56,268 nucleotides of DNA from Pelotomaculum sp. (lineage in GTDB: Bacteria; Bacillota; Desulfotomaculia; Desulfotomaculales; Pelotomaculaceae). Of the stretch, positions 1 to 56,268 are shown one piece after another. Each line of letters begins with the position of its first letter. Position 1 is the stretch's first letter. Where the stretch lies: contig JAHDOA010000059.1 of assembly GCA_018435055.1 (NCBI GenBank), forward strand, positions 1 to 56,268. Reading direction: 5' to 3'. Both the position numbers and the translations under genes were made by a program. Under the pieces are notes generated by a model that saw only the letters and a list, made by a program, of their open reading frames with translations, searched no databases and had not been told where the DNA came from.

Positions 1-136
1 AACATACGTAAGAATATTTGACCCAGGCGCCGGAGGCAGTTACGCCTTGTGAATGATGAAGTGAAGAGCCGGATGCGTTAATAGCGCACGTCCGGTTCTG
101 TGAGGGATTGGGGCCGTGAGGCCCCGTCTACTCGAT
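1..136 (+). mobile_element. 3' end of a group II intron (domains V and VI)
   Basis: Positions about 54-110 form the hairpin expected of group II intron domain V: an AGCCGGATGCG arm, a short loop and a matching CGCACGTCCGGTT arm. A second hairpin follows (GGGGCC GTGA GGCCCC, about 109-126) and then CTACTCGAT, which fits domain VI with its branch-point A and an intron end near 136. Domain V is the most conserved part of these ribozymes, so the call rests on that pattern. The rest of the intron, including any reverse transcriptase gene, lies outside the window. The exact 3' splice site is inferred. Confidence 0.75.
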
Positions 137-169
137 TCCTGTCGCACTTTTGGTTTTTGTATACAAGAA

Positions 170-198
170 TGCGACGGGAGAACCGTCCCCCTGTCGCA
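170..198. repeat. Short hairpin repeat, TGCGAC-arm version
   Basis: Arms TGCGAC and GTCGCA flank a core containing AGAACCGTCCCC. This is one of at least six related elements in the window that share the core but differ in arm sequence. It lies between the intron end and the truncated gene at 238. Confidence 0.7.
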
Positions 199-217
199 AC
201 CGGTGGACGGCACAAAT

Positions 218-244
218 GAGACAAAAAGAACGTCCCCTTGTCTC
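218..244. repeat. Short hairpin repeat, GAGACA-arm version
   Basis: Arms GAGACA (218-223) and TGTCTC (239-244) flank AAAAGAACGTCCCCT. It is the same family as 170-198 with a different but still complementary stem. It sits directly at the 5' edge of the surviving part of the lipase-like gene. Confidence 0.7.
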
Positions 245-1128
245 CGCAGTCGGTGCGTTACCGTGATATTGAGCTGTCAGGCTATGTGGACCAGGTTGAC
301 CACGAGCAGTCAAAACAATTTTCAGCCACGGTGTTTTCAATAAACAGCAAACAGCACTATATTGCATTTCGCGGCACAGACGACACCCTTGCCGGCTGGA
401 AAGAGGATTTCCGGATGAGCTTTATGGACGAGGTGCAGGCACAGCAGGACGCGGCAGCTTATCTGAAAAAGGTTATTTCGAATTATGAAGGCGAATTCTA
501 CCTGGGGGGACATTCAAAGGGCGGGAACCTGGCGGTTTACGCGGCGGCGCACGCCGCGGCCGGCCTGCAAAGCAGGATCATCGGGGTATATAACAACGAC
601 GCGCCGGGATTTCATGCGAAAACAATCCAGAGCGAAGGGTACCAAAACATACTCAACCGGATTAACACGTTCGTGCCTGGATTTTCCGTGGTGGGCCTGC
701 TGCTGGAGCACGGTGCAGAGTACAGGGTCGTCAGCAGCAGCAAGATCGGTATCATGCAGCATGACACTTTTTCCTGGCAGGTGAGCGGCGCTCGTTTTGT
801 CTATGAGCAGGGGCTGAAAAAGTCCAGCAGCAACTTTAATAAAACATTAAGGTCATGGCTTGACGGGCTGAACATGGAACAGAGGGCGCAGTTTGTTGAT
901 GGCCTCTTTGATATTATAGAGACGAACGGAGCAGTGACAGTAAGCGATTTGTCAAGAAAACGGCTGTTGGAAGCCAATAACATGATAAAGGCCTTCAAGA
1001 ATATGGACCCTTTAACCAAATCGTTTTTGAAAAAGACGGTCCAATTATTTTTTAAAGAATACCAGAAAGTACTGAAAACCTCCATTAAAGAGGATATTGG
1101 TTCATTTTTTTCGAAAAAACTGCCATGA
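238..1128 (+). pseudogene. 5'-truncated Mbeg1-like (DUF2974) alpha/beta-hydrolase
   Basis: The product resembles the C-terminal two thirds of Mbeg1/DUF2974 proteins, lipase-fold hydrolases of uncertain substrate common in Firmicutes. Visible are the FRGTDDTLAGWKEDF block near residues 44-58 and the nucleophile elbow GGHSKGG near residues 93-99, whose Ser is the likely catalytic residue. Family members, as I recall them, have 100-150 more residues before this point. Here the family-like reading begins at about 247, immediately after two hairpin repeats and a group II intron end, and the nominal TTG start lies inside a repeat. I therefore read it as a gene that lost its 5' part. The remaining frame is open to its stop, so a shortened protein is possible if something upstream drives it. 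Confidence 0.6.
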
Positions 1129-1175
1129 TAAAACCATGGGATAACCTGATCACCTGATTACCGGGAGGAGTAAGG

Positions 1176-1349
1176 ATGAAAAACCGGCCCAGCGGGACTG
1201 CGGAAGGCATTGCCTTTATGCGCTGCTACGAATCACTCAGGCCGCCGGCACAGAGAATCTGCAACGGCATACTCTCAATAAATCCGGGCTTTAAAGCGGA
1301 AGGGACTGAATGTCATGAGCAGGTTAACCAGGGCAGCGGTCGGCAATAA
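1176..1349 (+). pseudogene. Remnant of a SAM-dependent methyltransferase N terminus (COG3315-like)
   Basis: A GGAGGAG Shine-Dalgarno precedes an ATG opening a 57-codon frame. The first 30 residues (MKNRPSGTAEGIAFMR and on to ESLRPPAQRIC) look like the start of the leucine-carboxyl-methyltransferase family, where the motif is normally followed by the SAM-binding core. Here the similarity stops after about residue 30; the rest is unrelated and the frame ends inside the next ORF. Those enzymes are normally about 280 residues. I infer a deletion remnant; a genuine short peptide is the alternative. It is too short for most gene finders. Confidence 0.4.
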
Positions 1350-1596
1350 TTATTACCTGGCGGACGACAGTAAAATCCAGCATGATGCTGAAGGGTATAC
1401 CGGCGAAGCGGTCACCAAGCTGGCCAAGTTCGAAAATCTCTATGAAGACCTGCTGGCAAGGCAAAACGATATCGCCAAAGAACTGGAAGCACTCCGCCTG
1501 GAGGACAAAACACGAACACTCAAATTCAAGCAGCTGTTCGCCAACAAACTCACCAACAGTAATATTTTAACGCTCTTCAAGTCATACGGGCTGTGA
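1315..1596 (+). CDS. Conserved small hypothetical protein
   Basis: This 93-residue protein has an ordinary, soluble composition: an N-terminal segment with NNYYLADDSK, a central helical stretch rich in Glu, Leu and Lys (TKLAKFENLYEDLLARQN), and a basic C terminus (LFANKLTNSN). I recognise a pattern seen in small Firmicutes proteins of unknown function, often close to phage genes, but cannot assign a role. The start overlaps the methyltransferase remnant and has only a weak AAGGGA ribosome site. No transmembrane segment or metal motif is visible. It is followed by a hairpin repeat that can serve as its terminator. Confidence 0.55.
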   Translation: MSRLTRAAVGNNYYLADDSKIQHDAEGYTGEAVTKLAKFENLYEDLLARQNDIAKELEALRLEDKTRTLKFKQLFANKLTNSNILTLFKSYGL

Positions 1597-1660
1597 TCCG
1601 CGGCTGCGAAGCCTGAAAACCTTCATTAAAGAATCATTTTTTACAAAAATAACCGACACA

Positions 1661-1699
1661 GGGAAACAAAAAGAACGTCCCTTTGTTTCCCCGTTTTTT
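1661..1699 (+). terminator. Hairpin repeat (GGGAAACA arms) followed by a T-run
   Basis: Arms GGGAAACA (1661-1668) and TGTTTCCC (1684-1691) flank the AAAAGAACGTCCCT core and are followed by CGTTTTTTTT. It belongs to the hairpin family seen at 170, 218 and 6099-6257. With the T-run it would act as an intrinsic terminator for the small gene upstream. Confidence 0.6.
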
Positions 1700-1835
1700 T
1701 TCAGCTATTTTTCAGCCAACACTCAATCAACCTTCAGTTTCCGTTAAGTAACAATTCAGCTAATGCGGATATACTTTCTTTAATAGCTGACAGCCCGGTG
1801 CACTTCCGCGGGCCGCACAAGAAAGGTGATCTGCA

Positions 1836-4067
1836 ATGAGGCCGGAACAGGGCAGGCGATTAGACCTGGTTTTAGCGGGTATAGTCTTGCTTTCCGCTTT
1901 TCTGAATATTTTCAACATCTGGAGCCAGTTCAACGCCAACGCGTACTACACGGCAGCCGTCACCAGCATGCTGCAGAGCTGGCATAATTTTTTCTACGGG
2001 TCTCTCGACCCGGGCGGCTACGTGACGGTGGACAAACCGCCGGTTACGTTCTGGGTCCAGACCGTGTTCGCCTACGTCTTCGGGGTGCGCGGGTGGAGCG
2101 TGATCCTACCGCAGGCCCTGGCCGGCGTAGGCTCAGTGATACTGATGTATGTCCTGGTCAAGCCGACTTTCGGCTGGGCGGCCGCCCGGCTGGCGGCCCT
2201 GGCCATGGCCCTGACCCCGGTCGCCGTAGCGGTGAGCCGGACGAATAATATTGACAGCATGCTGGTATTCACACTCCTGCTCGGCGTCTGGATGCTGTTC
2301 CGGGGGATCAGCCGCCGCCAGGCCTGGTGGGTCATCGGCGCCTTCGCCATGATCGGCGTGGGCTTTAATATTAAAATGCTGCAGGCATACATGGTAGTGC
2401 CGGCTTTTTACCTGCTCTACCTGCTTGCTTTCAAGGGTGAATGGAAAAAGAAACTGGCCGTCCTGTCGGCTGCGACGGTGGTATTGGTGGGGGTAACCCT
2501 GTCCTGGGCGGTGGCGGTGGACCTGGTGCCCGAGGAAAACCGGCCCTACATCGGGGGCAGTGACACAAACTCAGTGCTGGAGCTCACCTTCGGCTATAAC
2601 GGCATTGCCCGCCTGAAGGGAATGGGCAGGGGCGGCGGCGCTCCCGGCGGGGCGGCGGACCGGCCGGCGCAGCAGTACGGTGGCGCCAGGCCGGAGCGGC
2701 AGCAGACAACGCAGTATACAGACGATAACACCGGCAGCCAGCGGCAGACAGCCCGGTATGCTCCAAATAATATTTCCAATCCGCAGGCTGCGCCAAACGG
2801 AACATACACCTCCAGCCCGCGGCAGACGCCGCCGGATGGAACAAATATGACAGATCAGCCACAGATGCCGCCCGGCGGCGCATATATGACCGGGCAGCCC
2901 CAGGCTCCTCCAGACGGAACCAATAATCCGGGAGGCTACGACCCGCAGGCTGAAGGCAGGCAGGGCCAAATGCCCGGCCAGGGTGGGGTAGCGCCCCAGG
3001 GTAACCGGGGCGGCGGCATGTTCAACACCGGCAGCGCGGGCCCGCTGCGACTGCTGCAATCAGAGCTTTCCGGGCAGAACAGCTGGCTGCTGCCTTTCGC
3101 GGCCTTCGCTAGTGCAGGTTTGCTGGCGGGGATCCGCCGTAGAAAGCAGCTTACCTCCAAGCAGAACGAGACCCTGTTCTGGCTGGCCTGGCTGATCCCC
3201 GGCATGGTGTTTTTCAGTGTGGCCGGTTTCTTCCACCAATACTACCTGATCATGCTCGCACCCCCGATCGCGGCGCTGGCGGGAGCGGGCGCGGTTGAGC
3301 TCTGGAACCAATACCGCGCCAGGGACGGCTGGCAAATGTGGCTGCTGCCGGCGGCGGTCCTTGCCACCACGGCGCTGCAGGTTTATATACTGTACCCTTA
3401 CCAGCGGACGATCGGCGCGGCCTGGCCCGTCGGCGTCGGGATCGCGGGCGCCGGTGCGGCGCTGGCGCTGACCCTGGCCGTGAAGAGGCAGAAGCTGGCG
3501 TCGTTCACGGCGGCGGCCGCTGTGGCGGCACTTCTTGCGGCGCCGCTCTTCTGGTCGGCTACACCGCTGCTCTACGGCGACAACAGCCAGCTGCCCGCAG
3601 CCGGACCGGGCGCGCAGGGCTTCGGCGGCCAGAGGCAGGGCGGGGGCGGCGACGCCGGCAGTTCGGTTGTCGATACGAAGCTTTATCAATATGTAAAGAG
3701 CCACAATACCGGTGAGACTTACCTGTTTGCCACCAGCGACACCAGCACTGCCGAAAGCTATATCATTCAGACCGGCGAGGCCGTCATGCCCATGGGCGGG
3801 TTTAACGGCAGCGCCGACAAGATCCTGACCGTGGAGAAACTGGAAAAGCTGATCGCTGACAATAAGGTGAAATATTTCCTGCTCGGTTCCGGCAACGGGG
3901 GCGGAGACAGGGGCGGTTCCGGCGAGATCACGAGCTGGATTATCGCCAACAGCACCGAAGTGCCCAGAGAAGAATGGCAGGGCGGTTCTGCCGCTCAAAG
4001 CGGCCCACAGGGCGGCTTCACGGGCGGGGGCACGCTGTACGAAATAAATACCGGGGATGAGCGGTAA
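1836..4067 (+). CDS. GT39-family membrane glycosyltransferase (PMT/ArnT-like, YkcB type) with long Gln/Gly/Pro inserts
   Basis: This is a 743-residue polytopic membrane protein. GT39/ArnT enzymes move a sugar from a polyprenyl-phosphate donor to an acceptor outside the membrane. The first extracytoplasmic loop carries the VDKPP motif (about residues 66-70), whose Asp is the expected catalytic residue, and is followed by several hydrophobic helices. Residues about 262-405 are low complexity with imperfect PPDGTN / PPGGAYMTGQPQ repeats, and a second Gly/Gln-rich stretch lies near 588-608; these are not part of the usual fold. A ribosome site AAGGTGA precedes the ATG. It heads a same-strand cluster with gtrA, galU and a PepSY-like gene, consistent with cell-surface glycosylation. 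The substrate cannot be told from the sequence. Confidence 0.8.
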   Translation: MRPEQGRRLDLVLAGIVLLSAFLNIFNIWSQFNANAYYTAAVTSMLQSWHNFFYGSLDPGGYVTVDKPPVTFWVQTVFAYVFGVRGWSVILPQALAGVGSVILMYVLVKPTFGWAAARLAALAMALTPVAVAVSRTNNIDSMLVFTLLLGVWMLFRGISRRQAWWVIGAFAMIGVGFNIKMLQAYMVVPAFYLLYLLAFKGEWKKKLAVLSAATVVLVGVTLSWAVAVDLVPEENRPYIGGSDTNSVLELTFGYNGIARLKGMGRGGGAPGGAADRPAQQYGGARPERQQTTQYTDDNTGSQRQTARYAPNNISNPQAAPNGTYTSSPRQTPPDGTNMTDQPQMPPGGAYMTGQPQAPPDGTNNPGGYDPQAEGRQGQMPGQGGVAPQGNRGGGMFNTGSAGPLRLLQSELSGQNSWLLPFAAFASAGLLAGIRRRKQLTSKQNETLFWLAWLIPGMVFFSVAGFFHQYYLIMLAPPIAALAGAGAVELWNQYRARDGWQMWLLPAAVLATTALQVYILYPYQRTIGAAWPVGVGIAGAGAALALTLAVKRQKLASFTAAAAVAALLAAPLFWSATPLLYGDNSQLPAAGPGAQGFGGQRQGGGGDAGSSVVDTKLYQYVKSHNTGETYLFATSDTSTAESYIIQTGEAVMPMGGFNGSADKILTVEKLEKLIADNKVKYFLLGSGNGGGDRGGSGEITSWIIANSTEVPREEWQGGSAAQSGPQGGFTGGGTLYEINTGDER

Positions 4068-4126
4068 TGAAATGTCCCGCGCAGCAAGCGGGGACTTGAA
4101 AACATGAAACACGGGAAGGTGTCCGG

Positions 4127-4506
4127 ATGTTCAGAGACAGGGCCAGGGTTTTCCAGTTCCTGCGCTTCTGCGCCGTGGGCGCGGGCAATATGGCAGTTGA
4201 CTTTATCGTCTTTTTTCTCCTGAATATGGCCGGGGCGCCGTACCTGCCGGCCCAGGCGCTTTCCTACAGTGCCGGCGTCGTGAACAGCTATTTTTGCAAC
4301 CGGGCCTGGACATTCCGGGTCCCTAGAAAAGCCAATTTTCCGGAGGCTGTGAGTTTTATTCTCGTAAACGGCCTCTCCCTGTCGGCAGCCTCCGGAATTT
4401 TATATATCCTGTACGATGTAAGCCATTTGGACCTGTGGCTCAGCAAGTGTTTCGCCACCGCAGCCGGCTCTGGGTATTCGCGGAAAACGGGAAAGCGAAA
4501 GGTTAG
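4127..4506 (+). pseudogene. GtrA-family membrane protein, frameshifted near its 3' end
   Basis: The N-terminal 110 residues are a typical GtrA protein: a small four-helix membrane protein thought to help flip polyprenyl-linked sugars, with the VGAGNMAVDF opening and a CNRAWTF motif. After the SKCFATAA segment the frame departs. The expected family ending (S-R-L-W-V-F-A-E-N-G) is present in another frame, from about 4471 to a TAG at 4504-4506, five bases before galU. A small deletion that is not a multiple of three therefore seems to have removed part of the last helix and shifted the frame; the open frame then runs on to 4636 inside galU. Sequencing error is possible. Upstream GTGTCCGG spacing supports the ATG at 4127. 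Confidence 0.65.
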
Positions 4507-4511
4507 TTGTC

Positions 4512-5423
4512 GTGAAAATAAAAAAAGCGGTCATTCCGGCGGCGGGGCTGGGCACCAGGTTCCTGCCGGCCACCAAGTCCCAGCCCAAAGAAATGCTGCC
4601 GATCGTGGACAAGCCGGCCATTCAATATATTATTGAGGAAGCCGTGCAGTCAGGCATCGAGAGCATCCTGGTGGTAACGGGGCGAAACAAGCAGACCCTC
4701 GAAGACCACTTCGACCGGTCGCTGGAACTAGAGGAGACCCTTGCCGCGGGCGGCAAAAGCGAGATGCTGAAAACCGTCCGGGATATTTTAGAGATGGCGG
4801 ACGTCCATTTCATCCGGCAGAAAGAGCCCCTGGGCCTGGGCCACGCAGTCCTGTGCGCGCGGCAGTTTGTCGGGGATGAGCCCTTCGCCGTGCTGCTCGC
4901 CGACGATATCATGGTTTCCGAGCCCCCGGCGCTGCGGCAGATGATGGAAGTGTACGAGGTGTTTGATACGGAAATCGTAGGGGTCCAGGAGGTTTCAATA
5001 CTGGACGTGAGCAAGTACGGCATTGTTTCCCTGCGGCACATGGGCTGGCAGGAGATGGGGGATGTGCTGTGGGCGCATGATTTGGTCGAAAAGCCGCCTG
5101 TCGGGGAAGCGCCGTCAAACCTGGCGATCATGGGGCGGTACATATTGACGCCTTTAATCTTCCCGGTTTTGGAAAACCTGAAGCCGGGTAAAGGCGGGGA
5201 GATTCAGCTCACAGACGCGTTGAAAGAACTCTGCCGCGACAACCTGCTGCTGGCCCAGCGCCTGAAGGGGCAGCGCTTTGATGTGGGAGACAAACTCAGC
5301 TTCCTGCAGGCCACAATTAATTTCGCCCTAAAACGCCCCGACCTGCGCTCCAGACTGCTGGCCTACATGAGCCGGATCCTGCATGAAGAAAAACTCCTGA
5401 GCGGCAGCAGAAGGGCTGTTTAA
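4512..5423 (+). CDS. galU: UTP-glucose-1-phosphate uridylyltransferase
   Basis: This enzyme makes UDP-glucose from UTP and glucose-1-phosphate in the cytoplasm, supplying sugars for surface polymers. The protein is 303 residues, the normal size for bacterial GalU/GtaB. The nucleotide-binding signature AAGLGTRFLPATK lies at about residues 9-21, followed by the P-K-E-M-L-P segment. Other family blocks include EPLGLGHAV and a GEIQLTDAL motif near residue 230. It starts with GTG, five bases after the ancestral stop of gtrA, which fits translational coupling. Its place beside a GT39 transferase and GtrA suggests it feeds the same glycosylation pathway. Confidence 0.93.
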   Translation: MKIKKAVIPAAGLGTRFLPATKSQPKEMLPIVDKPAIQYIIEEAVQSGIESILVVTGRNKQTLEDHFDRSLELEETLAAGGKSEMLKTVRDILEMADVHFIRQKEPLGLGHAVLCARQFVGDEPFAVLLADDIMVSEPPALRQMMEVYEVFDTEIVGVQEVSILDVSKYGIVSLRHMGWQEMGDVLWAHDLVEKPPVGEAPSNLAIMGRYILTPLIFPVLENLKPGKGGEIQLTDALKELCRDNLLLAQRLKGQRFDVGDKLSFLQATINFALKRPDLRSRLLAYMSRILHEEKLLSGSRRAV

Positions 5424-5460
5424 ATAAAAAAAACTACCATGTAACCAAGGAGAGGATACC

Positions 5461-5988
5461 ATGAGAAAAATTCGCAACCTGCATTTATGGATAGGTTTGT
5501 TCACCTCACTGCTGATACTGATCGAGGCTGTCACAGGGCTTTTAATGCTGGAACCCGCGCTCATGGGCGCCGGCCGGCCGCAGGGAGAACAGCGGGTAAT
5601 GATTGACGAGCCCACTACCGGGCAGGTGTCGGAAGTGTTCGCAGCAGGCCGGCAGCAGGCGGGACAGCAGGCCACATCCGATCAGTCCAATTCAGGACAA
5701 GCGTCAGGCAGACCTTCGTCCGGACAACAGTACACAACTGAACAAGCCAATACGGGGCAGGTACAAGGCAGGCGCGGCCCAGGCGGTCCGGGGATAGAAG
5801 CGGGCGGCAATTCTAATCCCGCCGGCCAGGGAACCAGCTTCGCGGCCTTTGTCAAAGGCCTGCATTCCGGCAGAATAAACGGCACGGACATTTCAATATT
5901 GCTGGATATAGTGGCCATCAGCCTGATTTTCATGACGGTAACCGGAATGATCCTGACCGTCAAGGCGTTGAAACGACGGAGAGCCTAG
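5461..5988 (+). CDS. PepSY-associated two-helix membrane protein with a Gln/Gly-rich external linker
   Basis: The protein is 175 residues. Helix 1 (residues about 8-30) starts with R-N-L-H-L-W-I-G-L, the usual opening of PepSY-associated membrane proteins, and helix 2 is near residues 142-166. Between them lies a linker of about 100 residues rich in Gln, Gly and Ser with repeats of the type SGQ/TGQ. The composition resembles the inserts of the GT39 protein four genes upstream, so the two may share an extracellular role. Function is unknown. A ribosome site (AAGGAGAGG) precedes the ATG. It is the last gene of the glycosylation cluster. Confidence 0.6.
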   Translation: MRKIRNLHLWIGLFTSLLILIEAVTGLLMLEPALMGAGRPQGEQRVMIDEPTTGQVSEVFAAGRQQAGQQATSDQSNSGQASGRPSSGQQYTTEQANTGQVQGRRGPGGPGIEAGGNSNPAGQGTSFAAFVKGLHSGRINGTDISILLDIVAISLIFMTVTGMILTVKALKRRRA

Positions 5989-5989
5989 A

Positions 5990-6039
5990 GGGGACATCCC
6001 ACGGTCCAGGAAACCGGCTTGAGATGGAGGTGTGTCCCC
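5990..6039. repeat. Degenerate member of the hairpin family
   Basis: GGGGACA (5990-5996) and TGTCCCC (6033-6039) are complementary and enclose a GC-rich centre. It lies just after the stop at 5988 and could terminate the glycosylation cluster, although no long T-run follows. Confidence 0.4.
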
Positions 6040-6098
6040 GTTAAGCTTACGGATATTAAATTAAGAGAGAAGGCTAGGTAGGTAACAGTCCTTGGGAG

Positions 6099-6127
6099 CG
6101 TGTCTTGGGGACGGTTTTGTTGACACG
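6099..6127. repeat. Hairpin repeat, CGTGTC arms, reverse orientation of core
   Basis: CGTGTC (6099-6104) pairs with GACACG (6122-6127). The core reads GGGGACGGTTTTG, the reverse complement of the core in the other copies. It is the first of three elements packed into 160 bases. Confidence 0.7.
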
Positions 6128-6156
6128 ATTACTATTATTGAATCTTGAGACAAAAG

Positions 6157-6185
6157 CGTGTCAACAGAACTGTCCTCATGACACG
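6157..6185. repeat. Hairpin repeat, CGTGTCA arms
   Basis: CGTGTCA (6157-6163) pairs with TGACACG (6179-6185) around ACAGAACTGTCCTC. It is the second of the 6.1-6.26 kb cluster, with a slightly diverged core. Confidence 0.7.
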
Positions 6186-6224
6186 GTCCACGGTATACTC
6201 CTCTTGATACGATCCAGAGAAAAA

Positions 6225-6257
6225 ACCGTGTCAAGAGAACCGTCCCCTTGACACGGT
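6225..6257. repeat. Hairpin repeat, ACCGTGTCAA arms
   Basis: A perfect 10-bp stem (6225-6234 with 6248-6257) encloses GAGAACCGTCCCC. It is the best-conserved copy in the window and the third of the cluster. Confidence 0.75.
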
Positions 6258-6310
6258 CCTTCAAAAAATACACAAAATGATAGATGTTAATTCTTAACAC
6301 AAAAATATAG

Positions 6311-6339
6311 TTGCAATGTTATAATCAGAGTGCTATAAT
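6311..6339 (+). promoter_or_regulatory. Sigma-A-type promoter upstream of the restriction-modification island
   Basis: TTGCAA (6311-6316), a 17-base spacer and TATAAT (6334-6339) match the housekeeping consensus closely. A second TATAAT lies inside the spacer at about 6320. Transcription would begin near 6346, about 220 bases before the first gene of the island. Confidence 0.6.
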
Positions 6340-6565
6340 TTCCTTCAGATAGAAACTATTGGTTCGGAACTCTTTTCCAGAGGGCTTTAAAAAAATAGAG
6401 ACAAAAAAAGTAAGCCCGGGGAATAGGCCATTTCCCGGACTTGACGCTGAAGTCAGCGCGCATGTATATGATAAATACATAATATCATAAATGGTTCTAT
6501 TGGAGCAATATATTGTGTTTTTGCTGATATAAGCTCTTTTCTTTGTCTCGGAAAGGAGATTAACG
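6340..6565 (+). other. Long structured leader without a gene
   Basis: No coding frame is apparent in these 226 bases. Consecutive hairpins can be drawn: CCGGGGAA/TTTCCCGG (6416-6438), CGCTGA/TCAGCG (6445-6458, 2-base loop) and ATGTAT/ATACAT (6462-6480). The region lies between a good promoter and the small ATT-start gene, so it could be a regulatory 5' leader or a small RNA. I do not recognise a known riboswitch class in it. Confidence 0.35.
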
Positions 6566-6790
6566 ATTTATAAGAACTATTATGTCAATGATTATGCCAG
6601 GGCCAACTGTGCTCATGAAGTCCATGTGAATACATGTTCACGGTTAGCGCGTGTCAGCAGTAAAGCTTATTTAGGTTATCTTGCAACTTGTCAAGAGGCA
6701 ATTGCGAAAGCTAAAACTATTTATGACAAAGTGAACGGATGCCCCGATTGTTGCAAAGAATGTTATGATATTGATCAATCAATTGAATAA
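6566..6790 (+). CDS. Small Cys-rich conserved protein beginning at ATT
   Basis: A 74-codon open frame starts at ATT 6566, preceded by AAGGAG (6553-6558) with a 7-base gap; no ATG, GTG or TTG starts the whole frame. The protein reads YYVNDYAR near the start, then a HEVHVNTC motif, a YLGYLATC segment, a helix AIAKAKTIY and a C-terminal CPDCCKEC cluster. I recall a family of about 70-residue proteins, common beside DNA-modification genes in anaerobes, that shares the H-E-V-H and Y-L-G...C...A...A-K...N-G-C-x-x-C pattern. Its function is unknown to me. The paired Cys and His suggest a zinc-binding fold. It is the first gene of the restriction-modification island. ACG at 6563 is a weaker alternative start. 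Confidence 0.6.
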   Translation: MYKNYYVNDYARANCAHEVHVNTCSRLARVSSKAYLGYLATCQEAIAKAKTIYDKVNGCPDCCKECYDIDQSIE

Positions 6791-6820
6791 TCAGCGCCCT
6801 GTGGTAATAGGAGGTCCGAT

Positions 6821-6912
6821 GTGAGCGCAAATCATAATGTCATATTCTACACCATGAGGTTAATTGTATAAATGCCAAAGTCATTATCTGCAATTGGAAG
6901 TGGCTTTGGCAT
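6821..6912 (+). promoter_or_regulatory. Possible leader peptide plus hairpin before the half-size hsdS
   Basis: AGGAGG at 6810-6815 precedes a 16-codon GTG frame (6821-6871). Immediately after its stop, ATGCCAAAG (6872-6880) and CTTTGGCAT (6904-6912) form a perfect 9-bp stem. The next ribosome site is at 6951. A short frame followed by a hairpin is the layout of attenuation leaders, but no strong T-run follows, so the role is a guess. Confidence 0.3.
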
Positions 6913-6962
6913 CTGTTTATTTAGAGAGCCTTTATCTCACATTCGGCTGAAAGGAGGAAAAA

Positions 6963-7565
6963 ATTACGGCTTTAAAAAATGTGAAACTAGGAGAAATCGC
7001 CGACATCTTAAACGGCATACCGGATTCCAAGCAAACCTGGCCTGCAGACAATTCCGGCGCTTTAATATATAAATACATCCAGCCGAATCATCTGGGAATC
7101 TTTAATGATATTCAATTCGTTACGGAAATTAAAAGGCAAAACCCGCTTGATAACAGCTGTTTAATACACAAAAACGATATTCTATTTAAGCGGCTTAACC
7201 CGGATATTGCCACGTTAGTAGAAGAGGATATGCTCGATACAACCTTTTCGGGCAACCTTATCGTTATACGTGTTTATAAAGAATATTACCCTTCATATAT
7301 TGCCTGCCTGCTGGAAAACCAGGGCAAAGTTTGGTTAAATAGCAATATAACCGGTTCGGTTGCGGCTATTAAGTCCATATCCGCAAAATCACTGGCGGAG
7401 CTGGACATCCCGGTTGTACAATACGAAAAACAAAAAGCCATTGGCGAGCTGTGGCTGCTTTATAAAAAACGAAAAATGCTGATAAATAATTTAATCGCAG
7501 AAGAGCAAAGGCTGATGGCGGCGGTATTAAAAAGCGTCACGGCCGGCACCAGGGAGGAAAGATGA
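6963..7565 (+). CDS. Half-size type I restriction specificity (HsdS-like) protein, probable ATT start
   Basis: The product is about 200 residues, half of a normal HsdS. It has one target-recognition-like domain followed by a helical spacer (IGELWLLYKKRKMLINNLI) and then ends. The strong ribosome site AAGGAGG (6951-6957) sits 5 bases before ATT 6963, giving a reading that opens T-A-L-K-N-V-K-L-G-E-I. The alternative GTG at 6981 is 23 bases away, too far for that site. The stop overlaps the hsdM start (ATGA), so the two are translationally coupled. A second, full HsdS lies three genes downstream. The half-size protein may dimerise, as single-domain S subunits can, or modulate specificity. Confidence 0.7.
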   Translation: MTALKNVKLGEIADILNGIPDSKQTWPADNSGALIYKYIQPNHLGIFNDIQFVTEIKRQNPLDNSCLIHKNDILFKRLNPDIATLVEEDMLDTTFSGNLIVIRVYKEYYPSYIACLLENQGKVWLNSNITGSVAAIKSISAKSLAELDIPVVQYEKQKAIGELWLLYKKRKMLINNLIAEEQRLMAAVLKSVTAGTREER

Positions 7566-9148
7566 TGGCGACTACCAGGAAAGACATTGAAGCCGCGCTT
7601 TGGAGAGGCGCGAATACATTCAGAGGGGCTATCGACGCGGCCAATTATAAAGATTACATCCTGCCCATGCTCTTTGTTAAGTACCTGAGCGACACTTATC
7701 TGGAAAACGTCGAGGAATTGAGAAAAAAATATGATAACCCGGTGCGGCTGGAAAGAGCGATAAGCAGGCTCCCCTTTATCATCAAGGAAGAACACAGCTT
7801 TCTCTGGCTATATGACAAAAGATATGACGACAACCTGGGAGAGCTTATTAATACGGCTTTGCGCGGCATAGAAGACGACAATCCCTCGCTTTTTACGGGG
7901 ATATTCAGAAACATTGACTTTAACAGTGAAGCCATGCTGGGCAATCAAAAGCAAAGAAACACCCGCTTGCGGGAATTGCTGGAAGATTTCAAGACCCTTG
8001 ACCTGAGCCCTTCTTCCATCAAGCCCGAGGAAGGCAAAGTAGCCGCTGACACCATAGGCGAAGCGTACGAATACATGATTGGTGAATTTGCCAGCCAGGC
8101 CGGCAAAAAAGCCGGTTCTTTCTTTACTCCCTCCGAAGTGTCGGAGCTGATAGCCCGCATCGTGGACCCGAAAATAAGCGATACCATATACGACCCCACC
8201 TGCGGCTCCGGCTCCCTGCTCATAAAGACCGGGAAAACCGCCCAGGCCAAGGAAAACAACGAGATAAAAAAACTCGCCCTGTACGGCCAGGAAATGAACG
8301 GCTCCTCCTGGTCAATGGCCAAAATGAACATGTTTCTTCATCAGATTATGGACGCCAGGATCCACTGGGGCGATACCCTGGCCAACCCGCTGCACCTGGA
8401 CCCGGACGGCAATCTCATGCAGTTCGACGTGATCGTGGCCAACATGCCTTTTTCGCAGGATAAATGGGCCGCGGGGTTTAACACCGGCGGCGAGGCGTCC
8501 GGCAAAGATAAAGAATTCAAGATGGAAGCGTCGCTGGACAGGCATCACCGCTTTGACTGGGGCGTGCCCCCCGCCAGCAAGGGCGACTGGGCGTTTTTGC
8601 TGCACATGATCGCCAGCCTCAAGAGCGGCGGCAGGATCGCCGCCGTGGTTCCCCATGGCGTTTTGTTCAGGGGCGCGTCGGAAGGCAGGATCAGGCAGAC
8701 CGTAATTGAAAAAAACCTGCTGGACGCGGTCATCGGCCTGCCCGCCAACCTCTTTTACGGCACCGGCATCCCGGCCTGCATCCTGGTTTTCAAGAAAAAC
8801 CGCAATCGTGACGACGTGCTTTTCATCGACGCCTCCGGCAAGGATGAAAACGGCAAGCCCCGCTATAAAAAGGACAAGAACCAGAACAAGCTCGAAACAA
8901 AGCATATCGAGGATATTGTCAGCGCCTATAGAAACAGGGCGGATATCAAAAAGTTCGCCCACGTGGCCGGCGTCGACGAAATCAAGGCCAACGGTTACAA
9001 CCTGAATATCCCCCGCTATGTTGACACCTTCGAGGAAGAAGCCTTGGTGGATATTGAAGAGGTAAAAAACAATATTGCCAACATTCAAAAAGAGCTTGAC
9101 GAAGTGGGGAAACAAATGGCCAGATATCTGAAGGAGTTGGGATTATGA
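7562..9148 (+). CDS. hsdM: Type I restriction-modification DNA methyltransferase subunit
   Basis: HsdM methylates adenine N6 in the recognition site using S-adenosylmethionine and works as M2S or R2M2S. The 528-residue protein has the N-terminal helical HsdM domain (residues about 10-140) and the Rossmann methylase core. Motif I is seen as DPTCGSGSLL near residue 210. Motif IV reads ANMPF near residue 293 instead of NPPF, a substitution I recall in part of the family. A coiled C-terminal tail (VDIEEVKNNIANIQKEL) is the HsdS contact. It overlaps the half-size hsdS upstream and dinD downstream by ATGA junctions. Either of two adjacent ATG codons may be used. Confidence 0.92.
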   Translation: MMATTRKDIEAALWRGANTFRGAIDAANYKDYILPMLFVKYLSDTYLENVEELRKKYDNPVRLERAISRLPFIIKEEHSFLWLYDKRYDDNLGELINTALRGIEDDNPSLFTGIFRNIDFNSEAMLGNQKQRNTRLRELLEDFKTLDLSPSSIKPEEGKVAADTIGEAYEYMIGEFASQAGKKAGSFFTPSEVSELIARIVDPKISDTIYDPTCGSGSLLIKTGKTAQAKENNEIKKLALYGQEMNGSSWSMAKMNMFLHQIMDARIHWGDTLANPLHLDPDGNLMQFDVIVANMPFSQDKWAAGFNTGGEASGKDKEFKMEASLDRHHRFDWGVPPASKGDWAFLLHMIASLKSGGRIAAVVPHGVLFRGASEGRIRQTVIEKNLLDAVIGLPANLFYGTGIPACILVFKKNRNRDDVLFIDASGKDENGKPRYKKDKNQNKLETKHIEDIVSAYRNRADIKKFAHVAGVDEIKANGYNLNIPRYVDTFEEEALVDIEEVKNNIANIQKELDEVGKQMARYLKELGL

Positions 9149-9996
9149 GCAATATTCAAAAATATAGTGAAAAAACTTTTGAGGATATAAAACACATCAA
9201 TGAATATGGATCTGAATACTGGCTGGCAAGAGAGCTTGCTTCAGTGCTCGAGTATACACAATGGCGTAATTTCCTAAGCGTTATTGAAAAAGCTATTGGA
9301 GCCTGTGCCAACAGTGGTGTTAACATTAATGACCATTTTGCTGGCGTCAGCAAAATGGTTGATATAGGTTCCAATACTAAAAGAGAGATTGAAGATATAG
9401 AGCTTTCGCGCTACGCCTGCTATTTAATCGTACAAAACGCCGATCCGAGAAAAACGATTATAGCCTTGGGACAAACCTATTTTGCCGTGCAAACCAGGCG
9501 ACAGGAATTACAGGACGAATTCAATAAATTGGATGAGAACGCAAAACGCCTGGCTATACGAGAGGAAATACGCGACCACAATAAATCCCTGGCTGAAGCC
9601 GCCCAGATGGCGGGAGTTAAAAATCCGCAAGAATACGCGGTATTTCAAAACAAAGGCTACCAGGGTCTGTATGGCGGCCTGGGCGTCAAAGAAATACATC
9701 AAAGGAAGGGTTTAAAGAAGAGTCAAAAGATACTCGACCATATGGGCAGTACAGAGCTTGCGGCGAATCTGTTCCGCGCGACCCAGACAGATGAAAAAAT
9801 CAGAAGGGATAAGGTAAAAGGGAAAGAAAAGGCCAACCGGACCCATTTTGTCGTGGGCAAAACCATTCGGGATACGATAAAAAAACTAGGCGGGACCATG
9901 CCCGAAGACTTGCCCACCCCTGATCAAAGCATCAGGGAGTTGGAGAAGAAAGAGCCGAAAAGATTAAAGAAGAAAGCGAAAGAAAAAGAAGTTTAA
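9145..9996 (+). CDS. dinD: DNA-damage-inducible protein D-like (DinD)
   Basis: The protein is 283 residues, close to the length of E. coli DinD. An N-terminal BRO/antirepressor-like domain is visible (EYWLARELASVLEYTQWRNF, residues about 27-46), followed by the DinD hallmarks LSRYACYLIVQNADP and the QTYFAVQTRRQEL helix near residues 110-125. DinD of E. coli inhibits RecA strand exchange. DinD-like genes also occur inside type I restriction operons, as here. The start overlaps the stop of hsdM (ATGA), so it is co-translated with it. The C terminus is very basic (KRLKKKAKEKE). A role in damage control after self-restriction is inference. Confidence 0.85.
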   Translation: MSNIQKYSEKTFEDIKHINEYGSEYWLARELASVLEYTQWRNFLSVIEKAIGACANSGVNINDHFAGVSKMVDIGSNTKREIEDIELSRYACYLIVQNADPRKTIIALGQTYFAVQTRRQELQDEFNKLDENAKRLAIREEIRDHNKSLAEAAQMAGVKNPQEYAVFQNKGYQGLYGGLGVKEIHQRKGLKKSQKILDHMGSTELAANLFRATQTDEKIRRDKVKGKEKANRTHFVVGKTIRDTIKKLGGTMPEDLPTPDQSIRELEKKEPKRLKKKAKEKEV

Positions 9997-10049
9997 AACT
10001 CCTTGTAGTTAGCAAAAAAACGTTTCTTGCACAATGAGACGGCGAACAG

Positions 10050-11264
10050 GTGGTAACGATGAGCATTGGTAAGCTGAGTTATGATTATAAAGACTATTCG
10101 TTTCCGGAAAACTGGGATGAATACAGATTAAGCCAGTTGCTGGAAGTTGTGGAGAGACCGGTTAACATGGTGGATGACCAGGAATACGACCTCATTACAA
10201 TTAAACGAAATTTTGGCGGAATTGAAAGCCGGGGAAAATTGACCGGTGATAGAATCCTCGTTAAAAGTCAGTTTGAAATATGTGAAGGAGATTTTGTAAT
10301 CTCAAAAAGACAGATCGTTCACGGAGCGTGTGCTGTCGTATCCAAGAAGTATGAAGGGGCGACTGTATCCAACGAATATGACGTCATGAATTGTAAGAAC
10401 GGCTTATTGTCATCTTTTTTTAATTACTATGTGCAATTACCGTTTATAAAAAGATATTTTTATACTGCCAGCGATGGTGTCCATATTGAGAAATTGCGAT
10501 TTAAAACGTGTGATTGGCTTAAACAAAAAGTTCGTATTCCTGCGATTATAGAACAACAAAAAATCGTCTCCATCCTTGCCACCTGGGATAAAGCTATCGA
10601 GTTGAAAGAACGGCTTATCTCAGAGAAAAAGCAGCAGAAAAAATGGCTGATGCAAAACCTGCTCACAGGCAAAAAACGCCTACCCGGTTTCACAGGAGAG
10701 TGGCAAGAGGTACAGCTGGGGGATGTATGTAATATTATAATGGGGCAATCTCCTGATTCAAAGGCATATAACGAAGATAAAGCTGGAATACCTCTTATAC
10801 AAGGAAATGCAGACTGTCATAACAGGATTACTAAACCTCGAATATGGACAACGCAAATAACGAAAATGTGTAATGTTGGAGATATTATTTTAACCGTTAG
10901 AGCACCTGTGGGAACTGTTTCAATAGCTGATCAAAAAGCTTGTATTGGTAGAGGTGTAAGCGCTATTTGTTCTAAGCATAATCAGAATTATATGTTTCAA
11001 TATTTACTTAGTATAGAGGATAAATGGGCAAAAGTATCTCAAGGTAGTACATTCGATGCTATTAGCGGCGATGAAATTAAAAAAATAACAATAAAATACC
11101 CATCAATAAATGAGCAGACCGCCATCGCTGAAGTCCTATCCGCCGCCGACCGTGAAATTGACCTGCATGAGAAGCAACTTGAAGAGCTAAAAAAACAGAA
11201 AAAAGCCCTGATGCAGTTGCTGCTCACAGGTATTGTGAGAGTAAATGCACAGGAGGTTTCTTGA
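10050..11264 (+). CDS. hsdS: Type I restriction specificity subunit
   Basis: HsdS sets the DNA target of the methylase and the restriction complex. The 404-residue protein has two target-recognition domains, about residues 15-170 and 225-375. Each is followed by a conserved helical spacer (EQQKIVSILATWDKAIELKERLI and the matching NEQTAIAEVLSAADREIDLHEKQL). This full two-domain arrangement contrasts with the half-size protein at 6963. The frame opens at GTG 10050; ATG at 10059 is also possible and neither has a strong ribosome site. It ends by overlapping the hsdR start. The target sequence cannot be predicted by eye. Confidence 0.9.
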   Translation: MVTMSIGKLSYDYKDYSFPENWDEYRLSQLLEVVERPVNMVDDQEYDLITIKRNFGGIESRGKLTGDRILVKSQFEICEGDFVISKRQIVHGACAVVSKKYEGATVSNEYDVMNCKNGLLSSFFNYYVQLPFIKRYFYTASDGVHIEKLRFKTCDWLKQKVRIPAIIEQQKIVSILATWDKAIELKERLISEKKQQKKWLMQNLLTGKKRLPGFTGEWQEVQLGDVCNIIMGQSPDSKAYNEDKAGIPLIQGNADCHNRITKPRIWTTQITKMCNVGDIILTVRAPVGTVSIADQKACIGRGVSAICSKHNQNYMFQYLLSIEDKWAKVSQGSTFDAISGDEIKKITIKYPSINEQTAIAEVLSAADREIDLHEKQLEELKKQKKALMQLLLTGIVRVNAQEVS

Positions 11265-14200
11265 TGTCCGACCACACCATATTCAACGAGCGCCCGGAAA
11301 GTCAGGACCGGGCAATAAAGGTTTTGGAGAAATTAGGCTACCAGTACGTACCCCGCTCGCAGGCGGAGATCTTGCGCGGGCGGCTTTCCAGTGTGCTGTT
11401 CCCCGGGGTTTTGCGTGAGTTTATACAGCGCCAATCTTTTGTTTACAGGGGCAAGCGGACGCCTTTTTCCGGCCGGTCCGTCGGCAAGGCGATTAATGAT
11501 ATCGACGCGCCGCTGGTTTCAGGCCTGATGACGGCAAGCAAAACCATCTATGATATGCTCCTCTCCGGCAGCAGCTATGAAGAGGAGTTGTTTGACGGCT
11601 GCCGCCAGTCCTTCGATTTAAAGTTTATCGACTGGGAGCAGCCGGAAAACAATATCTGGCAGGTGACGGACGAATTCTCGGTAGAGCGGGCAAACGGCAA
11701 GTATGCGCGGCCGGACATAGTACTGCTCGTCAACGGTATTCCCCTGGTGGTAATCGAGTGTAAAAAATCCGGCGTCGATGTTGAAGAAGGCGTAGATCAA
11801 AATGTGCGCAACTGGAAACCGGAGTTTATCCCGCACCTGTTCAAGTTTGTCCAAATCGTGATGGCCATGAACCCCAACGCCGTTAAATACGGCGCCTGCG
11901 GCACGCCTTCCGAGTATTTCAGTGTTTGGCGGGAAAAAGACTACCAGTGGCAGCAGGAAAAGTGCAAAAATGTCAGTCCCGACGGGCAGGTAATCGAGCA
12001 GGACAGGGTTATTGTTTCCATGCTCTCCAAGGAGAGGCTGCTGGAGCTGATTCGTTATTTTATCCTGTATGACAACAATATAAAGAAAATAGCGCGCTAC
12101 CAGCAGTATTTCGGCATTCAGGCAGCCATGAAACGTATTAAGGGCGCGGACGGCAGGAACACGAAAAACGGTGTGATCTGGCACACGCAGGGCAGTGGTA
12201 AATCGCTCACCATGGTGATGCTGGTGAAGAAGATCATAGCCGACCCGGAAATTAAAAACCCCCGCTTTGTTCTTGTCAACGACCGGATTAACCTGGATAA
12301 ACAGCTTAGAGACAATTTCGCGAAAACACAGCTCAGCCCCGCCCGCGCCAAAACGGGCAGGGGTTTAATCAGTCTGTTGAATGACAAAAGCGAATCAATA
12401 ATCACCACCCTCATCCATAAATTTGATAAAGCGGCCAAAAGCAGGGCCAAGATAAAAGACGACAATATTTTCCTGCTGGTGGACGAAAGCCACCGCACTC
12501 ACTCTGGCGTTCTTCACAATTTTATGATTGACGTGCTGCCCAATGCCGTAAAAATAGGATTTACCGGCACGCCGCTGCTGAAAAAAGACAAGCTCAACAC
12601 TTATCAGCGGTTCGGGCCGCTTATTGACAGTTACTCAATTGACAGGGCCGTTGAGGATGGCGTCATCGTCCCCCTGGTCTACGAAGGCAGAATTATTCCC
12701 CAGGATGTGACGAACGAAAAAATCGACGATTATCTCAAATACATAATCGAGCCGCTGAACCAAGAGCGGCAGGAAGATATGAAGCGCAAGTGGAGCCGTT
12801 TTTTACCTCTGGCGCAGACCCGTCAGCGTATCGACATGGTGGCGTTTGATATTCATGAGCATTTTAAAAGTTACGCCCAACCAAAGGGATTTAAGGCTAT
12901 GGCGGCCGTTTCGTCCCGCCCGGCGGCCATCGACCTGCATAAATCATTGAGGAAACTCGGCGGTATAAAAACAGCGGTGGTCATATCGCCTGAAAATGTT
13001 AAGGAAAATGAAGAGGAGCTTACCGGCGAAAACAGGGAGAAGATCAGGGCCTTTTTCAAAGAAGAGGTGGAGCCTCTCTTTGGCTGCAACTATGAAGAAT
13101 ACGTGGATTGGGCCAAAAACAGCTTTATCGGCGGCGATGATGTGGATATGCTGATCGTCAAAGATATGCTGCTGACCGGCTTTGACGCGCCGGTCGCCGC
13201 CGTGCTTTATGTGGATAAACCGATGAAGGAACATTCTCTGCTGCAGGCCATCGCCCGTGTCAACCGCGTCTATCCCGGCAAGGACTTCGGGCTTATCGTG
13301 GATTACTGGGGTATTTTCAGCAAGCTTAACACCGCCATGGATATGTATACGGACGAAAAATCCGGCATGAGCGGATTTGATCAGGCAGATATAGAAAACG
13401 CTGTTCTTGGCGCCGGTGATCAGAAACTTAAACTGGAGAAGGCCCACGCGGATTTGCTGGCGTTGTTTGAGGGAAAGGATTTTAACCGGGATAGTTCCGA
13501 AGGCTGGCAAAGCGTATTGGCAGACGATGATTTGAGAAAGGTGTTTTATGAAAGGCTGTCAATTTTTTCGCGTCTATTGGATTTGGCCATGGGCAGCTAT
13601 GCCTTGTACAACGCTATAGGACAAGATCAGGTTCAGATTTACAAGCGGGATTTACTGCATTTCCAAAAGCTCCGGGGAGCGTTGCTGCTCCGTTATAATG
13701 AAAAAGTTGATTTTAGCAAATATGAAGACGGCATCAGAAACCTCCTGAATAGTTTTGTGCTTTCCGAGCCGGGCCGGATTATCGTTGAACCTGTTTCTAT
13801 TCACGATGCCGAAGGGATGAAGGAGCAGCTTGGCAAGCTTGAAAGTAAAGCCGCCAAAGGTGACGCCATCCGCACCCGCATGGTGGGAGAGCTGGAAACC
13901 TGCCGTTATGACGACCCTTTGCTGTACAAGAAATTTTCAGAGCAGGTTAAAGAAACCCTCGCTGAATACAAGGCGTCAAGGAATGATGATTCTTATCTCA
14001 GCAGAATGGAAAAGATGGCGGATGATTTCAAGAGGGGTTATACCGGCCACCACTACCCCGCCTGCATAGACAATGACAGTGACGCCAAAGCTTTTTACGG
14101 GTCGATCCAGAATGTTATTGCTGAGGCCATAAAGGATGTGCCGCCGGAAACGGATGAAGCCATGGGGCGGCTGGCCGTGGAGGTTAAGAAAGCGATATCT

Positions 14201-14371
14201 TCCCGGGCAAAAGTGGACTGGCGCTTTAATGTGGCGGTGCATAGAGATATGGAACAGGCGCTGGATGATCTCATCTGGGATTTTATCGAAGAATATGAGA
14301 TAAAGCTGCCTGTTGAAAAAATAGATCTCATGCTGGAAGCACTTATGAAAACAGCGGTTGGCAGGTATTAG
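11264..14371 (+). CDS. hsdR: Type I restriction endonuclease and translocase subunit
   Basis: HsdR cuts unmodified DNA after ATP-driven translocation. The protein is 1035 residues, usual for the family. The N-terminal nuclease domain shows the PD-(D/E)XK signature as VVIECKKSG near residue 165. The helicase follows, with Walker A TQGSGKSLT near residue 308, DESHRTHSG near residue 407 and the SAT-like motif FTGTPL. A motif VI-like segment AIARVNRVYPGKD is near residue 660. ATG 11264 overlaps the stop of hsdS (TGATG). All catalytic blocks appear intact, so restriction is likely active. Confidence 0.93.
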   Translation: MSDHTIFNERPESQDRAIKVLEKLGYQYVPRSQAEILRGRLSSVLFPGVLREFIQRQSFVYRGKRTPFSGRSVGKAINDIDAPLVSGLMTASKTIYDMLLSGSSYEEELFDGCRQSFDLKFIDWEQPENNIWQVTDEFSVERANGKYARPDIVLLVNGIPLVVIECKKSGVDVEEGVDQNVRNWKPEFIPHLFKFVQIVMAMNPNAVKYGACGTPSEYFSVWREKDYQWQQEKCKNVSPDGQVIEQDRVIVSMLSKERLLELIRYFILYDNNIKKIARYQQYFGIQAAMKRIKGADGRNTKNGVIWHTQGSGKSLTMVMLVKKIIADPEIKNPRFVLVNDRINLDKQLRDNFAKTQLSPARAKTGRGLISLLNDKSESIITTLIHKFDKAAKSRAKIKDDNIFLLVDESHRTHSGVLHNFMIDVLPNAVKIGFTGTPLLKKDKLNTYQRFGPLIDSYSIDRAVEDGVIVPLVYEGRIIPQDVTNEKIDDYLKYIIEPLNQERQEDMKRKWSRFLPLAQTRQRIDMVAFDIHEHFKSYAQPKGFKAMAAVSSRPAAIDLHKSLRKLGGIKTAVVISPENVKENEEELTGENREKIRAFFKEEVEPLFGCNYEEYVDWAKNSFIGGDDVDMLIVKDMLLTGFDAPVAAVLYVDKPMKEHSLLQAIARVNRVYPGKDFGLIVDYWGIFSKLNTAMDMYTDEKSGMSGFDQADIENAVLGAGDQKLKLEKAHADLLALFEGKDFNRDSSEGWQSVLADDDLRKVFYERLSIFSRLLDLAMGSYALYNAIGQDQVQIYKRDLLHFQKLRGALLLRYNEKVDFSKYEDGIRNLLNSFVLSEPGRIIVEPVSIHDAEGMKEQLGKLESKAAKGDAIRTRMVGELETCRYDDPLLYKKFSEQVKETLAEYKASRNDDSYLSRMEKMADDFKRGYTGHHYPACIDNDSDAKAFYGSIQNVIAEAIKDVPPETDEAMGRLAVEVKKAISSRAKVDWRFNVAVHRDMEQALDDLIWDFIEEYEIKLPVEKIDLMLEALMKTAVGRY

Positions 14372-14374
14372 ACG

Positions 14375-15106
14375 ATGCATACGACAAAACTGTGTTTAAA
14401 TAAACCGTTGGGTGATGTAGAAGTAATTATAGAGCACAAAGACGTAAAAAGAATTCGCCTCAAGGTTTTCCCAAACGGCCTGGTAAAATTGTCCGCTCCA
14501 CTGATGGCGCCGGATGAACGCATCAATGATTTTCTTAAAAGCAAATCCGCATGGATTGAAAAGTCTTTGCATTATTATAAAAATACTGAACCAAGCGAGT
14601 TCGAGACAAGAATACACAGCGGTGTGTCCACCCGCGTTTTGGGCAGGCAGATCAGAATAATAGTCAATGAAGCTAAAATTCATAGAATACAGCATAAGGG
14701 TAATTGCATTTATGTGCTTTCTCCTGCTGCCGGGGATGACAAGGCTTTGCAGGAACAATTCGGTCGCTGGTGGCAAAAAGAGTGCAAATCTTATTTTTCA
14801 ACGGTAATTGACAAGTTCTATCCGGTTATTGCAAAGCACGGTTTTGACAAGCCCAAACTGCACGTCAGAAAAATGAAAACTCTCTGGGGCAGCTATTCAA
14901 AAAAGTGTAATAAAATTAATTTGAATTATTACTTGTATAAAGCCCCGCCGCCCTGTATCGATTACGTGGTTCTGCATGAATTGACGCACATCCTCTATCC
15001 CAAACACAATACGGATTTCTACAATTTCCTGACGGTGCATATGCCGGACTGGAAAGAGCGTAAAAGGATTCTTGATCATGAAATTGTCAGGGGACTGAGG
15101 TATTGA
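14375..15106 (+). CDS. YgjP-like (M48/DUF45) zinc metalloprotease
   Basis: The 243-residue protein has the HELTH zinc-protease motif near residue 203 and further His residues downstream (YPKHNTDFYNF), as in the YgjP/DUF45 group related to SprT and M48 peptidases. The preceding RKMKTLWGSYSKKCNKINLN block is also a family hallmark; the usual HELAH is HELTH here. Such genes are repeatedly found next to hsdR in type I systems, and this one starts 3 bases after hsdR ends. The substrate is unknown. Control of HsdR level or action is a reasonable inference, by analogy with ClpXP control of HsdR in E. coli. Confidence 0.85.
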   Translation: MHTTKLCLNKPLGDVEVIIEHKDVKRIRLKVFPNGLVKLSAPLMAPDERINDFLKSKSAWIEKSLHYYKNTEPSEFETRIHSGVSTRVLGRQIRIIVNEAKIHRIQHKGNCIYVLSPAAGDDKALQEQFGRWWQKECKSYFSTVIDKFYPVIAKHGFDKPKLHVRKMKTLWGSYSKKCNKINLNYYLYKAPPPCIDYVVLHELTHILYPKHNTDFYNFLTVHMPDWKERKRILDHEIVRGLRY

Positions 15107-15156
15107 GATAATTTTTAAGACATATAGCCCGCCAACAGTAAGGAAGGTGTTGTAAA

Positions 15157-15387
15157 ATGGGTGAACAAGAATACATGGCCGACTGGGAGGAAAAACTAAA
15201 TGCTTTCCTGAAATTTACCGGCCGTGAAGTCCTGGACAACTATGGAGCCATATCAGCTGAGATTGCCAAACAGTTGGCGGAAGAGCAGTACGCAGAGTTT
15301 GATGCTCGTCGCAAGCTGTTTGCTGAAACCAATGTCAAGCAGCTTGCAAACCATGCAAAATTTATTGCGCGGGAGAAAAAGTCTTGA
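15157..15387 (+). pseudogene. C-terminal fragment of a RhuM-family protein
   Basis: The 76-residue reading (MADWEEKLNAFLKF, then REVLDNYGAISAEIAKQLAEEQYAEF) matches the last part of RhuM/virulence-associated proteins, which are normally over 300 residues and often travel with restriction systems. The N-terminal part is absent: the upstream 50 bases after the protease gene hold no RhuM-like coding. A fair ribosome site (AAGGAAGG) precedes the ATG, so a short protein may be made. It is probably the decayed last gene of the restriction island. Confidence 0.6.
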
Positions 15388-15458
15388 AGTTTCAATTACT
15401 TGTGAGTTTATTTCAGCGGCCTACCAGTGTGCCAGTAAGATGAACCGTAATAAAGTTT

Positions 15459-15496
15459 GGAGCAAGTGTATCTCAGGTACTCTTGCTCCTTTTTTG
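15459..15496 (+). terminator. Intrinsic terminator of the restriction island
   Basis: GGAGCAAG (15459-15466) and CTTGCTCC (15482-15489) form an 8-bp stem followed by TTTTTTG. It lies 70 bases after the RhuM fragment. Confidence 0.8.
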
Positions 15497-15512
15497 TTTA
15501 TGCTTATGAGTT

Positions 15513-15542
15513 AAACCCACCTGCGTCAAAACAGGTGGGTTT
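15513..15542. terminator. Bidirectional terminator between convergent genes
   Basis: AAACCCACCTG (15513-15523) and CAGGTGGGTTT (15532-15542) form an 11-bp stem. It sits between the plus-strand restriction island and the minus-strand zinc-ribbon gene, and can serve both. Confidence 0.8.
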
Positions 15543-15575
15543 TATATGGTAAAAGCACAATTAAAAACAGATATT

Positions 15576-16220
15576 TTACAGTCTTTCGCCGCATTCCGGA
15601 CAAAACTTGGCTTTCGCTGTGAGCTTATAGCCGCAGCCGGGACAATTGCTTGCAGTTTTGAGCTTTGCGCCGCATTCCGGGCAGAATTTGGCATTAGTAG
15701 CCAGTGGGGCTTCGCATTCGGGACAACTGGCCCGCACAGTCTCTCGCCAATTGCTTTCGCTTAGTTTTTTATCTTCTTCCGACATTTTGGCATGTGCCCA
15801 GACTTCTTCAACAGAACGGCTTGCTTGCGCCGCGGACATCTCCACACCTAAATCTGGAGCGCAGTCCTTGCAGAGTCCCCGTTTGGTATTCCAGCAGCTT
15901 TTTCGGCAGACCCAGGAGGAGCAGCGCGGGCATTGGATGAAATCCGGCTTCAATTCATTAACGGCCTCCTCAAAAGCCCCGTCATGTGCTTTCTCCCAGG
16001 TCGCCGAATGAACACGATCGCTGAGGTTGGAGGCCCTGCCCAGTATACCGCCAAAAAGACTGCCGGCCGCATCAATAGCACTGGATATAGTCCCGGTAAC
16101 CGAGGCCTTAAAACGGGTGCGGTACCCGGTTCCACACCTGTCACAACAAAACTCGAATTGGAAACCCTTGTCGGTACTTAAATCATTATAGTTCCTGACA
16201 AACTCAATCTTATTGGACAT
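15576..16220 (-). CDS. Zinc-ribbon protein of unknown function
   Basis: The 214-residue protein carries several Cys-pair zinc ribbons: CDRCG near residue 26, CPRCSSWVCRKSC and CKDCAPD in the middle, and at the C terminus three CPEC/CPGC ribbons (CPECEAPL, CPECGAKL, CPGCGYKL, CPECGERL). Between the first and second ribbons is a Gly/Ala-rich region (FGGILGRASNL) that may form a short amphipathic or membrane-associated segment. Proteins of this layout are common in Firmicutes and have no settled function. A strong ribosome site (GGGGGGAT) precedes the ATG. The gene stands alone between a terminator and an AT-rich intergenic region. Confidence 0.75.
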   Translation of the reverse strand: MSNKIEFVRNYNDLSTDKGFQFEFCCDRCGTGYRTRFKASVTGTISSAIDAAGSLFGGILGRASNLSDRVHSATWEKAHDGAFEEAVNELKPDFIQCPRCSSWVCRKSCWNTKRGLCKDCAPDLGVEMSAAQASRSVEEVWAHAKMSEEDKKLSESNWRETVRASCPECEAPLATNAKFCPECGAKLKTASNCPGCGYKLTAKAKFCPECGERL

Positions 16221-16539
16221 AGAAAATCCCCCCGAGAAATATTATCCGTTTTATATAAATTCTACAAAATTATTAACATACCCTTTCCTATAATTTAGGA
16301 ATTGTGCTAACCCTGCTGATAAAAATATCCTAAAATAATTGGGAACATAATACTTGGATGAAGATGGTTAAATCGATTTTAATAGACTGATGTAAATACT
16401 TTTTCTAATAAAAAGAATTTATTAAATATTATGATAAATTTTTATAGTGGGAATCTTGAAAATAATATATAATGTGATAGGCTGCTTGGGAGAGGATTAT
16501 TTTTTAGCAATGTAAGTGTTTTCCAAAGGAGTGGTTTTG
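16221..16539. other. AT-rich divergent intergenic region
   Basis: About 300 AT-rich bases separate the zinc-ribbon gene from the por operon and must hold both promoters. TATAAT-like boxes are present (for example near 16468), but I cannot pair them convincingly with -35 elements. No gene or structured RNA is apparent. Confidence 0.4.
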
Positions 16540-17112
16540 GTGAAGGATTTTATTCAAATCAGATGGCATGGCCGGGGCGGTCAGGGAGCCAAAACAGCCG
16601 CTTTATTGTTGGCGGATGTTGTTTTTAGTACGGGAAAATATGTGCAGGGCTTTCCAGAGTATGGTCCTGAAAGAATGGGGGCGCCAATCACAGCGTATAA
16701 CAGGATCAGTGACAATAAAATCAGGATCCATTCCAACATCTATGAACCAGATTACGTTGTGGTGGTTGACGAAACCTTATTTGACGCTGTCGATGTGACA
16801 AAAGGGCTGAGCTGCGAGGGAGCTTTAATCGTCAATACCGCCAGGAATAAAAAAGAAATTGAAAAACATTTAAATGGCTACAAAGGACGGGTATACACCA
16901 TTGATGCCAGGAGAATTTCTATGGAATCTTTAGGCAAGTACTTGCCTAATTCTCCGATGCTGGCCGCCATTATCAAGGTCAGCGGCGTGATGTCCGATGA
17001 AACCTTCTTAAGTGAGATGCGGCAGTCTCTGGAACATAAATTTGCGGGCAAACCAGCGGTTGTTGAAGGGAATATGAAGGCTTTAAGGCTGACTTTACAG
17101 GAGGTTAGTTAG
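16540..17112 (+). CDS. porC: Pyruvate/2-oxoacid:ferredoxin oxidoreductase, gamma subunit
   Basis: The gamma subunit completes the alpha-beta-gamma-delta enzyme that interconverts pyruvate (or another 2-oxoacid), CoA and ferredoxin with acyl-CoA and CO2. The reading starts IRWHGRGGQGAKTAA and contains GFPEYGPERMGAPI, both signatures of the POR/KOR gamma domain. I chose GTG 16540 because AAAGGAG lies 8 bases upstream; a frame from 16516 would add 8 residues. Length is about 190 residues, normal for a free gamma subunit. It is the first gene of a tight four-gene operon. Confidence 0.88.
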   Translation: MKDFIQIRWHGRGGQGAKTAALLLADVVFSTGKYVQGFPEYGPERMGAPITAYNRISDNKIRIHSNIYEPDYVVVVDETLFDAVDVTKGLSCEGALIVNTARNKKEIEKHLNGYKGRVYTIDARRISMESLGKYLPNSPMLAAIIKVSGVMSDETFLSEMRQSLEHKFAGKPAVVEGNMKALRLTLQEVS

Positions 17113-17114
17113 TT

Positions 17115-17420
17115 ATGGCGATAGATGTTACTAAAATAACAGAGACTATATCCTGGCAAGAAATTACAGAGGGCTGCAAGATTGAGGCCGCAGGAAATTC
17201 CAGGCTGTTCAATACAGGGGACTGGCGGGTAAATACGCCGGTATTTATTGAAGAAAAATGCGAGCAATGCTTGCTTTGTGCGCCAGTTTGCCCCGACAGC
17301 TCTATACCTGTAGATAATTATCAAAGAGGGGACTTTGACTTTATGCACTGCAAAGGGTGCGGCATTTGTGCCAAAGTTTGCCCCTTCGGCGCTATTGCAA
17401 TGAAAATGGGGGAAAGATAA
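17115..17420 (+). CDS. porD: Pyruvate/2-oxoacid:ferredoxin oxidoreductase, delta (ferredoxin-like) subunit
   Basis: This 101-residue subunit carries two 4Fe-4S clusters that pass electrons out of the complex. The two cluster motifs are visible as CEQCLLCAPVCP near residue 55 and CKGCGICAKVCPFGAI near residue 80. The N terminus has the WRVNTPVF strand typical of the delta subunit. It starts 2 bases after porC and ends directly before porA, so all four genes are likely cotranscribed and the subunits made in step. Confidence 0.9.
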   Translation: MAIDVTKITETISWQEITEGCKIEAAGNSRLFNTGDWRVNTPVFIEEKCEQCLLCAPVCPDSSIPVDNYQRGDFDFMHCKGCGICAKVCPFGAIAMKMGER

Positions 17421-18602
17421 ATGTCAATTAGAGAAAGATTATCAGGAAACGAAGCTGTTGCTAATGCCATGAGGCAAATAAATCCTGACGTAATGTCTGC
17501 GTTCCCGATTACACCATCAACAGAAATTCCCCACATTTTTTCTACTTTTGCAGCCAATGGCCAGGTGGATACGGAATTTATTCCTGTAGAAAGTGAACAC
17601 AGCGCCATGTCGGCAGCGATAGGCGCCCAGGCCGCAGGGGCTAGATCTTTAACGGCCACTTCGTCCTGCGGACTGGCTTTAATGTGGGAAGTGCTATATG
17701 TGGCCGCTTCCAATAGACTGCCCATCGCCATGGCTTTAGTAAACAGGACTTTGTCCGGTCCGATTAACATTAACTGCGACCATTCAGATTCGATGGGCGC
17801 CAGGGATTCGGGCTGGATTCAAATATACTCTGAGAATAACCAGGAGGTTTATGACAATTTTGTGCAAGCCTACAGGATAGCGGAGCATCCCAGTGTCAGG
17901 CTGCCGGTTATGATTTGCCAGGACGGCTTTATTACCAGCGCTGCCGTGGAAAATATAGAATTATTGGAAGATAAGGAAGTTAAGGAATTTGTTGGCGAAT
18001 ACTGCCCGGACAGCTATTTGCTCAACAGCAAGCAGCCGCTGGCTGTAGGGCCATATGCTGTTTCTGCCTATTGCATGGAAGCAAAAAGGGCGCAGTTGGA
18101 AGCGCTGAAAAATGCCAGGCAGGTTACTTTGGATGTAGCAAAAGAATTTGCTGCGTTAAGCGGCAGGGAATATGGACTGTTCGAAGAGTACAGGCTGGCG
18201 GACGCCGACTACGCGATGGTGATTATCGGCTCTGCCGCCGGCACTGCCAAAGATGCCGTCGATCAGCTGAGAGCTGAGGGCAAAAAGGTTGGTTTGCTCA
18301 AAATCAGGTTGTTCCGTCCTTTTCCCGGGGAAGAAATTGCGGCGGCTTTGCAAAACGCCAGGGTGATCGCCTGCATGGATAGGACGGAAAGCTTCAATGC
18401 CCAGTGCGGACCCCTGGGGGCGGAAGTAAAAAGCGCCCTGTTTAATGCCCGGCTTATGCCCGTAGTAATAAACTATGTTTATGGCTTAGGCGGCAGAGAT
18501 GTTACAGTGGAAAGCATTACCTCTGTTTATGCGGACCTGATTAAAATTGATCAAACAAATGATGCGGGTGAAATATACCGTTATTTGTCATTAAGGGAAT
18601 AA
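17421..18602 (+). CDS. porA: Pyruvate/2-oxoacid:ferredoxin oxidoreductase, alpha subunit
   Basis: The 393-residue alpha subunit binds the pyrimidine part of thiamine diphosphate and part of the substrate. Hallmarks are AFPITPSTEI near residue 32, the FIPVESEHSAMSAAIGA segment around residue 60 and NRTLSGPININ near residue 108. The C-terminal YGLGGRDVT motif is typical of pyruvate-type enzymes, so pyruvate is the favoured substrate, although branched 2-oxoacids are not excluded. The start follows the stop of porD without a gap. Confidence 0.9.
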   Translation: MSIRERLSGNEAVANAMRQINPDVMSAFPITPSTEIPHIFSTFAANGQVDTEFIPVESEHSAMSAAIGAQAAGARSLTATSSCGLALMWEVLYVAASNRLPIAMALVNRTLSGPININCDHSDSMGARDSGWIQIYSENNQEVYDNFVQAYRIAEHPSVRLPVMICQDGFITSAAVENIELLEDKEVKEFVGEYCPDSYLLNSKQPLAVGPYAVSAYCMEAKRAQLEALKNARQVTLDVAKEFAALSGREYGLFEEYRLADADYAMVIIGSAAGTAKDAVDQLRAEGKKVGLLKIRLFRPFPGEEIAAALQNARVIACMDRTESFNAQCGPLGAEVKSALFNARLMPVVINYVYGLGGRDVTVESITSVYADLIKIDQTNDAGEIYRYLSLRE

Positions 18603-18615
18603 GGGGATTGGGAAA

Positions 18616-19548
18616 ATGGCATACAATTTTAAAGAATTTATGAACAAAAAAGAACGTCTTGCGCCCGGACACAGGATGTGCGCAGGCTGCGGCGGCACGA
18701 TCGCGGTCAGAAACGTATTGCGCGGTTTGCGTGATGAGGATAATGCCGTGATCACCTGCGCCACTTCTTGTTTAGAGGTGTCCACCTTTATGTACCCGCA
18801 TACGGCATGGCAGGATTCTTTCATCCACAATACATTTGAAAACGCCGGGGCAACCTGCAGCGGTGTGCAGACTGCTTATGAAGTATTAAGAAAAAAGGGT
18901 AAAGTTGAAGGCGTCTATAAATTTATTGCTTTTGGCGGCGACGGCGGCACCTATGATATCGGACTGCAGTCTCTTTCTGCGGCAATGGAGAGAAACCATG
19001 ATATGGTTTATGTATGCTATGACAATGGCGCCTATATGAATACCGGTATACAGCGTTCTTCGGCTACGCCGATGTATGCTGATACAACAACATCACCGGT
19101 CGGCAAAGTGTCAAACGGTAAACCGCAGTACAGAAAGGACCTGGCGGCTATTATTGCGGAACATAATGTTCCTTATGTGGCCCAGACGACATTATTTAAA
19201 AATTTACGGGACTTGCATGAAAAGGCGGAAAGGGCAATTTATGCACCTGGCGCAGCTTTCTTAAATGTAATGGCTCCTTGTCCCCGCGGGTGGATATATG
19301 AAACGGAAGACATCATGGAAATATGCAGATTGGCCATTGATACCTGCTACTGGCCTTTATTTGAAGTAATAGAGGGTAAATGGGTGCTGAACTACAAGCC
19401 TAAAAACAAGCTTCCAATTGAGGAGTTTTTGAAAAGACAGGGCAGGTTCAAGCATATGTTTAAAAAAGGAAACGAACAGCTGATAGAACACTTCCAGGCC
19501 GAGGTGGACAAAAGATGGGACGCCCTGCTGTCTAGATGCGGGGAGTAA
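18616..19548 (+). CDS. porB: Pyruvate/2-oxoacid:ferredoxin oxidoreductase, beta subunit
   Basis: The 310-residue beta subunit binds the diphosphate of thiamine diphosphate and a 4Fe-4S cluster. Visible are the cluster ligands MCAGCGG near residue 22, the ThDP motif GGDGGTYDIGLQSLS near residue 113 and CYDNGAYMNTGIQRS near residue 134. Further conserved Cys are at CATSC and CPRGW. This matches PorB in length and order of motifs. It is the last gene of the operon; a long palindrome follows the stop by 30 bases. Confidence 0.92.
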   Translation: MAYNFKEFMNKKERLAPGHRMCAGCGGTIAVRNVLRGLRDEDNAVITCATSCLEVSTFMYPHTAWQDSFIHNTFENAGATCSGVQTAYEVLRKKGKVEGVYKFIAFGGDGGTYDIGLQSLSAAMERNHDMVYVCYDNGAYMNTGIQRSSATPMYADTTTSPVGKVSNGKPQYRKDLAAIIAEHNVPYVAQTTLFKNLRDLHEKAERAIYAPGAAFLNVMAPCPRGWIYETEDIMEICRLAIDTCYWPLFEVIEGKWVLNYKPKNKLPIEEFLKRQGRFKHMFKKGNEQLIEHFQAEVDKRWDALLSRCGE

Positions 19549-19577
19549 AAGGTGTAACGGCGGGGGTGGGGTGTCAG

Positions 19578-19659
19578 GGGGGTGTCAGGGGGACGGGGTT
19601 GTTGACACCTTTCGATTTCAATCGAAAGGTGTCAACAACCCCGTCCCCCTGACACCCCC
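19578..19659. repeat. Perfect 40-bp inverted repeat, probably two hairpin elements head to head
   Basis: Positions 19578-19617 and 19620-19659 are perfect reverse complements separated by two bases. Each arm contains GGTGTCAGGGGGACGGGG or its complement, which is the core of the window's hairpin family with GTGTCA-type ends. It is followed by AGTATTTTTT. It lies between porB and metH and would be a very strong terminator in RNA and a cruciform in DNA. Confidence 0.85.
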
Positions 19660-19734
19660 TAGTATTTTTTGTCCTTCTCAAATATAATCAAGATTAATAT
19701 ACTTACCGGTTTTCGTTAAACAGGGGGTCGTTGG

Positions 19735-22149
19735 ATGGCTGATTTTATTACAACCTTGCAAAAACAAGTCCTGCTGGGAGATGGCGCTATGGGCACCATG
19801 CTCGTAGAACAGGGGCTGCCGCCGGGAGAAAATCCGGAGCTCTGGATGCTTTCTCATCCCCTGGCAGTGCAGCAGGTGCACCAGGCTTACTTCGAAGCAG
19901 GCTCCCAGGTGATCCAGACAAATACCTTTGGCGGCACAGCGCTGAAACTAAAGGAATACGGCGCGGCCCACCTCGTGGAGGAAGTAAATAAAACGGCGGC
20001 CCAACTGGTGCGTGAGGTTGTGCAGGACCAGGCCTTTGTGGCCGGTATTATCGGACCTACCGGACAATTTCCCGCCCCGCTGGGCGCCCTGCCCTGGACA
20101 GAGCTGGTAGAAGTCTTTGGCCGGCAAGCCCGGGCCCTCGAGGCAGGCGGGGTGGATTTTATACTGCTGGAAACCTTCTCTGATTTAGGCGAAATACGCG
20201 CGGCCCTCTTCGCAGCTAAGAAATATACCAGGCTGCCGGTAGCCTGCTCCCTGACCTATACCAAAGGGAGGACCCTTACCGGCTCCAGCCCCCAAACTGC
20301 CGCCATTGTACTGGAAGCGCTGGGCGCCGACTGCATCGGCGCTAACTGTTCCACCGGCGCTGCGGAGCTGCTGGCGGTCATGAAAGAATACCGGCAGTTC
20401 ACGCGGCTGCCCCTTCTGGTGGAACCCAACGCCGGTATGCCCGTCCTTATTAACGGGGAAACAGTCTTTAAGGAAACTTCCCAGGATATGGCCCGTTTCG
20501 TTGAGCCTTTCCGGGCTCTGGGTGTTAATCTGATTGGCGCTTGCTGCGGCAGCACTCCCGCCCATATCAAGGCTATGGGAGAGGCTTTATCCTCACGGGA
20601 ACCTGCGTCCCTGCCGGAGCAGGAAGGACCGCCGGCCACACGTCTGGCCAGCCGCAGCCGGGCTGTAACTTTAGGCGCTAAAGAGCTTCCAGTTTTGATC
20701 GGCGAGAGAATTAACCCCTCTGCCCGCAAAGCTGTGGCGGAAGCCTTACGGCAGCAAAATTGGGATTTTGTTGCGCAGGAGGGGGCGCTCCAGCTGGATG
20801 CCGGCGCCCTGCTGCTTGACCTCAACACCGGCTTGGCAGGAGAAGATGAAACCCAGCTGTTGCCGGAAGGTGTACGGCGGCTGCAGATGAGCCTGGACTG
20901 CCCACTGGCTCTGGACTGCACTAATCCGGCCGCCCTGGAAAAAGGGCTGCAGGAATTCCAGGGCAAGGCTTTAATTAACTCTGTTAACGGCGATAAGAAA
21001 AGCCTCCACTCCATCTTGCCCCTGGCTAAAAAGTATGGCGCTGCGGTATTGGGTTTAACCCTGAACGAAAGCGGTATTCCGGCCAAGGCGATTGAGAGGC
21101 TCGCTATCGCTAAAGAGATTGTAGAAGCGGCAGAATACTATGGTTTGCCGAGAGAAGACATGATCATTGACTGTCTGGTCCTTACAGCGGCAACTTCCCC
21201 TGAGTTGGCCCTGGAAACTGTGCGGGCTATTACCCTGGTCAAAGAGCATTTGGGGGTTAATACAGTCCTGGGGCTGAGCAATGTCTCACACGGTCTGCCC
21301 CAGCGTTCCTGGCTTAATGCGGCTTTCTTGTCTTTAGCCCTTGGCGCCGGTTTAGATGCTGCCATCGCCAACCCGCTTGACAACAGGATTAGAGAAACAA
21401 TGATTGCCGGCGCCCTCCTGACGGGGCGTGATTTCGGCGCGCGTAATTACCTGGAACAAGCCGGCAGGCTGGCTTCCCCGGCCAATTCCCCAGTAAATGA
21501 GGATGTTGACCTGGATGATCCCGGCCAGGCTCTGCAAAAAGCTATTTATACCGGGCAGCAGGAAGCCGTCATCCCACTGGTGCAGAAGCTGCTGGAAAAA
21601 AGTGATGTCCTGTCTGTTATAAATGAAGGGATTATCCCCGCCCTGGAAACAATCGGCGGGCATTTTGCCCGGGGAGAAGCTTACCTGCCCCAGTTGATCC
21701 TGGCCGGAGACGCGGCGAAAAAGGCTTTCACTTACTTGAAAGATAATTTCCCCAGGCAAAAGACGGAACAGGGCGGGACCATCGTGATCGGCACAGTAAA
21801 GGGTGATATCCACGATATCGGCAAAAATATCGTTTCAGCCCTGCTGGAGAATCACGGCTTTCGTGTGATAGACCTGGGTAAAAGTGTGCCGGCCGGGGCT
21901 TTTCTGGAAGCGGCCCACCGGGAAAAGGCAGATGTGGTAGCCTTAAGCGCATTAATGACTACAACTATGGTGGAAATGCCGCAGGTGATTAAACTGATCA
22001 GGCAGGAGTTACCGGGTGTAAAGGTAGTTGTTGGCGGGGCGGTGGTCACAGCTGCATATGCGCAGGAAATCGGCGCGGACGGCTATGGCGCTGACGCGGT
22101 GGAGGCAGTGCAGGTGGTGCGGGAATTTTCACCGGCGCTTAAATTATGA
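19735..22149 (+). CDS. metH: B12-dependent methionine synthase without the reactivation domain
   Basis: The enzyme moves the methyl group of methyl-tetrahydrofolate to homocysteine through cobalamin. Domains in order: homocysteine-binding (residues 1-290) with the zinc ligands Cys205 (GANCSTG) and Cys270/Cys271 (GACCGS); pterin-binding (about 318-560, GERINPSARK and DLNTG); the helical cap; and the B12-binding domain, with the cobalt ligand His693 in GDIHDIGKN. At 804 residues it lacks the C-terminal activation domain of E. coli MetH. That domain is encoded by the next gene, which overlaps by 4 bases. A ribosome site (CAGGGGG) precedes the ATG. No cobalamin or SAM riboswitch is apparent in the short upstream gap. 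Confidence 0.92.
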   Translation: MADFITTLQKQVLLGDGAMGTMLVEQGLPPGENPELWMLSHPLAVQQVHQAYFEAGSQVIQTNTFGGTALKLKEYGAAHLVEEVNKTAAQLVREVVQDQAFVAGIIGPTGQFPAPLGALPWTELVEVFGRQARALEAGGVDFILLETFSDLGEIRAALFAAKKYTRLPVACSLTYTKGRTLTGSSPQTAAIVLEALGADCIGANCSTGAAELLAVMKEYRQFTRLPLLVEPNAGMPVLINGETVFKETSQDMARFVEPFRALGVNLIGACCGSTPAHIKAMGEALSSREPASLPEQEGPPATRLASRSRAVTLGAKELPVLIGERINPSARKAVAEALRQQNWDFVAQEGALQLDAGALLLDLNTGLAGEDETQLLPEGVRRLQMSLDCPLALDCTNPAALEKGLQEFQGKALINSVNGDKKSLHSILPLAKKYGAAVLGLTLNESGIPAKAIERLAIAKEIVEAAEYYGLPREDMIIDCLVLTAATSPELALETVRAITLVKEHLGVNTVLGLSNVSHGLPQRSWLNAAFLSLALGAGLDAAIANPLDNRIRETMIAGALLTGRDFGARNYLEQAGRLASPANSPVNEDVDLDDPGQALQKAIYTGQQEAVIPLVQKLLEKSDVLSVINEGIIPALETIGGHFARGEAYLPQLILAGDAAKKAFTYLKDNFPRQKTEQGGTIVIGTVKGDIHDIGKNIVSALLENHGFRVIDLGKSVPAGAFLEAAHREKADVVALSALMTTTMVEMPQVIKLIRQELPGVKVVVGGAVVTAAYAQEIGADGYGADAVEAVQVVREFSPALKL

Positions 22150-22862
22150 ACATAAAAATTCTTAACCTGCCCCTCCTGCTGACCAGGGAAGAAACTTATC
22201 CCTTTCTTAATCTCGGGCTGGCGCCTGGTCCCCTCCCGGCAAATGTAGATAAATTAGTTAACACTTACCTGCGGCGCATTACCCAACTGGCCAAACCGCA
22301 AGGGATGATCCGGGTATGCTCGATCCGCTCCATAACCCCGGAGCGGGTTGTACTGGATGACGCCAGTCTGGTCATCGCAGGATCCCGCGCGACCGCTCAT
22401 TTTACTACCTGTGAAAAGGTAACCCTGCTGGCGGCCACCCTGGGGCCCGGAATAGACGAACACCTGGCCGGAATGCAGCTAACAGCCGGCGCGGCTGATG
22501 CGTTTATCTTCAATGGTATTGCTTCGGCGGCTGCTGAACATACTACGGAAATTCTTGACGCTATAGCCGTCCGGGATATCAGACGGAGCGCTTATTACCC
22601 GACGGCGCGTTTCAGCCCGGGTTACGGGGACTGGCCCTTAGAACACCAGCAGCAATTTATAGAAAGCATAAGTGGTGAAAAGATCGGCCTTACCGTGACG
22701 TCGCATCATCTGCTTCAGCCGGTTAAATCAGTAACAGCGGTTATCGGTTGGAGCAGGGTACCACTTGAACGGAGCTATGAGCGGCCACAGGGAAAACCCT
22801 GTCAGGGCACTCTTACTTGCCGGGACTGTCCCCTGGGTGAAAAATGTCGGAGTTACTTGTAG
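22146..22862 (+). CDS. Stand-alone methionine synthase reactivation domain (Met_synt_B12-like)
   Basis: In E. coli MetH the C-terminal domain binds S-adenosylmethionine and remethylates cob(II)alamin. Here it is a separate 238-residue protein. Recognisable are RFSPGYGDWPLEHQ near residue 158, the TSHHLLQPVKSVTAVIGWS block near residue 190 and the C-terminal CRDCPLGEKC cluster. The start (ATG 22146) overlaps the metH stop, so the two halves are made together. The split form is known from Clostridia and other anaerobes. The Cys-rich tail, absent from E. coli MetH, may take an electron from ferredoxin or flavodoxin; this is inference. The 3' end lies inside a 40-bp tandem repeat. Confidence 0.85.
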   Translation: MNIKILNLPLLLTREETYPFLNLGLAPGPLPANVDKLVNTYLRRITQLAKPQGMIRVCSIRSITPERVVLDDASLVIAGSRATAHFTTCEKVTLLAATLGPGIDEHLAGMQLTAGAADAFIFNGIASAAAEHTTEILDAIAVRDIRRSAYYPTARFSPGYGDWPLEHQQQFIESISGEKIGLTVTSHHLLQPVKSVTAVIGWSRVPLERSYERPQGKPCQGTLTCRDCPLGEKCRSYL

Positions 22863-22917
22863 GGACTGTCCCCCGGGTGTAATATGTCGACATTACGTGC
22901 AGGGACAGTCCCCTGGG
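22822..22917 (+). repeat. 40-bp direct tandem repeat across the gene end
   Basis: The block beginning GGGACTGTCCCCTGGGTG occurs at 22822, again at 22862 and, for 16 bases, at 22902, exactly 40 bases apart. Copy 1 encodes the last 13 residues and stop of the reactivation protein; copies 2 and 3 are past the stop. Each copy contains GGGAC(T/A)GTCCC, itself nearly palindromic and similar to the hairpin-family core. Confidence 0.85.
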
Positions 22918-22920
22918 CTA

Positions 22921-23797
22921 TTAAGGTAATTCCAGGAGCTGTCTGGCATTTCCTCCCAATATTTTGGCAATTGCTTCTTGGGAAATGTTTAAGTTCCTGA
23001 TTGCTGCGATGTTCTTTTTAGCCTCCATAGCAGTAGCCGTCATATTAATTATATTGAACGCAGGAAATGGCCAATCGGTTCCAAAAATAAACTTATGGGC
23101 AAACCGTTCGATATCAGGGAAAATATCTAAAAGATTTTTAGGAGGCAAGCCTGTAATATCGATATAAACATTCTTATGCAGGCGAACCATGGTAAAGGCT
23201 TCATCATACCAGGGGCCTCGTCCGCCGTGGGCCATAATGATTTTCAAGTCAGGAAAGTCTACAGCCACATCATCAAAATAAATGGGGTTACCGTACTTGA
23301 TACGGTTGTTAGCAAAAATTGAAGAGCCCGTATGAAAATTCACAGGTATACCAAGTCTTTCGGCTACAGCATACAAAGGGTAAAGGGTACAGGAATTTGT
23401 CATTCGGATAAAAATAATTGTATGGTGGAAGAAGCTTGAGGCCCTTGAATCCGTGATTTAAGCATAAATCCTCCAGCATTTCGCCCATATTCGGGTGCAG
23501 ATAAGGATTTATCGAGCAAAAAGGTATTAATCTCGGACTGACCCGGCAAAAAGCTTCTACTGTTTCATTTTTGGCAATACCGGTGGATAAAGGGGAGATT
23601 TCTGCCAGGATAACGGAGTAATCTACTCCGTTTTGCTCCATCAACTCTAAAAATGCATGAGGATTAGCGTATTTTTTGCTTAGAGCATCATATTCATTTC
23701 TGTTAGGATAAGCACGTGATATTAAATCAACAACATTTGTGGTAAGAGTCTCAAATTCAAAAACATGAACATGAAAATCAATTACGATATTCTTCAA
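22921..23797 (-). pseudogene. Amidohydrolase (Amidohydro_2), broken by a 7-bp tandem duplication
   Basis: Two frames together give a complete protein closely similar to the intact paralogue at 32321-33184. The N-terminal frame (from 23797) carries the metal-binding DFHVH motif; the C-terminal frame carries MAHGGRGPW and FGTDWP. At the junction the plus strand reads AAAGGGT twice (23375-23381 and 23382-23388), where the paralogue has one equivalent. Removing 7 bases restores the reading F-L-Y-P-L-Y-A-V-A-E-R. Everything else appears intact, so the break is recent, or reversible by slippage. Family members are metal-dependent hydrolases or decarboxylases; the substrate is unknown. Confidence 0.85.
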
Positions 23798-23925
23798 TTA
23801 TTTACCACCGCCAATCTTATGAAATTATAAAATTTCATCCCCATTAATCCTCCCAAGGTAATTCCATTTATAGAGTTTACCACAAGAGATGGTAAAAAAA
23901 CAGGATCTTTGCAGCGTGAAGCCTT

Positions 23926-23966
23926 AATTGATTGTTGCCCTGGCCCTTAAAGTGCAACAATCAATT
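23926..23966. repeat. 13-bp inverted repeat in the intergenic region
   Basis: AATTGATTGTTGC (23926-23938) and GCAACAATCAATT (23954-23966) are perfectly complementary with a 15-base spacer. No T-run follows, so an operator or a relic of an inserted element is as likely as a terminator. Confidence 0.5.
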
Positions 23967-24010
23967 GAAAATGCAAATTGATCGCCACATTGCTATAAAA
24001 ATGTTTTATT

Positions 24011-24039
24011 GTTTATATATATAAACATTATGATATAAT
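24011..24039 (+). promoter_or_regulatory. Palindrome next to a probable -10 box ahead of tRNA-Lys
   Basis: GTTTATATATATAAAC (24011-24026) is a perfect 16-bp palindrome. TATAAT follows at 24034-24039. The palindrome covers the place where a -35 element would sit, so it could be an operator for the tRNA and ABC-transporter unit. The -35 itself is poor. Confidence 0.4.
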
Positions 24040-24117
24040 TTATAAGCGATGGAGGTGGAAAGATGTAAAGGAGCTATTTGTCTATATTAAAAAAAGAATT
24101 TGTAGCATATGAATTAC

Positions 24118-24193
24118 GGGCCATTGGCTCAATTGGTAGAGCAGGCGACTCTTAATCGTCAGGTTGTAGGTTCGAGTCCTACATGGCCCACCA
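24118..24193 (+). tRNA. tRNA-Lys (anticodon CTT)
   Basis: The 76-base gene folds as a full cloverleaf. The acceptor stem is GGGCCAT/ATGGCCC with discriminator A and an encoded CCA; the D arm is GCTC...GAGC, the anticodon loop CTCTTAA, and the T arm GTAGG TTCGAGT CCTAC. The anticodon CTT reads AAG. It lies 65 bases before the ABC-transporter operon. Confidence 0.97.
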
Positions 24194-24260
24194 ATCGTAT
24201 TTTACCTGAATTTAAAAGAAAAGAAGTTTTTATGAACAGATTAGAAAGGAGTCTGATTTG

Positions 24261-25394
24261 GTGAAAAAAGTTTTAGTTTTATTTCTAATGTTGACGACAA
24301 TATTTTGCTTGAGCGGTTGTGGGAGCAAAGAAACTGCCTCTACGAAGACGGCAGAAAAAGAAATACCCACACTGTCCTTTGCCTATGGTACTGACACGCA
24401 TACCTGTCTGCCCAATGTCGCAATGAAAGACCCCGGGGCCTTTGCTAATAAGTCTGTACGGATAAATCCTGTTAGCGACACCCAGTTTGAATTAATCAAA
24501 GACAAAAATATTATAGCCAGGTTCAATGTTCTTCCCAGTAAAAGCGGCGCGGAATCTGCAACCATGATGGCTCAAGGACAGCTGGATTCGGTCTTATGCT
24601 CTAATACCGCCATGCTTTCTGCTTATGATGTCGGCACTAATATTAAAATCTTGTCCCCTCTTCAAGGCGGGGGTGTCTCCATGATAATGGCCCCTGAAAC
24701 AGATTTTTACGGCTGGGATTCTATTAAGAAATATATTGAAAGCTCGCAGTCACCAGTTAAAATTGGCTACCATTCCGCTATTAGTGGTCCTAGAATCCTA
24801 ATCGAGTCCATTTTGAAAGATGCCGGTTTTAAGCTTACCGAGGATCCGGCTGACACGACTGCAGATGTATTGATGGTTGACCTGAAGGGAGCGCAGAATC
24901 TGCTGCCTTCAATTAGAAGCGGGGCCGTAGATGCTTGGGTAGGACCCTCTGCCCACCCTGAAAACGCAGTTGATCAAGGTTTAGGGAAAATAGTTATGAC
25001 CCTGGCAGATTTTCCGCCCCAGGGCAAATGGACGGTATTCCCCTGCTGTGTATTGGCGGCTGCAGACAAAGTAATCCAAGAACATCCTGAGGTTATTGAA
25101 GCTTTGGTTAGTGTAGTTGCTGATTGCACTGAATATGCCAGCACTAATCCGGAAAAGTTTGCTGAAATAAATTCACCCATCATCGGTATTAAAAAAGAAG
25201 TGATCATGGCAAGCAATGAAAATATTGTCTACAGCAGTGTTCCTTCACAGGAATGGCAGGATGGCATAAAATTGTATTTTGATGCTATTAAGTCAATGGG
25301 TAAATTTACTGACCGCCTCAAGGATACTGATTTTACAACCGTGCAGAAAGAAATATTTGATTTCTCCTTTGTAGAAAAAGCCAACGCCAGCTAG
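24261..25394 (+). CDS. ABC transporter substrate-binding lipoprotein (NitT/TauT-type)
   Basis: The 377-residue protein starts with a lipoprotein signal (hydrophobic LVLFLMLTTIFCLSGC, lipidation Cys near residue 20). Then follows a periplasmic-binding fold of the SsuA/TauA/NMT1 kind, which captures small organic solutes outside the cell. The GAESATMMAQGQLDSVLC block is the usual helix that contacts the ligand. I chose GTG 24261 because GAAAGGAG ends 9 bases before it; TTG 24258 is the alternative. Permease and ATPase genes follow. The ligand cannot be read from the sequence; nearby amidohydrolases hint at an organic acid or amide, weakly. Confidence 0.85.
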   Translation: MKKVLVLFLMLTTIFCLSGCGSKETASTKTAEKEIPTLSFAYGTDTHTCLPNVAMKDPGAFANKSVRINPVSDTQFELIKDKNIIARFNVLPSKSGAESATMMAQGQLDSVLCSNTAMLSAYDVGTNIKILSPLQGGGVSMIMAPETDFYGWDSIKKYIESSQSPVKIGYHSAISGPRILIESILKDAGFKLTEDPADTTADVLMVDLKGAQNLLPSIRSGAVDAWVGPSAHPENAVDQGLGKIVMTLADFPPQGKWTVFPCCVLAAADKVIQEHPEVIEALVSVVADCTEYASTNPEKFAEINSPIIGIKKEVIMASNENIVYSSVPSQEWQDGIKLYFDAIKSMGKFTDRLKDTDFTTVQKEIFDFSFVEKANAS

Positions 25395-25411
25395 GTAAGA
25401 TGGAAATGCAC

Positions 25412-25466
25412 ATAGGCAGGTACAGCCTTTGCTTCAACCATAGAGCAAAGGCTGAGATCTGCCTAT
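25412..25466 (+). promoter_or_regulatory. Strong hairpin between the binding-protein and permease genes
   Basis: ATAGGCAG (25412-25419) pairs with CTGCCTAT (25459-25466), and AGCCTTTGCT (25424-25433) with AGCAAAGGCT (25444-25453). Such hairpins after binding-protein genes protect the upstream mRNA and reduce readthrough, giving more binding protein than permease. No long T-run follows, so it is probably not a full terminator. Confidence 0.65.
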
Positions 25467-25499
25467 TCTTATGTTCAGGGTGCTGGAGAAGAGGATGAC

Positions 25500-26336
25500 A
25501 TGCATAAGACGATAAAGACAATCATTTTATCTTTAATTCTGCCTGTATTACTGATGGTTATCTGGCAGTTTTCCGCCTGGCAGGTGAATAACGCAGCAAT
25601 AATTCCTACCATTGGCCGGGTTGTGGAAAACTTTATAAATGCCAGTGACAATTTTATCGGTTTGGGTTCTATACCGCGCAATGTAGGCGTCAGCTTGATA
25701 CGAGTCTTGAGCGGTTACACTGCGGGGGTGTTGATAGCTGTGCCGTTGGGGGTGTTAATGGGCTATAGCAAAACCGTCCAGATAATATTTGAAACTTTTA
25801 TCAATATTTTTAAACCCATCCCCCCTCTGGCTTGGCAGCCGCTAGCCCTGGCTATATTTGGTGTATCAAGTATAGCCAGCCTTCTCAATATGCCCTTCGG
25901 CCAAAATTATGTATTCTGGGGAAACTTTAAAATCGCTATGGTCTTTTTGATTGGCATGGGTAGTTTTTTTCCTATTGTTGCCAGTGTTATGTTTGGGGTG
26001 CAAAATGTCCGCCAAACACTTATTGATTCAGCCCGGGTACTGGGCGCCAGTGAAAAGGACATATTCTTTAAAGTCCTTATGCCGGCAGCTGCTCCCAGCA
26101 TTATCAATGGCCTGAGAATGGGGTTGGCGATTGGTTGGGCTTGTCTGGTTGGGGCAGAAATGCTGCCCGGCAGTTTGGCGGGTGTCGGCTATCTCATAAC
26201 TCATGCCTATGAACTGGCCAGAACTGATTTAGTCATCACCGGCATGATTTGTATTGGTTTGGTTGGCGCTCTTTTGGACAGTATTTTCAGAATAATTGCT
26301 AATAAATATTTCTCTTGGGAAAGTAAAACGAGGTAA
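25500..26336 (+). CDS. ABC transporter permease (SsuC/TauC-type)
   Basis: The 278-residue protein has about six membrane helices and the cytoplasmic coupling-loop motif typical of binding-protein-dependent permeases (DSARVLGASEKDIFFKVLMPAAAPSIINGLRMGL, near residues 175-208, which contains the EAA-like loop). It forms the channel of the importer whose binding protein lies upstream and whose ATPase lies 8 bases downstream. The start ATG follows GGAGAAGAGG. Compared with TauC it carries a short extra segment (GVSSIASLLNMPFGQNYVF) around residue 125. Confidence 0.88.
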   Translation: MHKTIKTIILSLILPVLLMVIWQFSAWQVNNAAIIPTIGRVVENFINASDNFIGLGSIPRNVGVSLIRVLSGYTAGVLIAVPLGVLMGYSKTVQIIFETFINIFKPIPPLAWQPLALAIFGVSSIASLLNMPFGQNYVFWGNFKIAMVFLIGMGSFFPIVASVMFGVQNVRQTLIDSARVLGASEKDIFFKVLMPAAAPSIINGLRMGLAIGWACLVGAEMLPGSLAGVGYLITHAYELARTDLVITGMICIGLVGALLDSIFRIIANKYFSWESKTR

Positions 26337-26344
26337 ACGTAAGT

Positions 26345-27097
26345 ATGCAGGAAATGATCCGGGTGGATAATTTGGAGAAAATATTTTACAGTCAGAGTTA
26401 TATGGAGATAAAGGCCTTGACTGAAGTGAACCTTAGTGTGCCTGGTAATGAATTTCTGTGTATTTTGGGGCCTTCCGGTTGCGGCAAATCAACTCTCTTA
26501 CGTATCATTGCCGGCTTAGAAACTGCCAGCTCGGGCAAGGTGTTCTATAATGGGCAGGAGCATACGAAGCCCCGCCGTGAAATAGGCATGGTATTTCAAA
26601 GTTACTCGCTGATGCCCTGGCTTACCGTCTTGGACAATATAGCGCTGGGCCTGGAATTCGCAGGCTTATCCAGACCAAAACGGATCAGCATAGCCGAAGA
26701 GTATCTGGATATGATTGGTATGAACAGTTTTGGTAAAGCTTTCCCATATGAACTGTCCGGGGGGATGCAGCAGCGGGTGGCAATTGCACGGGCACTTGCC
26801 AATAATCCCGAGGTTTTGTTAATGGACGAGCCTTTTGGCGCGCTTGACGCGTACACCCGCATTGTCATGCAGAAGGAATTGCTGCGTATATGGGAACAAC
26901 ATAAGAAAACCATTCTTTTTGTTACCCACAGTGTTGATGAGGCTGTTTATCTGGGAGACCGCATTATCTTAATGAGCGGCAGCCCCGGCCGGATTAAAAA
27001 GGATATTGCGATAACCATGCCACGGGTCCGTGAGCGCAGAAATCCTCTTTATGGCAAGTTAACTGAAGAACTGCTTGCATTGCTGGAGGAGGCTTAG
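26345..27097 (+). CDS. ABC transporter ATP-binding protein (SsuB/TauB-type)
   Basis: This is a complete 250-residue ATPase subunit. Walker A GPSGCGKST is near residue 42, the Q-loop MVFQSYSL near residue 84, the signature LSGGMQQR near residue 138, Walker B VLLMDEPFGALD near residue 158 and the switch His in FVTHSVDEA near residue 195. It powers the permease encoded just upstream. A hairpin at 27206 ends the operon. Confidence 0.93.
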   Translation: MQEMIRVDNLEKIFYSQSYMEIKALTEVNLSVPGNEFLCILGPSGCGKSTLLRIIAGLETASSGKVFYNGQEHTKPRREIGMVFQSYSLMPWLTVLDNIALGLEFAGLSRPKRISIAEEYLDMIGMNSFGKAFPYELSGGMQQRVAIARALANNPEVLLMDEPFGALDAYTRIVMQKELLRIWEQHKKTILFVTHSVDEAVYLGDRIILMSGSPGRIKKDIAITMPRVRERRNPLYGKLTEELLALLEEA

Positions 27098-27205
27098 ATA
27101 AAGACTTCTGCAAAAACCTCTTTATAAAAAAACTGACCAATCGCAGAGGGAGCAGGATGAAGATATTTTTAACGGCATTAGGTCTCAATAGGAAACGCAG
27201 CCGTG

Positions 27206-27240
27206 AAGCCTTGATCAAAAATCAGGGCTTATTCTTATTT
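27206..27240 (+). terminator. Terminator of the ABC-transporter operon
   Basis: AAGCCTTGAT (27206-27215) and ATCAGGGCTT (27221-27230) pair with one G-T wobble around a 5-base loop, followed by ATTCTTATTT. It is about 110 bases after the ATPase gene. Confidence 0.55.
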
Positions 27241-27282
27241 CAGGCATGTTCATTTTTGTATCCATAGCTGCTTGCCGGCATA

Positions 27283-27861
27283 TTAATTCAGTTTTTGCCG
27301 GCGCCATTGGCTCGCAGCATACTTGGCCAAAATCATGATGAATATGGCTGCAGCGATAATAAAAAGAATAGTTTTAATATCCTGGGCTTGAAAGAGGGCC
27401 AGGCCCAAACCAGTGTATAATACCGCAGCAGGTATCTTGCCTATAGCTGAAGCCAGCAAAAAGGTTGGAAAAGGGACTTCTCCCAGAGCGGCGCCCACAT
27501 TGATCAACGGTGTAGGCACAACGGGAATAATGCGGATGATGGTAATGGTCCAAAAAGCTGCCCTGGGACTAAGTTTGCCTGCGTCATAGCCGCAACGTAT
27601 ATAGTACTTGTTGAGGAAATTTCCGATGCCAAACCACCGGCAGATCCAGTAAGCCAAAGAGGCGCCGGTAAGGGCGCCGAACCAGGATAATAAAATTCCC
27701 TGCTGGAAACCGAACAAAAAACCTCCCGCAGCAGCCAATATCAGATAAGGAAACACCGGCAGCATCGCCTGGATCACAAATAATAAAAAGAATACCAACG
27801 GGGCAAATGCACCGAACTGGTTTACATAGGCAATCACACACGTATAGTTATTAAAATCCAT
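27283..27861 (-). CDS. TVP38/TMEM64 (DedA-superfamily) membrane protein
   Basis: The protein has about 190 residues and four to five hydrophobic helices. The SNARE-associated/DedA core is visible as AAGGFLFGFQQGILLSWFGALTGASLAYW near residues 55-85, with the conserved second half RIIPVVPTPLINVGAALGEV. Related proteins are lipid scramblases or flippases, or carry small solutes; the exact role is open. I favour ATG 27861 because GAAGGTAA lies just upstream on this strand; a longer reading starts at 27891. The gene stands alone, convergent with the ABC operon. Confidence 0.8.
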   Translation of the reverse strand: MDFNNYTCVIAYVNQFGAFAPLVFFLLFVIQAMLPVFPYLILAAAGGFLFGFQQGILLSWFGALTGASLAYWICRWFGIGNFLNKYYIRCGYDAGKLSPRAAFWTITIIRIIPVVPTPLINVGAALGEVPFPTFLLASAIGKIPAAVLYTGLGLALFQAQDIKTILFIIAAAIFIMILAKYAASQWRRQKLN

Positions 27862-27897
27862 TCCAAAATTACCTTCGTGAAAATATACCAATGATCA

Positions 27898-28372
27898 GTA
27901 TATGCGAAAAGATAAACATCAGGAGCTTCTTTTTAAAAAAAATCTATTCCTATTATTACAGATTTGCAGCAATAAATCTTCTGATATTTTTACCGGTCAT
28001 GCAAAAAGTGGGGAGGGATAAATATATCCCAAGGGACACATCTGGGAGAGATAACAACCGGGCTTTGCATACAGGTAATTTTGGGGTGAATTTGTATGAA
28101 CGCAGGCTGGTGGTAAATACGATTGGGGACAGTTCCCGGGACCATTTTTTGGCGGGATGAATCCCGTACAGAGGGTTGGTGTTGGGCATGCAGGCCACCG
28201 CGGTAAAACCGCCCCGGCCACCGCGCGGTACCGGTGTAAAACAGTTTCCAGCAGTGGTATTAACAAAAAGGTATGTATGCTATAATTCAAATAAAACGGT
28301 TAATTATTAACCCGAAGTGAAGGAAATAGCTAGAACAGGCAAACTAAAACTAAACCAGGAGATAATAATACA
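27898..28372. other. Intergenic region with a small dihydroorotase-like remnant
   Basis: No intact gene is credible here. The region holds AT-rich sequence next to the TVP38-type gene, a hairpin-family-like segment GGGGACAGTTCCC near 28126, the remnant listed separately at 28142-28237, and a promoter-like stretch with TATAAT near 28281 ahead of the galT-like gene. Confidence 0.45.
28142..28237 (-). pseudogene. Dihydroorotase-like gene fragment
   Basis: On the minus strand about 30 codons read RGGFTAVACMPNTNPLYG, very like the dihydroorotase/dihydropyrimidinase signature (AGGFTTVVCMPNTNP). The similarity has clear edges and no other part of such an enzyme is nearby. I take it as the last trace of a deleted gene; chance resemblance is possible given the shortness. 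Confidence 0.4.
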
Positions 28373-29371
28373 ATGTCAGAAATAAGAAAAGATTATGTTA
28401 AAAATAAGTGGGTATCTATATCATCTAATTTGACTTTAAAACCGAAGGATTTTCCTATAATGAAAGTTGAAACTTCTAGTGCTCCTGCCGGGTTCTGCCC
28501 GTTCTGTGAAGGGAATGAAGCAGCTACCCCGCCTGAAATTTTAGCTTTTAGAAAGGGAAAGGAAGAACCTGATAGTGGAGGGTGGTTGGTCCGTACTATC
28601 CCCAACAAGTTCTCTGCATTTGCATTGGCAGGGGAATTAGAGGAAAAACATATTGGGCTATACCGCTTTTGTAACGGCCTGGGCAAACATGAAGTCATAA
28701 TTGAAACACCCCAGCATGATACTGACTTTCATGAATTAGCTCTGGAACGGATGGAGATGATTGTTTCCACTTTTAAGATGCGCTACAATGCCCTGGCCCA
28801 GGATGAGCGCATCAAATACATACAGATATATAAAAACCGCGGTCTTTTTGCCGGCGCTTCACTGGCGCACAGTCATAGTCAGATTATTGGTTTTCCCTTC
28901 AAACCCGGGGAGAATGACGGCCTCCCCCAATATTATAAAGATCAGGGCCGGTGTCTTATCTGTGCTATCCTGCAACAAGAACAGGATAGCAACCAGCGGA
29001 TTATCCACGAGGGTAAATATTTTGTAGCTCTGTGTCCCTACGCCTCACGTTTTGCCTATGAGACCTGGATTGTGCCTAAACGCCATACGGAACATTTTGG
29101 CCGGCTGACAGAAGCGGAAGAAAAGGAACTGGCCTGGTTCTGTAAAAAGCTCAGCATGGCTATTGTTCATTCCCTGGACAATCCTTCCTATAATTTTATA
29201 ATTAATACGGCGCCGGTCAACTCCCTTTACGAGCCGGGCTACCACTGGTATATGGAATTTACTCCTAGAATGCTCGTGGCTGCCGGGGTAGAGGTGGCCA
29301 CGGGAGTGTACATTAACCCAGTGGCGCCGGAGGACGCCGCCCCCATATTGAGAGAGAGCTGGGACCGGTAA
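28373..29371 (+). CDS. galT: Galactose-1-phosphate uridylyltransferase-like protein (HIT superfamily)
   Basis: GalT exchanges UMP between UDP-glucose and hexose-1-phosphate. The 332-residue protein shows the N-terminal zinc site CPFCEGNE near residue 42, a second Cys/His set (CLICAILQQEQ) and the active-site HxHxQ as AHSHSQIIG near residue 163, where classical GalT has HPH-Q. A second conserved block YETWIVPKRH is near residue 227. The Ser in place of Pro in the catalytic triad region suggests a divergent nucleotidyltransferase, perhaps acting on another sugar or nucleotide. A ribosome site AGGAGAT is present upstream. It is not next to galK or galE. Confidence 0.75.
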   Translation: MSEIRKDYVKNKWVSISSNLTLKPKDFPIMKVETSSAPAGFCPFCEGNEAATPPEILAFRKGKEEPDSGGWLVRTIPNKFSAFALAGELEEKHIGLYRFCNGLGKHEVIIETPQHDTDFHELALERMEMIVSTFKMRYNALAQDERIKYIQIYKNRGLFAGASLAHSHSQIIGFPFKPGENDGLPQYYKDQGRCLICAILQQEQDSNQRIIHEGKYFVALCPYASRFAYETWIVPKRHTEHFGRLTEAEEKELAWFCKKLSMAIVHSLDNPSYNFIINTAPVNSLYEPGYHWYMEFTPRMLVAAGVEVATGVYINPVAPEDAAPILRESWDR

Positions 29372-29490
29372 ATATTTGTCATTTAAACCAGTGAATAATT
29401 TCCCTATAAACATAAATTATGTTATTATGATAGTGCATAACAATAATTTATAGATGTTGGGTAGAATATTTCAGAGAGGAGGGTGAGTAT

Positions 29491-30207
29491 ATGCCGGAGG
29501 AATTTAAACCAGGATGTCAGAGACCGCCAATTAAGAAAACGAATGTGGAGACAGATATTGCTGCCGGGCCGGTAGTGAAGGAGGCGAAAAAATCTATGGT
29601 AAAAGTGGGGAAACCAGCCCCCGACTTTACAGCCCCAGCCTTTCATCAGGGTAAGTTCGTGAATATTGGATTATCCGAACTCAAGGGGAAATGGGTAGTA
29701 TTATGTTTCTACCCGGGGGATTATACCTTCGTCTGAGCTACAGAAATTGCAGCAGTTGCTGCGAAATACCCTGAATTTCAGAAATTAGGCGCAGAAGTGC
29801 TGTCTGTAAGTGTTGACAGCGTTTTCGTACACAAGATGTGGAATGACAATGAACTATCCAAGATGATCGGACATGATATCCCATTCATGATGTGTTCCGA
29901 CCAGGATGGGAGCATCGGTAAGGCCTATGGTATATATGATGAAGACAGTGGCGTGGAGACCCGGGGCAGATTTATAATTGATCCCGATGGGATTATCCAG
30001 GGATTTGAAGTCCTTACCCCGCCGGTGGGACGCAATGTCAAGGAGTCACTTCGTCAACTGCAAGCCTTCCAATTAGTAAGAGCTTCAGGTGGTACCGAAG
30101 CCACTCCTTCAGGTTGGAAACCAGGCAAGCAGACTTTGAAGCCCGGCCCGGACCTGGTTGGCAACGTTTGGCAGGTCTGGAAGGTGGAGCAGGCTTTCGA
30201 AGATTAG
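29491..30207 (+). CDS. prxU: Selenocysteine peroxiredoxin (UGA at codon 82 read as Sec)
   Basis: Peroxiredoxins reduce peroxides at a peroxidatic Cys in the motif FYPxDxTFVCPTE. Here the reading is FYPGDYTFV, then TGA at 29734-29736, then ATEIAAVAAKYPEF, so UGA sits exactly at the catalytic Cys position. Both sides continue as one 238-residue AhpC-type protein in the same frame. A SECIS-like hairpin starts 12 bases after the UGA. The C-terminal resolving VCP motif of AhpC is missing: the equivalent place reads EATPSGW. Other Cys are near residue 14 and in MMCSDQDG. Sec peroxiredoxins are known from Clostridia. The ribosome site GAGAGGAGGG supports the ATG. A second selenoprotein gene follows by 45 bases. 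Confidence 0.9.
29749..29762 (+). promoter_or_regulatory. SECIS-like hairpin of the Sec peroxiredoxin gene
   Basis: GCAGC (29749-29753) and GCTGC (29758-29762) enclose the loop AGTT. The loop starts 17 bases after the UGA and contains the G-U expected for SelB binding. Outer bases (ATT and AAT) can extend the stem. Confidence 0.65.
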
Positions 30208-30252
30208 ATAGTACCAGAATTCCCGGGTGGTAACACCAGAGGGGGAATTTAG

Positions 30253-30363
30253 ATGGAGGAAAAGAAGCCCTGGTACAAAATCTGCCCGCCGTGAATGTTA
30301 ATTTATATTCTGCTGGCAGCAGTAATCGGGTTATTTGCCTTGATTAAGTATTTGTTTTTATAA
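30253..30363 (+). CDS. 36-residue single-helix membrane selenoprotein with a C-P-P-Sec motif
   Basis: ATG 30253, preceded by GAGGGGG, opens MEEKKPWYKICPP. TGA follows at 30292-30294, and the same frame continues as MLIYILLAAVIGLFALIKYLFL to TAA at 30361. If the UGA is Sec14, the protein has a charged N-terminal tail, a C-x-x-U redox motif (Cys11, Sec14) and one membrane helix. The part after the UGA has the composition of a true helix and a clean stop. A hairpin with a GGC loop lies 20 bases after the UGA, within the usual SECIS distance. The gene is 45 bases after the Sec peroxiredoxin and before a shared terminator. A membrane-anchored electron donor to that peroxiredoxin is a natural inference. 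I do not recognise a named family. Confidence 0.7.
30310..30322 (+). promoter_or_regulatory. SECIS-like hairpin of the small membrane selenoprotein
   Basis: CTGCT (30310-30314) and AGCAG (30318-30322) enclose the loop GGC. ATT and AAT outside can lengthen the stem with one bulged base. The loop begins 20 bases after the UGA. Confidence 0.55.
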
Positions 30364-30387
30364 AACTTTGGAATTGTCATTGTTGAC

Positions 30388-30424
30388 AGCCCCTGAAGGC
30401 CAGGCCTCCCGGGGCTATTTTGTA
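30388..30424 (+). terminator. Terminator of the selenoprotein operon
   Basis: AGCCCC (30388-30393) and GGGGCT (30411-30416) form the outer stem, with GGCC pairs inside, followed by ATTTTGT. It ends the unit made of the peroxiredoxin and the small selenoprotein. Confidence 0.7.
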
Positions 30425-30485
30425 TACAAAAAAAAGAGCCACTGGATATTGTGGCGCTCCAGGGCTATTTCATAGCTGTGTAAAT

Positions 30486-32051
30486 CTATTGATTAATAGT
30501 AATGACCTTAGTGTTGTTGTCCCAGCCGACTTGCAGCCCCAAAGACTCGGAAAGGAACCTCAAGGGAAGCAGTGTCCTGTTCCCGATAATCCGCGGCGGG
30601 ACGTCAAGCGTATACGCCCGGCCGTTCACGTAGGCTGTTTTATTGTTTATCTTCAGGTCGATATGCGTATTACCCCTATCTACAGAAACGTCGCCCGGGG
30701 GGATCCATTTGGTCGTGCACCCCAGGGCGTCCGCGATCTTTCTGACAGGCACCAGAGTGCGGCCGTCTTCAATAACCGGCGGTACGTCAAAATCGATCCA
30801 GCTGTCGTTTACCAAAACATTTATTTGATTATATCCATTAGGCGGAGGATTTCCGCTTAAACTACCGCCGACCACCAGCCCGCGCTCACCGGCATTGTAG
30901 ATTCCGGTCATTGATATAGAAAAGCTGCCTTCTCCGGCTCCCGCCGGTATGGGTACGGAGACATCAAAAGAGTACCCGTGACAAGGCGTTTCTAAATATG
31001 CTTTGTGGTTCTCATTAACACCATCTACATTAACGGTTACGTTCAGGTGCGCCCCCCAACCAGAGGTAATACTGGCCGAACCGGAGACGTGGAGTTGCCC
31101 GGTCCCTAACTTGCCGCTCAAGGTACGCTCTGTGGTAAAACCAGAACTGTCCGCCGAGTCTGTGATCGAGGCGCCGCTGATATTATAGATAATCTGCATG
31201 CCATTAAAAGGTTCAGCGGGATAGATTCCGCTACCGGGACCGCCCGACCCCCCTGGTGTCTCATATACCTCAATTTCTTCATCCCAATCAATTGCATCCA
31301 AATCAGATATTCCCTCAATTTCGTCCCAATCAATATCATCCCAAGAATCTGGAATGCCGCCCTCAGTCTCAGAAACTGTTTTACCTCTTATTTCAGTGGC
31401 CAGAACAGAGTTATCGCTAAGGTAGGCCTTTTCCAGGTAACCATAAAAACGACCGTTATCAGCCATCAAGACATCAGACAATTTGTTTGAGGCCAGGGAA
31501 TAGCAGGTGTGAAAATAAGCGTACTCAAAATCAAAATGAGCGTCCTGCCAGAGCTCCATGTTTTCCCGGCGCTCTGCTTCGGGCAATCCTTTCCAGCTTT
31601 GCGGCCAGCCGATTTTTTCCGCCAGCTTCTCTTGGGCCCACTCCTTAATATCGCCGGGTGTAATATCACCGTCATAGGTCGCTACCGTGCCGGAAACATT
31701 GGGGTCCCCGTGGCCAAACCAGGCCAACGCTTTGGTAGCCGGGTCTTTGATAATCCTTTCAATATCGGTGGTGAGGCCGATTTCAATAAATTCAACCTCA
31801 TAACCCAGGTCCCTCATTTTATTTGCCTGGGCCTGGATGACCGGATCCAGGTCCTGCCGGACATTTACCTCTCCGAAGGCGGAGCGGAGCAGGGTTGAAT
31901 ACCAGGCAGGCTCAATATCGCCTATAACTATGTAGGCTTTGCCCGCACTGGCAAAAGCAGGTCCCTGCAGCCAACAACTGCCAATAATCAGGCCAAAAAA
32001 AATGACAGCTAAAGTAACAACCCGTCCATAATTTGCGTGGTTTTTAAACAT
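30486..32051 (-). CDS. Secreted protein with C-terminal copper-amine-oxidase-like (CuAO_N1) domain
   Basis: The 521-residue protein has an N-terminal signal peptide (VVTLAVIFFGLIIGSCWL). Residues about 30-190 form an unrecognised domain containing WFGHGDPN, followed by a Glu/Asp/Ile-rich stretch near 230-275 with repeated DWDEI/DWDEE. A beta-rich middle region follows (about 290-410). The last 110 residues are the CuAO N1-type domain, with the usual RTLVPVRKIADALG and RTLLPLRFLSESLG pair. That domain is a common surface module in Peptococcaceae and related Clostridia. The H-G of WFGHGDPN with a later YFHTCYS suggests a caspase-like (C25/C80-type) His/Cys pair, a tentative idea. The gene stands alone. 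Confidence 0.7.
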   Translation of the reverse strand: MFKNHANYGRVVTLAVIFFGLIIGSCWLQGPAFASAGKAYIVIGDIEPAWYSTLLRSAFGEVNVRQDLDPVIQAQANKMRDLGYEVEFIEIGLTTDIERIIKDPATKALAWFGHGDPNVSGTVATYDGDITPGDIKEWAQEKLAEKIGWPQSWKGLPEAERRENMELWQDAHFDFEYAYFHTCYSLASNKLSDVLMADNGRFYGYLEKAYLSDNSVLATEIRGKTVSETEGGIPDSWDDIDWDEIEGISDLDAIDWDEEIEVYETPGGSGGPGSGIYPAEPFNGMQIIYNISGASITDSADSSGFTTERTLSGKLGTGQLHVSGSASITSGWGAHLNVTVNVDGVNENHKAYLETPCHGYSFDVSVPIPAGAGEGSFSISMTGIYNAGERGLVVGGSLSGNPPPNGYNQINVLVNDSWIDFDVPPVIEDGRTLVPVRKIADALGCTTKWIPPGDVSVDRGNTHIDLKINNKTAYVNGRAYTLDVPPRIIGNRTLLPLRFLSESLGLQVGWDNNTKVITINQ

Positions 32052-32320
32052 ACTGATCCCCCCTTTGCTAACTTACATATAATATATTTGAAAATAACTG
32101 CTGGAACAATGAGGTGGTGTTAACTGGCAATGACAAAAGATGGCACGAATCATGCCAACTTTTTTGCAAACGTAAAAGGGAGTCCAATGCTTTGTAAGAG
32201 TGGGGTTTATGAGGGAGGAGGTACTGACACTGCTTGAAAAGAAATCCATAAACAATTTTGAATAGAAGGAATTCCCGGTGGGGATCCAACATTTATCACT
32301 TAAATGCAATTAAAGTTACT

Positions 32321-33184
32321 TCAAACTAGCCCCAGGAGCTGCTGCGCGTTTTCACCCAGTATTCTGGCAATGGCCGGCCGGGAAATGGGCAGGTTCTTTA
32401 TGGTTTCAATGCTCTTTTTAACATCCATAACAGTTGTTTTTCTATTAGCCAGGTTGATTATAGGAGAAGGCCAGTCAGTGCCAAAAATGAATTTATGAGC
32501 AAACCGTTCCATATCTGGGAAGATTTCTATGAGATTTTTAGGGGGCAGGCCGGAAATGTCAATATAAACATTCCTGTGCAGGCGGGCCATGCACATAGCT
32601 TCATCAAACCACGGGCCGCGACCCCCGTGCGCCATAATGATTTTCAGATTAGGGAAGTCCACAGCCACATCATCAAAATATAGCGGATTTCCATATTTTG
32701 TACGGGAATTGACAAATATCGACGTCCCGGTATGGTAGCTCACCGGTATGTCCAGCCTTTCAGCGACAGCATACAGAGGGTACAGAATATGGTCATTGGG
32801 GTAAAAATGATGATAGGGGGGATAGAGCTTGAGCCCCTTGAAACCGTGGTTTAAGCATAAGTCCTCTAGTTTTTCACCCATATTAGGATGGCGGTGAGGG
32901 TCCAGCGTGCAAAAAGGTATTAATCGCGGGCTCACCTGGCAAAAAGCCTCTACTGCTTCATTCATATGACTGCCGTTTGATAGAGTCTTGCTCCCAGCTA
33001 AAATAACAGCGTAATCCAGCCCCAGCTGATCCATCAATTGTAGATAATTATGCGGGTTACTGTACTTATTGCAGAAAGCCAGCATATCTTCTCTAGTAGG
33101 GTAAGCGCTGGACAATAATTCAATAATACTCGTTGTGTTGATCTCGAGTTCGGTAAGGTGCACATGGAAATCGATGATAGTCAA
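32321..33184 (-). CDS. Amidohydrolase (Amidohydro_2), intact paralogue
   Basis: The 287-residue protein has the TIM-barrel metal-hydrolase signature: DFHVH at residues 4-8, the H-rich block MAHGGRGPW near residue 175 and FGTDWPSP near residue 232. The family includes ACMSD-type decarboxylases and lactone or amide hydrolases acting on small organic acids. It is very similar along its full length to the broken copy at 22921-23797, so the two come from a duplication that also separated them by 9 kb. No partner gene adjoins it, and the substrate cannot be inferred. Confidence 0.85.
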   Translation of the reverse strand: MTIIDFHVHLTELEINTTSIIELLSSAYPTREDMLAFCNKYSNPHNYLQLMDQLGLDYAVILAGSKTLSNGSHMNEAVEAFCQVSPRLIPFCTLDPHRHPNMGEKLEDLCLNHGFKGLKLYPPYHHFYPNDHILYPLYAVAERLDIPVSYHTGTSIFVNSRTKYGNPLYFDDVAVDFPNLKIIMAHGGRGPWFDEAMCMARLHRNVYIDISGLPPKNLIEIFPDMERFAHKFIFGTDWPSPIINLANRKTTVMDVKKSIETIKNLPISRPAIARILGENAQQLLGLV

Positions 33185-33284
33185 TTATAAAACACCACCA
33201 GTTCATAATAATGGGATGATAAAACTTGTTCTTCATTATTTATATTTAATATTACCATCCGAAAGGTATTTTTCCAAAACAATA

Positions 33285-33330
33285 TTAATAAAAATAAAAG
33301 GATCCCCGGCATTATTTCAATACCAGGGAT
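33285..33330 (-). terminator. Terminator of the small sulfite-reductase gene
   Basis: GGATCCC (33298-33304) and GGGATCC (33324-33330) form the stem. Read on the minus strand it is followed by TTTTATTTTTATT. It is about 75 bases after the stop at 33407. Confidence 0.7.
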
Positions 33331-33406
33331 CCGCGCTAAAAAATTTTACCGCAAAGAAATAAACTTATGACCGTGCGGATTAATAAATTCGGGAGGAGAA
33401 TAGAGG

Positions 33407-34072
33407 CTATTCTTCAAGCTGGGCTTTAAACTCATCTAAACCAATCCGCTCGATAAACTTGCCCAGCCGCTCGTGTTTTTTGGCGCCCTCGGCATAGACC
33501 TTAATAATCTTATCGATTTTTTCCATGACCTGTTCTTCATCCAGCCCATCATAAAGAATCTGGGCAATGCGTGGCGTAACGCCGCCGTTTCCGCCCGCCA
33601 TCAATCTAAATCCTTTCGACATGCCCATTACACCCACATCACGGAAATGGTTTTCCCCGCAGGAATTGGCGCAACCGCTTACACCCATTTTGAATTTACT
33701 GGGCAGCTCAAGGCCGTGATAACGTTCGTCCAGTTTTAATCCCAAGCCAACGGAATCCTGTTGTCCCCGTTTGCAAAAAGTAGTGCCCGGGCAAAACTTG
33801 ATGCTGCGTACACATAGCCCAATGGCGGCGCCGGGTTTAATGCCCAGTTCCTGCCAGACATTGTCCAGATCTTCTTCCTTTAAACCCACAATCGCCAGGC
33901 GTTGGGCAGAGGTAAGCTTTAGCGCCTGGGCATTATATTTTTCTGCAACATCCGCTATTTTTCTCAACACAGCCGGAGTCACCAACCCACCGGGCATATG
34001 AGGAACCACAGCAAATGTTTCCTTATCCCGCTGCAGCACTGCGCCCTTGTCCAACAAATCCTTTGCAGCCAT
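33407..34072 (-). CDS. Small (assimilatory-type, low-molecular-weight) sulfite/nitrite reductase
   Basis: At 221 residues this is the short, single-polypeptide class of siroheme sulfite reductase known from anaerobes. It has the ferredoxin-like half (KLTSAQRLAIVGL) and the cluster/siroheme ligands: CPGTTFCKRG (Cys-x5-Cys) near residue 94 and GVSGCANSCGENHF (Cys-x3-Cys) near residue 133. All four Cys are present. A basic block near residues 80-95 would bind sulfite. It is transcribed alone, with no cys or dsr genes nearby. Whether it serves sulfite or nitrite cannot be told. A ribosome site AGGGAGG precedes the ATG. Confidence 0.85.
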   Translation of the reverse strand: MAAKDLLDKGAVLQRDKETFAVVPHMPGGLVTPAVLRKIADVAEKYNAQALKLTSAQRLAIVGLKEEDLDNVWQELGIKPGAAIGLCVRSIKFCPGTTFCKRGQQDSVGLGLKLDERYHGLELPSKFKMGVSGCANSCGENHFRDVGVMGMSKGFRLMAGGNGGVTPRIAQILYDGLDEEQVMEKIDKIIKVYAEGAKKHERLGKFIERIGLDEFKAQLEE

Positions 34073-34142
34073 TACTGATCATCCTCCCTTAAGGTAATAT
34101 AATTTATACTTTATCCTTTAACTAAAAACCCATTATTTCAAG

Positions 34143-34175
34143 TGGTGTCGGAGGCGTAACTTGAACCCGCACGGT
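34143..34175 (-). pseudogene. 3' fragment of a tRNA gene (tRNA-Leu-like)
   Basis: Read on the minus strand, the sequence CCGTGCGGGTTCAAG, then TTACGCC and CTCCGACACCA, matches the variable arm, T arm and acceptor end of a bacterial tRNA-Leu. The T stem no longer pairs fully and the 5' half is not found upstream. Such pieces are often left by integration at tRNA genes. The same 12 bases TGGTGTCGGAGG recur at 55747-55758. Confidence 0.5.
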
Positions 34176-34362
34176 CACTGTGTTTGGAACCTTGAATATG
34201 TAATTAATCCCATCGCAGGAACTAAGGATATATTATCTTTTAATTTTTTGGTAGTCAACCGTTATACGCCGGTCTAATTTCATCCCCCCATATTTTGTTG
34301 TTTATATATTTCCCTGACATTTATAAAATATGATCCGGGCAAATAACATATATAGATACATA

Positions 34363-34405
34363 TTGACACATTTCGATATGAGGCATATTATAAAACATAT
34401 CGAAA
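34363..34405 (+). promoter_or_regulatory. arsR promoter with a palindromic operator
   Basis: TTGACA (34363-34368), a 17-base spacer and TATTAT (34386-34391) form a good sigma-A promoter. TTTCGATATG (34371-34380) and CATATCGAAA (34396-34405) are perfect inverted repeats on either side of the -10 box. An ArsR-type dimer bound there would block RNA polymerase. Confidence 0.8.
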
Positions 34406-34427
34406 AAGTTGAATGTGAGGTGCGCAT

Positions 34428-34784
34428 ATGGATAAAATTTATATAGAAGGTTCCAGGGTATTCAAAGCGTTAGGCGACCCCAGAAGGGCGATGATTGTTG
34501 ATATGCTCTCCTGTGGAGAATTATGCGCCTGTAAGATTTTGGAGAAGTTTGCCATGTCCCAGTCCACCCTCTCACATCATATGAAACTGTTATGCGAGTG
34601 TGGTTTGGTTGTGGGACGAAACGAGGGAAAATGGACGTATTATTCTCTCAGTGCCGATGGCATTGCCAGAACAAAGCAATTCTTCTGCGACATCACTTCC
34701 GACAAGGAAAATTGCATTTGCAAAGAATTGAATCCGGATCAATGCAGTTGTAATGTAAATGGCAGATGTAATGTAAATGACTGA
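34428..34784 (+). CDS. arsR: ArsR-family arsenic/metal-responsive repressor
   Basis: The 118-residue winged-helix repressor has a helix-turn-helix near residues 42-62 (AMSQSTLSHHMKLLCECGLV). Cys29, Cys33 and Cys35 (SCGELCACK) place thiols in the alpha-3 region where E. coli ArsR binds As(III). The last 25 residues add a Cys-rich tail (CICKELNPDQCSC and more). It would sit on the palindrome at 34371-34405 and release it when As(III) binds. It is first in an operon with arsP-like, thioredoxin-like, CMD-like and arsM genes. The Cys-rich tail is unusual and may bind further arsenic or thiols. Confidence 0.9.
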   Translation: MDKIYIEGSRVFKALGDPRRAMIVDMLSCGELCACKILEKFAMSQSTLSHHMKLLCECGLVVGRNEGKWTYYSLSADGIARTKQFFCDITSDKENCICKELNPDQCSCNVNGRCNVND

Positions 34785-34813
34785 ATGAAACAGAAATTAG
34801 AGGTGGTTGTACG

Positions 34814-35818
34814 GTGTTAATATTTACATGGCTTAACAATCAATTGCTCAAGATGCAATGGCTGTACGATCTGGTGCAAAATTTTGTAGAGCAGGTTTTG
34901 GGGCTTAGTATCCAGGATAGGCTGGGCGGCAGTATTCATTTTTTCATATACGATGTGGTGAAAATATTTATACTGCTTTCTGTGCTTATTTTTACAATAT
35001 CCTATGTCCAAAGCTTCTTTCCCCCGGAGAGAACGAAAAGAATATTAGGCGGCTACAAGGGGATTACAGCAAATATTTTCGGAGCTTTGCTGGGCACCGT
35101 CACGCCCTTCTGCTCCTGCTCGTCGATACCGTTGTTTATTGGATTTACCAGCGCCGGCCTGCCACTCGGGATTACATTCTCATTTTTGATTTCATCTCCG
35201 CTGGTAGATCTGGCATCTATAATTCTTATTGCCAGCATCTTTAACTGGAAGATAGCCATCGCCTATGTTGTGGTCGGGCTTATTCTTGCGGTGATCGGAG
35301 GGACCATCATCGGCAATGCTAAACTTGAAAATCATGTAGAGTCTTTTGTTTACAGCAATGCAATGGTCGATATGGATCAAGAGGCCTTGACCGTAAAAGA
35401 GCGGCTTGATTATGCCAAAGAACAGGTGCTTAATATTGTCAAAAGAGTATGGCTCTATATCTTGATTGGTGTCGGGATAGGCGCCGTCATTCATAACTGG
35501 ATACCGGAAAATGTCATATCTGCGGTGCTGGGGCAGGATAAGTGGTATTCCGTACTTGTTGCCACGTTAGTAGGAGTTCCAATGTATGCGGATATCTTTG
35601 GCACGTTGCCCATAGCTGAAGCATTAGTCTATAAGGGGGTAGGTTTAGGCACTGCGCTTTCCTTCATGATGGCGGTGACCGCACTTTCCCTTCCTTCGTT
35701 AATCATGCTTAAAACGGCGGTTAAAATAAAGCTTTTGGCTATCTTCTTTGCAGTTGTAACTTTAGGTATTATTATCATTGGATATACATTCAATGTGTTT
35801 GGGTATTTGCTAATGTAA
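34814..35818 (+). CDS. arsP: ArsP-like permease (DUF318) for methylated arsenicals
   Basis: The 334-residue membrane protein has eight or so helices and the DUF318 hallmark TPFCSCSSIPLFIGF near residues 98-112, followed by GLPLGITFSFLISSPLVD. A second copy-like motif is VGVPMYADIFGTLPIAEAL near residue 255. ArsP of Campylobacter exports trivalent organoarsenicals, which fits the arsM gene two genes on. A central cytoplasmic loop (residues about 175-205) carries charged residues. The start is GTG after AGAGGTGG. Related DUF318 proteins occur without arsenic genes, so the substrate rests on the operon. Confidence 0.85.
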   Translation: MLIFTWLNNQLLKMQWLYDLVQNFVEQVLGLSIQDRLGGSIHFFIYDVVKIFILLSVLIFTISYVQSFFPPERTKRILGGYKGITANIFGALLGTVTPFCSCSSIPLFIGFTSAGLPLGITFSFLISSPLVDLASIILIASIFNWKIAIAYVVVGLILAVIGGTIIGNAKLENHVESFVYSNAMVDMDQEALTVKERLDYAKEQVLNIVKRVWLYILIGVGIGAVIHNWIPENVISAVLGQDKWYSVLVATLVGVPMYADIFGTLPIAEALVYKGVGLGTALSFMMAVTALSLPSLIMLKTAVKIKLLAIFFAVVTLGIIIIGYTFNVFGYLLM

Positions 35819-35857
35819 TATAAGAACATAAAGCATAAGAATAGGAGGACAAATTAA

Positions 35858-36088
35858 ATGATTATTAAAATTTTAGGAACAGGCTGCGCAAACTGTAATA
35901 AATTGGAGCAAAATACAAGAAAGGCTGTAGACGAGCTTGGACTTGCCGCGACTGTTGAGAAAGTGCAGGACTTGAAAGCGATCGCCAGGTATGGTGTCAT
36001 GAGGATACCGGCTTTAGTGATTGATGAGGAAATAAAAGTTGTCGGCAAGGTCTTAAAGGTTGAAGAAATAAAAGCGTTATTAAAATAA
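35858..36088 (+). CDS. Small thioredoxin-like redox protein (redox-active disulfide protein 2 type)
   Basis: The 76-residue protein has a mini-thioredoxin/glutaredoxin fold with the active site GTGCANCNKL (Cys-x-x-Cys near residues 9-12) and the cis-Pro RIPALVID near residue 50. Proteins of this kind are often encoded with DUF318 permeases. It may reduce arsenate or arsenical disulfides, or deliver electrons to ArsM or the permease Cys; this is inference. A ribosome site AGGAGG is well placed. It is followed closely by the CMD-like gene. Confidence 0.85.
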   Translation: MIIKILGTGCANCNKLEQNTRKAVDELGLAATVEKVQDLKAIARYGVMRIPALVIDEEIKVVGKVLKVEEIKALLK

Positions 36089-36117
36089 TCAAAGCTCATT
36101 AGAGGAGGATGTATTTT

Positions 36118-36441
36118 ATGAGAATGTTAGAAGAGTTTTTCCCGGAATTTACACAAAAGCTGGATGAGATCGATCAGCTTTATCAAGAAAAAAGAATGAT
36201 TGACGAAAAAACATATCAATTTATCTGCTTTGCTCTTTCTATTAAAGGTCGTTCTAAGCCTTGTGTGCTCAAGCATTTCAAAGGCGCCTTAGAAGCCGGC
36301 GCAACGGTCAAGGAATTATCTTATATCTTTGCCTTGACCATGCGTGAAGCAGCAGGCGCGGATGACTGCTGGACTCACGATGTTCTCGGAGATTGGGAAG
36401 AAATTGTTGCCGGCAATATAAGTTGCGACTGTAAAAAGTAA
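36118..36441 (+). CDS. Carboxymuconolactone-decarboxylase-like (AhpD-fold) protein
   Basis: This is an all-helical protein of about 107 residues with the CMD core (KTYQFICFALSIKGRSKPCVLKHFKGALEAGAT and EAAGADDCW). AhpD members use a Cys-x-x-Cys; here only one Cys is in that place (KPCVLKH), with others at DDCW and the C-terminal CDCKK. Such genes are found in arsenic operons, but their biochemical role is not established. I chose ATG 36118, 9 bases after GAGGAGG, over ATG 36109, which would be too close. It lies between the thioredoxin-like gene and arsM. Confidence 0.75.
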   Translation: MRMLEEFFPEFTQKLDEIDQLYQEKRMIDEKTYQFICFALSIKGRSKPCVLKHFKGALEAGATVKELSYIFALTMREAAGADDCWTHDVLGDWEEIVAGNISCDCKK

Positions 36442-36471
36442 ATAGCTTAACTCTGTGGGGGGCCACGTATT

Positions 36472-37266
36472 TTGAAAAACAAAGAAGAAGTTAGAGATTT
36501 TATCAGAAAAAACTATTCCAGGGTTGCCCTGCAAGGTTCTGCAGGAGGGTGCTGCAGTGGTGGCTGCAGCTGCAACGGCCCACAGGTAAACATTAAGGAG
36601 GCAGCCCTTAATATCGGTTATTCTGCAAGCGACTTCAAAGATATACCTGTTGAAGCCAATATGGGATTAGGATGCGGCAATCCAATCGCTATTGCGGCCC
36701 TTAAAGAAGGTGAAGTGGTACTTGACCTGGGCAGCGGCGGCGGATTTGATTGTTTTTTAGCCAGGAAGCAGGTGAAGGAGACCGGGTCCGTCATCGGGGT
36801 GGATATGACTCCGGAAATGATTAAGCTTGCCAGGCAAAATGCTGAAAAAAGCGGCTATAAGAATATTGAATTCCGGTTGGGAGAAATTGAGCACATACCG
36901 GCTGCGGATGGATCTGTTGACGTCATAATATCAAATTGTGTTATCAATCTGTCATTGGATAAGCAGCAGGTTTTTAATGAAGCATACAGGGTGCTTAAAC
37001 CCGGCGGGCGGATATCAATATCGGATGTTGTTGCCACAGCAGCATTGCCGGAAAGTATCAAGAATGATCTTGCCAGTATGGCCGGCTGTATAGCAGGAGC
37101 TGAGTATGTGGAAAACATCAGAATCATGCTTCAGAATGCCGGTTTTGAAAACATCCGCTTGTTTCCTAAAGATAACAGCAAAGAGATTATCAAAAGCTGG
37201 GTTCCCGACAAAAACGTAGAAGAATTTGTGGCGTCTTATATGATTGAAGCAGAAAAATGCAGCTAG
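36472..37266 (+). CDS. arsM: Arsenite S-adenosylmethionine methyltransferase
   Basis: ArsM methylates As(III) stepwise to mono-, di- and trimethyl arsenicals. The 264-residue protein has the SAM-binding core VLDLGSGGGFDC near residue 83 and VIGVDMTPEM near residue 105. The As-binding Cys expected in the family can be matched to NMGLGCGNP (near residue 68), ISNCVINLS (near 151) and ASMAGCIAG (near 204). A Cys-rich N-terminal segment GGCCSGGCSCNG is additional. The start is TTG. It is the last gene of the ars operon; a terminator follows at 37316. Confidence 0.92.
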   Translation: MKNKEEVRDFIRKNYSRVALQGSAGGCCSGGCSCNGPQVNIKEAALNIGYSASDFKDIPVEANMGLGCGNPIAIAALKEGEVVLDLGSGGGFDCFLARKQVKETGSVIGVDMTPEMIKLARQNAEKSGYKNIEFRLGEIEHIPAADGSVDVIISNCVINLSLDKQQVFNEAYRVLKPGGRISISDVVATAALPESIKNDLASMAGCIAGAEYVENIRIMLQNAGFENIRLFPKDNSKEIIKSWVPDKNVEEFVASYMIEAEKCS

Positions 37267-37315
37267 CTGAGCAAAGAAGATTTGTAATCCCGTAGACCAG
37301 TAAAAAATAATGTTG

Positions 37316-37346
37316 AACCTGCACATAAAAATGCAGGTTTTTCTTC
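37316..37346 (+). terminator. Terminator of the ars operon
   Basis: AACCTGCA (37316-37323) and TGCAGGTT (37332-37339) form an 8-bp stem, followed by TTTCTTCGTTT. Confidence 0.75.
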
Positions 37347-37499
37347 GTTTGATGTATAAAAAGAAAATGTATTGCCTGGATATTAGAGGGTAAATTGGAT
37401 CGGCAAGGTGCGGGGTTCAAGCGGGCGCTGTGACGGGTCGATGCTGCTGGAGATGCCAGGTAGAAATATTTTTCTGCGGAGAAAGGGATGGTGTGAAAT

Positions 37500-40487
37500 A
37501 TGCGAATTAACCGGCGGCTGGCGGGTTCACTAGTTGTTTTATTAGCTAGCTTGTTCACTGTCTGCAGCATAATTGTTGCGCCCGGGGTGGTCAAGGCGTA
37601 CGCAACTTCGCATGCCGCGGCGCAACTGCCGGCGATAGTAAAAGGAATGAGCCTGGAGGAAAAAGTAGGGCAGATGTTTATGCCCGATTTTCGCCAGTGG
37701 GACGGTAAAGATGTTACGGAGATTAACGAGGAAATTGTCCAGGCCATCGGGCAGCATCATCTTGGCGGGGTGATTCTCTTCCGGGAGAACCTGGTGGACA
37801 CCGGGCAAACTGCCCGGTTGGTGGATCAGCTGCAGCAGGCCGCCGGCGCCATTCCTCTTTTGATTGGCGTCGACCAGGAAGGCGGGGTGGTCAACCGCCT
37901 GCAGTCCGGGACAGTAATGCCGGGGAATATGGCCCTGGGGGCCACCCGTTCCACTGAGGCCAGCCGCCGCGTGGGGCAGGCAATCGGTGCGGAACTGCGC
38001 GCCCTGGGGATAAACGTCAATTTTGCTCCAGATGTTGATGTTAATGTTAACCCGGACAATCCGGTGATCGGAGTGCGTTCTTTCGGTTCTGACCCCCAGT
38101 TGGTCTCTGAACTGGGAGTGGCATATATACAGGGGCTGCATGATGCCGGAGTAGCCGCCACGGCCAAGCATTTTCCCGGCCACGGCGATACGGCTGTAGA
38201 TTCCCACCTGGGGCTGCCGTCGGTCCTACATGACCGTGCGCGTCTGGACGCGGTAGAGTTAAAACCTTTCCAGGCGGCCATCAACGGTGGGGTTGATCTG
38301 CTCATGACGGCCCATGTAACTTTTCCGGCTATCGATTCATCGATGGTTATCTCCCGCCTGGATAACACCCCCATCTATGTGCCGGCGACTTTATCCGCCC
38401 CGGTACTGACCGGGTTAATCAGGGATGAATTGGGCTTTACAGGAGTAGTTGTCACCGATTGTCTGCAAATGAAGGCCATTACCGATCACTTTGGTCCGGA
38501 AGACGCCGTAATCAGGGCGGTGCAAGCCGGCACGGATATTATTTTGATGCCGTCCGACCTGGGCCGCGCTTATCAAGCCGTGCTGGCGGCAGTTAAAAAT
38601 GGCGTCATCCCGGAGGCCGCGGTTGATCAATCTGTGACCAGGATACTGGCGCTGAAACTGAAGCTAGGTGTGGCAGAGATTAAAAACGGCGCGCTTCAGC
38701 CTGGTAGTGACGTCAGCAGGCCCCTGGAAGATAAAATCAATACCGCTCTGGTCGTTGTGGGATGCGCGCAGCACCGGTCCTTAGAGCAGGAAATAGCCGG
38801 GCAGGCGGTAACCTTGCTTAGAAATGAAGGTAATATTTTGCCTTTCCAGCTCAGTAACGGCGACAAGGTAACTCTGCTGGCCCCGTGGCAGGACCGGCTG
38901 GAGCTGATGACGCAGAGCCTGGAACAAATTATCGGGGATAAATCGCTGCGGGTAGATGTGCAAGGGTTTGCCTATACGGATATGGCGGCCTTGAACGAGG
39001 AACAAAAGGAGGCTATTGACGGCGCCGACTATGTGGTGCTTGGTTCTTCCAGTTACAATGTCGATAGCCGCACCCCCGGTAAAGACTGGACGCCCGACTA
39101 TGTGTTAAATGCTGTTGAATATTGCCGGGAGCAGGGCAAAGCAGTAGCGGTAATAGCTATCAGGAACCCTTACGACATTATGTATCTACCGGAAGCGCCT
39201 GCCTGTATCTGCATTTATGGCCGGGCTGAAGGGCCGGATATCCCGGCGGGGATGATGGCTGTTTTCGGCAAGTTAAATCCGGCCGGCAAACTACCGGTAG
39301 CTATTCCCAATACTGCCGGGGGCGAACTCTACCCCCTGGGGTACGGCCTCAACTATAGGCCGGGCGCCGGGGAAAATCTAGCAGGCGAGCCGCGTGTCAG
39401 CGTAAAACTAAATGGCCGGCCACTTCCTTTGGAACCGGTTCCTCTTCTGGAAAACGAACGGTTCCTGGTCCCCTTGCGGCTGGTTTTAGAGGCTATGGGA
39501 GCGAAGGTAACCTGGTACGGCGATACTGGAACGGCGGTGGCGTGCTTGCCGGGGACAACACTTGTCGTGAACGCCGGATCCCCATATGCCGGGATCAACG
39601 GTTGTGAATACCCAATGGAAGTTGCCGCCGGGATCGACAATGAAAGAATAATTGTGCCCCTGGAGGTCATTAAGAAAGCCACCGGCGCGCAATCCGAATG
39701 GGATAGCGCGACCCGGTCCCTGGCGCTCTATAAGGAAGACACTAGCGCGGGTTTCCCGCTCCCGTTCCTTGATTTACAGCGCGACGTCCAGAGCCGGCTG
39801 GACCAAGCGGATCGGGACCTGGCCGCCGCAGCAGGGGAACTTGCCCAAAGCGGCCTGGACGGGGACGAAGCGCGCCGGATCCTGAGCGGACTGGCGTCCC
39901 GCTACCATTACGCTGTAGACTGCTGCACTGTAGATGAGCATGGAAAGATCGTCGCTGTTGAACCCGCTGCCTATCATGAGTTTGCCGGCGCCGATATCAG
40001 CGGGCAGGAGCATGTCGGCAGGCTTAAGGAAACCGGGCGTCCGGTCTTAAGCAACGTGTTCACGGCAGTGGAGGGGTTTGCGGCAGTGGATATGCAACGG
40101 CCTGTGTTCAGCCAGCAAGGCGAACTGATCGGCTCGGTCAGCATGCTGATCAGCCCGGAACGCTTTTTTTCAAGTTTTACTGTCCCGGATATGCAGGGGG
40201 AGCGCCCGGAAATGATGATCATGCAGAAAGACGGGGATATCCTTTATGATACCGAGAGCTCACAAACCGGTCGCAATACCTTTACAGACCCCCTTTATCA
40301 GGATTACGCCGGATTGACAGAGTTGGCCAAAAGGGTAGTTGCTGATAAAGCTGGGGTAGGGACATATGCCATCCCGGAGCAGCAGCTGCAAAAACAGGCG
40401 GCCAAAAGGTCGGTTTGGACTACGGTGGGTCTGCACGGCACGGAATGGCGGCTGATTGTAAATTACGCGGCGGATAGTAATATCTAG
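37500..40487 (+). CDS. Secreted GH3 beta-N-acetylhexosaminidase fused to CuAO_N1 and Cache-like sensor domains
   Basis: This 995-residue exported protein has three parts. After a signal peptide, residues about 35-390 are a NagZ-type GH3 barrel: KHFPGHGDTAVDSHLGLP carries the His/Asp pair and VVVTDCLQMKAI near residue 320 the Asp nucleophile. A GH3 C-terminal domain follows to about 620. Residues about 625-745 are a copper-amine-oxidase-like domain (RFLVPLRLVLEAMGAKVTW and RIIVPLEVIKKATG). The last 240 residues resemble a PDC/Cache ligand-binding domain (VFTAVEGFAAVDMQRPVFSQQGELIGSVSMLI) but no membrane helix or kinase follows. NagZ/YbbD enzymes release GlcNAc from peptidoglycan. The fusion with a sensor-like domain is unusual. 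It precedes the symporter pair. Confidence 0.75.
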   Translation: MRINRRLAGSLVVLLASLFTVCSIIVAPGVVKAYATSHAAAQLPAIVKGMSLEEKVGQMFMPDFRQWDGKDVTEINEEIVQAIGQHHLGGVILFRENLVDTGQTARLVDQLQQAAGAIPLLIGVDQEGGVVNRLQSGTVMPGNMALGATRSTEASRRVGQAIGAELRALGINVNFAPDVDVNVNPDNPVIGVRSFGSDPQLVSELGVAYIQGLHDAGVAATAKHFPGHGDTAVDSHLGLPSVLHDRARLDAVELKPFQAAINGGVDLLMTAHVTFPAIDSSMVISRLDNTPIYVPATLSAPVLTGLIRDELGFTGVVVTDCLQMKAITDHFGPEDAVIRAVQAGTDIILMPSDLGRAYQAVLAAVKNGVIPEAAVDQSVTRILALKLKLGVAEIKNGALQPGSDVSRPLEDKINTALVVVGCAQHRSLEQEIAGQAVTLLRNEGNILPFQLSNGDKVTLLAPWQDRLELMTQSLEQIIGDKSLRVDVQGFAYTDMAALNEEQKEAIDGADYVVLGSSSYNVDSRTPGKDWTPDYVLNAVEYCREQGKAVAVIAIRNPYDIMYLPEAPACICIYGRAEGPDIPAGMMAVFGKLNPAGKLPVAIPNTAGGELYPLGYGLNYRPGAGENLAGEPRVSVKLNGRPLPLEPVPLLENERFLVPLRLVLEAMGAKVTWYGDTGTAVACLPGTTLVVNAGSPYAGINGCEYPMEVAAGIDNERIIVPLEVIKKATGAQSEWDSATRSLALYKEDTSAGFPLPFLDLQRDVQSRLDQADRDLAAAAGELAQSGLDGDEARRILSGLASRYHYAVDCCTVDEHGKIVAVEPAAYHEFAGADISGQEHVGRLKETGRPVLSNVFTAVEGFAAVDMQRPVFSQQGELIGSVSMLISPERFFSSFTVPDMQGERPEMMIMQKDGDILYDTESSQTGRNTFTDPLYQDYAGLTELAKRVVADKAGVGTYAIPEQQLQKQAAKRSVWTTVGLHGTEWRLIVNYAADSNI

Positions 40488-40525
40488 GTGGGGGACCTCA
40501 GAGATAGGATATGCGGTATCGAAAA

Positions 40526-42142
40526 ATGGCCAACAAAAAAGATTTTAAGTTGGAAATAGCCAGCATTGAAGACGCGACAAATTATGTGCGTGATTTATTA
40601 AAAAAATACAAATGCGCCGATCGTGACAGGGCGCAAGCAGAACTCTTTACGGAAGAGGCGGTTGTCTACTGGGCAAAAGCCGCCGCTGCCGGCGATACTT
40701 TTCAAATCGCGCTGCGCAAGCGTTTTAAGACCATAACTATATCCCTGTCTTACCGGGGAGCGCCGGCCGACCCGCTGTCCCCGCCTGAGGAAGATGAGGA
40801 TGATGAATTCAGCTTCATCGGCCAGAATATTTTAATCGGGCTGTCGACGGTCAGCTACAGCTATGAAAACGGCTATAATACGGTTAACTTTACGTTGAAA
40901 GAAAAAGGGATGAATCCTCTTGCCGCCATTGTTCTAGCTCTGGGGGCGGCCGTAATCTGCGGACTGTCCGTGAACTACTTCGCCCCCGCCCTGCAGAAAG
41001 TCCTGTCGGCCTCAATATTGACCCCCTTGAGCGACGCTTTTTTCGGATTGCTGAGCGGGATCGTCATTCCCTTTCTCTTTATGTCGGTAATTGCCAGTAT
41101 ATTTAACATGGAAAATATCGCCCAGATGAAACGCGTTTTCCGCATACTCTTTAGCTGGTTTGCAGGAATGACGGCTGTGTCGGGGGTAATTACCGCGCTG
41201 GCGGGTATGATTTGTTTTCCCCTGCAAGACGGCAGCGCCGCCGCAGGCGCCAGTGAGGGGATGTGGACACAGATTGCCGCAATGTTGTTTGATATTGTAC
41301 CTTCAAATATGTTTAAGTCCTTCTTAGACAGCAATACTTTGCAAACAATCTTCCTCGCCGCCATTATGGGTATTGCCATGCTTGCCATGAAAGAGCGTTT
41401 TCCCATTTTAACCAAAGTTATAACTGAGCTAAACCTGATTTTTTCTACTTTGTTGGACGCCGTTTGTTCCCTGATGCCCTGGGTGATCTTTATTTGTATT
41501 TTCAACATGCTGCTGACGGGGGACGGCGTGGCGCTCCTCAGTTCTTTTGGTGTTGTAGCGCTCATATGCGCGTGTTTTGCAGTATTGGCTTTCCTCGGCC
41601 TGGCCAGCGTGGCTGTCATCGAAAAGAAAAACCCGGTAAGCTACATCAAAACAATCGGCGCTATCTTGCTGATTGCCATATCTACCGCCAGCTCCAGCGC
41701 CACCTTTGCGCCTCACACCATGATTGCCACCACAAAACAGGGTATTCGCGATTATTTGGTTAAATTCACCATACCTGCAGCCGCGCTTTTTTTAAAACCC
41801 TTTATGGTGCCCGTCTTGTTTTTGACGACTTTATTTGTAGGTAGTCTATACGGGATCAACTTTGGTACGGCGGATATTGTGTCCATGATCCTGCTTTGCA
41901 TAATTATCGCTGTTGCGGCGCCACCCTCGCTGGGTATGGGGGCCTTTCTCTTCACGGTTGTATTCAAGAAATTCGGCATCCCGCTCGAAGGCCTGGCGCT
42001 AGCGGCGAGTCTTTATATATTTTTTGACTACCCGATGACTACCGGCGATATGTTTTTCATGAATATCAGCATGCTGCATACGGAGCACTGGCTGCGGCTG
42101 AAAGATAGAAAGGAAACCGCCGGGGTTCCCACCTCGCTTTGA
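40526..42142 (+). CDS. Dicarboxylate/cation symporter (DAACS) with an N-terminal degenerate GHKL domain, copy 1
   Basis: Residues about 130-530 are a sodium:dicarboxylate symporter with eight or more helices and the serine-rich re-entrant loop STASSSATFAPHTM. Residues 1-130 are an added domain resembling an RsbW-type GHKL (HATPase_c_2) kinase: LFTEEAVVYWAKAAAAG is in the place of the N-box and the strand ISLSYRGAPADPL is in the place of the G1 box, followed by IGQNILIGLSTVSYSYENG. The N-box Asn and the G1 Asp are absent, so ATP hydrolysis is unlikely. I chose ATG 40526 because copy 2 begins the same way; 40511 is the longer option. A role for the domain as a binding module for a STAS protein is inference. 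Confidence 0.75.
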   Translation: MANKKDFKLEIASIEDATNYVRDLLKKYKCADRDRAQAELFTEEAVVYWAKAAAAGDTFQIALRKRFKTITISLSYRGAPADPLSPPEEDEDDEFSFIGQNILIGLSTVSYSYENGYNTVNFTLKEKGMNPLAAIVLALGAAVICGLSVNYFAPALQKVLSASILTPLSDAFFGLLSGIVIPFLFMSVIASIFNMENIAQMKRVFRILFSWFAGMTAVSGVITALAGMICFPLQDGSAAAGASEGMWTQIAAMLFDIVPSNMFKSFLDSNTLQTIFLAAIMGIAMLAMKERFPILTKVITELNLIFSTLLDAVCSLMPWVIFICIFNMLLTGDGVALLSSFGVVALICACFAVLAFLGLASVAVIEKKNPVSYIKTIGAILLIAISTASSSATFAPHTMIATTKQGIRDYLVKFTIPAAALFLKPFMVPVLFLTTLFVGSLYGINFGTADIVSMILLCIIIAVAAPPSLGMGAFLFTVVFKKFGIPLEGLALAASLYIFFDYPMTTGDMFFMNISMLHTEHWLRLKDRKETAGVPTSL

Positions 42143-42202
42143 TGATTAAAATGTCGCAAAACCCGCTATAAATTTGGCGGTATGTAAGGACGGTATCAAA
42201 AA

Positions 42203-43816
42203 ATGGCCAACAAAAAAGATTTTAAGCTGGAAATAGCCAGCATTGAAGACGCGACAAATTTTGTGCGTGATTTATTAAAAAAATACAAATGCGCCAGCCG
42301 TGACAAGACGCAAGCAGAACTCTTTACTGAAGAGGCGGTTGTCTACTGGGCAAAAGCCGCCGCTGCGGGCGATACTTTCCAAATTGAGCTGCGCAAGCGG
42401 TTTAAAACTATAACCTTATCCTTGTCTTACCGGGGAGCGCCGGCCAATCCCCTGTCCCCGCCTGATGAAGATGAGGATGATGAATTCAGCTTCATCGGCC
42501 AGAATATTTTAATCGGGCTGACGACGGTCACCTATAGCTATGAAAACGGCTTTAATGTGGTTACCTTTACTTTGAAGGAAAAAGGGCTGAACCCTGTCGT
42601 AGCCATTGTCCTGGCCCTCGGCGCCGCCGTAATCTGCGGGCTGGCCGTGAACAGCTTTGCTCCTTTTATGCAGAATGTCCTATCTGCCTCAATATTGACT
42701 CCTTTGAGCAACGCTTTTTTCGGATTGCTGAATGCGATCGTCATTCCCTTTCTCTTTGTGTCTGTAATTGCCAGTATATTTAACATGGAAAATATCGCCC
42801 AGATGAAACGCATTTTTCGCATACTCTTTAGCTGGTTTGTGGGAATAACGGTTGTGTCGGGAGTAATTGCCATGCTGGCCGGGATTATTTTTTTCCCCCA
42901 GCAGGGTGGCGCCGCTGCCAGCGCCAGTGAGGGAATCTGGGCGCAGATTGCCGCAATGGTGTTTGATATTGTGCCTTCAAATATATTTAAATCTTTTTTA
43001 GATAGCAATACCTTGCAAACGATCTTCCTCGCCGCCGTTATGGGTATTGCCATGCTTGCCATGAAAGAGCGTTTTCCCATTTTAACCAAAGTTATAACTG
43101 AGCTAAACCTGATTTTTTCTACCTTGTTGGACGCCATTTGTTCCCTGATGCCCTGGGTGATCTTTATTTGTATTTTCAACATGCTGCTGTCAGGGGACGG
43201 CGGGGCGCTCCTTAGTTCCCTTGGCGTAGTCCTGCTGATCTGTGTCTGTTTTGCAGTCATTACAGTGCTATGCCTGACAAGCATTGTTTTCATTGAAAAG
43301 AAAAACCCGGTAAGCTACATCAAAACTATCGGCTCTATCCTGCTCATTGCCGTATCTACCGCCAGTTCAAGCGCTACCTTTGCGCCTCATACTATGATTG
43401 CCACCACCAAACAGGGCATTCGTGACTATCTGGTTAAATTCTCTATACCTGTGGGCGCCCTGTTTTCCAAACCTTATGTGGTGCCGGTCTTATTTTTGAT
43501 GACTTTATTTGTGGGCGGCTTTTACGGGATCAGTTTTGGCACGGCGGACATAGCGGCAATGGTCCTGCTTTGCATAATTATGTCCGTGGCCGTGCCGCCC
43601 ACGCAGGGTATGGGTCCCTTTCTTTTTACGGTTGTATTTAAGAGGTTCGGTATCCCGCTCGAAGGCCTGGCGATGGCGGCAAGTCTTTTTATTCTATTCG
43701 ATTACCTAATTACCACCGGCAATGTGTTTTCCATTAATATCAGCATGCTGCATACAGAGCACCGGCTGCGGAAGACAAGTCAGGAGGAAACGGCGAAATT
43801 TTCTGCCTCAAGTTAA
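42203..43816 (+). CDS. Dicarboxylate/cation symporter (DAACS) with an N-terminal degenerate GHKL domain, copy 2
   Basis: This is a tandem duplicate of the gene 60 bases upstream, 537 residues, nearly identical over long stretches and starting MANKKDFKLEIASIEDATNF. Differences concentrate in the last third of the membrane part (for example VGGFYGISFGTADIAAM), so the two may differ in substrate. The serine-rich loop STASSSATFAPHTM is kept. The N-terminal domain has the same losses at the N-box (TEEAVVYW) and the G1 box (YRGAPANPL). The acidic linker PDEDEDDEF separates it from the rest of its fold. A ribosome site TAAGGA precedes the ATG. Confidence 0.75.
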   Translation: MANKKDFKLEIASIEDATNFVRDLLKKYKCASRDKTQAELFTEEAVVYWAKAAAAGDTFQIELRKRFKTITLSLSYRGAPANPLSPPDEDEDDEFSFIGQNILIGLTTVTYSYENGFNVVTFTLKEKGLNPVVAIVLALGAAVICGLAVNSFAPFMQNVLSASILTPLSNAFFGLLNAIVIPFLFVSVIASIFNMENIAQMKRIFRILFSWFVGITVVSGVIAMLAGIIFFPQQGGAAASASEGIWAQIAAMVFDIVPSNIFKSFLDSNTLQTIFLAAVMGIAMLAMKERFPILTKVITELNLIFSTLLDAICSLMPWVIFICIFNMLLSGDGGALLSSLGVVLLICVCFAVITVLCLTSIVFIEKKNPVSYIKTIGSILLIAVSTASSSATFAPHTMIATTKQGIRDYLVKFSIPVGALFSKPYVVPVLFLMTLFVGGFYGISFGTADIAAMVLLCIIMSVAVPPTQGMGPFLFTVVFKRFGIPLEGLAMAASLFILFDYLITTGNVFSINISMLHTEHRLRKTSQEETAKFSASS

Positions 43817-43877
43817 GGTGACGCAGCGTTGAGGGCGCCAGGGGTGTCATAGGGACGTATCAGTTAATGGGTTTATA

Positions 43878-44185
43878 TTGCAGGACAATGTTTTAGAAGG
43901 GACTTCTTCAAGGGCGATGGTAGTACATAAGGGAAAACTTTATGTATCTACTGTTAACGAAATAAATCTGTTAACGAAATAAATCCAAGTCCAACTCCAA
44001 TGCTGTATAACAGCTTAGACCCTGAGTTCTATCCCTGGGAGCCGGTTTTCAATGCGCCAGGCCTGCCTGATAAAAACCCACAGGGTGCTATAAGTAATAT
44101 GGCGGTATTTAATAATCGGATTTATGTTGGTGTAAGTAATCCGGATGGGGCACAAAACCATTATAAAAATGTAAGGGATGATTGA
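43878..44185 (+). pseudogene. Remnant of a beta-propeller-like surface protein, frameshifted by a 17-bp duplication
   Basis: One frame reads SRAMVVHKGKLYVSTVNEIN and another PQGAISNMAVFNNRIYVGVSNPDGAQ; both look like blades of a kelch/propeller protein. Deleting one of two copies of a 17-base unit (43951-43967, 43968-43984) joins them into a single reading of about 95 codons. There is no ribosome site or signal peptide at the left edge, and the right edge stops abruptly at the next gene. It is a fragment of a larger lost gene. Confidence 0.6.
43951..43984 (+). repeat. 17-bp tandem duplication
   Basis: CTGTTAACGAAATAAAT occurs twice without a gap. It breaks the frame of the propeller remnant. 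Confidence 0.9.
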
Positions 44186-44190
44186 AAAAA

Positions 44191-45018
44191 ATGAGTAAAC
44201 GATTTACGTGCTTGAGGTGGAAAGTATATTCAGTAATGCTTGTGGCGTTGCTCTGTGCGGCGCTTGCCGGCTGTTCAGCCACGCCGGTCACCCAAACTGC
44301 TCCCGGCGCCAGTGCGGAAGATGTCCTATATCAGGTGTCAACACTCGGCGCCCTGATGCAGGGAGTATATGACGGGGAAATGGAAGTTGGACAGCTGGTG
44401 CAGGAAGGCGACCTGGGCATCGGTACTTTTGAGGCCCTTGACGGGGAAATGGTGGTTTTAGACGGCAGGGTCTACCAGGTGCGGGGAGACGGTCAAGTGC
44501 ATGAAGCGGCTGATACGGTGAAAACTCCCTTTGCCGTGGTGACCAGGTTCGATCCGGATCAACAGGTGCAACTATCCGGTATTGAGAGCTATGCCCGGTT
44601 AAAGGATGAGCTGGATAAACTATGCCCCAGCCCCAATCTGTTTTACGCTTTCAAAGTGGAAGGGACCTTTGGGTATGTGCAAACGCGCAGTGTTCCCCCG
44701 CAAGAGAAACCTTATCCGCCTCTGGTAGAGGTAACGGATATGCAGCCGACCTTTGAGTTTCACGACGTAAAGGGTACGCTGGCCGGTTTTTGGTGCCCAT
44801 CTTATGCCGAGGGTGCAAATATGCCCGGCTATCATCTTCATTTTCTGACGGAAGACCGCGCGGGCGGGGGGCATTTACTGGAGTGCACACTGGCCGAAGG
44901 CAGTGCCGCGGTAGATATCACTACCGAATTTCACATGCTCCTGCCGGAAAATGATCATTTCACCCAGGCGGACCTGGGAAGTGTTAAAAAGGTGGATATT
45001 GAGCGGGCCGAGCAGTAA
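44191..45018 (+). CDS. alsD: Exported alpha-acetolactate decarboxylase (lipoprotein form)
   Basis: The enzyme converts 2-acetolactate to acetoin. The last 240 residues match the ALDC family: the zinc ligands are seen as GYHLHFLTEDRAGGGHLLEC (His-x-His-x10-His, near residue 210), with the conserved Arg in QTRSVPPQ and the Glu-rich end. Unlike textbook enzymes it carries an N-terminal signal with a lipobox (VALLCAALAGCSA), so it should be anchored outside the cell. No acetolactate synthase gene is nearby. I use ATG 44191; TTG 44182 would add three residues. An extracellular ALDC is unexpected and could act on another substrate. Confidence 0.8.
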   Translation: MSKRFTCLRWKVYSVMLVALLCAALAGCSATPVTQTAPGASAEDVLYQVSTLGALMQGVYDGEMEVGQLVQEGDLGIGTFEALDGEMVVLDGRVYQVRGDGQVHEAADTVKTPFAVVTRFDPDQQVQLSGIESYARLKDELDKLCPSPNLFYAFKVEGTFGYVQTRSVPPQEKPYPPLVEVTDMQPTFEFHDVKGTLAGFWCPSYAEGANMPGYHLHFLTEDRAGGGHLLECTLAEGSAAVDITTEFHMLLPENDHFTQADLGSVKKVDIERAEQ

Positions 45019-45221
45019 ATAACATTATAACGGGGGCGGAAGTATACTACTTGCATTCAACCCAGTCAATAAACATCGTGCCTGCGGAACGGTGTTTATT
45101 TGCCGCGCGGAAGAACGACAGCAGGATAACAGCAGTTAAAGTGAACCCGCCAAACCATGAAATATCCATTGCAATTCTGCGGGTTTTTAAATAATGCGGG
45201 GAAACAAGGTTTCGACTTTGC
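45019..45221. other. Convergent intergenic region
   Basis: The short gap between the ALDC gene and the minus-strand ABC system holds no clear terminator. A minus-strand frame reading DISWFGGFTLTAVILLSFFRAANKH lies at about 45080-45170. It is hydrophobic and could be a small membrane protein, but I see no ribosome site good enough to call it. Confidence 0.3.
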
Positions 45222-47471
45222 TCACCCGCGCTGTACCTGCTTTCTTCTTGCTTTCGGGTCGGTGACCCATTCCACATACCCCAGGAAAAGGGAAAGTAGC
45301 CATGATATGAAAAAGTACAGCACCGCCACCATAATCAGGGGAAAGAAGGCATCAAAGGTGCGGCTGCGGATAATATCGCTGGCTTTGGTCAAATCCTGCA
45401 CGGCGATGTAGCCAACTACGGAAGTCATCTTCACCAGGGAAATGAATTCTCCTTTATAGACGGGTATAATTTGCCTTACCGCTTGGGGCAGGACGATGTA
45501 GAGGAAAGTTTTTGCTTTGGTAAATCCAGTGGCAATGCCGGCTTCGATTTGTCCTTTGTCCACACTTTCGATACCTGTTCGAAACATCTCGGAGACATAG
45601 GCTGCAAAATTCATGCCGAAGGCGATCACTGCAACTAGGACGGGATCAATATTTACGGAAGCAAAAACGATATAGAATATAATCATTAAGAGGATCAGCA
45701 CGGGAGTGCCGCGCAGAATAGAGATATAGATTTTGGCTGGCTGTTGGAGAGCCTTGTTTTGCGACATGCGCATAAAGCAGATCAGAGCGCCCAGCAGTGT
45801 GCCGAGGAAGGTTGCCAGGAGCGAAATGATTACCGTTACTTTTAGCCCGCTGACGATCAGCAAATAACGGTTTTCCAGGATTATGTTGTTGTAGAAACTA
45901 TCGCCGGCCTTTGATAGAAAGGATGCTTTTTTCCCGGCGGCAGCGTCGCCGTCGTTGGCCGCAATATTTGACTTGAGGGCGATGACAGCTGTTTTAAAAT
46001 CCATGTACGGGTCGGAAAAATCAATTTGCTGCTGTCTCTCTTTTGTAATGGCAATACCGTCGGTAATTATGTCAACTTTTCCGGAAGCGAGGGCAATCAC
46101 CAGGGCGGAAAATTCCATAGTCTTGATTTCGAGCCTTAACCCCTCGTGTTGTGCAAACCGTTGCAGCATTTCAATATCAAAACCAACATATTTACCGTTC
46201 ATATATGCCACATGAGGTAAATCCGCCACTGCAACCCCCAGAACAACTTCTTCCCCGGTCTCAGGGTATTTAAATTCAGGCATTTCTGCCTTTTCGGGAT
46301 CATCTTCAAACCAGCGCTGATACATCTCATCGTAAGCGCCGTCAGCTCTAATAGTTTTTAAATAGTTGTTAAACTTCTCCCGAAGTAATGGGTTGTTTTT
46401 GTTGAACCCCACGCCCAGGGGATTTGTTAAGGCGTCATCCGTAAGGATTCCCAGTTCCGGATTGTTCTTAAGCAATACTTTCGCTGATGTTAAATCATAA
46501 AAAGCCACGTCAGCTTTTTTATTTTTCAGGGCTAAAACCATGTCGGTAGGGCTGTCAAAGCGTTTAATCTCCGCACTGGGGTAGTGGCTGGCGACAAAAG
46601 CGTCGTGAATGGTTCCTGTATATACCGCCACTCTCTTGCCGTCTATATCATCCAGCGATACCATTTTGCCGCCATTTGCTACTGTGTCCGGGGCCTTTTT
46701 GACCAGCATCACCTGGGCGCTGGCAAAAACAGGCTGGCTAAAATTGATTGATTTTTTGCGTTCTTCGGTATTGGTCAATGTGAACGCCAAATCTATTTTG
46801 CCTGATTGCAGGGCCGGGATCAATGCGGCAAACTTCATGTCGGAAAACTCCACCGGTTTGCCCAGCCCGATCGCAATCCTGCGGGCGAGTTCACTATCAA
46901 AGCCTGTGATTCTCCTGTTTTCATCAGTAAAGCAAAAAGGTTCCCGGGTAGCGTTCACGCCAATTTTTAGAGTTGTTCCATCTGTAGGCGCAGTAAGCTC
47001 AACTTGTTCATAAGGGGATAAGTCCTCCTTAATCCAACGTTCACACATGTCTTCCAATGTCCCGTCGCTTATTAGTCCGGCAATAATTTCGTCTACTGCC
47101 GCAAGCAGTTCATCATTGCCTTTCCTTACTCCGATGGCTATGTCCTCTTTTCCCAACGGTTCAGGCAGATACCACATGTCCGGATTATGCTTCGTCACAT
47201 TTATTGCTTCTGTATAGTCCATAACCACAGCCTCAATCTGTCCTGCTTTCAATGCGGCTACGGCGTCCATGACATCATCAAAAATTTTGACGTCTGCGCC
47301 GGGGAACCTGGCCCTGGTCATTTGCTCTCCGGTTGAGCCGGTCATGACACCGATTTTGGCCTCACTGGCGTCATCCAGTTTCGTGATTATTTTTTCTGAT
47401 TTGCCGCATCCCGCCGGAATAACAGCTATCATTAAACAGATAAAAAACAGAACAGCAGCCTTCCTCATCAA
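45222..47471 (-). CDS. Amino-acid-type ABC transporter: two solute-binding domains fused to the permease
   Basis: The 749-residue protein starts with a lipoprotein signal (FFICLMIAVIPAGC). It continues with solute-binding sequence in an unusual order: a lobe II-like part (about 35-150, AKIGVMTGSTGEQM), a lobe I-like part (about 165-265, TLKIGVNATREPFCF), a second lobe II (about 270-395, KRVAVYTGTIHDAF) and a second lobe I (about 410-510, VVLGVAVADLPHVAY). The last 220 residues are a HisM/GlnP-type permease with its coupling loop (EAGIATGFTKAKTFLYIVLPQAVRQ). Lobe order II-I-II-I suggests two circularly permuted binding domains. It lies downstream of two ATPase genes on the same strand and probably works with them. 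Confidence 0.75.
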   Translation of the reverse strand: MMRKAAVLFFICLMIAVIPAGCGKSEKIITKLDDASEAKIGVMTGSTGEQMTRARFPGADVKIFDDVMDAVAALKAGQIEAVVMDYTEAINVTKHNPDMWYLPEPLGKEDIAIGVRKGNDELLAAVDEIIAGLISDGTLEDMCERWIKEDLSPYEQVELTAPTDGTTLKIGVNATREPFCFTDENRRITGFDSELARRIAIGLGKPVEFSDMKFAALIPALQSGKIDLAFTLTNTEERKKSINFSQPVFASAQVMLVKKAPDTVANGGKMVSLDDIDGKRVAVYTGTIHDAFVASHYPSAEIKRFDSPTDMVLALKNKKADVAFYDLTSAKVLLKNNPELGILTDDALTNPLGVGFNKNNPLLREKFNNYLKTIRADGAYDEMYQRWFEDDPEKAEMPEFKYPETGEEVVLGVAVADLPHVAYMNGKYVGFDIEMLQRFAQHEGLRLEIKTMEFSALVIALASGKVDIITDGIAITKERQQQIDFSDPYMDFKTAVIALKSNIAANDGDAAAGKKASFLSKAGDSFYNNIILENRYLLIVSGLKVTVIISLLATFLGTLLGALICFMRMSQNKALQQPAKIYISILRGTPVLILLMIIFYIVFASVNIDPVLVAVIAFGMNFAAYVSEMFRTGIESVDKGQIEAGIATGFTKAKTFLYIVLPQAVRQIIPVYKGEFISLVKMTSVVGYIAVQDLTKASDIIRSRTFDAFFPLIMVAVLYFFISWLLSLFLGYVEWVTDPKARRKQVQRG

Positions 47472-47539
47472 TCATACCTCCTGTCACTATTGCGCCATAT
47501 ACCACGTATACCAATTGGGTCGGGATTTCTGGCAAGTTT

Positions 47540-48628
47540 TCAATGAGACGCCCCTTTAACGTTTATGGATAGTATGTTTTTGTCGTTTTCGTACTTGTAC
47601 TGGATGCCGGCGCTGCGGCTTTGAATAAGCTTGAGCCCGATGTCATCGTCGTGTACACTTGCTTCAAGCGGATTAACCGGCGCCCCGGCAGCTACGCACA
47701 AAAACTCCACCTGTCCGGTTTTTTCGGAATAAGCCAGACGGAGTTCAATATCGGAAAAATCTGTTTGTAGCAGCAGTACCTCCTCCACCAGCAGCAGTAC
47801 ATTGTCACAAACTCGCCGTGGCAAAAAATGTTTATTGCAAAAAGTTTCAATTTCTGCGTTCATGGCATAGAGGTCATAATTGGGGCTGTCGATATGATAA
47901 TGATAACTGCGCACCCTGTTTATAAAAGAGCTGGTTTTTTCTTTTTGCGGGTTATCAAAGATCTGCTCAGGTGGGCCATCTTCGTAAATTACGCCTTCGT
48001 CCATATAAAACACCCGGGTGGATATGTTGCGGGCAAATTCCATTTCATGGGTAACAACCAGCATGGTCATACCGTCTTTGGCCAGACGGCGGATCACCGC
48101 CAATACTTCGCTTACCGTGGTGGGGTCAAGGGCTGAAGTTGGTTCGTCGAACAGTATAACCTCCGGCTCCATAGCCAGGCAGCGGGCTATGGCTACTCTT
48201 TGTTTTTGCCCGCCGGAAAGCTCATCTGGGAAATTATTCGCTTTTTCCGCCAGCCCCACCAGCTTTAATAGTTCAAATGCTTTGCTGCCGGCTTCTGATT
48301 TGCTTTTGCCAAGCAGTTTTACCGGCCCAATGGTGAGGTTTTCCAGCACCGAAAGATGTGCGTACAGATTAAAAGATTGAAAGACCATACCCATCTTTTG
48401 GCGTATTTTTGGCACATTGGTAGTTTTCGCCAAAAGATCAATATTGTTAATATAAATGCTGCCGCCGCTGGGCTTTTCCAGCAGGTTAAGGCAGCGTAAT
48501 AAAGTGCTTTTTCCAGTACCGGAAGGACCTATGATGGTTATTATCTCGCCCTTGTGAATTTCAGCGTTTATATCCTTCAGCACGGTGAGATCGCCATAAC
48601 TCTTGCTCAAGTGTTTTATCTTAATCAT
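47540..48628 (-). CDS. Amino-acid ABC transporter ATPase with a C-terminal degenerate GHKL domain (copy A)
   Basis: Residues 1-240 are a complete GlnQ-type ATPase: Walker [10 protein letters not shown] near residue 34, signature LSGGQKQR near residue 136, Walker [13 protein letters not shown] near residue 157 and the switch His VVTHEME. Residues about 250-362 are an extra domain resembling an RsbW-type GHKL kinase ([16 protein letters not shown], then [11 protein letters not shown] and [20 protein letters not shown]). The N-box Asn is replaced (EEVLLL) and no DxGxG is present. I start it at ATG 48628, 8 bases after AAGGTG, rather than at 48670. It lies beside the permease fusion gene. Confidence 0.8.
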
Positions 48629-48767
48629 GCGCCAACACCTTCTTTTACGCGTTTTATTTTCGTAGTTCAACCGTACATTCAGTTCAGTTGACTTTCATCT
48701 GATGCTTACTGAGGGGATGAATTCAGTAAGGATGAACTAATCATTGGAAGGTTTTTCTTTAGATTGC

Positions 48768-49871
48768 TTAAGATTTGCCATCAGCGCTTTTCATGACCAG
48801 TTTAAGGACATTGACGTTATCATCACGGGTGTACGAGATTTCATTGGTGAACCCTTTGATCAGGCGGCGGCTGATTTCATCAAAGGATTCATTTTCAATA
48901 ATGTTACCGTCGGGGGCGGTATAACGGAGATATATTTCCTTTTCACCTGTGTTTTCATTATATCTGACGGTTATAGCAATCCGATCAGTTTGCCTGGCGC
49001 CGGCGGTAATATAAACTATCAGTTCTTCGATGACCAGGTTGATATTGTCTTTCTCCTGTTTGGTAAGGTCATATTTTTGACAATAATCAGTTAACATTCT
49101 AACAAACTCGTAAATATCGATATCGATTATTTGCGACGCATATTCTAGAACCTTCAGCTTGTTTATAAATGCTCTGGTTTTTTCCCGCTGGGGGTTGTTG
49201 AAAATTGCCTCCGGCGTGCCCTTTTCATAGATGCCCTTCTCGTCCATATAAAAAATCATGCTGGCGATATTTTTGGCAAAATTCATCTCATGGGTGACAA
49301 TGACACAGGTCATGCCGCTTTTGGTCAGCTTGCGGATTACGGACAGCACTTCGTCAACCATAGTCGGGTCCAGGGCGCTGGTCGGTTCGTCAAAAAGTAT
49401 TATTTCCGGACGCATGGCCAGACAGCGCGCTATGGCGGCTCTCTGTTTCTGTCCGCCGGAAAGTTGATCGGGCATGTAGTCGGCGCGGTTGGCGATGCCG
49501 ACCATTTTCAGATATTTAAACGCTTCGGCGATGGCTTGTTTTTTGGGTATTTTAAAGATATTTACCGGCGCCAGGATCACGTTTTCCAGGATGGTTTTAT
49601 GGGAAAAAAGGTTAAAGCTTTGATATACCATACCCATTTTTTGCCGTACCCGGTCAATGCCGGCGTCCTTTTTGGTGATATCTACCCCGTCAATGATAAT
49701 CTCACCCGAGTCAGGCTGTTCCAACAAGTTCAGACAGCGGATCAATGTGCTTTTACCGCAGCCCGAGGGGCCGATAATAACTATAACATCGCCCCGGTTA
49801 ATTTCTGCGCTGACGTTTTCAAAAACCAGGTTATCACCATAGCTTTTCTTTAAATTCTTGATCGAGATCAC
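48768..49871 (-). CDS. Amino-acid ABC transporter ATPase with a C-terminal degenerate GHKL domain (copy B)
   Basis: The ATPase half (residues 1-240) has Walker A GPSGCGKST, signature LSGGQKQR, Walker [16 protein letters not shown] and the switch His VTHEMNF. The last 125 residues again resemble an RsbW-type domain: EKDNINLVIEELIVYITAG stands at the N-box with Tyr or Val where Asn is expected, and the final strands read EISYTRDDNVNVLKLVMKS. It is a paralogue of copy A. The gene follows the permease at 49875 by 3 bases, so the pair forms one transporter with the binding protein at 50606. Confidence 0.8.
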   Translation of the reverse strand: MISIKNLKKSYGDNLVFENVSAEINRGDVIVIIGPSGCGKSTLIRCLNLLEQPDSGEIIIDGVDITKKDAGIDRVRQKMGMVYQSFNLFSHKTILENVILAPVNIFKIPKKQAIAEAFKYLKMVGIANRADYMPDQLSGGQKQRAAIARCLAMRPEIILFDEPTSALDPTMVDEVLSVIRKLTKSGMTCVIVTHEMNFAKNIASMIFYMDEKGIYEKGTPEAIFNNPQREKTRAFINKLKVLEYASQIIDIDIYEFVRMLTDYCQKYDLTKQEKDNINLVIEELIVYITAGARQTDRIAITVRYNENTGEKEIYLRYTAPDGNIIENESFDEISRRLIKGFTNEISYTRDDNVNVLKLVMKSADGKS

Positions 49872-49874
49872 TGG

Positions 49875-50585
49875 CTACACCTCTTCAACCTTATAATCAA
49901 CCTCTGCCTGCAAGTGTTTGTCGCGTTCAAAAAACCAGAAAAGTAAATTGGCAAATACACCGATCAGCAGGTAGGCTACCGCGCTGATTATTAAAGACAT
50001 ATACGGATCCATAGATCTGCTCGTAATCACCTGACTGGCTCTGGTCAGGTCATTAATGGCCAGAAAGCCCACTAAAGAGGTCTCCTGCAGGGTAATAATC
50101 AACTGGTTTTTATATGTAGGCATTGCGTGTTTTACGGCCTGAGGCAGAGTGATCAGGTGGAACACCATGAATCTGTTCATGCCCAACGTGCGGCCTGCTT
50201 CAATTTCGCCGGGGTTTACGGCTTTAACTGCTGTATACATGATTACAGCTATATAGGAACCGGTCTTCATCGAAAAGGCGGTAATCGCCAGGATGACAGT
50301 ATCTATGTCGGTATTTGAAAAAAGCATGTAAACAAAGATCAACAGCAAAACCAGGGTTGGCAGCCTGATAAACAAATTAGCTAACAAATCTACTATTCTT
50401 GCGGCGATCCGGGATTTGCCCAGCTTGATTTTGCAAAATACAGCCCCCAGTACCGTGCCGATTAAGAATGTGGCAAAGGTCATATACAGGGTCAGGCCAA
50501 AACCTTTCAGGAGGAATAGATATCGATCTTCATATATCAGGTTAATGTAAAAAGAGTTTTGCACAGCCTGCAAAAATGCGTCCAC
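49875..50585 (-). CDS. Amino-acid ABC transporter permease (HisM/GlnP type)
   Basis: This 236-residue membrane protein is a free-standing version of the permease part of the 45222-47471 fusion. It has an N-terminal segment FYINLIYEDRYLFLLKGFGLTLYMTF, five helices and the coupling loop EAGRTLGMNRFMVFHLITLPQAVK near residue 142. It lies between the binding-protein gene (20 bases upstream) and the ATPase copy B gene (3 bases downstream) on the same strand. All of this suggests one operon. Confidence 0.87.
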   Translation of the reverse strand: MDAFLQAVQNSFYINLIYEDRYLFLLKGFGLTLYMTFATFLIGTVLGAVFCKIKLGKSRIAARIVDLLANLFIRLPTLVLLLIFVYMLFSNTDIDTVILAITAFSMKTGSYIAVIMYTAVKAVNPGEIEAGRTLGMNRFMVFHLITLPQAVKHAMPTYKNQLIITLQETSLVGFLAINDLTRASQVITSRSMDPYMSLIISAVAYLLIGVFANLLFWFFERDKHLQAEVDYKVEEV

Positions 50586-50605
50586 TGTTTACAATCCCCC
50601 GTTCT

Positions 50606-51445
50606 TTAATTTTCCTTTTGATAGTCGGTGGTATTTACAATAAATACAATATCTTTCACCCAAACGCAGTCGCTCATCGTGACGTTACCGCCTTTTTCCA
50701 GATCAGTTTTTATTTCTAATGAATCTGGGGAGGCAAGGAGGTCAACCTTGCCGAAGCACAAATCTAATAATGCCTGCTCATAGCTACCAATCGGATAAAA
50801 TTCGATCCTGGCGCCGATACTGTTGGCAAAGTGAGTTGTTAATTCAACATCCGCTCCTTCCCATCGATTGGTTTCTGTATTCAAGAATGAGACCGGTTCC
50901 CAGTCTTCATATATTAAAACCCTCAGTACCTTGTCGCCGGCCCCGGTATTTTCCACCGGTCTGCTTGTAAACTGATGTTTAGAGCATTCTGCGGTGCGTT
51001 CTAAAATATCTTTATATACATCAGTCTGTCTAAACCCGGCGATAAAAGCATTGAACTGTTTATTTAGTTCGGTATTTTTGGGATTTAACACATAAGCGTA
51101 CTCGTCGTTCTCCACAAAAGTACCATGAACTTTATATTCGGGTTGGAGCCGGCAGAACACATCGGCCTCGTCTCTTTCCAGGGCTGCGGCGTCAAGCTGG
51201 TGGAAGGCCAGGGCCAGCGCCATATCGCTGTTTGAATCGTACCTGCGCAGCTTGATCCCCTTACTATGATTGGTCAAAATATAGTCGGGACTGTTGCCCA
51301 GGATTACACCAATGGTTTTTCCGCTTAGATTATTGATGTCGAGTATTTCGTTTTGTTTTGGCGCGCAACCGCTTAAGGCTAGAAGGATACACAACAAAAG
51401 GCCAGTGCAAAATATTGCTCCATTTTTTAAACTCAGATTACTCAT
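50606..51445 (-). CDS. Solute-binding lipoprotein with apparently permuted lobes
   Basis: A lipoprotein signal (LLLCILLALSGC) is followed by 245 residues of amino-acid-binding-protein sequence in reversed order. First come LSGKTIGVILGNSPDYIL and the DSNSDMALALAFHQLDAAA helix, which belong to lobe II and the C-terminal helix of the usual fold. Only after a linker near residue 165 comes VLRVLIYEDWEPVSFLN with EGADVELTTHFANSIGA, normally the N-terminal lobe I. The protein then ends. Thus a full two-lobe receptor is present, but circularly permuted. It heads the operon with permease and ATPase copy B. Its ATG overlaps the stop of a truncated molybdoenzyme fragment upstream. Confidence 0.75.
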   Translation of the reverse strand: MSNLSLKNGAIFCTGLLLCILLALSGCAPKQNEILDINNLSGKTIGVILGNSPDYILTNHSKGIKLRRYDSNSDMALALAFHQLDAAALERDEADVFCRLQPEYKVHGTFVENDEYAYVLNPKNTELNKQFNAFIAGFRQTDVYKDILERTAECSKHQFTSRPVENTGAGDKVLRVLIYEDWEPVSFLNTETNRWEGADVELTTHFANSIGARIEFYPIGSYEQALLDLCFGKVDLLASPDSLEIKTDLEKGGNVTMSDCVWVKDIVFIVNTTDYQKEN

Positions 51446-51720
51446 GTAAGAATCACCAAATCTTCTTTTTCCAATATGCCCAGGCGGTTGCCGCCGGTTA
51501 TGTCCTCATGGGTGAGGACGGCTATCACACCGGCCATTTCTTTTGCCCGGGAAATGTCGATGCGCCGGATCAAGGCATGGGCGTGCGCCGGGCGCTTCAC
51601 GCCGCACCAGAGCAGGTTTTCAGGATAATAGTCGGCGGCGTACATCTCTTTTCCCGTCACCTTTGCCGGAGCGTCTGCCCGCGGCGTTGCCCTGCCTACT
51701 TTCAAAGGCTCTTGAGACAC
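51442..51720 (-). pseudogene. N-terminal fragment of a xanthine dehydrogenase/aldehyde oxidase-type molybdoenzyme
   Basis: The 92-codon frame reads VGRATPRADAPAKVTGKEMY and continues through HALIRRIDISRAKEMAGVIAVLTHEDITG, the start of molybdenum hydroxylase large subunits (normally 750 residues or more). After about residue 82 the match ends and the frame stops, overlapping the ATG of the binding-protein gene by ATGA. A good ribosome site (AAGGTGA) precedes the GTG start. The remaining 670 residues are missing, so this is a truncated gene. It may still be translated and so couple translation of the lipoprotein gene. Confidence 0.75.
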
Positions 51721-51840
51721 TCTAATCACCTTTTTTAAAAAAATAACCGTGGCATAATTTACTATTACATAGAGATGTCGAAAGATCCTTTTTTTTAAGA
51801 AAAAAACAAGGACGTAAGGGCGGTTTTGGCAGATTAACAA

Positions 51841-52155
51841 TCAAAATTATAGCCGGTTTTGGCAGGAAAATTTTACCCCCGGAAAAACAAAATTTAAGTG
51901 ATGTTTTGGGGATTCTGTTATAATTAAGAAGGTACAAAAAAACAGAGGTTTCGATATCGTCCCGAAAATTCTATGCTGAGGCTCCGAAAGAGATTATTTT
52001 GTGGTTAAGTCCCGAAAGAGAAAGTAAAAAGAAAAGGGTTTTTTGTGCTATGCGCAGAAAAAAATAATGGCAACTATTATAGAAAGAAAGGGTATATACC
52101 CCATTTGCTGGGGCTACTTAAAGAGCAAGAATTTACCGGGAGAAGGTGAAGAAAG
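51841..52155. other. Divergent intergenic region with repeated CCGAAA and a hairpin
   Basis: A run of about 75 bases (51960-52035) holds GTCCCGAAA, GCTCCGAAAGAG and GTCCCGAAAGAG, three similar boxes about 30 bases apart. ATACCCCATTTGCTGGGGCTA near 52096-52117 can form a short hairpin. TATAAT at about 51919 may be the -10 of the phosphatase gene. I do not recognise a known riboswitch. Confidence 0.35.
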
Positions 52156-53931
52156 ATAAACAGCATTATTGCTCTGTTCATAGATCTAATTAAGAATATG
52201 TCGGTAATTATGGTACTGGCTTATGTCTTAACCAGGACCAGGGCTTACACGGACATCATGGCCAGGAAGGAAATTACGCCTAACCAGCAAATCGGCATGG
52301 CTTTGATATTTGGGGTATTTTCCATTTACGGCACCTTGAGCGGTATTGATGTCATGGGCGCCATTGCCAACATCCGCGATCTGGGACCGGCCATTGCCGG
52401 ACTGGTCGGCGGACCCTGGGTAGGTATTGGGGCCGGGTTAATAGGCGGGCTGCACCGTTATACCCTGGGGGGGGTTACCTATATACCCTGCTCAGTTTCT
52501 ACCGTACTGGCCGGTCTGGCGGGCGGTCTAATCTATCATTGGCGGAAAGGTGAGTTCGTCGGCATTACTGGAGCGGTTGTGTTTATGGCGCTAATGGAAG
52601 CCTTTCATATGGGTTTGAACCTGGTTATTGTTAAACCCTTCAGCGTGATCCTGCCGATTATTAAGGAAATATATCTGCCCATGATTTTGACCAATACAGC
52701 GGGGATGGGCATATTCGCTTTTATTATCCATAACTTGATCAGGGAGCGGGAAACACAGCGCACCAAGGAATTAATCGAAGGCGAATTAAGAGTCGCCCGC
52801 GAAATACAGATGAGCATTGTACCCAAGATCTTTCCTCCTTTTCCGGAACGACCGGAATTAGATGTGTTTGCCGTCCTGGAACCGGCCAAAGAGGTGGGGG
52901 GGGACCTCTATGATTTTTTCCTATTGGATGATGATCACCTCTGTTTCACGGTAGGAGACGTATCCGGCAAAGGGGTGCCGGCTTCCCTTTACATGGCTGT
53001 TACCAAAACTCTGATTAAAGCCAAAGCGGACATCAAACTGGGCCCGGATGAAATATTATACCGGGTAAACAACGAGCTCTGCGAGGACAATGACTCGGGT
53101 ATGTTTGTCACCGAATTTCTCGGCATATTAACTATTTCTACTGGAGAGCTGGTTTTCAGTAATGGCGGCCATAACATCCCCTACCTGCGCAGGCAAAACG
53201 GGGAAGTGGCGCCCCTGCCGAAGGTACCAGGGGTGGCCCTGGGGGTCATGGAGGATTTTGAATATTTTTGCGCCAGCGTACAGCTGGAAGCCGGGGATAG
53301 TTTGGTGCTGTATACGGACGGGGTCACAGAGGCCATGAATCCGGCTGGGGAACTTTTGCGTGAAGAACGCCTGGAAAATATTTTGCGGGAATTAAACGGT
53401 AAGACCGCCCAGGAAGAGGTCGGACATATACTGCACAGCACGCGGCAATTCATGAACGGCGCCAACCAGGCTGACGATATCACCATCCTGGTAATAAAAT
53501 ACCTCGGACAAAAGCTGCTGGCCTACCGCTTAAAAAATAGGCTGGCGGAGATTGAAGCCCTGGCTCTGGCTGTGGAAAGTTTTGCCGCAGCGAATAATTT
53601 GCCGGAGCAGATGGTTTTTCAAGTTAACCTGTGTTTGGATGAGCTGCTGACCAATACTATCAGTTATGGTTTTCCGCAGGGCGGCGAACACGAGATCACA
53701 GTTGAAATTGTCCTGCAGGGTGGGGCGCTGGTGATCACCACCCATGACGGCGGATTGGCCTTTAATCCCCTGGAACGGGCGGAAGCGGATACAAGTCAAG
53801 GTATTGAGGAACGGCCGGTTGGGGGCCTGGGCATCCATCTGGTGCGTAACATGATGGACGAAATTGAATACCGGCGGGAATCGGGGCAAAACGTGCTGGT
53901 AATGAAAAAGCTTATTAAAAAGAATAATTAA
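52156..53931 (+). CDS. LytS-like membrane sensor fused to a SpoIIE-type phosphatase and a GHKL (RsbW-like) domain
   Basis: This is a protein of about 591 residues. The N-terminal 180 residues are 5TM-LYT-like helices (GIDVMGAIANIRDLGPAIAGLVGGPWVGIGAG carries the N-R-x-x-G-P motif of LytS sensors). A PP2C/SpoIIE phosphatase follows (about 225-420), with metal-binding Asp in EVGGDLYDFF, GDVSGKG and LYTDGVTEA. The last 140 residues are an RsbW-type GHKL domain with the N-box CLDELLTNTISYG intact and THDGG at the G1 box. The frame has no ATG before 52198, but the membrane segment begins earlier. AGAAGGTGA at 52141-52149 points to a non-canonical start, ATA 52156 or ATT 52165. The STAS gene follows by 128 bases. 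Confidence 0.8.
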   Translation: MNSIIALFIDLIKNMSVIMVLAYVLTRTRAYTDIMARKEITPNQQIGMALIFGVFSIYGTLSGIDVMGAIANIRDLGPAIAGLVGGPWVGIGAGLIGGLHRYTLGGVTYIPCSVSTVLAGLAGGLIYHWRKGEFVGITGAVVFMALMEAFHMGLNLVIVKPFSVILPIIKEIYLPMILTNTAGMGIFAFIIHNLIRERETQRTKELIEGELRVAREIQMSIVPKIFPPFPERPELDVFAVLEPAKEVGGDLYDFFLLDDDHLCFTVGDVSGKGVPASLYMAVTKTLIKAKADIKLGPDEILYRVNNELCEDNDSGMFVTEFLGILTISTGELVFSNGGHNIPYLRRQNGEVAPLPKVPGVALGVMEDFEYFCASVQLEAGDSLVLYTDGVTEAMNPAGELLREERLENILRELNGKTAQEEVGHILHSTRQFMNGANQADDITILVIKYLGQKLLAYRLKNRLAEIEALALAVESFAAANNLPEQMVFQVNLCLDELLTNTISYGFPQGGEHEITVEIVLQGGALVITTHDGGLAFNPLERAEADTSQGIEERPVGGLGIHLVRNMMDEIEYRRESGQNVLVMKKLIKKNN

Positions 53932-54059
53932 GTAACCTACTTCGGTAAACTAATAAAGAACTTAATTAGCAAGCTAACCAGTCTAAATAAGCAAACCTTG
54001 TTAAGTACACCAATAAGTAAGTTAATTAATTAATAAGGTATAAAGAGGGGGTTTTTTAC
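53932..54059. other. AT-rich spacer with irregular TAAGTA/TTAATTA repeats
   Basis: The 128 bases between the phosphatase and STAS genes contain recurring AATAAG, TAAGTA, CTTAATTA and AGTTAATTAATTAATAAG units. They have no coding frame and no clear terminator, so the two genes are probably cotranscribed. Confidence 0.4.
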
Positions 54060-54392
54060 GTGAAGATCAAAGAGGATAAAAAAGGGCAGGCAATAGTACT
54101 GGCAATTGAGGGGAGGCTGGATTCAATTACCTCGGGGACATTAGAAAAAAAATTTTTGACGATAATCGACGCCGGGGAAAAAAATATCGTGTTTGATTTT
54201 ACCAGCATGGATTATATTAGCAGCGCCGGTCTCAGGGTTTTGCTGATGGCCGCCAAAAAGACCGCCAAACTGGGGGGCAAGGTGGTCCTGGCGGCGTTGT
54301 GCGACAATGTCAAGGAAGTCTTTGACATAGCCGGCTTTACCAGCATTTTCACCATTACCGGTTCGTCCGAAGAAGCTATCAGGACTCTCTAA
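54060..54392 (+). CDS. STAS-domain anti-sigma-factor antagonist
   Basis: The 110-residue protein is a SpoIIAA/RsbV-type STAS domain. The phosphorylation loop reads MDYISSAGLRVLL near residues 52-64, with the Ser of SSAGL being the usual target of GHKL kinases and of SpoIIE-type phosphatases. It lies directly after such a phosphatase with its own GHKL domain, so the two are probable partners. The start is GTG after AGAGGGGG. No sigma factor is encoded in the window. The nearest other GHKL-like domains are those fused to transporters at 40.5-49.9 kb. Confidence 0.92.
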   Translation: MKIKEDKKGQAIVLAIEGRLDSITSGTLEKKFLTIIDAGEKNIVFDFTSMDYISSAGLRVLLMAAKKTAKLGGKVVLAALCDNVKEVFDIAGFTSIFTITGSSEEAIRTL

Positions 54393-54501
54393 TGGCATTA
54401 ATCGTTACTTTCTATAAATTGTTTGAAAATTTGCACTACACAGAAAAATATTTATGATAAAATACATTATATATTATTTCAGCATAGATGAGGTTTAATA
54501 A

Positions 54502-54810
54502 ATGTCGAACAGATTTTGCACCAATCCCGATTATTTGAGACCGCCCGATAGTTTCGGACTTCTGGAAAAAGGCCCTTGCAGTTGTCTTGATGTGGCTAAC
54601 TGCCTGGGGAAAAAATGTTCATGCTATCATAACAGCCGCATCAGGGCATTCGCTCGCCTACGTTCATTGGATGAAAAAAAACAGGAGCACATCGCCAAAA
54701 AATATTACGGTGGTAGACGCCCCTGGGTGGAATACGGGCAAAACCACAATGAAGTTAAAGGGCAGCCGCCATCCCAATTGGGCGGCGCCCGGCGCCTTGC
54801 CGGCAGTTGA
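54502..54810 (+). CDS. Small Cys-rich hypothetical protein
   Basis: The 102-residue frame opens MSNRFCTNPDYLRPPDSFG and has a Cys cluster CSCLDVANCLGKKCSCYH near residues 27-44, followed by a helical basic segment (RAFARLRSLDEKKQEHIAKKYYGG). The Cys spacing (C-x-C-x6-C-x4-C-x-C) could bind a metal. The last 30 residues are rich in Gly, Arg, Gln and Pro and coincide with inverted-repeat DNA near 54765-54820, so the original C terminus may have been replaced. I do not recognise the family. No ribosome site is strong. Confidence 0.45.
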   Translation: MSNRFCTNPDYLRPPDSFGLLEKGPCSCLDVANCLGKKCSCYHNSRIRAFARLRSLDEKKQEHIAKKYYGGRRPWVEYGQNHNEVKGQPPSQLGGARRLAGS

Positions 54811-54913
54811 CCCGGGATGGCAGCTGATCTTGCTTTCGCGCTAAAGCCATAGCCGGTTGCGTTGCATAATCCTTGCTTTCGAACGCCCTTAAAAAGCCCG
54901 CACCCTTCTTTTA

Positions 54914-54947
54914 AACAAGCCGCAAACGGCAGTAGGGCGGGCTTGTT
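54914..54947. terminator. Hairpin AACAAGCC/GGCTTGTT
   Basis: AACAAGCC (54914-54921) and GGCTTGTT (54940-54947) form an 8-bp stem around a G-rich loop and are followed by CTTGTTAATTT. It could be a weak terminator for the gene at 54502. Confidence 0.45.
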
Positions 54948-55038
54948 CTTGTTAATTTCCCGAATTAAGAAAAGCCTCAACAATCCCGACAAAATATTCA
55001 GATTCCCTGCGTATATGGGGTTTTAGAGGCTCGCTGCG

Positions 55039-55098
55039 GTTTTAAGCGGCAGCATGCGCGAAAATGATGTAGCGTGCCGTTTTGGCGGCGATGAATCC
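55039..55098 (+). pseudogene. Fragment of a GGDEF (diguanylate cyclase) domain
   Basis: The 20-codon stretch reads VLSGSMRENDVACRFGGDE and then departs. It matches the alpha-helix plus GGDEF active-site loop of diguanylate cyclases (L...RE.D...R.GGDEF). Nothing else of such a domain is visible on either side. Confidence 0.5.
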
Positions 55099-55118
55099 AT
55101 TCGGTGAACCGCTCTATT

Positions 55119-55571
55119 CTATTTTTTTATCGGACAGCTCTCTGGATTGGCAGTCAGCAATTCGTATAATTCTTTATCTTCTGCCTCTATCCTGGCAGAA
55201 ATTTTATCGATTAATGAGGCTGTTTCTTTGACGAACTTCTTCAAATCTTCTCTAATGGAATGGGGAGTGCCGATATATTGTCTAATATAGTCTGCAAATT
55301 TTTGCGCGAGTCCACCCATTTCTGCCGAAAATTTTGCGGCGGTTTCTGCAGTATATTTATTATTGCTTTCTTTCAGGCAGGGGTAGAGAAAATCATCCTC
55401 AAATTTCAGGTGCGCGTGCAGGACGGCATTTAATTGGCCCAGCTTCAAGGCAATCCAAATGGTGTTTTCGGGAATATCGTCTTCGGAATAAACATCCTCC
55501 CGCAATTCGTTAATAATCGCTTTGATTTCTTTATGCTGCTCCTTGATTTTCTGACTATATATCTCAATCAC
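55119..55571 (-). CDS. Hemerythrin-like (HHE) protein
   Basis: The 150-residue all-helical protein has the first His in KEQHKEI near residue 14, the core LHAHLKFEDDFLYPCL near residues 52-67 and a late helix ARIEAEDKELYELL. The middle block is the H-x-x-x-E pair of HHE domains, which bind a di-iron centre for oxygen, NO or iron handling. In the last block the expected His is replaced by Glu (RIEAED). The iron site may be altered, or another residue may take its place. It is a single gene with its start at 55571. Confidence 0.8.
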   Translation of the reverse strand: MIEIYSQKIKEQHKEIKAIINELREDVYSEDDIPENTIWIALKLGQLNAVLHAHLKFEDDFLYPCLKESNNKYTAETAAKFSAEMGGLAQKFADYIRQYIGTPHSIREDLKKFVKETASLIDKISARIEAEDKELYELLTANPESCPIKK

Positions 55572-55697
55572 CCCGGTTTAAGAATCTTTTACTTATCTGC
55601 CTGTAATTCTAATATATTATTTGGCTGTTGTAAAATAAAAGCCGGTGGGTATCCTTATTGAGGATTAAAATTCCCAAAATGGCCAAAAAAGCAAATA

Positions 55698-55729
55698 AAA
55701 AAGCTTCCGGTCAAAATCCCGGAAGCTTT
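55698..55729 (-). terminator. Terminator of the last minus-strand gene
   Basis: AAAGCTTCCGG (55700-55710) and CCGGAAGCTTT (55719-55729) form an 11-bp stem. On the minus strand it is followed by TTTTTATTTGC. Confidence 0.75.
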
Positions 55730-55821
55730 GATACGTAAGGTTTTTTTGGTGTCGGAGGGCTGACTTTGCTATATCCGCACACAGGGGCATAGATAATTTA
55801 CAGAACCACCTGAGTATGAAT

Positions 55822-56145
55822 TTAACGGGGATCGTAACCGACCACCGACCAAATACCCGACTCGTCCTTTCTAATAAGCTGCTCAAGGTAGACCTTTTTG
55901 ATAGGGCCTCGGGCAACATCTATCACTGCCTGGTCACCATTGTTAGCGGCTAGTTCAAAAGCTGAGAATGGTATTTGGGGTTCATCTTGAATTCCCGTCG
56001 GCGTCATTTTTAAGTTTACATAGGTGAGGGCTACTTGCAAGGGATCCAACTGCCAGGGACTGCTTCCCCGATCCACCTGCTGTTGGTCAGCTTGGGCAAT
56101 CGCCAAATCAACCGGAACCTTGACTGAAAGCCCTAAATATGCCAT
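55822..56145 (-). CDS. Hypothetical protein, possibly 5'-truncated
   Basis: The 107-residue product begins MAYLGLSVKVPVDLAIAQ, which may be the end of a longer hydrophobic or secreted N terminus. It continues with QQQVDRGSSPWQLDPLQVAL and ends with a beta-rich part (VYLEQLIRKDESGIWSVVGYDPR). The final W-S-V-x-G-Y strand resembles the end of NTF2/DUF4829-like domains, a weak likeness. No ribosome site is visible before ATG 56145, and the upstream 120 bases are not obviously coding. I cannot assign a function. Confidence 0.45.
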   Translation of the reverse strand: MAYLGLSVKVPVDLAIAQADQQQVDRGSSPWQLDPLQVALTYVNLKMTPTGIQDEPQIPFSAFELAANNGDQAVIDVARGPIKKVYLEQLIRKDESGIWSVVGYDPR

Positions 56146-56268
56146 TAGTAGCCAGGTATGGCGAAATGTCCCTGGGAATTAGTTTACGAAAAATGTTGAA
56201 ATTGCTCTATATAAAGAAGGGATAATCCCCTATCTTTGTGGAATTCTTCTTCAAATACCTTTATGAGG

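Follow-up and report, generated by a model that had tools for sequence, protein, structure and literature searches.

PrxU, a Sec peroxiredoxin (NF040737), resembles the predicted small membrane selenoprotein reported here in being its operon-like neighbour, in having a Sec UGA followed by a hairpin and in occurring in the same organisms, whereas it is a soluble enzyme of 238 residues with a thioredoxin fold, has Cys homologues and is unrelated in sequence to the small protein. In eukaryotes, selenoproteins K and S are single-pass membrane proteins decoded by the eukaryotic mechanism; they share the single pass and the cytosolic side of Sec with the small protein, but are longer and carry Sec near the C-terminus, and homology to it is not expected. 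The small Sec-containing subunit VhuU of a Methanococcus hydrogenase is a very short polypeptide and, like the small protein, an independent one; unlike it, VhuU is archaeal, has split off from a [NiFe] hydrogenase and carries a UxxC motif, belongs to a soluble complex and has known Cys homologues. In a 2026 inventory of prokaryotic selenoproteins, which covers 119 families or subfamilies, VhuU is listed under MvhA/VhuA/VhuU, and a putative mercuric transport selenoprotein (PF02411) under the motif C/SxxU (PMC13188914). The latter is a membrane protein with Sec placed by a helix and a motif comparable to the CPPU found here, but it represents a different sequence family, and no member of the small family matches PF02411. 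DsrE/DsrF/TusD-like proteins have the fold of a recurrent downstream neighbour, not of the small protein.

Nothing recognisable as the small family is included in that inventory (PMC13188914). Furthermore, no NCBIfam model matched any of 24 members at E 0.1, Pfam returned only sub-threshold matches for the same 24, and looking up the small protein in PDB was uninformative. The published, openly accessible literature, with Haft 2023 and 2025 represented by a review table and the NCBIfam models, yielded no account of a family of this kind. The preliminary description knew of no named family, and none emerged from NCBIfam, Pfam or the 119-family inventory; the family is likely, though not proven, to be new. 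According to its authors, the homology step of deep-Sep may filter out selenoproteins without Cys homologues (PMC12013277), which would explain why the small family has been missed.

The small gene, its homologues and their genomes

The window, i.e., the whole stretch of 56,268 nucleotides analysed, contains an ORF on the forward strand at 30253-30363, whose translation with TGA read as U is MEEKKPWYKICPPUMLIYILLAAVIGLFALIKYLFL (36 aa). It is laid out as an AGGGGG ribosome-binding site (30240-30245), ATG, 13 codons, TGA (30292-30294, the predicted Sec codon for residue 14), 22 codons and TAA; a purine-rich site also precedes the starts of most homologues. Directly upstream on the same strand lies PrxU (29491-30207; 238 residues), recognised by the NCBIfam equivalog NF040737 at 394 bits (cut-off 270) and by an AhpC-TSA match, with its own in-frame Sec TGA at 29734-29736 and its own hairpin at about 29747-29764 (stem GCAGC/GCUGC). 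The PrxU stop and the start of the small ORF are 45 bases apart, and a terminator-like hairpin at 30388-30416 (forward strand), common to both genes, is kept in relatives. The preliminary description had read the TGA as splitting one short gene, placed 45 bases downstream of a Sec peroxiredoxin and ahead of a shared terminator and too small for gene finders; translation through the TGA and the homologues confirm this reading, and the frame is indeed cut in half at the UGA by annotation.

Including the window, 34 distinct sequences were readable across the Sec codon, i.e., 33 further homologues, spread over seven or more taxonomic families within the phylum of the window. Three of these copies, each with one internal TGA, came from a search of 100 related genomes and belong to two other species of the genus and to another genus of the same taxonomic family. 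Profile searches added one member from another taxonomic family within the window's order and four from a 398-genome phylum sample, which also yielded one homologue broken off by a contig end just past the Sec position. In a single scan of 84,980 genomes, a degenerate pattern in which the Sec position could be TGA, TGC or TGT returned 22 loci, comprising 21 members, all with TGA, and one unrelated match. Finally, a 24-row profile applied to 71 genomes of the order of G450 identified 26 places in 25 carriers, each with exactly one TGA, ten of them new members. Carriers included Desulfotomaculaceae, Pelotomaculum, Desulfoscipio, many soda-lake Syntrophomonadaceae and other Bacillota MAGs. Both the pattern scan and the profile searches were able to detect a Cys form, and none was found in either; the Cys homologues at position 14 for which the preliminary description had suggested looking were therefore not recovered. 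Bacterial selenoproteins usually have Cys homologues, although these are not a requirement.

Weak matches in family f14 (L006, L020, L025), antisense to another gene, and a pattern match in Formosa (L075) were dismissed as chance, and a phage origin was rejected after the same pattern gave no match in 2.9 million viral contigs. One genome (G522) carries two different copies of the small gene (L094, L102), and two members (L100 in G518 and L101 in G516) have a shortened or altered N-terminus without the usual PWYK while keeping SPU and the hairpin.

Regarding the Sec machinery, on which the preliminary description had made its reading depend, the window's genome encodes both SelB (367.6 bits) and a tRNA-Sec with anticodon UCA. 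Among 23 other carrier genomes, selB was found above the curated cut-off in 21, versus 263 of 398 in the phylum sample. None above the cut-off was found in G537 (the same MAG as G503, with locus L066), rated 97% complete, or in G513 (the same as G502, with locus L065), 86% complete. In these two draft MAGs an assembly gap is perhaps responsible; otherwise they would be genomes unable to decode UGA, and they constitute a weak point for Sec decoding.

Probable decoding of the internal UGA as Sec

The internal codon was TGA in 34 of 34 readable homologues. In close pairs, pN/pS in frame after the UGA was 0.46, and 0.33 in the codons past the hairpin, compared with 0.32 before the UGA and 0.89-1.98 in the other two frames after it; differences after the UGA by codon position were 438/298/705, i.e., mostly at third positions. 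These patterns indicate that the frame beyond the UGA is under purifying selection reaching the end of the ORF. Conservation of the frame past the UGA in relatives, which the preliminary description had treated as decisive, was accordingly found across the 34 homologues.

Additional evidence is provided by a SECIS-like hairpin at 30307-30325 (forward strand), 12-30 bases past the UGA, in which the stem 30307-30313/30319-30325 closes an apical loop UGGCA (30314-30318). All members have a C-U-G-C/G-C-A-G stem or its equivalent around UGG[C/G]A (or UGG[C/G]G). With 24 sequences, 91.1% of the cells were paired, with 7 double changes and a covariation score reached by 0 of 500 shuffles; with 34, these values rose to 93.7% and 16 double changes in four of the seven pairs, and the covariation score was 0.251 against 0.113 in shuffles (0/500) and at most 0.081 with the partner slid. 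The clearest covarying pair, columns 18/32, was A-U in 23 members, C-G in 4, G-C in 3 and G-U in 1, and several of its switches change the protein (V24 to G or A), matched by a change in codon 19; the same pair (30309/30323) is a U-U mismatch in the window and two relatives. Single-sequence folding z-scores of the small ORF were weak (-1.2 to -1.6), so that the argument for the hairpin comes from covariation. In bacterial SECIS elements the loop is expected 16-37 nt downstream of the UGA, with G among its first two positions (PMC13188914); here the loop starts 19 nt after the UGA, and this placement and the loop UGG[C/G]A fit that consensus. The hairpin proposed in the preliminary description is supported by the covariation; in the loop UGGCA the G is second, and it is first, as in that description, if the U-A pair is counted as closing. 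The Rfam model SECIS_1 (RF00031) matched nowhere, controls included, and is the wrong model for bacteria.

Two readings in which a Sec-containing protein would not be the functional product were weighed against these data. If the UGA were a plain stop, the locus would encode a 13-residue leader followed by a reinitiated 22-residue membrane peptide, as the TGAATG of the window might suggest; the codon after the UGA is indeed ATG there and in nine other members. Nevertheless, a common start codon (ATG, GTG or TTG) directly follows the UGA in only 15 of 34 sequences, with GTA or GTC in four, so that reinitiation does not explain the second half and was rejected. A plain stop should also vary, as the terminal one does in the first 24 members (TAA 21, TAG 2, TGA 1), yet the internal codon never does, and hairpin covariation together with selB in carrier genomes makes this reading hardly credible. 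It is very unlikely, though somewhat less so, that UGA and hairpin form a selenium-responsive switch controlling the next gene, with the peptide as a by-product. The retention of UGA and hairpin throughout, and a DsrE-like gene starting closely behind the small ORF in six loci, would suit a switch, whereas the ORF closes its operon, ahead of a terminator, both in the window and in the congeners, selection at the amino-acid level extends to the ORF end, and no downstream gene is common to most loci. Finally, reading UGA as Trp was discarded, since TGA closes ordinary genes in the window and is thus not a general sense codon.

The joint conservation of UGA, frame and hairpin in 34 homologues is, as judged from sequence comparison, far beyond chance. 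Since at least 34 related genes of anaerobic Bacillota all keep UGA and hairpin, they very probably represent a new family of unusually small selenoproteins. In this context, we consider it highly probable that the ORF is a real gene, decoded with Sec at the UGA, for a 35-40-residue single-pass inner-membrane selenoprotein of a new family with no known Cys form.

The predicted membrane helix and the gene neighbourhood

In the 24-row alignment, M1, W7, P13, U14, Y18, L20 and L21 did not vary, and K4, G26 and L30 hardly did, although W7 is absent in a few later-found members. The Cys three residues before Sec (CPPU) is confined to the four sequences from the taxonomic family of the window; the others have I/V/L-S-P-U or, in three, I/L-P-P-U, and mostly no Cys at all, and hence no internal resolving residue. 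The Cys-x-x-Sec pair of the preliminary description therefore holds within that taxonomic family and not elsewhere. Its single-helix membrane protein is supported by the AlphaFold2 model, made without a template, which predicts one helix over residues 13-35 (30289-30357, forward strand; mean pLDDT 81), a 36-residue model that carries little information beyond where the helix starts, and by hydropathy, with the most hydrophobic 19-residue stretch at 13-31 (mean 2.66). With the helix starting at residue 13, Sec14 would lie in its first turn, after a Ser/Pro-Pro cap. By the positive-inside rule the positively charged flank of a membrane helix stays cytoplasmic; K+R averages 3.5 before the helix and 0.7 after it, which points to an N-in orientation with the N-terminus and Sec at the cytoplasmic face of the membrane.

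The small gene directly follows PrxU in three congeners only. An amidohydrolase gene on the opposite strand (32321-33184), with relatives at L056 and L058, adjoins the PrxU/small-ORF pair in congeners and, in genomes lacking the small ORF, still identifies the equivalent locus. The neighbour seen most often is a DsrE-fold protein of 112-115 residues, the next gene downstream in the six loci mentioned above, which span three taxonomic families. It has an invariant ICKACSA motif (CKAC pair) and matches Pfam DsrE weakly (E 0.0075), while its predicted fold (pLDDT 95) matches DsrE/DsrF-type structures, the closest being 2fb6 and 2pd2, with 2qs7, 3pnx and 2hy5 also matching. At L066 a rhodanese lipoprotein and a peroxiredoxin lie downstream. 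Most loci have no neighbour in common, and the partner is therefore uncertain.

Some other genes near PrxU or in the window may be mentioned. In a soda-lake Syntrophomonadaceae MAG (L123 in G520), an ORF reading FKFYCFPTUTTCRKAKAW... lies directly downstream of PrxU and is apparently arsenate-reductase/Spx-like, with an in-frame TGA and U-x-x-C. In the window, an ABC transporter at 24258-27097 (substrate-binding protein, permease and ATPase) has SaoX, SaoP and SaoA of the organometal-linked Sao system among its best or near-best NCBIfam matches, none of which reaches its curated cut-off. At 34428-36088 a regulator-like ORF stands in a row with a permease, whose matches to SaoE and SO_0444 efflux transporters fall short of the cut-off, and a small thioredoxin of the ArsE type, whose match to TIGR00412 exceeds it; this looks like an arsenic or metal resistance cluster.

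Possible roles of the predicted membrane selenol

In the explanation favoured here, which is judged somewhat more likely than not as a whole, the small protein would be a membrane-anchored selenol that swaps redox equivalents with cytosolic sulfur or peroxide proteins. Genes with sulfur or peroxide chemistry beside it speak for this view (PrxU at three loci, the DsrE-fold CKAC protein at six, rhodanese plus peroxiredoxin at L066), as does the Sec-form PrxU of many carrier genomes. In such a mechanism, SelB would bind the hairpin just past the UGA and insert Sec at residue 14; the positively charged N-terminus would stay in the cytoplasm, with the remainder forming one membrane helix, and Pro13-Sec14, as the first helix turn, would set a selenolate at the cytoplasmic surface of the membrane, where the helix dipole and nearby lysines and arginines may stabilise it. 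The selenol could then attack a peroxide, a persulfide or polysulfide, or a disulfide at the membrane surface and be restored by a dithiol protein of the cytosol, for which the neighbouring DsrE-fold CKAC protein is a candidate in several lineages. In the CPPU subgroup, the Cys three residues earlier could form an internal Se-S bond, to be opened by a thioredoxin-type reductant, which would fit the place of the gene in the PrxU operon. This picture of a fixed redox nucleophile, restored by a dithiol protein of the cytosol, is a plausible but tentative proposal. Slightly more doubtful is the wider idea of a Sec-obligate single-helix family in which Cys is unable to replace Sec and the selenol, tethered to the cytoplasmic face of the membrane, acts as a relay from oxidants carried by the membrane (peroxides, polysulfides, quinones) to DsrE-type or peroxiredoxin partners in the cytosol.

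Two other roles compete with a selenol that exchanges redox equivalents. The small protein might serve a larger membrane complex as a structural or regulatory subunit, comparable to CydX for cytochrome bd; in that case, Sec binds a metal or cofactor or serves as a Se-S anchor and does not catalyse. Its size and single helix resemble those of small membrane subunits, W7, P13, Y18 and the LL pair are as conserved as Sec in the 24-member alignment, and the general scarcity of a second Cys and of a constant neighbouring enzyme would agree with it; nonetheless, we regard this as rather unlikely, with DsrE-like or peroxiredoxin proteins recurring alongside the gene and no complex doing so. Less likely still is the role proposed in the preliminary description, a dedicated membrane reductant or partner of PrxU acting through the C-P-P-U pair. 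The operon-like order, the short spacing and the common terminator in three congeners speak for it, as does Sec-form PrxU above the cut-off in 22 of 31 carrier genomes, a frequency counted among carriers alone after the two non-carriers had been set aside. On the other hand, no PrxU was found above the cut-off in the other nine carriers, many of them partial MAGs; CPPU is confined to the window's taxonomic family; two sister species (G002, G005) have Sec-form PrxU at the corresponding place with no small ORF behind it; and, of seven stretches downstream of PrxU that were read, only that of the window holds the small gene. A family-wide partnership was rejected on account of the nine carriers and the two sister species. 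Since CPPU and adjacency to PrxU are local, a dedicated PrxU reductant is possible in this genus, while it is not the role of the family, and the earlier proposal is supported in part.

In brief, selenoprotein discovery mostly depends on Cys homologues, and very short ORFs are lost in annotation; the small family escapes both, yet in one Bacillota order 25 of the 71 genomes searched carry it. This indicates that there are tiny selenoproteins for which no Cys form is known and that read-through profile searches can recover them, and the family offers a minimal system for asking why Sec has never been replaced by Cys.

Follow-up and report, generated by a model that had tools for sequence, protein, structure and literature searches.

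Partner switching, as in the SpoIIAB–SpoIIAA and RsbW–RsbV systems with SpoIIE or RsbU, is known mainly for freeing sigma factors (here sigma F and sigma B), and some other outputs are known besides. MalK, an ABC importer ATPase with an added C-terminal domain as regulatory handle, is controlled by a docking protein, EIIAGlc. The importers of MalK, MetN and ModC are named as regulated in a study of the MlaF–MlaB pair (PMC7367683). In this pair, a STAS protein acts on the ABC ATPase subunit: a C-terminal extension helps MlaB to bind directly to the ATPase domain, and the phospho-site lies in the interface, a phosphomimetic weakening the binding (PMC7367683). According to the same study the PDB contained no second STAS–ABC pair, and the control of MlaB was left open. 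In the open-access literature, no earlier account of transporters with a fused RsbW domain was found.

Gene layout of the locus

The window, that is the whole stretch of DNA analysed here, comprises positions 1–56,268 of the Pelotomaculum sp. contig JAHDOA010000059.1 (assembly GCA_018435055.1), read on the forward strand. Pfam and NCBIfam recovered all six genes of a preliminary description at the positions given there: two SDF symporters, two amino-acid ABC ATPases, a phosphatase and a STAS protein. The extra domain reported for the four transporters was also found, comprising about 127 residues at the N terminus of the symporters and about 120 at the C terminus of the ABC ATPases.

Both symporter genes are on the plus strand. 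In the first, the degenerate RsbW-like domain (residues 1–127, 40526–40906; AF2 model and match to the ABC-fusion profile) precedes an SDF/DAACS transport domain (40922–42142 including the stop codon; Pfam SDF 7e-50 and motif alignment). In the second, the domain (residues 1–127, 42203–42583) is 90% identical to that of symporter 1 and also matches the profile, and the transport domain follows at 42599–43816, stop codon included (Pfam SDF 2e-54). Although both belong to the SDF family, alignment with the solved aspartate transporter and with other fused sequences revealed neither the NMDGT motif of the cation site, which is replaced in symporter 1 and reads SKPYV in symporter 2, nor the TM8 arginine, the two marks of the Na+-coupled type for acidic amino acids. 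NMDGT is gone in all fused symporter members examined and the arginine in most, so these proteins may not be ordinary symporters.

The ABC genes are on the minus strand. ABC ATPase 1 consists of an amino-acid ABC ATPase domain (47912–48670; Pfam ABC_tran, NCBIfam GlnQ-like, motifs) and a C-terminal degenerate RsbW-like domain (47540–47911 including the stop codon; AF2 model). Its partner, with three SBP_bac_3 domains and a BPD_transp_1 permease, lies at 45222–47471 (Pfam). ABC ATPase 2 is built in the same way, with the ATPase domain at 49140–49871 (Pfam, NCBIfam, motifs) and the added domain at 48768–49139, stop codon included, which is a member of the ABC-domain alignment (E 1e-44 in the profile search). 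A permease (49875–50585) and a solute-binding lipoprotein (50606–51445) were assigned to its importer by sequence; relatives of both adjoin other fused ATPases. Walker A, LSGGQ, Walker B and H-loop are intact in both ATPases, which by their motifs and neighbours belong to complete importers.

The phosphatase, on the plus strand, combines in one chain a 5TM-5TMR_LYT membrane sensor (52243–52734; Pfam 9e-48), a SpoIIE-type PP2C domain (52927–53502; Pfam 2e-50) and an RsbW-type GHKL domain (53536–53910; Pfam HATPase_c_2 1e-24). The codon at 52156 is ATA, not a standard start, and the first ATG is at 52198; relatives of the protein align upstream of this ATG. The GHKL domain has kept the N-box Asn, the G1 Asp and GGLG, and is on this basis predicted to be an intact kinase for the STAS protein. 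In the translation from 52156, the sensor residues R74, R101, C112 and S115 are spaced as R72, R99, C110 and S113 of BtsS, the four residues of its pyruvate-binding site (PMC10653868). The pattern is present in 15 of 15 related sensors, with the caveat that its two arginines are conserved in LytS proteins generally. The ligand of the phosphatase sensor would be a small extracellular carboxylate, probably pyruvate.

The STAS protein (54060–54392, plus strand; Pfam STAS 9e-19, NCBIfam ant_ant_sig) aligns to SpoIIAA with S55 (ISSAG) as phosphorylatable serine, a residue kept in all 40 neighbouring STAS domains. Thus a SpoIIE-type PP2C phosphatase with a membrane sensor and a STAS protein with a phosphorylatable serine, as expected of partner switching, are both present in the window. 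The host genome encodes only two STAS proteins, one of which adjoins the sporulation gene for SpoIIAB; the window protein is the only one besides the sporulation SpoIIAA. The same genome has eight fused transporters.

Fold, ancestry and nucleotide site of the added domain

The added domain of ABC ATPase 1 was modelled by AF2 with a pLDDT of 91 and a pTM of 0.84, and its best solved matches are RsbW, SpoIIAB and UsfX (VIA Z up to 14.4). The model of the symporter 1 domain has a pLDDT of 70, and SpoIIAB/RsbW is again the best match. Both models reach VIA Z 12–15 against SpoIIAB, RsbW and UsfX and at most 9 against histidine-kinase domains; for the best solved matches, VIA Z is 13–15 and Foldseek gives E values of about 1e-4, and some of these are structures with SpoIIAA, RsbV or RsfB bound. 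In these models, the added domains of the transporters have the RsbW/SpoIIAB fold. The structure prediction proposed as a check thus recovered an RsbW-like fold, and a fold unrelated to GHKL was not seen.

The parallel drawn in the preliminary description with the C-terminal GHKL domain of the phosphatase proved real, directly for the ABC domains and through these for the symporters. Profile comparison by hhalign links the fused ABC domains to GHKL domains (97.6%, E 3e-12) and the symporter domains to the fused ABC domains (96.3%, E 2e-9). Direct comparison of the symporter domains with the GHKL domains of phosphatase and SpoIIAB detected nothing (0.3%); the six symporter sequences are too similar to give a good profile. 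When the ABC-fusion profile was run against the genome, it retrieved the GHKL domain of the window phosphatase at E 7.5e-8 and the domains of the first and second symporter at E 1e-6 and 1e-5 respectively. The tie of the symporter domains to RsbW thus goes via the ABC-fused domains and the predicted fold. The symporters score 12.7 and 12.0 bits with Pfam HATPase_c_2 against a gathering cut-off of 27.4 (E 0.13 for the symporter 1 domain), no match to this family is listed for either window ABC ATPase, and searches of PDB sequences with both added-domain profiles returned chance matches only.

The N-box Asn and the G1 Asp, which had been described as missing from the four transporter domains and present in the phosphatase, show exactly this distribution in the alignment. 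The two residues are kept together in none of 108 ABC-fused, 14 SDF-fused and 4 NCS2-fused domains, and in all 33 stand-alone or phosphatase-fused RsbW domains; hence none of the 126 domains of these three classes has the pair that marks an active GHKL serine kinase. Both are kept in 7 of 11 MATE-fused domains, and one further subclass of fused ABC ATPases has lost the G1 Asp alone and kept the N-box Asn. The N-box Glu is usually retained. Judged by these residues, each of the four window transporters carries a pseudokinase version of the RsbW/SpoIIAB domain.

Spread and genetic linkage of the fusions

RsbW-like fusions on ABC ATPases occur in many phyla, and the same domain is found on NCS2 permeases and MATE pumps. 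In a domain tree, the ABC-, SDF- and MATE-fused domains form separate clades and were therefore probably recruited separately.

Several fusions lie in operons with partner-switching genes. Locus L246 has the order STAS, SDF fusion, PP2C (gaps of 44 and 11 bp), and L118 the order PP2C, ABC fusion, RsbW (gaps of 28 and 5 bp). At L113, an ABC fusion is followed by STAS, RsbW and an NCS2 fusion, while at L168 and L153 a solute-binding protein, a permease and an ABC fusion precede PP2C, RsbW and STAS. In Acetobacterium (L138), too, an ABC fusion adjoins partner-switching genes. A PP2C, STAS or RsbW gene was found within 9 kb of 24 of 109 ABC-fusion genes (22%) versus one gene of a small control set of 32 plain amino-acid ABC ATPase loci (P = 0.008; 0.013 without the window locus). 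The sole linked control is L246, itself the operon of STAS, symporter fusion and phosphatase. Linkage is not significant at 1.5 kb (7/109 versus 1/32, P = 0.42) or 3 kb (P = 0.06); significance is reached only at distances of 5 kb or more. The remaining 85 of the 109 loci, many on short contigs, have no partner-switching gene within 9 kb, which indicates that the partner is often elsewhere in the genome. The neighbourhood survey suggested earlier thus showed that in several lineages the fusions are associated with genes for SpoIIE and STAS proteins, with linkage being partial.

In the window's family, a phosphatase–STAS pair is present in eight of nine fusion genomes versus one of 16 others (P = 7e-5), a statistic confounded, like all such co-occurrence, by shared ancestry. 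The pair was not seen in the fusion genome G090, which is 84% complete. Four genomes (G019, G024, G026 and G075) have the pair and no detected fused transporter, so the pair has other or unseen outputs. Wide occurrence of the fusions away from SpoIIE and STAS genes had been named as evidence against partner switching; they are indeed widespread, yet 29 of 30 tested non-Bacillota genomes carrying a fusion have a SpoIIE phosphatase, compared with a base rate of 5 in 14 named control genomes, which are unmatched.

Proposed control of transport and comparison with known systems

We consider it probable that a STAS protein docks on the transporters through their dead RsbW domains, and that partner switching controls transport post-translationally. 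The homology, predicted fold, lost nucleotide-site residues, intact kinase and phosphatase domains, conserved serine, pyruvate-site residues and genetic association are computed results; that pyruvate is the ligand, that the STAS protein binds, in which direction it acts and how transport responds is inferred. In the proposed circuit, the phosphatase would detect an extracellular small carboxylate, probably pyruvate, with its LytS-type sensor, and this would set the balance between the SpoIIE phosphatase domain and the protein's own GHKL kinase domain, and thereby the phosphorylation state of Ser55. When unphosphorylated, the STAS protein would bind the ABC ATPases and the symporter-like proteins at their dead RsbW domains and change their activity; the phosphorylated form would not dock. 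The circuit of the preliminary description is supported in part, by the RsbW fold, the lost nucleotide site, the association with SpoIIE and STAS and the single non-sporulation STAS protein; its scope had to be extended beyond amino-acid transporters. Gating of uptake is a safer reading for the ABC importers, whose ATPase motifs are intact, than for the symporters, which have lost NMDGT. For the general case we lean only slightly towards a widespread form of partner switching with transporter effectors, in which a pseudokinase RsbW domain serves as STAS dock and was probably assembled separately on four unrelated families of transporters, namely ABC importers, DAACS-like proteins, NCS2 permeases and MATE pumps, in many phyla.

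C-terminal regulatory domains are common on ABC importers, and the dead GHKL domain might be a self-contained regulator like the C-terminal domains of MetN or ModC, one that has no STAS partner and binds a metabolite or nucleotide or only dimerizes. The many ABC-fusion loci without a close partner-switching gene and the great divergence between fusion classes (about 25% identity) would fit this. We regard it as unlikely in view of the probably separate recruitment of one domain by four transporter families, the operons with SpoIIE, STAS and RsbW, and the co-occurrence with SpoIIE phosphatases and the phosphatase–STAS pair. Signalling transport proteins are known in general, and information might flow in reverse: the transporters would sense, and their flux or substrate state would make the tethered dead RsbW domain catch or release the STAS protein, transport activity thus acting on the partner switch and on gene expression. 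The symporter-like proteins would then be receptors and not transporters, in keeping with their lost NMDGT and, in most, TM8 arginine; the ratio of one STAS protein to eight fused transporters also fits, and DauA is described, in what PMC5703999 says of it, as acting through DctA. The complete ABC importers with intact catalytic motifs, the presence of the domain on MATE pumps and NCS2 permeases, and the phosphatase's own sensor make such a flow decidedly improbable.

RsbW and SpoIIAB, of the same fold, bind sigma factors (solved complexes 1l0o and 8jzt), and the fused domains could be membrane-tethered anti-sigma factors that free SigB/F/G on a transport signal. This reading was tested and is disfavoured: in 30 non-Bacillota genomes that carry a fusion, no SigB/F/G sigma factor scored above the family cut-off; SpoIIAB requires ATP to hold sigma F, and the fused domains have lost the ATP-site residues. 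We give it very little credence. Loss of the nucleotide-site residues would also be seen in a decaying passenger without function; this is hardly conceivable for a domain that keeps its open frame across phyla, conserves the N-box acidic pair and the C-terminal motif, and repeats the same pattern in independent fusions.

If STAS docking on transporters is correct, partner-switching logic would control nutrient uptake directly and fast, also in lineages without SigB/F/G. It would bear on the question left open for MlaFB, namely what controls the STAS protein that acts on such a transporter, and a domain that many transporters carry without annotation would gain a likely function.

The SpoIIAB and RsbW systems resemble the fused domain in fold and share with the window a PP2C phosphatase, a STAS protein with phosphorylatable serine and an intact RsbW-type kinase. 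In contrast to their kinases, the fused domain has lost its nucleotide-site residues, and it is located on transporters, not bound to a sigma factor. Rv1364c (solved, 3ke6) combines PP2C and RsbW/GHKL domains in one chain like the window phosphatase, which differs in its LytS-type membrane sensor and in having transporters as candidate outputs. BtsS, the LytS-type 7TM pyruvate receptor, belongs to the same sensor family and has its four pyruvate residues equally spaced; its output is a histidine kinase, that of the window sensor a SpoIIE phosphatase with a GHKL domain. MalK, MetN and ModC have a C-terminal regulatory handle as do the fused ABC ATPases, but the domains are unrelated and the partners different. 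The MlaF–MlaB pair differs from the window system in lacking an RsbW domain, and neither a kinase nor a phosphatase is known for it.

Genes of the cluster

All six genes of the preliminary description were found in the window. Pfam assigns both symporters (40526 and 42203) to SDF, both ABC ATPases (47540 and 48768, minus strand) to ABC_tran, the phosphatase (from 52156) to 5TM-5TMR_LYT, SpoIIE and HATPase_c_2, and the last gene (54060) to STAS. In the ATPase domains, the Walker A, LSGGQ, Walker B and H-loop motifs are all intact. A TGA at 52147 precedes the open frame of the phosphatase, whose first ATG is at 52198; an ATA stands at 52156, and alignments with relatives extend upstream of the ATG.

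One chain combines three solute-binding domains with a permease (45222–47471), and a single protein (37500–40487) contains GH3 N- and C-domains, an HK/GC/chemotaxis sensor domain and a domain of the copper amine oxidase N-terminal type. An acetolactate decarboxylase (44182–45018, by family match) is probably exported because it carries an apparent lipoprotein signal (LCAALAGCS, by eye). A short open frame on the minus strand (51442–51840), which separates the phosphatase from the ABC operon, resembles by eye the beginning of a molybdenum subunit of xanthine dehydrogenase and is perhaps a gene remnant.

A degenerate RsbW-like domain

The extra domains of the symporters score 12–13 bits against a Pfam threshold of 27.4 and those of the ABC ATPases have no Pfam match, so both are unannotated in databases using that cut-off. 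Profile comparison linked the ABC domains to the phosphatase and SpoIIAB domains (97.6%, E 3e-12) and the symporter domains to the ABC domains (96.3%, E 2e-9); the symporter domains gave no match to GHKL directly. The parallel with the phosphatase GHKL domain noticed in the initial reading thus holds, for the symporters via the ABC domains. Searched against the window's own genome, the ABC profile recovered the window phosphatase domain (E 7.5e-8) as well as both symporter domains (E 1e-6 and 1e-5). AlphaFold2 models were obtained for the C-terminal domain of P0003, the ATPase at 47540 (pLDDT 91), and, more weakly, for a symporter N-terminal domain (pLDDT 70). Both have an RsbW/SpoIIAB-type fold: their top solved matches are SpoIIAB, RsbW and UsfX (VIA Z 12–15), set off by a gap from histidine-kinase domains (9 or less). 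Profile comparison, genome search and predicted structure all identify the extra domain as RsbW-like.

We aligned 170 domains of the collected loci. Both the N-box Asn and the G1 Asp persist in 13/13 phosphatase-fused domains, in 20/20 stand-alone domains (a set picked with a canonical profile, hence partly by construction) and in seven of 11 MATE-fused domains. None of the four NCS2-fused, 14 symporter-fused or 108 ABC-fused domains retains both, the ABC column counts including some alignment error. Most domains still have the N-box Glu.

Spread of the fusions and state of the symporter cores

One scan of GTDB genomes yielded at least 80 loci, the majority with an ABC fusion confirmed by profile. 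Among the matches listed, they span Bacteroidota, Chlorobi, Verrucomicrobia, Spirochaetes, Synergistota, Coriobacteria, Chloroflexi and Clostridia (lineages by record titles). NCS2 permeases and MATE pumps also carry the domain. In a midpoint-rooted tree of this short domain, ABC-fused (108/108), MATE-fused (11/11) and symporter-fused (14/14) sequences each cluster together and most NCS2-fused domains stand apart; this separate clustering suggests separate recruitment to the transporter families. In genome G095 (locus L101, 6811–7170, minus strand) an apparent deletion has left an ABC-type RsbW domain fused in frame with part of a solute-binding protein.

The NMDGT motif is kept in none of the fused symporters examined, and the TM8 arginine is gone from most, other lineages included. 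The window cores (40922–42142 and 42599–43816) lack both. Because of these losses transport by the fused symporters is uncertain; their cores may possibly be receptors, or transporters with another coupling.

Association with partner-switch genes and the proposed circuit

Single-strand operons contain, in order, STAS, symporter fusion and PP2C (locus L246); PP2C, ABC fusion and RsbW (L118); ABC fusion, STAS, RsbW and NCS2 fusion (L113); solute-binding protein, permease and ABC fusion followed by PP2C, RsbW and STAS (L168, L153); and ABC fusion with STAS (L123). Of 109 ABC-fusion genes, 24 have a gene for PP2C, STAS or stand-alone RsbW no more than 9 kb away, versus 1/32 for plain amino-acid ABC ATPases (Fisher p 0.008, or 0.013 when the window is left out). 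The expected company of SpoIIE and STAS genes is borne out in part, 85/109 ABC fusions having no partner-switch gene within this distance. In the window's family, the phosphatase–STAS pair occurs in 8/9 fusion genomes versus 1/16 without a fusion (p 7e-5, ancestry ignored), and pair and fusion share a contig in four further genomes (G088, G096, G095, G086). Phosphatase, RsbW and STAS genes adjoin a MATE fusion in two related genomes (G021, G099) and an NCS2 permease in two others (G095, G033). The Pelotomaculum genome itself encodes six ABC and two symporter fusions, eight fused transporters in all, but only two STAS proteins; the gene of the one outside the window adjoins the SpoIIAB gene. 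A SpoIIE phosphatase is present in 29 of 30 fusion-bearing genomes outside Bacillota, a SigB/F/G sigma factor above cut-off in none of them.

Three large proteins have STAS at the N terminus, at L070 (3078–5441), L108 (12993–15251) and L226 (6155–8530), two near ABC fusions and one near the phosphatase–STAS pair; that of L070, the sole one tested, further matches TCAD9 and kinase-like families. At L085 (8038–9618) a single 527-residue protein comprises a STAS domain, a kinase-like middle (by eye) and an RsbW domain.

The fused domains are all presumably cytoplasmic by topology. The phosphatase GHKL domain retains its motifs and is predicted to be able to serve as STAS kinase; the STAS protein retains a phosphorylatable Ser (S55), Ser being present in 40/40 STAS domains of the collected neighbourhoods. 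Every part is consistent with the partner-switching circuit proposed earlier, in which the sensor would act through PP2C/kinase and STAS on a dead RsbW dock and so on the transporter; the last two steps, dock and transporter, we infer.

The component parts are of known kinds. As in the window phosphatase, PP2C and RsbW domains share a single chain in Rv1364c (solved, 3ke6; a structural match here). The sensor pattern R-x26-R-x10-C-x2-S, found in 15/15 relatives, sets its residues at the same intervals as the four that bind pyruvate in BtsS, though the two Arg are common among LytS proteins (PMC10653868). Since the parts are known and no earlier description of transporter-fused RsbW domains was found in the literature covered (most subscription journals lay outside it), we rate the arrangement as a new form of partner switching; a demonstration of STAS binding would open a wider claim. 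In functional terms MlaB comes closest, as a STAS protein acting on an ABC ATPase (PMC7367683).
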